A model generated the notes under the pieces. The model was given only the letters and a program-made list of their open reading frames with translations. It was not told where the DNA came from and did not search any database. The position numbers were made by a program, and so were the translations under genes. From assembly GCA_903820955.1 (NCBI GenBank), contig CAIJJH010000072.1, positions 1 through 13,582 of the forward strand: 13,582 bases of DNA, read 5' to 3'. This document shows positions 1 to 13,582 of the stretch, piece after piece; position 1 is the stretch's first letter, and each line of letters opens with the position of its first letter. The stretch comes from an uncultured Micrococcales bacterium. GTDB lineage: Bacteria > Actinomycetota > Actinomycetes > Actinomycetales > Microbacteriaceae.

Positions 1-386
1 AGGGTTCTAACCGCGTGACGGCCAGCAAGTTCGCCGTTGGCTACCTCGAGCCGTTTTGGGCGGAGTCCGGTCGCGATGATTAGTGTGCCGTAGGCGTGGG
101 TTTCGCCCTGTGAGTCGGTGACAGTTGAATGTTCGAGGTCAGCGCTTTCGACCTTCGTGCCGAGCAGCCAGTTGACATCGGCGGTTGAGTCTCGCTGCGG
201 GAACGCGACGGCTTCGTGGCTAACCTCGGCCGCGAGCACTTCTTTGCTTAGCGGTGGGCGGTTGTAAGGAGCGTGGCGCTCCTCGCCGATGACCGTGATC
301 GGCCCGGCGTAACCGCATCGACGAAGCGCCTCGGCAGCCCGCAGGCCGCCCATCGACGCGCCGACGATGATTACGGGTTTGGTCAT
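1..386 (-). CDS. NAD(P)H-dependent FAD ferredoxin reductase, P450/oxygenase type (partial, C-terminus off the window)
   Basis: The 128 visible residues are the N-terminal part of a two-dinucleotide-fold flavoprotein of the putidaredoxin-reductase/rhodocoxin-reductase type. These enzymes pass electrons from NAD(P)H through FAD to a small ferredoxin in the cytoplasm. Residues 5-15 (VIIVGASMGGL) form the FAD-binding GxSxGG Rossmann loop. The family segment APYNRPPLSKE lies near residues 42-52, and LIIATGLRPKR near 106-116 is the conserved ATG motif. The ATG at 384-386 shares one base with the stop of the ferredoxin gene (TAATG), which implies translational coupling. Together with that ferredoxin it most likely serves the P450 encoded at 5223-6461. 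The NAD-binding domain and the C-terminal domain lie outside the window. The family call is firm; the partner P450 is inferred from there being only one in the window. Confidence 0.93.
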   Translation of the reverse strand, partial: MTKPVIIVGASMGGLRAAEALRRCGYAGPITVIGEERHAPYNRPPLSKEVLAAEVSHEAVAFPQRDSTADVNWLLGTKVESADLEHSTVTDSQGETHAYGTLIIATGLRPKRLEVANGELAGRHAVRT

Positions 387-580
387 TACTTGACGAGCGA
401 AATTGCCTGCATTGGGCAAACGTCAATCGCTGCCTCAACGTTGGCTAGCTCCGAGTCGTCTGCCTCGGCGGTGTATTCGAGCTTGTCGTCTGCGTTCAGA
501 CGAAAAATGTCTGGCGCTTCAAACACGCACTGACCGTAGTGCTGGCACTTGGTCATGTCGACTTCGATCTTGATTGTCAT
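386..580 (-). CDS. [3Fe-4S]-type ferredoxin, P450 redox partner
   Basis: A 64-residue cytoplasmic one-electron carrier. Cysteines are at 12, 18 and 55: C12-x5-C18, then C55-P near the end (AIDVCPMQAI). The second position of the usual CxxCxxC cluster motif is a histidine/tyrosine pair (CQHYGQC), so only three cysteines are available. That pattern is typical of [3Fe-4S] ferredoxins that feed actinobacterial cytochromes P450. Acidic stretches (residues 30-48) suit docking to basic partners. A strong Shine-Dalgarno (GGAGGA) lies inside the end of the upstream hpaG-like gene; the ATG shares one base with that gene's stop (TAATG), and its own stop shares one base with the reductase ATG. The cluster type is inferred from the cysteine pattern. 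It is transcribed with the ring-cleavage genes rather than with the P450. Confidence 0.95.
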   Translation of the reverse strand: MTIKIEVDMTKCQHYGQCVFEAPDIFRLNADDKLEYTAEADDSELANVEAAIDVCPMQAISLVK

Positions 581-1455
581 TATTTTTCCTCCACGGTAGA
601 TGGGTAAAGGTCTTTTGACGGGGTGCGAATGCCACGAAACTCCCAGTCGCCACCCATAGCGGTTGAGATAACCTCTTCGCTTTCCGTCGGCTGAGCGCCA
701 ACGTCGGTGCGAATCGGGGTTGGGCCTTCGACGATGTGGTTGGTGAGGCGTCCGAGGCCTTCGACCTCAACCTCGACGATGTCGCCAGGCTGAACCGGGC
801 GGCTGAACGCTGGCGTGCCAGAGAACAGCATGTCGCCGGGCACAAGTGTGATGGTGCGAGCGATGTCGGCAACCAGGTAGTGCATGTCCCACTCCATGTT
901 GTCGGTGTTGTCTTCTTGTTTGACTTCGCCGTTCACGTAGGTGCGAATCATCTTGTTTCTGAAGTCCCAGTCGGTGACGAGCCCAGGGCCAACCGGCGCC
1001 AAGGTGTCTGAGCCCTTGACGCGAAGCATCGAGCCGGCGTCGGTGTCTCTGAAGTCATGTAAGCCGTAGTCGTTGCCAACCGTGTAACCGGCGATGTAGT
1101 CACCGGCTTCTGCAGGCGAAATGTTGCGGGCCGTCTTGCCGATGACGATGACGATTTCACCCTCGTAGTTCAGCCACTTGCAGCCGGCCGGGCGCACAAC
1201 CGCACCCTTGTGGGTGTTTAGCGCGGTGATCGGCTTGTGAAAGTAGGTTGGGGCAGCCGGGAGCTTGGTCATGAACTCCTGGGTGCGGCTGTCATAGTTC
1301 AGGTGCACGGCGATGATCTTGGTCGGCTCACTTGGCGCGAGGTGCACGGCGTCTTCAATCGCGGTGATGCGTCCGTCGGGGGCAACCAGGTTTTCACCCT
1401 GGCGCAAAACCTGCACAGGGTAGCCGTCAAGCAGAATTCTTCGATACTCAGTCAC
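580..1455 (-). CDS. hpaG: Fumarylacetoacetate hydrolase-family protein, HpaG-type 2-hydroxyhepta-2,4-diene-1,7-dioate isomerase / OPET decarboxylase
   Basis: A 291-residue FAH-fold enzyme. HpaG/HpcE enzymes decarboxylate 5-oxo-pent-3-ene-1,2,5-tricarboxylate and isomerise the product in the homoprotocatechuate meta-cleavage pathway. The metal ligands are visible: E98 and E100 in YEGEIVIVIG and D129 in GNDYGLHDF. ARNIS...DYIAGYTV, MLFSGTP and VEVEVEGLGRL also match the HpaG family. The start is GTG at 1453-1455, overlapping the end of the dioxygenase gene by 8 nt; an AAGGA lies about 14 nt upstream, so initiation may depend on coupling. The protein carries about 45 extra residues after the usual end of the domain (from roughly residue 243 on), with no recognisable motif. 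The subfamily is supported by the adjacent hpaD and hpaE; FAH-family function is otherwise hard to predict, so decarboxylase, isomerase or hydrolase activity remains open. Confidence 0.88.
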   Translation of the reverse strand: MTEYRRILLDGYPVQVLRQGENLVAPDGRITAIEDAVHLAPSEPTKIIAVHLNYDSRTQEFMTKLPAAPTYFHKPITALNTHKGAVVRPAGCKWLNYEGEIVIVIGKTARNISPAEAGDYIAGYTVGNDYGLHDFRDTDAGSMLRVKGSDTLAPVGPGLVTDWDFRNKMIRTYVNGEVKQEDNTDNMEWDMHYLVADIARTITLVPGDMLFSGTPAFSRPVQPGDIVEVEVEGLGRLTNHIVEGPTPIRTDVGAQPTESEEVISTAMGGDWEFRGIRTPSKDLYPSTVEEK

Positions 1456-2359
1456 GAGAGAGAGTCACGTCCTTAGGTTGTGGGAATCCACCTTCGGGCT
1501 TGTCGAACCAGATGTGAACCTGACCGGTGCCGATGGAGTTTTCGTATTCAGAGTACAAGCGACCAACCGAGGTGTTTGCCTCTTCACCCAGTGCGCCAGC
1601 CATTGCCAGGTAGTGGTAAAAACCGGCCTCCGGCTTGTATTTCTTGAAGTTGTCGAAGTCGTCGAGGACGGCCTTGTGGTCACCTTGAGCGAACCAAGCC
1701 ATCACCTTCTTGTCGTACTCGTATGCCTCCGGCGTGAAGATGTGCTTCGGGTCGCTGGCTTCGTGCTTGCGAAGGTCGCGCAGTTTGTGGAACGTGTGGC
1801 TGAGAGCTCCAGAGGCAAGCAGCAGAACCTTGCTGTCGCTGTCGCGAATTGCTTCGCCGAGCGCGCGTCCGGCGCGAATAAAGTCTTCCGGGGTGCCGGT
1901 CTGGCAAACCGACATCGAGATCCACTTCTTTTCGTCCAAGCCACGGCCCAGGTAGTGCCAGAGGTTTATGGTCGCGTAAAAAATCGGGAGGTGTGGGTCG
2001 GCGATCGGGGTGACCCAGGTGCCGTTCTTTTCGTCGTACTTGCTAAGGCTATTTGCCAGCTCGGGGTTGCCCTTCATCGCGTACGGAATTTGACTCATGC
2101 CGCGAGGGAGTTCTTCTGAGGTGAACAGGCCAGAGCGTTCGGCAGCCGAGGTGATCACGAACTCAACCGTTGTTGCCCAGTGCGAGTCGAGAACCACCAC
2201 GGTGTCGTAGTCGAGGGTTTCGAAGACGTCTTTGCGCAGTTGCTTGAGACCGGGCACGAGGCTCAGCTCTTTGCCGTTGTTGAGGTCTTTGCGAACCGCC
2301 TCGGGCAACATGATTGTTGGCACGTGGGCCAGGATTGCAGCGCCTACTACTTCACCCAT
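1448..2359 (-). CDS. hpaD: Class III extradiol ring-cleavage dioxygenase, 3,4-dihydroxyphenylacetate 2,3-dioxygenase (HpaD type)
   Basis: A 303-residue LigB-superfamily dioxygenase that opens a catechol ring next to the two hydroxyls using Fe(II) and O2. It follows the E. coli HpaD/HpcB sequence along its length: LAHVPTIMLPE at the N-terminus, DSHW near residue 58, GLFTSEELP and GNPELA around 90-115, LLASGALSHTFH in the middle and SIGTGQVHIWF near the end. Expected iron ligands are H12, H60 and a glutamate in YSEYENS. In the HpaD family the substrate is homoprotocatechuate and the product 5-carboxymethyl-2-hydroxymuconate semialdehyde, which is the substrate of the neighbouring aldehyde dehydrogenase. 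Only 3 nt separate it from the upstream stop, with AAGGAA about 6 nt before ATG. Other substituted catechols cannot be excluded from sequence alone. Confidence 0.93.
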   Translation of the reverse strand: MGEVVGAAILAHVPTIMLPEAVRKDLNNGKELSLVPGLKQLRKDVFETLDYDTVVVLDSHWATTVEFVITSAAERSGLFTSEELPRGMSQIPYAMKGNPELANSLSKYDEKNGTWVTPIADPHLPIFYATINLWHYLGRGLDEKKWISMSVCQTGTPEDFIRAGRALGEAIRDSDSKVLLLASGALSHTFHKLRDLRKHEASDPKHIFTPEAYEYDKKVMAWFAQGDHKAVLDDFDNFKKYKPEAGFYHYLAMAGALGEEANTSVGRLYSEYENSIGTGQVHIWFDKPEGGFPQPKDVTLSRD

Positions 2360-2362
2360 TTG

Positions 2363-3826
2363 TTATTCCTTCCAACCGGTTGGTGAAACTACTGTGTTCT
2401 TTACATCCGCGTAGAAATCGAAAGACCAGGTGCCACCCTCGCGGCCGATGCCAGATTTGCGCGAGCCACCGAATGGAGCCTTCAGGTCGCGAACGAAGAA
2501 GCAGTTGACCCAGATGGTGCCGGCGACAAGCTGCTTAGAAACACGGTCCGCGCGCTCGCGGTTGCCCGAGACCAGAATCGCGGCAAGCCCGAACTCGGTG
2601 CCGTTGGCCATGGCAACAGCTTCTTCGTCGGTTGAGAAAGTTTGCATGCAGAGCACTGGGCCGAACACCTCGGCGGTGAGGATTTCGCTGCCAGGCGCCG
2701 GGTTCTTGACCAGAGTTGGCTTGAAGTAGAGGCCGCCGAGCTCTGCGTTCGGCTCGCCACCCATCACGAATTCCTGGCCCTCGGCCTTGGCGCGATCCAC
2801 GAAGCCCTTGATTCGGTCGAAGTGCACCTGGTGAATCTGCGGGCCGATGTCTGTGTCTTCGTCGCGTGGGTCGCCCTGTTTGATCTGTAGCGCCTTTTCA
2901 CGGAACTTTTTGGCGAATGCGTCCGCGATGTTTTCGTGCACCAAAATGCGTGTGCCAGATAGGCAGACCTGACCGGCGTTGTCGTACTGCTCAACCGCAA
3001 GAGTCACTGCGAGGTCGAGGTCGGCGTCTTCTAGGACGATGCATGGAGATTTTCCGCCAAGCTCAAACGAGATTGGGGTGAGGTTGTCGGCAGCCGAGCG
3101 GGCAATCACCTTGGCCGTGGGCACCGAACCGGTGAACGAGATGCGGGCTAGGTCTGGGTTGGCAACTAGTGCCGCACCGACCTCGCGCCCGAAGCCCTGA
3201 ACCACGTTGAAAACGCCGTCAGGCAGGCCGGCCTGCTTGGTGAGGTCGGCAAAGTAGGAGGCCGAGAGCGGGGTCCACTCGGCAGGCTTGAGAACCACGG
3301 TGTCGCCGGCCGCAAGGGCTGGGCCAATCTTCCAGGTCGCGAGCATTAGGGGAGCGTTCCACGGGGTGATCAGTGCGGCAACGCCCGATGGGTCCCAAGA
3401 AATATTGTTCGAGTGCCCACGGGTTTCGAAGGCCTCGTGGTGCAGCTCGTTGATAGCCCAATCGGCAAAGAAGCGAATGTTCAGGGCGACGCGTGGCATG
3501 ACACCGCGGCGGTGTGAGCGCAGCAACGACCCGTTGTCCATGGTTTCGAGCATCGAAAGGGTTTCGATGTTGGCTTCGACCAGATCGGCGATGCGGTGCA
3601 GGATCTCGCCGCGACCCTTGGGGCCGAGCGCTGCCCAGGCCGGAAAAGCGGCCTTTGCGGCGGCAACGGCGGCATCGGCCTCCGCCTGAGAGCCGCGTGA
3701 AATCTCACCGAGGAACGTGCCGTCGATCGGCGAGATGTTGGTGAAGGTCTCTGCAGACGCGACACGCTCACCGTTGATCCAGTGACGGGTATCGACGTTT
3801 GCGCCAGCTACTGCGATGCTGCTCAT
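2363..3826 (-). CDS. hpaE: 5-carboxymethyl-2-hydroxymuconate-semialdehyde dehydrogenase (HpaE-type ALDH)
   Basis: A 487-residue NAD(P)-dependent aldehyde dehydrogenase. Numbered from the ATG at 3824-3826, the active-site residues are N157 (TPWN), E255 (FELGGKSP) and the nucleophile C288 (GQVCLSGTR). The C-terminal blocks WVNCFFVRDLKAPFGG and SGIGREGGTWSF and the block DNGSLLRSHRRGVMPR are characteristic of HpaE and hydroxymuconic-semialdehyde dehydrogenases, and less so of PuuC. It oxidises the ring-cleavage aldehyde made by HpaD. A TTG four codons upstream (3836-3838) could also initiate, but the ATG has AAGGG just before it and fits the usual HpaE N-terminus. It is first gene of the minus-strand operon hpaE-hpaD-hpaG-ferredoxin-reductase. 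A 22-bp operator-like inverted repeat lies 19 bp upstream of the start. It might also take part in oxidising an amine-derived aldehyde; that is only a possibility. Confidence 0.92.
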   Translation of the reverse strand: MSSIAVAGANVDTRHWINGERVASAETFTNISPIDGTFLGEISRGSQAEADAAVAAAKAAFPAWAALGPKGRGEILHRIADLVEANIETLSMLETMDNGSLLRSHRRGVMPRVALNIRFFADWAINELHHEAFETRGHSNNISWDPSGVAALITPWNAPLMLATWKIGPALAAGDTVVLKPAEWTPLSASYFADLTKQAGLPDGVFNVVQGFGREVGAALVANPDLARISFTGSVPTAKVIARSAADNLTPISFELGGKSPCIVLEDADLDLAVTLAVEQYDNAGQVCLSGTRILVHENIADAFAKKFREKALQIKQGDPRDEDTDIGPQIHQVHFDRIKGFVDRAKAEGQEFVMGGEPNAELGGLYFKPTLVKNPAPGSEILTAEVFGPVLCMQTFSTDEEAVAMANGTEFGLAAILVSGNRERADRVSKQLVAGTIWVNCFFVRDLKAPFGGSRKSGIGREGGTWSFDFYADVKNTVVSPTGWKE

Positions 3827-3845
3827 GAAGCCCTTCAAAAAACTT

Positions 3846-3867
3846 AATCGTTCGGGTGCTAATGATT
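3846..3867. promoter_or_regulatory. Operator-like 22-bp inverted repeat upstream of hpaE
   Basis: The half-site AATCGTTC (identical to the best copy upstream of the permease), a 6-nt spacer GGGTGC and TAATGATT, which matches GAACGATT at 6 of 8 positions. It ends 19 bp before the hpaE ATG, where a bound repressor would block the operon. It may also influence the divergent PuuD-like gene 65 bp away. The same pattern recurs in the other intergenic regions of the island. Confidence 0.7.
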
Positions 3868-3885
3868 TAGATTAGGGCATAATTG

Positions 3886-3914
3886 AGGCTAGTAACACCT
3901 AGTTTTCATAACAA
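3886..3914 (-). promoter_or_regulatory. Candidate promoter of the hpaE operon
   Basis: Read on the minus strand, TTGTTA (3909-3914) and TAGCCT (3886-3891) are separated by 17 nt. The second hexamer fits the actinobacterial TANNNT -10 pattern. Transcription would begin near 3879, so the operator-like repeat would lie just downstream of the start. On the plus strand, TTGAGG (3883-3888) and CATAAC (3907-3912), spaced 18 nt, are a weaker candidate for the divergent hydrolase gene and would overlap this one. Confidence 0.35.
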
Positions 3915-3932
3915 TTTGATTGGATTCTCGAA

Positions 3933-4634
3933 ATGACGAGACCCCGCATCGCAATTCTCGGCCGATTCGCAGACGGCACCACAGTCACGCGCGCTCGCGG
4001 GTTGGTTACCGCACGCGCTTTGGCCGATGCGGTTTGGGCGGCCGGTGGCGACCCGCTGACTTTCTTGCCGATCGAAGGCAGCGACTGGAGCGAGCGTATG
4101 GCCGGAATCGACGGAATCCTGATGCCCGGCGGCGGCGACCTCGACCCATCGCACTACGCGACCGAGGTAACCAGCGAAGAAATCTACGGCGTGGACGCGA
4201 TCCAAGACGCCGTCGACTTTTCCTTAGTGAAGTGGGCTATCGATAACGCTGTTCCGCTGCTCGCGATTTGCCGCGGTTGCCAGCTGGTGAACGTTGCCCT
4301 CGGCGGAACCCTGGTTCAGCACATGGAAGATGACCACAGATACAAGGTTCACCCGGTAACGGTTTCGGCGGCGTCCGAGTTGGGCCTTACCCAAGACATC
4401 GTTGAGTCTTCTTGCTACCACCACCAAGAGATCGACCAGCTCGGTCGCGGGCTTGAAGTTGTTGCTACCAGCGGTGACGGGGTTATTGAGGCGGTAAAGA
4501 TTCCGTCGGACGCCTGGGCGTTTGCAGTTCAGTGGCACCCAGAGGACACCTACGATTCAAACGCGCAGCAGCTCGCGATTTTCGAGCGATTTGTCGCGGA
4601 GGCGGCTAGCTTTTCTTCTCAACGCCAACGGTAA
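3933..4634 (+). CDS. Peptidase C26 / PuuD-like gamma-glutamyl hydrolase (class I glutamine amidotransferase fold)
   Basis: A 233-residue enzyme of the gamma-glutamyl-GABA hydrolase family, which removes a gamma-linked glutamate from an amine or amino-acid conjugate. The catalytic triad is visible: nucleophile C113 in AICRGCQ, H202 and E204 in AVQWHPE. The MPGGGDLDPSHY block (residues 64-75) and SSCYHHQEIDQLG (159-171) are PuuD-family signatures. The nucleophile position is close to that of E. coli PuuD. No synthetase domain is attached, so it acts alone. It diverges from the hpaE operon, and its last 29 nt overlap the end of the convergent MarR gene. No clear Shine-Dalgarno precedes the ATG. 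With the GS-like ligase at 7256-8602 it could complete a gamma-glutamylation/deglutamylation cycle. The true conjugate is unknown; GABA is only the reference substrate. Confidence 0.9.
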   Translation: MTRPRIAILGRFADGTTVTRARGLVTARALADAVWAAGGDPLTFLPIEGSDWSERMAGIDGILMPGGGDLDPSHYATEVTSEEIYGVDAIQDAVDFSLVKWAIDNAVPLLAICRGCQLVNVALGGTLVQHMEDDHRYKVHPVTVSAASELGLTQDIVESSCYHHQEIDQLGRGLEVVATSGDGVIEAVKIPSDAWAFAVQWHPEDTYDSNAQQLAIFERFVAEAASFSSQRQR

Positions 4635-5106
4635 TTGCGCGAAGTAGGTCGGCGAGGTCTTTTTGCTTGGCCAAAGGCACGACCCCGGCAACTTCTTTTT
4701 CGTTCGCGTTGAATTCTGGGAACAGGGTGTCCATCATTTTGCGACCCTTATTGGTCAAGGTAACCAAGACCAAACGGCCGTCGGTTTCGCTCTTTGCACG
4801 AGTGACCAGGCCGCGACCCTCGAGGGTTGAAAGCACCCCGGTTAGCGTGGCCTTCGAGAAGCCGCCTTCTTCAGCAATCTGACGAGTCTCGATCGGCTCC
4901 CAGATCCACGAGACCCAAAGAACCACAAAGGCGGTCCACGAAAGGTCGTGCTGAGCGAGAACTGTGCGCTCGAGGTGGTTGCGAATCGCGGTCGCCGCGC
5001 GGAACAGGTTCGACGTCACCGCCATGGCCTGGAAGTCCAGTGTCATGTGCGATAGTCGCTCGCTAACCTGACGCTCGGTCTCGGTAAGTGTGTGTGCTCC
5101 AGCCAT
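4606..5106 (-). CDS. MarR-family transcriptional regulator, probable repressor of this island
   Basis: A 166-residue dimeric winged-helix DNA-binding protein. The helix-turn-helix spans about residues 75-100 (IETRQIAEEGGFSKATLTGVL as the recognition region), followed by the wing GLVTRAKSETDGRLVLVTLT with the conserved DxR pattern. MarR proteins commonly repress aromatic-catabolism genes and are released by a pathway ligand; HpaR of homoprotocatechuate operons is one. The ATG at 5104-5106 is preceded by AGGGG at good spacing. It sits in the middle of the island and is the only transcription factor in the window, so it is the best candidate for binding the 22-bp repeats. One such repeat lies 38 bp before its own start, which suggests autoregulation. 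Its 3' end overlaps the convergent hydrolase gene by 29 bp. Repressor rather than activator is inferred from operator positions. Confidence 0.92.
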   Translation of the reverse strand: MAGAHTLTETERQVSERLSHMTLDFQAMAVTSNLFRAATAIRNHLERTVLAQHDLSWTAFVVLWVSWIWEPIETRQIAEEGGFSKATLTGVLSTLEGRGLVTRAKSETDGRLVLVTLTNKGRKMMDTLFPEFNANEKEVAGVVPLAKQKDLADLLRAITVGVEKKS

Positions 5107-5144
5107 CTCAGCCCCTTTGTTGCTAAATCGTAACCCCGATTCTC

Positions 5145-5166
5145 TTTCATTTAGTCCCGAACGACC
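5145..5166. promoter_or_regulatory. Weak operator-like repeat in the marR-P450 intergenic region
   Basis: TTTCATTT, spacer AGTCCC, GAACGACC. The right arm matches the consensus half-site at 6 of 8 positions and the left arm at only 4 of 8. It lies 38 bp upstream of the MarR gene, the expected place for autoregulation. On its own it would not stand out; it is listed because the stronger copy at 5188-5209 shares the intergenic region. Confidence 0.4.
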
Positions 5167-5187
5167 TTAAATTTCCACTAAGGTAAA

Positions 5188-5209
5188 AATGATTCGTATC
5201 CAAACAATC
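5188..5209. promoter_or_regulatory. Operator-like 22-bp inverted repeat upstream of the P450 gene
   Basis: AATGATTC, spacer GTATCC, AAACAATC. The block from TTC through the spacer and into the right arm closely follows the copy at 9543-9564. Arms match the half-site consensus at 6 of 8 and 5 of 8 positions. It abuts the Shine-Dalgarno AGGAG (5211-5215) and ends 13 bp before the P450 start codon, so a bound protein would lie at or just after the transcription start. Confidence 0.6.
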
Positions 5210-5222
5210 TAGGAGACTCGCA

Positions 5223-6461
5223 ATGAAGAGCATCAGCTTGGCAGATCTCGATCTATTCGCTAACGGCGCCCCGTGGGATGTTTTCAAACAACTGCGCGAT
5301 GAGTCCCCGATGCACTGGAACGAAGAGGAGGCGCCACAGAGCGGCTTCTACTCGGTAACCCGGTACCACGACATCGTCAAGGTGCTTCGCGACCCAGACA
5401 CCTTCACCTCCGAGCGATTCACCAACCTCGAAGAAGTGGACGCCGAGCAAGAAGAGGCCAGGCGCTCACTGCTTGAGACCGACGGCTCTCGACACCGCGC
5501 GCTGCGACGCATTTTGCAAGGCGAGTTCACTCCACAGGCGGTGGCAAAGTATGAGACCTTCCTTCGCGGCCTAACCGCAACCACTCTGGACAAGGCTTTT
5601 GCCAAGGGTTCGTTCGACTTCGTCGAGGACGTCGCCGCCGACTTTCCGATCAACGTCCTGGTTCGCTTGCTCGATGTTCCGGAGGCTGACGCCGGTCAGC
5701 TGATCGACTGGGGTAACCGGATGATTGGGTTCGATGACCCCGAGCACGCCGATGTTTTGATCAACAGCGCCGAGAGCGAGGAGTACCGCCTCGTGCCATT
5801 CAAGTCGCCGGCAGCGCTAGAGGTTTTTGCCTATGGCGACGCCCTGGCGAAAGAACGCAGGGGCAAAGACGGCACCGACCTGATTTCACGACTCGTCAAC
5901 ACGGCTCCGAGTGACGGAATCCCGCTAAGCGAGCGCGACTTCCACACCAACTTCTTGCTGTTGGTGGTTGCCGGTAATGAAACGACTCGTCACACCATCA
6001 GCCACACCATGCGCAACTTGATCAACAACCCCGATCAGCTCGCCTACCTGCAAGAGAACCCAGACAAGATCGAGTGGGCGGTCGAAGAGTTCCTTCGTTA
6101 CGCGAGCCCGGTCTACCACTTCAGACGCACCGCTACACGCGACGTCGAGTTTGGCGGCGTAAACATCAAGGCCGGCCAGAAGGTTGTCCCTTGGTTTGCC
6201 TCGGGCAACCGCGACGAAAAGATCTTCGAGAACCCAGACAAGATGGACGTCACCAGAAACCCGAACGAGCACATGACCTTTGGCCGTGGAGGGCCGCACA
6301 TGTGCCTCGGCAACGCGCTCGCTCGAATCGAGCTTCGCGTGATGTTTGAAGAACTAATTCGCCGCGTCGACAAGGTCGAGCAGGTTGGTGAAATCGACTA
6401 CCTGCGCTCGAACTTCGTTCACGGAATCAAGCGATTCCAGGTGAAGGTAACAACCCGCTAG
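5223..6461 (+). CDS. Cytochrome P450 monooxygenase
   Basis: A soluble 412-residue class I bacterial P450 that inserts one oxygen atom into its substrate using electrons from a ferredoxin. Visible motifs in order: I-helix oxygen-activation AGNETT at 250-255, K-helix ExxR as E289-F-L-R292, a meander with RDEKIFENPD (330-339), and the haem loop FGRGGPHMCLG with haem-ligand C361. The haem loop is one residue longer than the common FGxGxHxCxG and resembles loops of the CYP124/CYP125/CYP142 group; the protein cannot be placed in a CYP family by eye. The ATG has AGGAG 7 nt upstream and an operator-like repeat just before it. Its probable redox partners are the ferredoxin and reductase encoded at 1-580. 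Hydroxylation of an aromatic ring or side chain, or oxidation next to a nitrogen, would fit the setting. The stop overlaps the convergent GATase-like gene by 4 bp. Confidence 0.94.
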   Translation: MKSISLADLDLFANGAPWDVFKQLRDESPMHWNEEEAPQSGFYSVTRYHDIVKVLRDPDTFTSERFTNLEEVDAEQEEARRSLLETDGSRHRALRRILQGEFTPQAVAKYETFLRGLTATTLDKAFAKGSFDFVEDVAADFPINVLVRLLDVPEADAGQLIDWGNRMIGFDDPEHADVLINSAESEEYRLVPFKSPAALEVFAYGDALAKERRGKDGTDLISRLVNTAPSDGIPLSERDFHTNFLLLVVAGNETTRHTISHTMRNLINNPDQLAYLQENPDKIEWAVEEFLRYASPVYHFRRTATRDVEFGGVNIKAGQKVVPWFASGNRDEKIFENPDKMDVTRNPNEHMTFGRGGPHMCLGNALARIELRVMFEELIRRVDKVEQVGEIDYLRSNFVHGIKRFQVKVTTR

Positions 6462-7162
6462 AGCTTTGCGATCTTGTCGATGAACGTGTCGACCAGTGCG
6501 TAGGTGCGCTCGCGCGCAGCGTCTTCTTCGGCCACGGTTTGGGCATACATGATCTCTGGGTCTTGGCCGTCCTCGAGTACCTTCGCGTCGCCACCCCAAT
6601 CGAGCCAACCCTTTAGCCCGGCAGCGTTTAGTTCTGGGTGAAACTGCACGGCCAGGCTTTTGCCATAGATGAAGGCTTGCGAGGCAACCGGGTTGCGGGC
6701 GAGTTCGATCGCACCTGGTGGCAACTGCCAGCGGTCGTAGTGAAACTGAAACCAGGGGCCGTTGCTAACCAGGTCTGGGCGCTCCGACCAGATGTTGACC
6801 CAACCGATCTCGCTCTTTGGTGCGGGCGCAACCGAGCCGCCCAGAGCCCTGGCCATTAGCTGACCACCGAAGCAGATGCCGAAAACCGGCTTATTAGCCT
6901 CTAAGGCCGAGCGCAACCAGGCAATTTCTGGCGTCAACCAGTTTCCGATGCAGGCGTCGTCCCAGGCTCCCCACGGAGCGCCTAGCGGGATGATCACGTC
7001 GTAGTCGTTGATCTCCGGGAACTCGAACTTGACGTTCGGGTTGGCAAAGTTCTCTTTGGTAACCACGAGCACCTCTGTGGTCTCGAAGCCACGCTCGCGA
7101 AAGCGCTCGCCCACCGGCCCAGTGGGTGAGACGTGGTCATGCTGAATGAACAATGCCTTCAT
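6458..7162 (-). CDS. Type 1 glutamine amidotransferase-like protein (GMP-synthase GATase-domain family), putative gamma-glutamyl hydrolase
   Basis: A 234-residue stand-alone class I GATase-fold protein. The nucleophile elbow is GICFGGQ with C97, and AVQFHPEL supplies H174 and E176, so the hydrolytic triad looks intact. It belongs to the group usually annotated 'glutamine amidotransferase' or 'GMP synthase-like', but has no synthetase partner nearby other than the GS-like ligase on the opposite strand. Stand-alone members occur next to gamma-glutamyl ligases in amine pathways, for example with gamma-glutamylanilide synthase in aniline catabolism. The start ATG has AGGA 5 nt upstream. It is divergent from the GS-like gene across 93 bp that contain one operator-like repeat. 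It is only distantly similar to the PuuD-like enzyme at 3933-4634, so the two may act on different conjugates. Specificity is unknown. Confidence 0.88.
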   Translation of the reverse strand: MKALFIQHDHVSPTGPVGERFRERGFETTEVLVVTKENFANPNVKFEFPEINDYDVIIPLGAPWGAWDDACIGNWLTPEIAWLRSALEANKPVFGICFGGQLMARALGGSVAPAPKSEIGWVNIWSERPDLVSNGPWFQFHYDRWQLPPGAIELARNPVASQAFIYGKSLAVQFHPELNAAGLKGWLDWGGDAKVLEDGQDPEIMYAQTVAEEDAARERTYALVDTFIDKIAKL

Positions 7163-7199
7163 GCGTTTCCTAACTTTTCGATAACATGGCGCACTTGTA

Positions 7200-7228
7200 A
7201 CATTACCTAGGGTTATTATTCGTTTGAA
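7200..7228 (-). promoter_or_regulatory. Candidate promoter of the GATase-like gene
   Basis: On the minus strand, TTCAAA (7223-7228) and TAATGT (7200-7205) are separated by 17 nt. The -35 hexamer lies inside the operator-like repeat 7218-7239, so repressor binding would block it. For the divergent GS-like gene, TATTAT (7214-7219) is a reasonable -10 without a good -35. Confidence 0.4.
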
Positions 7229-7239
7229 CCCTAACGATA
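7218..7239. promoter_or_regulatory. Operator-like 22-bp inverted repeat between the GATase-like and GS-like genes
   Basis: ATTCGTTT, spacer GAACCC, TAACGATA; both arms match the half-site consensus at 6 of 8 positions. It ends 16 bp before the GS-like start codon, just upstream of the strong Shine-Dalgarno AAAGGAG, and lies 55 bp from the divergent GATase-like start. One bound dimer could control both directions. Confidence 0.65.
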
Positions 7240-7255
7240 TAACAAAGGAGTTGCA

Positions 7256-8602
7256 ATGGGCACTGACCTCGTTGCTCTACGCGAAAAACTCAAGGCCGAC
7301 GGAATCGATGTTCTGCGCCTGATCTACTCTGATGTGCTCGGAATCGCCCGCTCGAAAGACCTTCTAGTCAGCATGCTAGACAAGGCCGCCCACAACGGGC
7401 CTGCTTTCTGCCAGGGTGTTTGGGTAACCACGACTCGCGGCGGCGTCATGGATGCAAACAACATCGCCACCGACGGACTTCAAGACCTAGTTTCAAAACT
7501 TGACCCAGAAACAATCAAACACTTGCCTTGGGAGTCGGGGGTGGCCTATGTAATCGCCGACGCCTTCAACCCAGACCAGAGCGACAACCTGATGTCGCCT
7601 CGCACGGTGCTCAAGAAGGTAATCGCCGAATACAACAAACTAGGTCTATCGCCAGTGGTTGGCCCCGAGCTTGAGTTCTACATCGCCGATCGCACCGAAG
7701 CTGGCGGCTACAAGCGCGCTCACGAAAAGACCGGCTTTGTTTACACCACCGGAGCAGCCGTCGACCCGCACGGCAACTTCCTCCACCTAATGCGCATGCT
7801 CGACCAGATGGACATCGGTGTCTTCGCCGGCAATGCCGAGTTCAGCCCTTCGCAATACGAGATCAACCTCTACCACTCGGAGGCCTTGGACGCCGCCGAT
7901 CGCACGTTCCTGTTCAAGACCGCGATCAAGGATGTAATCACCCGCCGCGGCCAGCACGCAACCTTCTTGGGTAAGCCCTGGAGCGACGAGGGCGGTTCGG
8001 GCTTCCACCTGCACTTCTCGGTCACCGACCTTGCCGGCAAAAACCAAATGTTTGATGGCGAAGAGCTGAGTGAAATCGCTCGCAAGATGATTGCCGGCCT
8101 AACTCATAACGCGATGGCGCTAACCGCCTTCACCAACCCAACCGTCAACGCCTTTAAGCGCCTTGGCCCAGACACCCTCGCTCCTTACCGTGCCAACTGG
8201 GGTTACGACAACCGTTCAACTATGGTTCGAATCCCACCAGAGCGCGGGCAGGGCACCCGCCTAGAGGTTCGCGTTGGCGATGGCGCGGCAAACCCTTACC
8301 TGGTCATTGCCGGCATCCTGGCAGCGGCGCTTGACGGCATCAAGCGAAACCTGGACTGCCCGCCAAACGCCGAAGGCATGGCCTACGACAACGAAGTCGC
8401 TGCGGTGTTGCCGATGACGTTCACGGCTGCCCTAGACGCGCTTGAAGCGAACGACGAACTGCGTCACCAGATGAGTCAAGAACTGATCAACGTGTTCTTG
8501 GTTATGAAGCGCGACGAAATCGCTCGCTACGAAGCGGCCGTGCCAAATCACACTCGCGATGTCACGCAGTGGGAAATCGACGAATACTTCGAGGCTTACT
8601 AA
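7256..8602 (+). CDS. Glutamine synthetase-family gamma-glutamyl-amine ligase (PuuA / glutamylanilide-synthase-like)
   Basis: A 448-residue class I glutamine-synthetase-fold enzyme that uses ATP to join the gamma-carboxyl of glutamate to an amine. An N-terminal beta-grasp domain is followed by the catalytic domain: PELEF (E138, E140), AEFSPSQYE (E202), GSGFHLHFS (251/253 histidines) and RLEVRVGDGAANPYL. It is shorter than housekeeping GS-I (about 470), and the usual adenylylation-loop tyrosine context near the C-terminus is not recognisable. Together with its catabolic setting this argues for PuuA, IpuC or gamma-glutamylanilide-synthase-like function rather than ammonia assimilation. The ATG follows AAAGGAG. 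GS-like genes also accompany P450-ferredoxin-reductase sets in mycobacterial morpholine/piperidine degradation, a relevant precedent. The amine substrate is not determined by sequence. Confidence 0.9.
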   Translation: MGTDLVALREKLKADGIDVLRLIYSDVLGIARSKDLLVSMLDKAAHNGPAFCQGVWVTTTRGGVMDANNIATDGLQDLVSKLDPETIKHLPWESGVAYVIADAFNPDQSDNLMSPRTVLKKVIAEYNKLGLSPVVGPELEFYIADRTEAGGYKRAHEKTGFVYTTGAAVDPHGNFLHLMRMLDQMDIGVFAGNAEFSPSQYEINLYHSEALDAADRTFLFKTAIKDVITRRGQHATFLGKPWSDEGGSGFHLHFSVTDLAGKNQMFDGEELSEIARKMIAGLTHNAMALTAFTNPTVNAFKRLGPDTLAPYRANWGYDNRSTMVRIPPERGQGTRLEVRVGDGAANPYLVIAGILAAALDGIKRNLDCPPNAEGMAYDNEVAAVLPMTFTAALDALEANDELRHQMSQELINVFLVMKRDEIARYEAAVPNHTRDVTQWEIDEYFEAY

Positions 8603-9411
8603 ACCGAAGGGTTTGAGCGGTCGGCAACTAGGTTGCCACCGTTGAAGGTCACGCCAAGTTCACGGTAGTAACCGGCTAGCACATTCTTGACGGGCAGAAT
8701 CGAGTTCAGCTCGTCCCACTGTGAATCGCCGAGAGTAAGTTCGGCGTCTCCTACCCAGGTTGCCCCGAGGTCAGCGTCGACGCCGCCGAGAGACACAAGT
8801 TGGTCTAGCGAGTTGCCGGCACCAGGCACAATCGAAGGAACCCAACGGCTGTGCAGCATCTTGTGGCCGTTGACGAAACCGTTGCTCTCCGAAGGCTCGC
8901 GAAGAGTCACAATTGCCGAGGCGAGTCTGTGGTCGTATGCCGAAAGCGATGCGCCAAGCTTTGCGCCGTTTTCAAGCTTCGGAGTCGCTTTGCCGTGGTT
9001 GAAGACACGAGTGACGTGCATCGAGCCCAGCTTCTTCGGGTAGCCCTGAAACCAGCCGCGAGCGATCGCGAAGTCCTTGGTAACCCAAATCGCGATACAG
9101 CGGCTGTAGGTAACGCCCTCGTACATGCAGCGAACAACCACGAAGGTCTCGAGGTACTGCGAGCGCACAGGGTCGAGCAGTTCGGCTCCGCCTTCGGAGC
9201 AGGATTGCCAGTCGGCCCAGATGATCGCTACCGCGCCTGGCTCTTCGTCGGCTAGTTCTAGCTCGGCTGGCAAAATCGCCCGAACGTTTGCCGGGTCGGT
9301 TAGGTACTCGACCGTCAGCAGGGTGCCCGAGTAATACCAAGGCATGTTTGGCACGATCGCGCTTTTACCGCTCGGGGTCTTAGGGGCTAGGAATCCGTTG
9401 AGTTCGCTCAT
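8599..9411 (-). CDS. Acetoacetate decarboxylase-family enzyme
   Basis: A 270-residue member of the acetoacetate decarboxylase-like superfamily. The Schiff-base lysine pair is seen in QGYPKKLG (K126, K127), matching the YPKKLG of clostridial acetoacetate decarboxylase. The N-terminal MPWYYSGTLLTVEYLTDP and the C-terminal VLAGYYRELGVTF are also family features. The superfamily includes decarboxylases, but also enzymes doing aldol condensation, dehydration or retro-aldol chemistry through the same lysine. The start is set at the ATG 9409-9411; an ATG at 9430-9432 and a GTG at 9460-9462 are in frame. The first choice puts the operator-like repeat 15 bp upstream, as at the other island genes, although no Shine-Dalgarno is evident there (the ATG at 9432 has GGAAG close by). 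The gene overlaps the GS-like gene's end by 4 bp. Its role in this pathway is unknown. Confidence 0.87.
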   Translation of the reverse strand: MSELNGFLAPKTPSGKSAIVPNMPWYYSGTLLTVEYLTDPANVRAILPAELELADEEPGAVAIIWADWQSCSEGGAELLDPVRSQYLETFVVVRCMYEGVTYSRCIAIWVTKDFAIARGWFQGYPKKLGSMHVTRVFNHGKATPKLENGAKLGASLSAYDHRLASAIVTLREPSESNGFVNGHKMLHSRWVPSIVPGAGNSLDQLVSLGGVDADLGATWVGDAELTLGDSQWDELNSILPVKNVLAGYYRELGVTFNGGNLVADRSNPSV

Positions 9412-9426
9412 TGAATTAGGGTAACG

Positions 9427-9448
9427 AATCATTCGCTTCCGAACAAAT
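9427..9448. promoter_or_regulatory. Operator-like 22-bp inverted repeat upstream of the decarboxylase-family gene
   Basis: AATCATTC, spacer GCTTCC, GAACAAAT; arms match the consensus half-sites at 7 of 8 and 6 of 8. It lies 15 bp from the preferred start codon at 9411 and just downstream of the best promoter candidate on that strand. Confidence 0.68.
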
Positions 9449-9450
9449 AG

Positions 9451-9483
9451 GCTTCGAATCACTTTATAACGATTCGGAGAAGC
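9451..9483. repeat. Imperfect inverted repeat in the decarboxylase-permease intergenic region
   Basis: GCTTCGAATC is mirrored by GATTC, a 3-nt interruption, then GAAGC, around a 10-nt centre containing TTTATAAC. The spacing does not match the 22-bp repeats on either side. It surrounds the candidate minus-strand -10, so it could be another protein-binding site or a small hairpin. Confidence 0.35.
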
Positions 9484-9490
9484 ATTTCAA
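9463..9490 (-). promoter_or_regulatory. Candidate promoter of the decarboxylase-family gene
   Basis: Minus-strand TTGAAA (9485-9490) and TATAAA (9463-9468), 16 nt apart, each one mismatch from the sigma-70 consensus. Transcription would begin near 9456, directly before the operator-like repeat. An alternative is TTGTTC (9441-9446) with TACCCT (9417-9422), spaced 18 nt, which would give a leaderless message starting at the ATG. Confidence 0.4.
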
Positions 9491-9542
9491 AAACCCCTGT
9501 ATGAACTTGACCGCGCTCGCCAATAACGCCACGCTTAGTAAG

Positions 9543-9564
9543 AATCGTTCATATCCGAACGATT
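9543..9564. promoter_or_regulatory. Perfect 22-bp operator-like inverted repeat upstream of the permease
   Basis: AATCGTTC, spacer ATATCC, GAACGATT: the two 8-bp arms are exact reverse complements. It is the best copy in the window and served as reference for the others. It ends 26 bp before the permease ATG at 9591. Confidence 0.78.
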
Positions 9565-9590
9565 TCACACTCGATGAGGAGATATCCCTT

Positions 9591-11105
9591 ATGTCAAATA
9601 GCTCAACAGACACCGGCCTTCGCAAGGGGCGCCTAGGTGTCGTAGGCATTGTGTTTTTCGTGGTTGCAGCCGCTGCGCCACTTCTCGGTATGACCGGTGC
9701 CGTTCCAGTAGCAATGTTGCTCGGAAACCAGGCCGGCACCCCCGGCACCTACCTAGCTGTCGGTTTGGTCCTACTCGTGTTCTCGGTCGGCTACGCAGCC
9801 ATGAGCTCGAAGGTCACCAACACGGGAGCGTTCTTTGCCTACGTGGGTAAAGGCCTCGGCAAGCATGCCGGCGTCGCCTCAGCGTTCGCGTCTCTCGTTG
9901 GTTACATAACCATTCAGCTTGCCATCTATGGATTCATCGGCGGAGTACTCTCCGGACAAATGAACGCTAGCCTCGGAATAAATCTTCCGTGGTATGCCTG
10001 GGCCATAATCGCTTGGGTTCTAGTTACCGCTTTATCTCTTCTAAGCGTCGACGTTGGCGCTAAGGTCCTCGGTGTTCTGATGATTGCCGAACTTTTGACC
10101 TTGGTCATAACTTCGAGCGCCGTGCTAATGAACCACGGTGCCAACATGAACCTGGCCAACTCCTTTAGCCCGACGGCGATCTTTGCTGGAGGCTTCGGTG
10201 GTGGAGCAGGTATCGCCATCGCTTTCGCCTTTGCCTCGTTCATCGGCTTCGAAGCAACTGCCATCTACGGCGAAGAGTCGAAAGACCCGAAGCGCGTTGT
10301 TCCAAGGGCCACCTATTGGGCAGTCAGCATCATCACAGTGCTCTTCGCATTCACCGCGTTTGCGATGGCAACCGCTATGGGCGGAAACAACGATGGAGTA
10401 GCGGGCTATGTTGTAAAAGCCAGTACCGTTGGCACGACCGTTCTAGGAAACCCAGCAGGGGTAATCTTCGGTATCGCCGATGACAATCTAGGTGGAACCT
10501 GGATGTCCACAATCATGGGCTGGTTGGTGATCTCTAGCTGCTTCGCCGGAATCCTGGCATTCCAGAACGCAATCTCGCGCTACTTCTTCGCACTCGGTCG
10601 CGGTGGCGTTCTTCCTAAGTCGCTTTCGAAGACCAACAAGGCAGGTGCTCCGGTCAATGGTGTCATTCTGACTTCGATTTTTGCCATAGTCGTAATCGTT
10701 ATTTTTGCGGTTGCCAAGCTAGACGGTATCGCCAACCTGTTCACTTGGATGTCGGCCGTGACCGCTGTAGCGATCATGTTCGTCGAAATCCTCGTGAGCG
10801 TTGCGGTCGTTGTCTACCTAGGCAAAGACAAGGCTGTCAGCATCTGGAAGTCGACGATTGCACCAGTCGTGGCCGCAGTTGCACTTGCCGTCGGCACCTA
10901 CATGCTCATGAGCCGATTCAACCTACTGGGAAGTTTGGCTCCGGCAAATGTCGACCCAACCACGCCAGAGGGCGCTTGGCAGCTAACTGGTTTCGGTTGG
11001 TTCTTAGTGCTTCTGCCTTTCATCGCGGCAGCAGTGGGTCTGGTCGTCTCGTTGGTGAACAACAAGAACGAGAAGTCAGCACTTTTGGAAGATATTCTTT
11101 CCTAA
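9591..11105 (+). CDS. APC-family amino acid/amine permease
   Basis: A 504-residue polytopic membrane transporter. It begins with a short polar segment and then GRLGVVGIVFFVVAAAAPLL, the typical first transmembrane helix of the APC superfamily, followed by about a dozen hydrophobic segments. FASFIGFEATAIYGEESKDPKRVVPRA near residues 215-245 is the conserved APC block with the helix-ending acidic residues. A start at 9501 is possible in frame, but it would place the perfect operator repeat inside the gene; the ATG at 9591 has GAGGAG about 9 nt upstream and is preferred. Its position in the same regulon suggests import of the amine or amino-acid-like compound that the island consumes, probably by proton symport. 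A terminator follows about 15 nt after the stop. The substrate cannot be read from sequence. Confidence 0.92.
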   Translation: MSNSSTDTGLRKGRLGVVGIVFFVVAAAAPLLGMTGAVPVAMLLGNQAGTPGTYLAVGLVLLVFSVGYAAMSSKVTNTGAFFAYVGKGLGKHAGVASAFASLVGYITIQLAIYGFIGGVLSGQMNASLGINLPWYAWAIIAWVLVTALSLLSVDVGAKVLGVLMIAELLTLVITSSAVLMNHGANMNLANSFSPTAIFAGGFGGGAGIAIAFAFASFIGFEATAIYGEESKDPKRVVPRATYWAVSIITVLFAFTAFAMATAMGGNNDGVAGYVVKASTVGTTVLGNPAGVIFGIADDNLGGTWMSTIMGWLVISSCFAGILAFQNAISRYFFALGRGGVLPKSLSKTNKAGAPVNGVILTSIFAIVVIVIFAVAKLDGIANLFTWMSAVTAVAIMFVEILVSVAVVVYLGKDKAVSIWKSTIAPVVAAVALAVGTYMLMSRFNLLGSLAPANVDPTTPEGAWQLTGFGWFLVLLPFIAAAVGLVVSLVNNKNEKSALLEDILS

Positions 11106-11120
11106 GCAAATTCACAACAG

Positions 11121-11155
11121 AGAGCGTCGGGCCTTCGGGCTCGGCGCTCTTTGGT
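11121..11155 (+). terminator. Rho-independent terminator after the permease gene
   Basis: A 13-bp stem (11121-11133 with 11138-11150, complete if two G-U pairs are allowed) closed by a C(TTCG)G tetraloop and followed by TTTGGTTT. The T-run is short and interrupted, but the stem is very stable. It marks the right border of the catabolic island. Confidence 0.85.
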
Positions 11156-11169
11156 TTCGGTAGCCTTGA

Positions 11170-12450
11170 ATGATGTTCCGAAAGCTCGCAGTGTTAGCAA
11201 TCAGCGCAGTCGCGTTGATCACTTTCGCGCAGCCAGTCGGAGCGAAAACGAGTTGCAATTTCACGCCTTTTACAAGCGCCGGCAAACTTGGCAAGTTCTA
11301 TGGGCGGGTGCTAGATCTCGACACGGGTAGGCAACTGGTGGGTATTCGTGCGACCGAGCAGACGCCGTCCGCGTCAGTTTTGAAGGTTTTGACGGGCATC
11401 TCGGCGCTGATGCAACTGCCACCGAAGTTCACCGTTCAAACCAAGGTTTATTCGGTAGCTGGTGCACCCGACACCGTCGTCTTGCAAGGTGCCGGCGACC
11501 CTACCCTTTCGCGCCTTCTGCCACCGCACTACACGACCTATTCGAAACCTGCTCGGTTACCCAGGCTGGCAGCGGCGGCGCTTCGAGCTTTGCCTTCGGG
11601 CACTGTCATCAAACACATCATCGTGGACGATTCCTACTTTCAGGGGGTGGCCTACAACCCGTTCTGGAAGGCGAGCGATCGCACCAACGGTTATGTGTCA
11701 CCAATCGTCGGTTTGGCTGTAGATGGGGCTCGGGTGAACCCAGATCTGACCGATAAGCATTACAGCGGCGTGCGGGTTACCGACCCGGTAGCCCAGGCGG
11801 CTCAGGTATTCAAGGTCGCTCTCGGCTCGCAGGCAACCACCGCTTCGATCGAAGCAATGCCAAAAGCGCCACTTGAGTTGACTCAGATTGCCGCGGTGAC
11901 CTCGTCGACGGTTGAGACCTGGGTAGATCACGCTATGAAGTACAGCGACAACACCGAGGTCGAATACATTGCCCGTCAGGTTTCAAAGTGGCAAGACCTC
12001 GGCACGAATTACAAGTCGATCGAACCGATGGTGAAGGTGACCCTTGCTCAGCTGGGTGTCAGTAGCAAAGGGTTGGTCATGAAGGACGCCGCCGGTCTGG
12101 CGCAGGCCGACCGGGTTACCCCACAGGTGATTTCTGATGCCCTTGCTGCGATCGATCGTTATTCGGATTCGGTCGGCGACTTTTCTAGTTACCTGGCCAA
12201 CAGCACGAGCGCGGGAACCCTGAGCACGCGGTTCAAGGGTGCGAACAAGTTGCCCGCAGGAGTGGTTCAGGCCAAGACCGGCTACATTCCGGGGCTTTAT
12301 TCGCTGGCTGGTTACGTCACGGCTTCGGACGGCCACCGGCTGGTGTTCGCCTTCTTCGCCAGAGGCGGGGGAGTCGGCGGCGGCACTCGAACCAAGTTGG
12401 ACAGCCTGGTCGTGAAGGCCTATGCCTGCGGGGCGCGACTCACCAACTAA
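11170..12450 (+). CDS. dacB: D-alanyl-D-alanine carboxypeptidase/endopeptidase, PBP4 type (peptidase S13)
   Basis: A 426-residue exported penicillin-binding protein that trims or cleaves peptide cross-links in peptidoglycan. A signal peptide is clear: MMFRK, hydrophobic LAVLAISAVALITFA, and probable cleavage after PVGA (residue 25). The three serine-DD-peptidase motifs are present and in order: S69-V-L-K72, S259-D-N261 and K369-T-G371. The large insert between the first two motifs is typical of PBP4/DacB. It is somewhat shorter than E. coli PBP4 (477). Two adjacent ATGs (11170, 11173) could start it; no good Shine-Dalgarno is seen. It is separated from the permease by a terminator and is probably ordinary cell-wall housekeeping, unrelated to the island. 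Confidence 0.92.
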   Translation: MMFRKLAVLAISAVALITFAQPVGAKTSCNFTPFTSAGKLGKFYGRVLDLDTGRQLVGIRATEQTPSASVLKVLTGISALMQLPPKFTVQTKVYSVAGAPDTVVLQGAGDPTLSRLLPPHYTTYSKPARLPRLAAAALRALPSGTVIKHIIVDDSYFQGVAYNPFWKASDRTNGYVSPIVGLAVDGARVNPDLTDKHYSGVRVTDPVAQAAQVFKVALGSQATTASIEAMPKAPLELTQIAAVTSSTVETWVDHAMKYSDNTEVEYIARQVSKWQDLGTNYKSIEPMVKVTLAQLGVSSKGLVMKDAAGLAQADRVTPQVISDALAAIDRYSDSVGDFSSYLANSTSAGTLSTRFKGANKLPAGVVQAKTGYIPGLYSLAGYVTASDGHRLVFAFFARGGGVGGGTRTKLDSLVVKAYACGARLTN

Positions 12451-12470
12451 TCGTTTGGCTACAAACGGAT
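12449..12470. promoter_or_regulatory. Weak operator-like inverted repeat upstream of aspA
   Basis: AATCGTTT, spacer GGCTAC, AAACGGAT; arms match the island consensus at 7 of 8 and 5 of 8. The inner part CGTTTG...CAAACG is a perfect 6-bp inverted repeat. It overlaps the dacB stop codon and lies 19 bp before the first aspA ATG, the same geometry as the island copies, but its spacer lacks the terminal CC. TTGGCT (12455-12460) and TAAGAC (12477-12482), 16 nt apart, could be the promoter. Confidence 0.35.
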
Positions 12471-12489
12471 TTCGTGTAAGACTGAAGGC

Positions 12490-13582
<1,093 letters not shown>

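Follow-up and report, generated by a model that had tools for sequence, protein, structure and literature searches.

A conserved dyad at the promoters of a putative aromatic catabolic cluster is a probable operator of a MarR-family regulator in Microbacteriaceae

The window, which is the entire 13,582-nucleotide stretch of Micrococcales DNA analyzed here, contains a cluster of genes, probably for the degradation of an aromatic compound, whose promoters share an inverted repeat. We propose that these repeats are very likely operators of one factor, and that this factor is most likely the MarR-family protein whose gene lies mid-cluster; its DNA binding, repressor activity and ligand, like the substrate of the pathway, are predicted from sequence. 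The shared operator, the single regulon and the assignment of the local MarR as regulator, all put forward in the original prediction, survive computational tests of conservation, MarR ortholog tracking and hexamer position. Among the matches listed from the open-access PMC literature, there is no report of the regulon or the cluster. For this uncharacterised catabolic cluster, the analysis supplies a candidate regulator together with a defined operator and a regulon.

A shared dyad at the cluster promoters

Sites were scored with two matrices. The marR-P450 matrix comprises 53 unique sites from the marR-P450 intergenic regions of relatives (54 training sites minus one misplaced sequence); neither the window nor three near kin contributed to it. 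The second, kin-free matrix comprises 66 sites from all promoter classes. The operator-like sites of the window are as follows (marR-P450 score; kin-free score).

3845..3868, minus strand, site of the ALDH-dioxygenase-FAH-ferredoxin-reductase operon, in a region common with the C26 hydrolase gene (26.9; 32.3)
5144..5167, plus strand, weak marR-proximal second copy, a possible autoregulatory site (7.0; 14.8)
5187..5210, plus strand, P450 site in the marR-P450 divergent region (35.4; 31.6)
7217..7240, plus strand, site of the GS-like gene in the divergent GAT/GS region (16.3; 24.2)
9426..9449, plus strand, site of the ADC-family gene, with the dyad orientation opposite to the gene (18.2; 23.7)
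9542..9565, plus strand, APC permease site with perfect 8-bp arms (22.4; 31.6)
12448..12471, minus strand, aspA site (16.6; 23.8; 14.7 bits in the whole-genome scan)

The letters of the five clear sites of the original prediction agree with the sequence at their coordinates, and the gaps to the start codons indeed span 13-26 bp (P450 13, ADC 15, GS 16, APC 26 and ALDH 19, the last presuming the ATG at 3826 as the start). The marR-P450 matrix recovered all five and added a sixth strong site that had been overlooked, 12448-12471, whose first letters are the dacB stop codon and whose end lies 18 bp ahead of aspA. The weaker copy claimed at 5145 is at chance level with the marR-P450 matrix (7.0 versus 7.2 for the best chance position) and above background with the kin-free matrix (14.8 versus 8.8 for the next position); second sites scoring at least 14 also occur on the marR side in some relatives. 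With the kin-free matrix, seven window sites, the weak copy among them, reach at least 14 bits versus 0.05 expected. Mismatches to the consensus AATCGTTCN6GAACGATT (16 fixed bases) number 0 at 9543, 2 at 3846, 3 at 9427, 4 at 7218, 5 at 5188 and 6 at the weak copy, and a consensus scan of the window with at most three mismatches gives three matches versus 0.07 expected, a number that 0 of 200 shuffles reach.

The element, AAATCGTTCG-TATC-CGAACGATTT, is a dyad whose centre spans 4 nt. The 6-nt spacer first assigned to it has to be shortened because the dyad of relatives gains one inner pair (G...C), and the description of the 9543 copy as a perfect palindrome applies to its 8-bp arms but not to the whole element, in which 9 of 11 positions pair. 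Half-site columns 5/20 and 6/19 covary, with two of five measures not exceeding shuffles. A MarR dimer would recognise TTnG-N4-CnAA plus flanking half-site bases.

The MarR-family regulator and its gene cluster

The genes around these sites are listed below, with scores and cut-offs where a family model was matched.

3..386, minus strand, ferredoxin reductase, truncated at the window edge (Pfam Pyr_redox_2)
386..580, minus strand, small ferredoxin, probably the P450 redox partner (named by sequence inspection, no family search)
580..1455, minus strand, FAH-family isomerase/decarboxylase, HpaG-like (Pfam FAA_hydrolase; HpaG-C-term 205.7, cut-off 276.4)
1448..2359, minus strand, LigB-type extradiol dioxygenase, HpaD-like (Pfam LigB; HpaD_Fe 127.3, cut-off 315.95)
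2363..3826, minus strand, HpaE-like aldehyde dehydrogenase (NCBIfam HpaE 510.9, cut-off 638.35)
3933..4634, plus strand, peptidase C26, gamma-glutamyl hydrolase family (Pfam Peptidase_C26)
4606..5106, minus strand, MarR-family regulator, 166 aa, no cysteine (Pfam MarR PF01047 47.1 bits, cut-off 24.6)
5223..6461, plus strand, cytochrome P450 (Pfam p450)
6458..7162, minus strand, class I glutamine amidotransferase-like protein (Pfam GATase)
7256..8602, plus strand, glutamine synthetase-like protein (Pfam Gln-synt_C)
8599..9411, minus strand, acetoacetate decarboxylase superfamily protein, MppR-like (Pfam ADC; MppR 177.7, cut-off 380)
9591..11105, plus strand, APC-superfamily permease (NCBIfam amino-acid/amine permease matches, all below cut-off)
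12490..13581, plus strand, aspartate ammonia-lyase (aspA), cut by the window edge (PRK12273 609.9, cut-off 510)

Of the window proteins searched, the MarR protein alone was recognised as a regulator. Its best NCBIfam match is HpaR at 59.0, far below the equivalog (TIGR02337) cut-off of 121.2, and its HpaE-, HpaD- and HpaG-like neighbours likewise all fall below the equivalog cut-offs. The predicted MarR fold (AF2 monomer, pLDDT 91) is close to the MftR-operator, X. campestris HpaR and A. baumannii HpaR-DNA structures (TMq 0.84-0.85 for MftR-DNA and 0.85 for HpaR 22oz), and the best solved relative by sequence is MgrA, not HpaR. Within the predicted DNA-reading helix, the motif SKATLTGV is nearly constant among MarR orthologs. 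An OhrR-type reactive cysteine is absent: 26 of the 27 aligned sequences, including that of the window, lack cysteine, and the remaining one has a single cysteine. The P450 has CYP125-ancestor, CYP268A2, CYP124 and CYP125 as its nearest solved sequences, and the GS-like protein matches NCBIfam GS III and gamma-glutamylputrescine synthetase, in each case with a score short of the cut-off.

Conservation in relatives and distribution in the genome

In a survey of 80 loci from relatives, 308 of 314 matches lie within -40 to +300 bp of cluster gene starts, and none was found near genes internal to the operons, with counts of zero for HPCD (0/69), FAH (0/66), FNR (0/59) and DACB (0/11). A site is present in the ALDH region of 71 of the 75 loci having ALDH, in the GS region of 48/69 having GS, in the ADC/APC region of 49/61 having ADC, in the APC region of 48/49 having APC and at aspA in 10/12 having aspA; these counts are not independent because ADC/APC, GS/GAT, ALDH/C26 and marR/P450 have common intergenic regions, and the P450 counts are circular because P450 sites trained the matrix. 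Within 300 bp upstream of marR, 78 of the 80 loci have a site scoring at least 14, mostly one common to the divergent P450 gene. The cluster is present in Rhodoluna, Aurantimicrobium, Salinibacterium, Microcella and related actinobacteria, and the same promoters keep the site across genera. Other families of the order retain the same dyad in rearranged clusters, where MarR is 48-54% identical and the gene order is shuffled. The site recurs in many freshwater and marine actinobacteria.

Does the dyad follow the regulator? Among 67 genomes of the genus, at least two sites occur in 28 of the 29 with a MarR ortholog versus 3 of the 38 without, a co-occurrence that is also expected because sites and marR belong to one cluster and whose Fisher p ignores the relatedness of the genomes. 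In this count, partial MarR sequences in three genomes were scored as present and 45% homologs in two others as absent; those two genomes, which have only a distant MarR homolog, gave no site match in the genus search, which used stricter filters than the own-genome search and 118 candidates per genome. Similarly, four MarR homologs of 44-50% identity from loci lacking the cluster have no site of at least 11 in the stretch examined.

Genome-wide, the plain consensus with at most three mismatches is weak (9 sites versus 6 for the reversed control), and matrix and model searches were therefore used instead. The own-genome model search, which scored 150 of 332 candidates, places six of eight distinct matches inside the window; its model was built from 73 of 95 listed sites, near kin of the window included, and is not an unbiased sample because 22 sites, mostly low-scoring or strand-ambiguous, were dropped by eye. 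The outcome named in the original prediction as refuting it, a motif equally common in random or coding DNA, did not appear.

The regulon membership originally predicted is supported for the cluster genes and was incomplete, as aspA, unlinked SDR and succinate-semialdehyde dehydrogenase genes and, in relatives, cydA carry sites too. The extra sites upstream of the unlinked SDR, succinate-semialdehyde dehydrogenase and cydA genes, found among the matches listed, precede genes whose predicted functions fit the pathway. The candidate succinate-semialdehyde dehydrogenase site of this genome is degenerate (14.1). A search without a positive control did not find cydA in this genome, and its membership is therefore claimed for relatives only. 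Some off-cluster matches in relatives have a neighbour that is unrecognised or does not fit. A good site between the convergent parB and ddl genes of this genome and three near kin was considered as a regulon member and set aside: repression makes no sense in that position and the site can form a hairpin, so that a terminator or other element is equally likely.

Mode of action and alternative explanations

A TAnnnT hexamer ends 0-7 nt before the site at 47 of 72 P450, 51 of 60 ALDH and 28 of 37 GS promoters, versus 3.5, 4.25 and 4.75 in the respective shifted controls, and it abuts the site at 0 of 40 ADC and 1 of 41 APC promoters. The -10-like hexamer ahead of the P450, ALDH and GS sites fits repression: in the window and in most relatives, these sites lie just past the hexamer and over the expected transcription start, so that a bound protein would exclude RNA polymerase. 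Because the MarR protein lacks cysteine, it probably senses a small ligand, and an aromatic (amine) substrate or intermediate would probably release the MarR dimer. Its release would switch on APC uptake, GS-like glutamylation, oxidation by P450, ferredoxin and reductase, ring cleavage (dioxygenase, ALDH, FAH and ADC-family proteins) and aspA together, and the regulon would extend to the unlinked SDR and succinate-semialdehyde dehydrogenase genes and, in relatives, to cydA.

The same MarR and sites could instead serve activation, either throughout or at some promoters with repression at others, and Yersinia HpaR, according to the accessible part of PMC7180172, activates T6SS4 from a far-upstream site. 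The missing hexamer at the ADC and APC promoters would suit such a role. However, the P450, ALDH and GS sites occupy a repressing position and all six strong window sites are at most 26 bp away from a start codon, making activation unlikely. The dyad could also serve another transcription factor, encoded by an unlinked gene, with the MarR gene as a mere passenger, as the three genomes with at least two sites and no MarR match would allow. We regard this as decidedly unlikely, given that no other regulator was recognised in the window, that a site precedes marR in nearly every locus surveyed and that the dyad persists where a more distant ortholog accompanies the cluster, whereas the 44-50% homologs without the cluster have no site of at least 11 in the stretch examined.

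A leader hairpin that controls translation or termination as RNA would account for a palindromic element with covarying paired columns close to start codons. Nonetheless, the asymmetric centre can point either way with respect to its gene (it is reversed at ADC and aspA), and the site at 5188, the strongest by the relatives' matrix, has conserved letters although only 4 of its 8 arm positions pair, which leaves an RNA role very improbable. The weak showing of the plain consensus against its reversed control is what a dispersed repeat or chance similarity would produce, but the independent matrix, the 80-locus survey and the kin-free matrix with its null contradict this explanation and reduce its probability to a negligible level.

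Under our preferred reading of MarR-mediated repression, the sites are a search handle that adds aspA, SDR, succinate-semialdehyde dehydrogenase and cydA, and these additions constrain the pathway to an end product oxidised to succinate. We tentatively suggest that the cluster may encode an as yet undescribed route of aromatic-amine breakdown in actinobacteria with small genomes, in which gamma-glutamylation, P450 hydroxylation and homoprotocatechuate-like meta-cleavage would lead to succinate semialdehyde with the ADC-superfamily enzyme as the missing aldolase, and in which one MarR repressor would also recruit the unlinked succinate-semialdehyde dehydrogenase and SDR as well as the cytochrome bd oxidase of some species. 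The purified MarR protein would offer a direct route to the inducing compound.

Comparison with known systems

Gulosibacter amine-degrading P450 clusters were considered as a possible relative and set aside; the term MarR is absent from the accessible main text of PMC9477822. In the available portion of PMC7180172, the dyad from which HpaR acts to repress hpa-meta has a centre of 4 bp. The cluster described here resembles the HpaR/hpa-meta system of E. coli W and Yersinia in combining a MarR-family regulator with putative homoprotocatechuate-type meta-cleavage genes and a 4-nt dyad centre. However, the MarR protein scores under half of the HpaR cut-off, the operator arms read TTCG-N4-CGAA rather than the TTAA-N4-TTAA given there for HpaR, and, unlike hpa-meta, the cluster has P450 and gamma-glutamylation-type genes with sites at six window promoters.

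IacR and IadR (MarR_73) of auxin catabolism are, as described in the accessible text of PMC9613470, MarR repressors released by an aromatic substrate. The MarR protein is similar to them as a proposed ligand-released repressor and differs in its genes and hosts. Aromatic-amine gamma-glutamylation routes (the aniline dioxygenase system, and NpaA1 for 1-naphthylamine) use, as far as the available part of PMC11335346 describes them, a GS-like synthetase, a GAT-like enzyme and an oxygenase followed by ring cleavage, and GS-like, GAT-like, oxygenase and ring-cleavage genes all recur in the window. The oxygenase of the aniline system is a Rieske dioxygenase, whereas the cluster encodes a P450 along with a ferredoxin and a reductase, and, unlike the routes covered in that text, it continues into an HpaD/E/G-like lower route.

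Results

The window is located on contig 72 of a 1.27-Mb draft genome, and the nearest records by its MarR protein are Microbacteriaceae draft genomes, some labelled Rhodoluna. Family searches assigned its genes as follows (ferredoxin was named by eye).

Minus strand: ferredoxin reductase, ferredoxin, FAH-family protein, LigB dioxygenase (HPCD), HpaE-like ALDH
Remaining genes: C26 hydrolase; MarR; P450; GATase (GAT); GS-like protein; ADC-family protein (8599-9411); APC permease; dacB (PBP4-type carboxypeptidase); aspA

The original prediction described five copies of an inverted repeat and a weaker one, all of which lie where it placed them in the window sequence. Its account of the repeat holds for location and fails for the spacer, as the dyad centre is 4 nt and the dyad one pair longer inward than described. 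A consensus search of the window with up to 3 mismatches gave 3 matches against 0.07 expected, and 0/200 shuffles reached 3. In the whole genome, the plain consensus is not specific (9 sites versus 6 for the reversed control); its 0- and 2-mismatch sites are both inside the window.

A first matrix was built from 53 unique marR-P450 sites of relatives, leaving out the window and three near kin. This matrix, trained on marR-P450 sites only, finds the sites of other promoters and therefore recovers them without having seen them. All five predicted sites were retrieved, together with a sixth before aspA that the original inventory lacked.

Predicted operators (24-bp dyads) in the window, with first-matrix scores
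5187, P450 promoter, 35.4
3845, ALDH promoter, 26.9
9542, APC promoter, 22.4
9426, ADC promoter, 18.2
12448, aspA promoter, 16.6
7217, GS promoter, 16.3

The next-best window positions scored 7.2 and 7.0, the latter being the weak 5145 copy, and 1 Mb of first-order random sequence contained 5 matches at 14 or above. A second matrix, kin-free and drawn from 66 sites of every promoter class, gave 7 window sites at 14 or above versus 0.054 expected (4 Mb of second-order random sequence); the weak copy scored 14.8 and the next position 8.8. The operator-bearing aspA (12448-12490 region), no obvious aromatic-pathway gene, is a cluster neighbour in 12/80 relatives' loci.

Relatives were gathered by a MarR protein search (match at E 1e-10 in 51/198 genomes, own genome counted), and 80 of 95 loci were retained. 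Their marR-P450 intergenic regions comprise 78 distinct sequences that vary in length and sequence, and 74 of these contain a best match of at least 14/20 letters to ATTGTTCGTATCCGAACAAT. Across the 74 rows used for training, positions 5 and 6 are always T and position 13 is always C, while position 8 departs from G in a single row. The site centre lies 24-62 bp upstream of the P450 start, except in L075 (90), L081 (69) and L114 (115). Over the 80 loci, the first matrix gave 314 matches at 14 or above, of which 308 lie between -40 and +300 bp relative to the start of a cluster gene, 1 within a gene placed by homology and the remaining 5 in other places. By gene, where divergent neighbours have counts in common, sites accompany ALDH in 71/75 loci, APC in 48/49, ADC in 49/61, GS in 48/69 and aspA in 10/12; the P450 count (77/77) is circular because P450 sites trained the matrix. 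No site at 14 or above was found in relatives' loci at FAH (0/66), HPCD (0/69), reductase (0/59) or dacB (0/11). The site consensus varies among promoter classes. Rearranged clusters from other families of the order (L120, L121, L122, L124), with MarR identity of 48-54%, carry the dyad at 18-22, and loci of MarR homologs 44-50% identical without the cluster (L123, L125, L126, L127) have no site at 11 or above in the 3.5-17 kb fetched.

Dyad columns 5/20 and 6/19 vary together. Over the whole dyad, 52 cells are changed on both sides (0/500 shuffles reach this number), and the covariation score lies above that of every shuffle, in a test weakened by kinship of the sequences; pairs with a double change (495/500 shuffles) and further pair types (135/500) are unremarkable. 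A TAnnnT hexamer stands upstream of the site, with a gap of 0-7 nt, in 47/72 P450, 51/60 ALDH and 28/37 GS promoters (shifted controls 3.5, 4.25 and 4.75), and in 0/40 ADC and 1/41 APC promoters. In the window, TAAGGT precedes the P450 site by 2 nt, TAATCT the ALDH site by 0 nt and TAGGGT the GS site by 3 nt. Because the site is directly 3' of a -10-like hexamer, the predicted operator would cover the transcription start at these three promoters, a repressor's position.

A sequence-only model built from 73 sites was used for the genome-wide scan proposed with the original prediction. It matched 8 distinct places in the own genome (150/332 candidates scored): the six window sites, a place upstream of an SDR gene (contig 166), and a place in the gap separating two convergent genes named by eye as parB and ddl. 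Among 67 genomes of the genus, at least 2 sites occur in 28/29 with a MarR ortholog versus 3/38 without (Fisher p 2e-14, relatedness uncorrected). The three exceptions (G015, G040, G044) all contain cluster pieces, and in G040 the contig breaks off towards marR, just beyond the sites at P450. The 72% complete draft G057 (L063 / L131) has marR, C26 and aspA, with marR adjoining aspA; no P450, GAT, GS, ADC or APC lies between them, no site at 11 or above was found in this locus, and the single model match is elsewhere, before an SDR gene. Order-level genomes gave matches in 3/25 (G122, G135, G138).

Off-cluster sites by gene, from listed matches hand-chosen for retrieval; genome lists are lower bounds (G, genome; L, locus; G000, own genome)
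SDR gene, at least 8 genomes: G000, G029, G004, G021, G057, G066, G065, G051
SSADH-type (succinate-semialdehyde dehydrogenase) gene, at least 7 genomes: G021, G034, G015, G031, G066, G065, G043
cydA, at least 7 genomes: G039, G008 (both identified by eye), G021, G031, G060, G066, G059; loci L144, L146, L149, L151, L166, L167, L178

Example products scored under the family cut-offs (SSADH type, 541.0 against 646.35; cytochrome bd subunit I, 359 against 968). Homoprotocatechuate meta-cleavage ends in succinate semialdehyde, and SSADH therefore fits as a regulon member; in the own genome, a degenerate site (14.1) stands immediately upstream of the SSADH start. The cydA sites suggest that respiration may be co-regulated with the oxygen-demanding pathway; a search of the own genome found no cydA.

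The strong parB/ddl match (L143 3643-3666, G000 contig 154) recurs in three near kin, G033, G039 and G008 (L145, L147, L148), and this dyad could also form a hairpin. Other matches fit poorly: one in G014 near an ABC-transporter-like gene (named by eye), one in G059 whose neighbour is only 31% like SDR, and one in G122 followed by an ALDH 38% identical to the window ALDH. In G135, of another family, an ill-fitting match (L162 3708-3731) lies ~50 bp upstream of a MarR-like gene 35% identical to the window MarR, perhaps an autoregulated distant relative. Matches in G010 and G030 have no recognised neighbour in the fetched flanks. In G087, a site scoring 14.2 (L133 847-870 = L057 2292-2315) lies ~130 bp upstream of the aligned portion of an ALDH gene, whose product, 37% identical to the window ALDH, is possibly an SSADH.

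Discussion

The dyad is a real, conserved, multi-promoter predicted operator. The matrices and relatives' promoter positions agree on one shared predicted operator across the cluster promoters, as originally proposed, and the local MarR protein very probably controls these promoters as one regulon.

This protein belongs to Pfam MarR. Among NCBIfam families, HpaR ranks first with 59.0 bits, where the cut-off is 121.2. Among proteins of solved structure, MgrA is the top match by sequence and HpaR (7el2) comes sixth. The AlphaFold monomer (pLDDT 91) is similar to MftR-operator and X. campestris HpaR (TMq 0.85 each) and to A. baumannii HpaR-DNA (TMq 0.71). Cysteine is absent from 26/27 aligned MarR sequences. 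The ADC-family protein best matches MppR, under the NCBIfam cut-off; it is a candidate for the aldolase step, since neither an HpaH- nor an HpaI-type protein turned up among those window proteins that were put through family searches, and our guess is that it fills this role.

Two known systems offer comparisons. Aniline degradation via gamma-glutamylation employs GS-like and GAT-like enzymes and an oxygenase (PMC11335346). The window cluster has this layout in common and differs in its P450 system and HpaD/E/G-like lower part; we infer a gamma-glutamylation-type layout with a P450 and an HpaD/E/G-like lower route. Yersinia HpaR represses hpa-meta via a TTAA-N4-TTAA dyad, which PMC7180172 describes as similar to E. 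coli W. The window dyad has the same geometry and a predicted role of the same kind, whereas its letters differ. With geometry and predicted role alike, the letters different and the score under the cut-off, the window MarR protein may work like HpaR, yet is not filed as HpaR. As far as the literature searched shows, the regulon is an undescribed member of a well-known kind.
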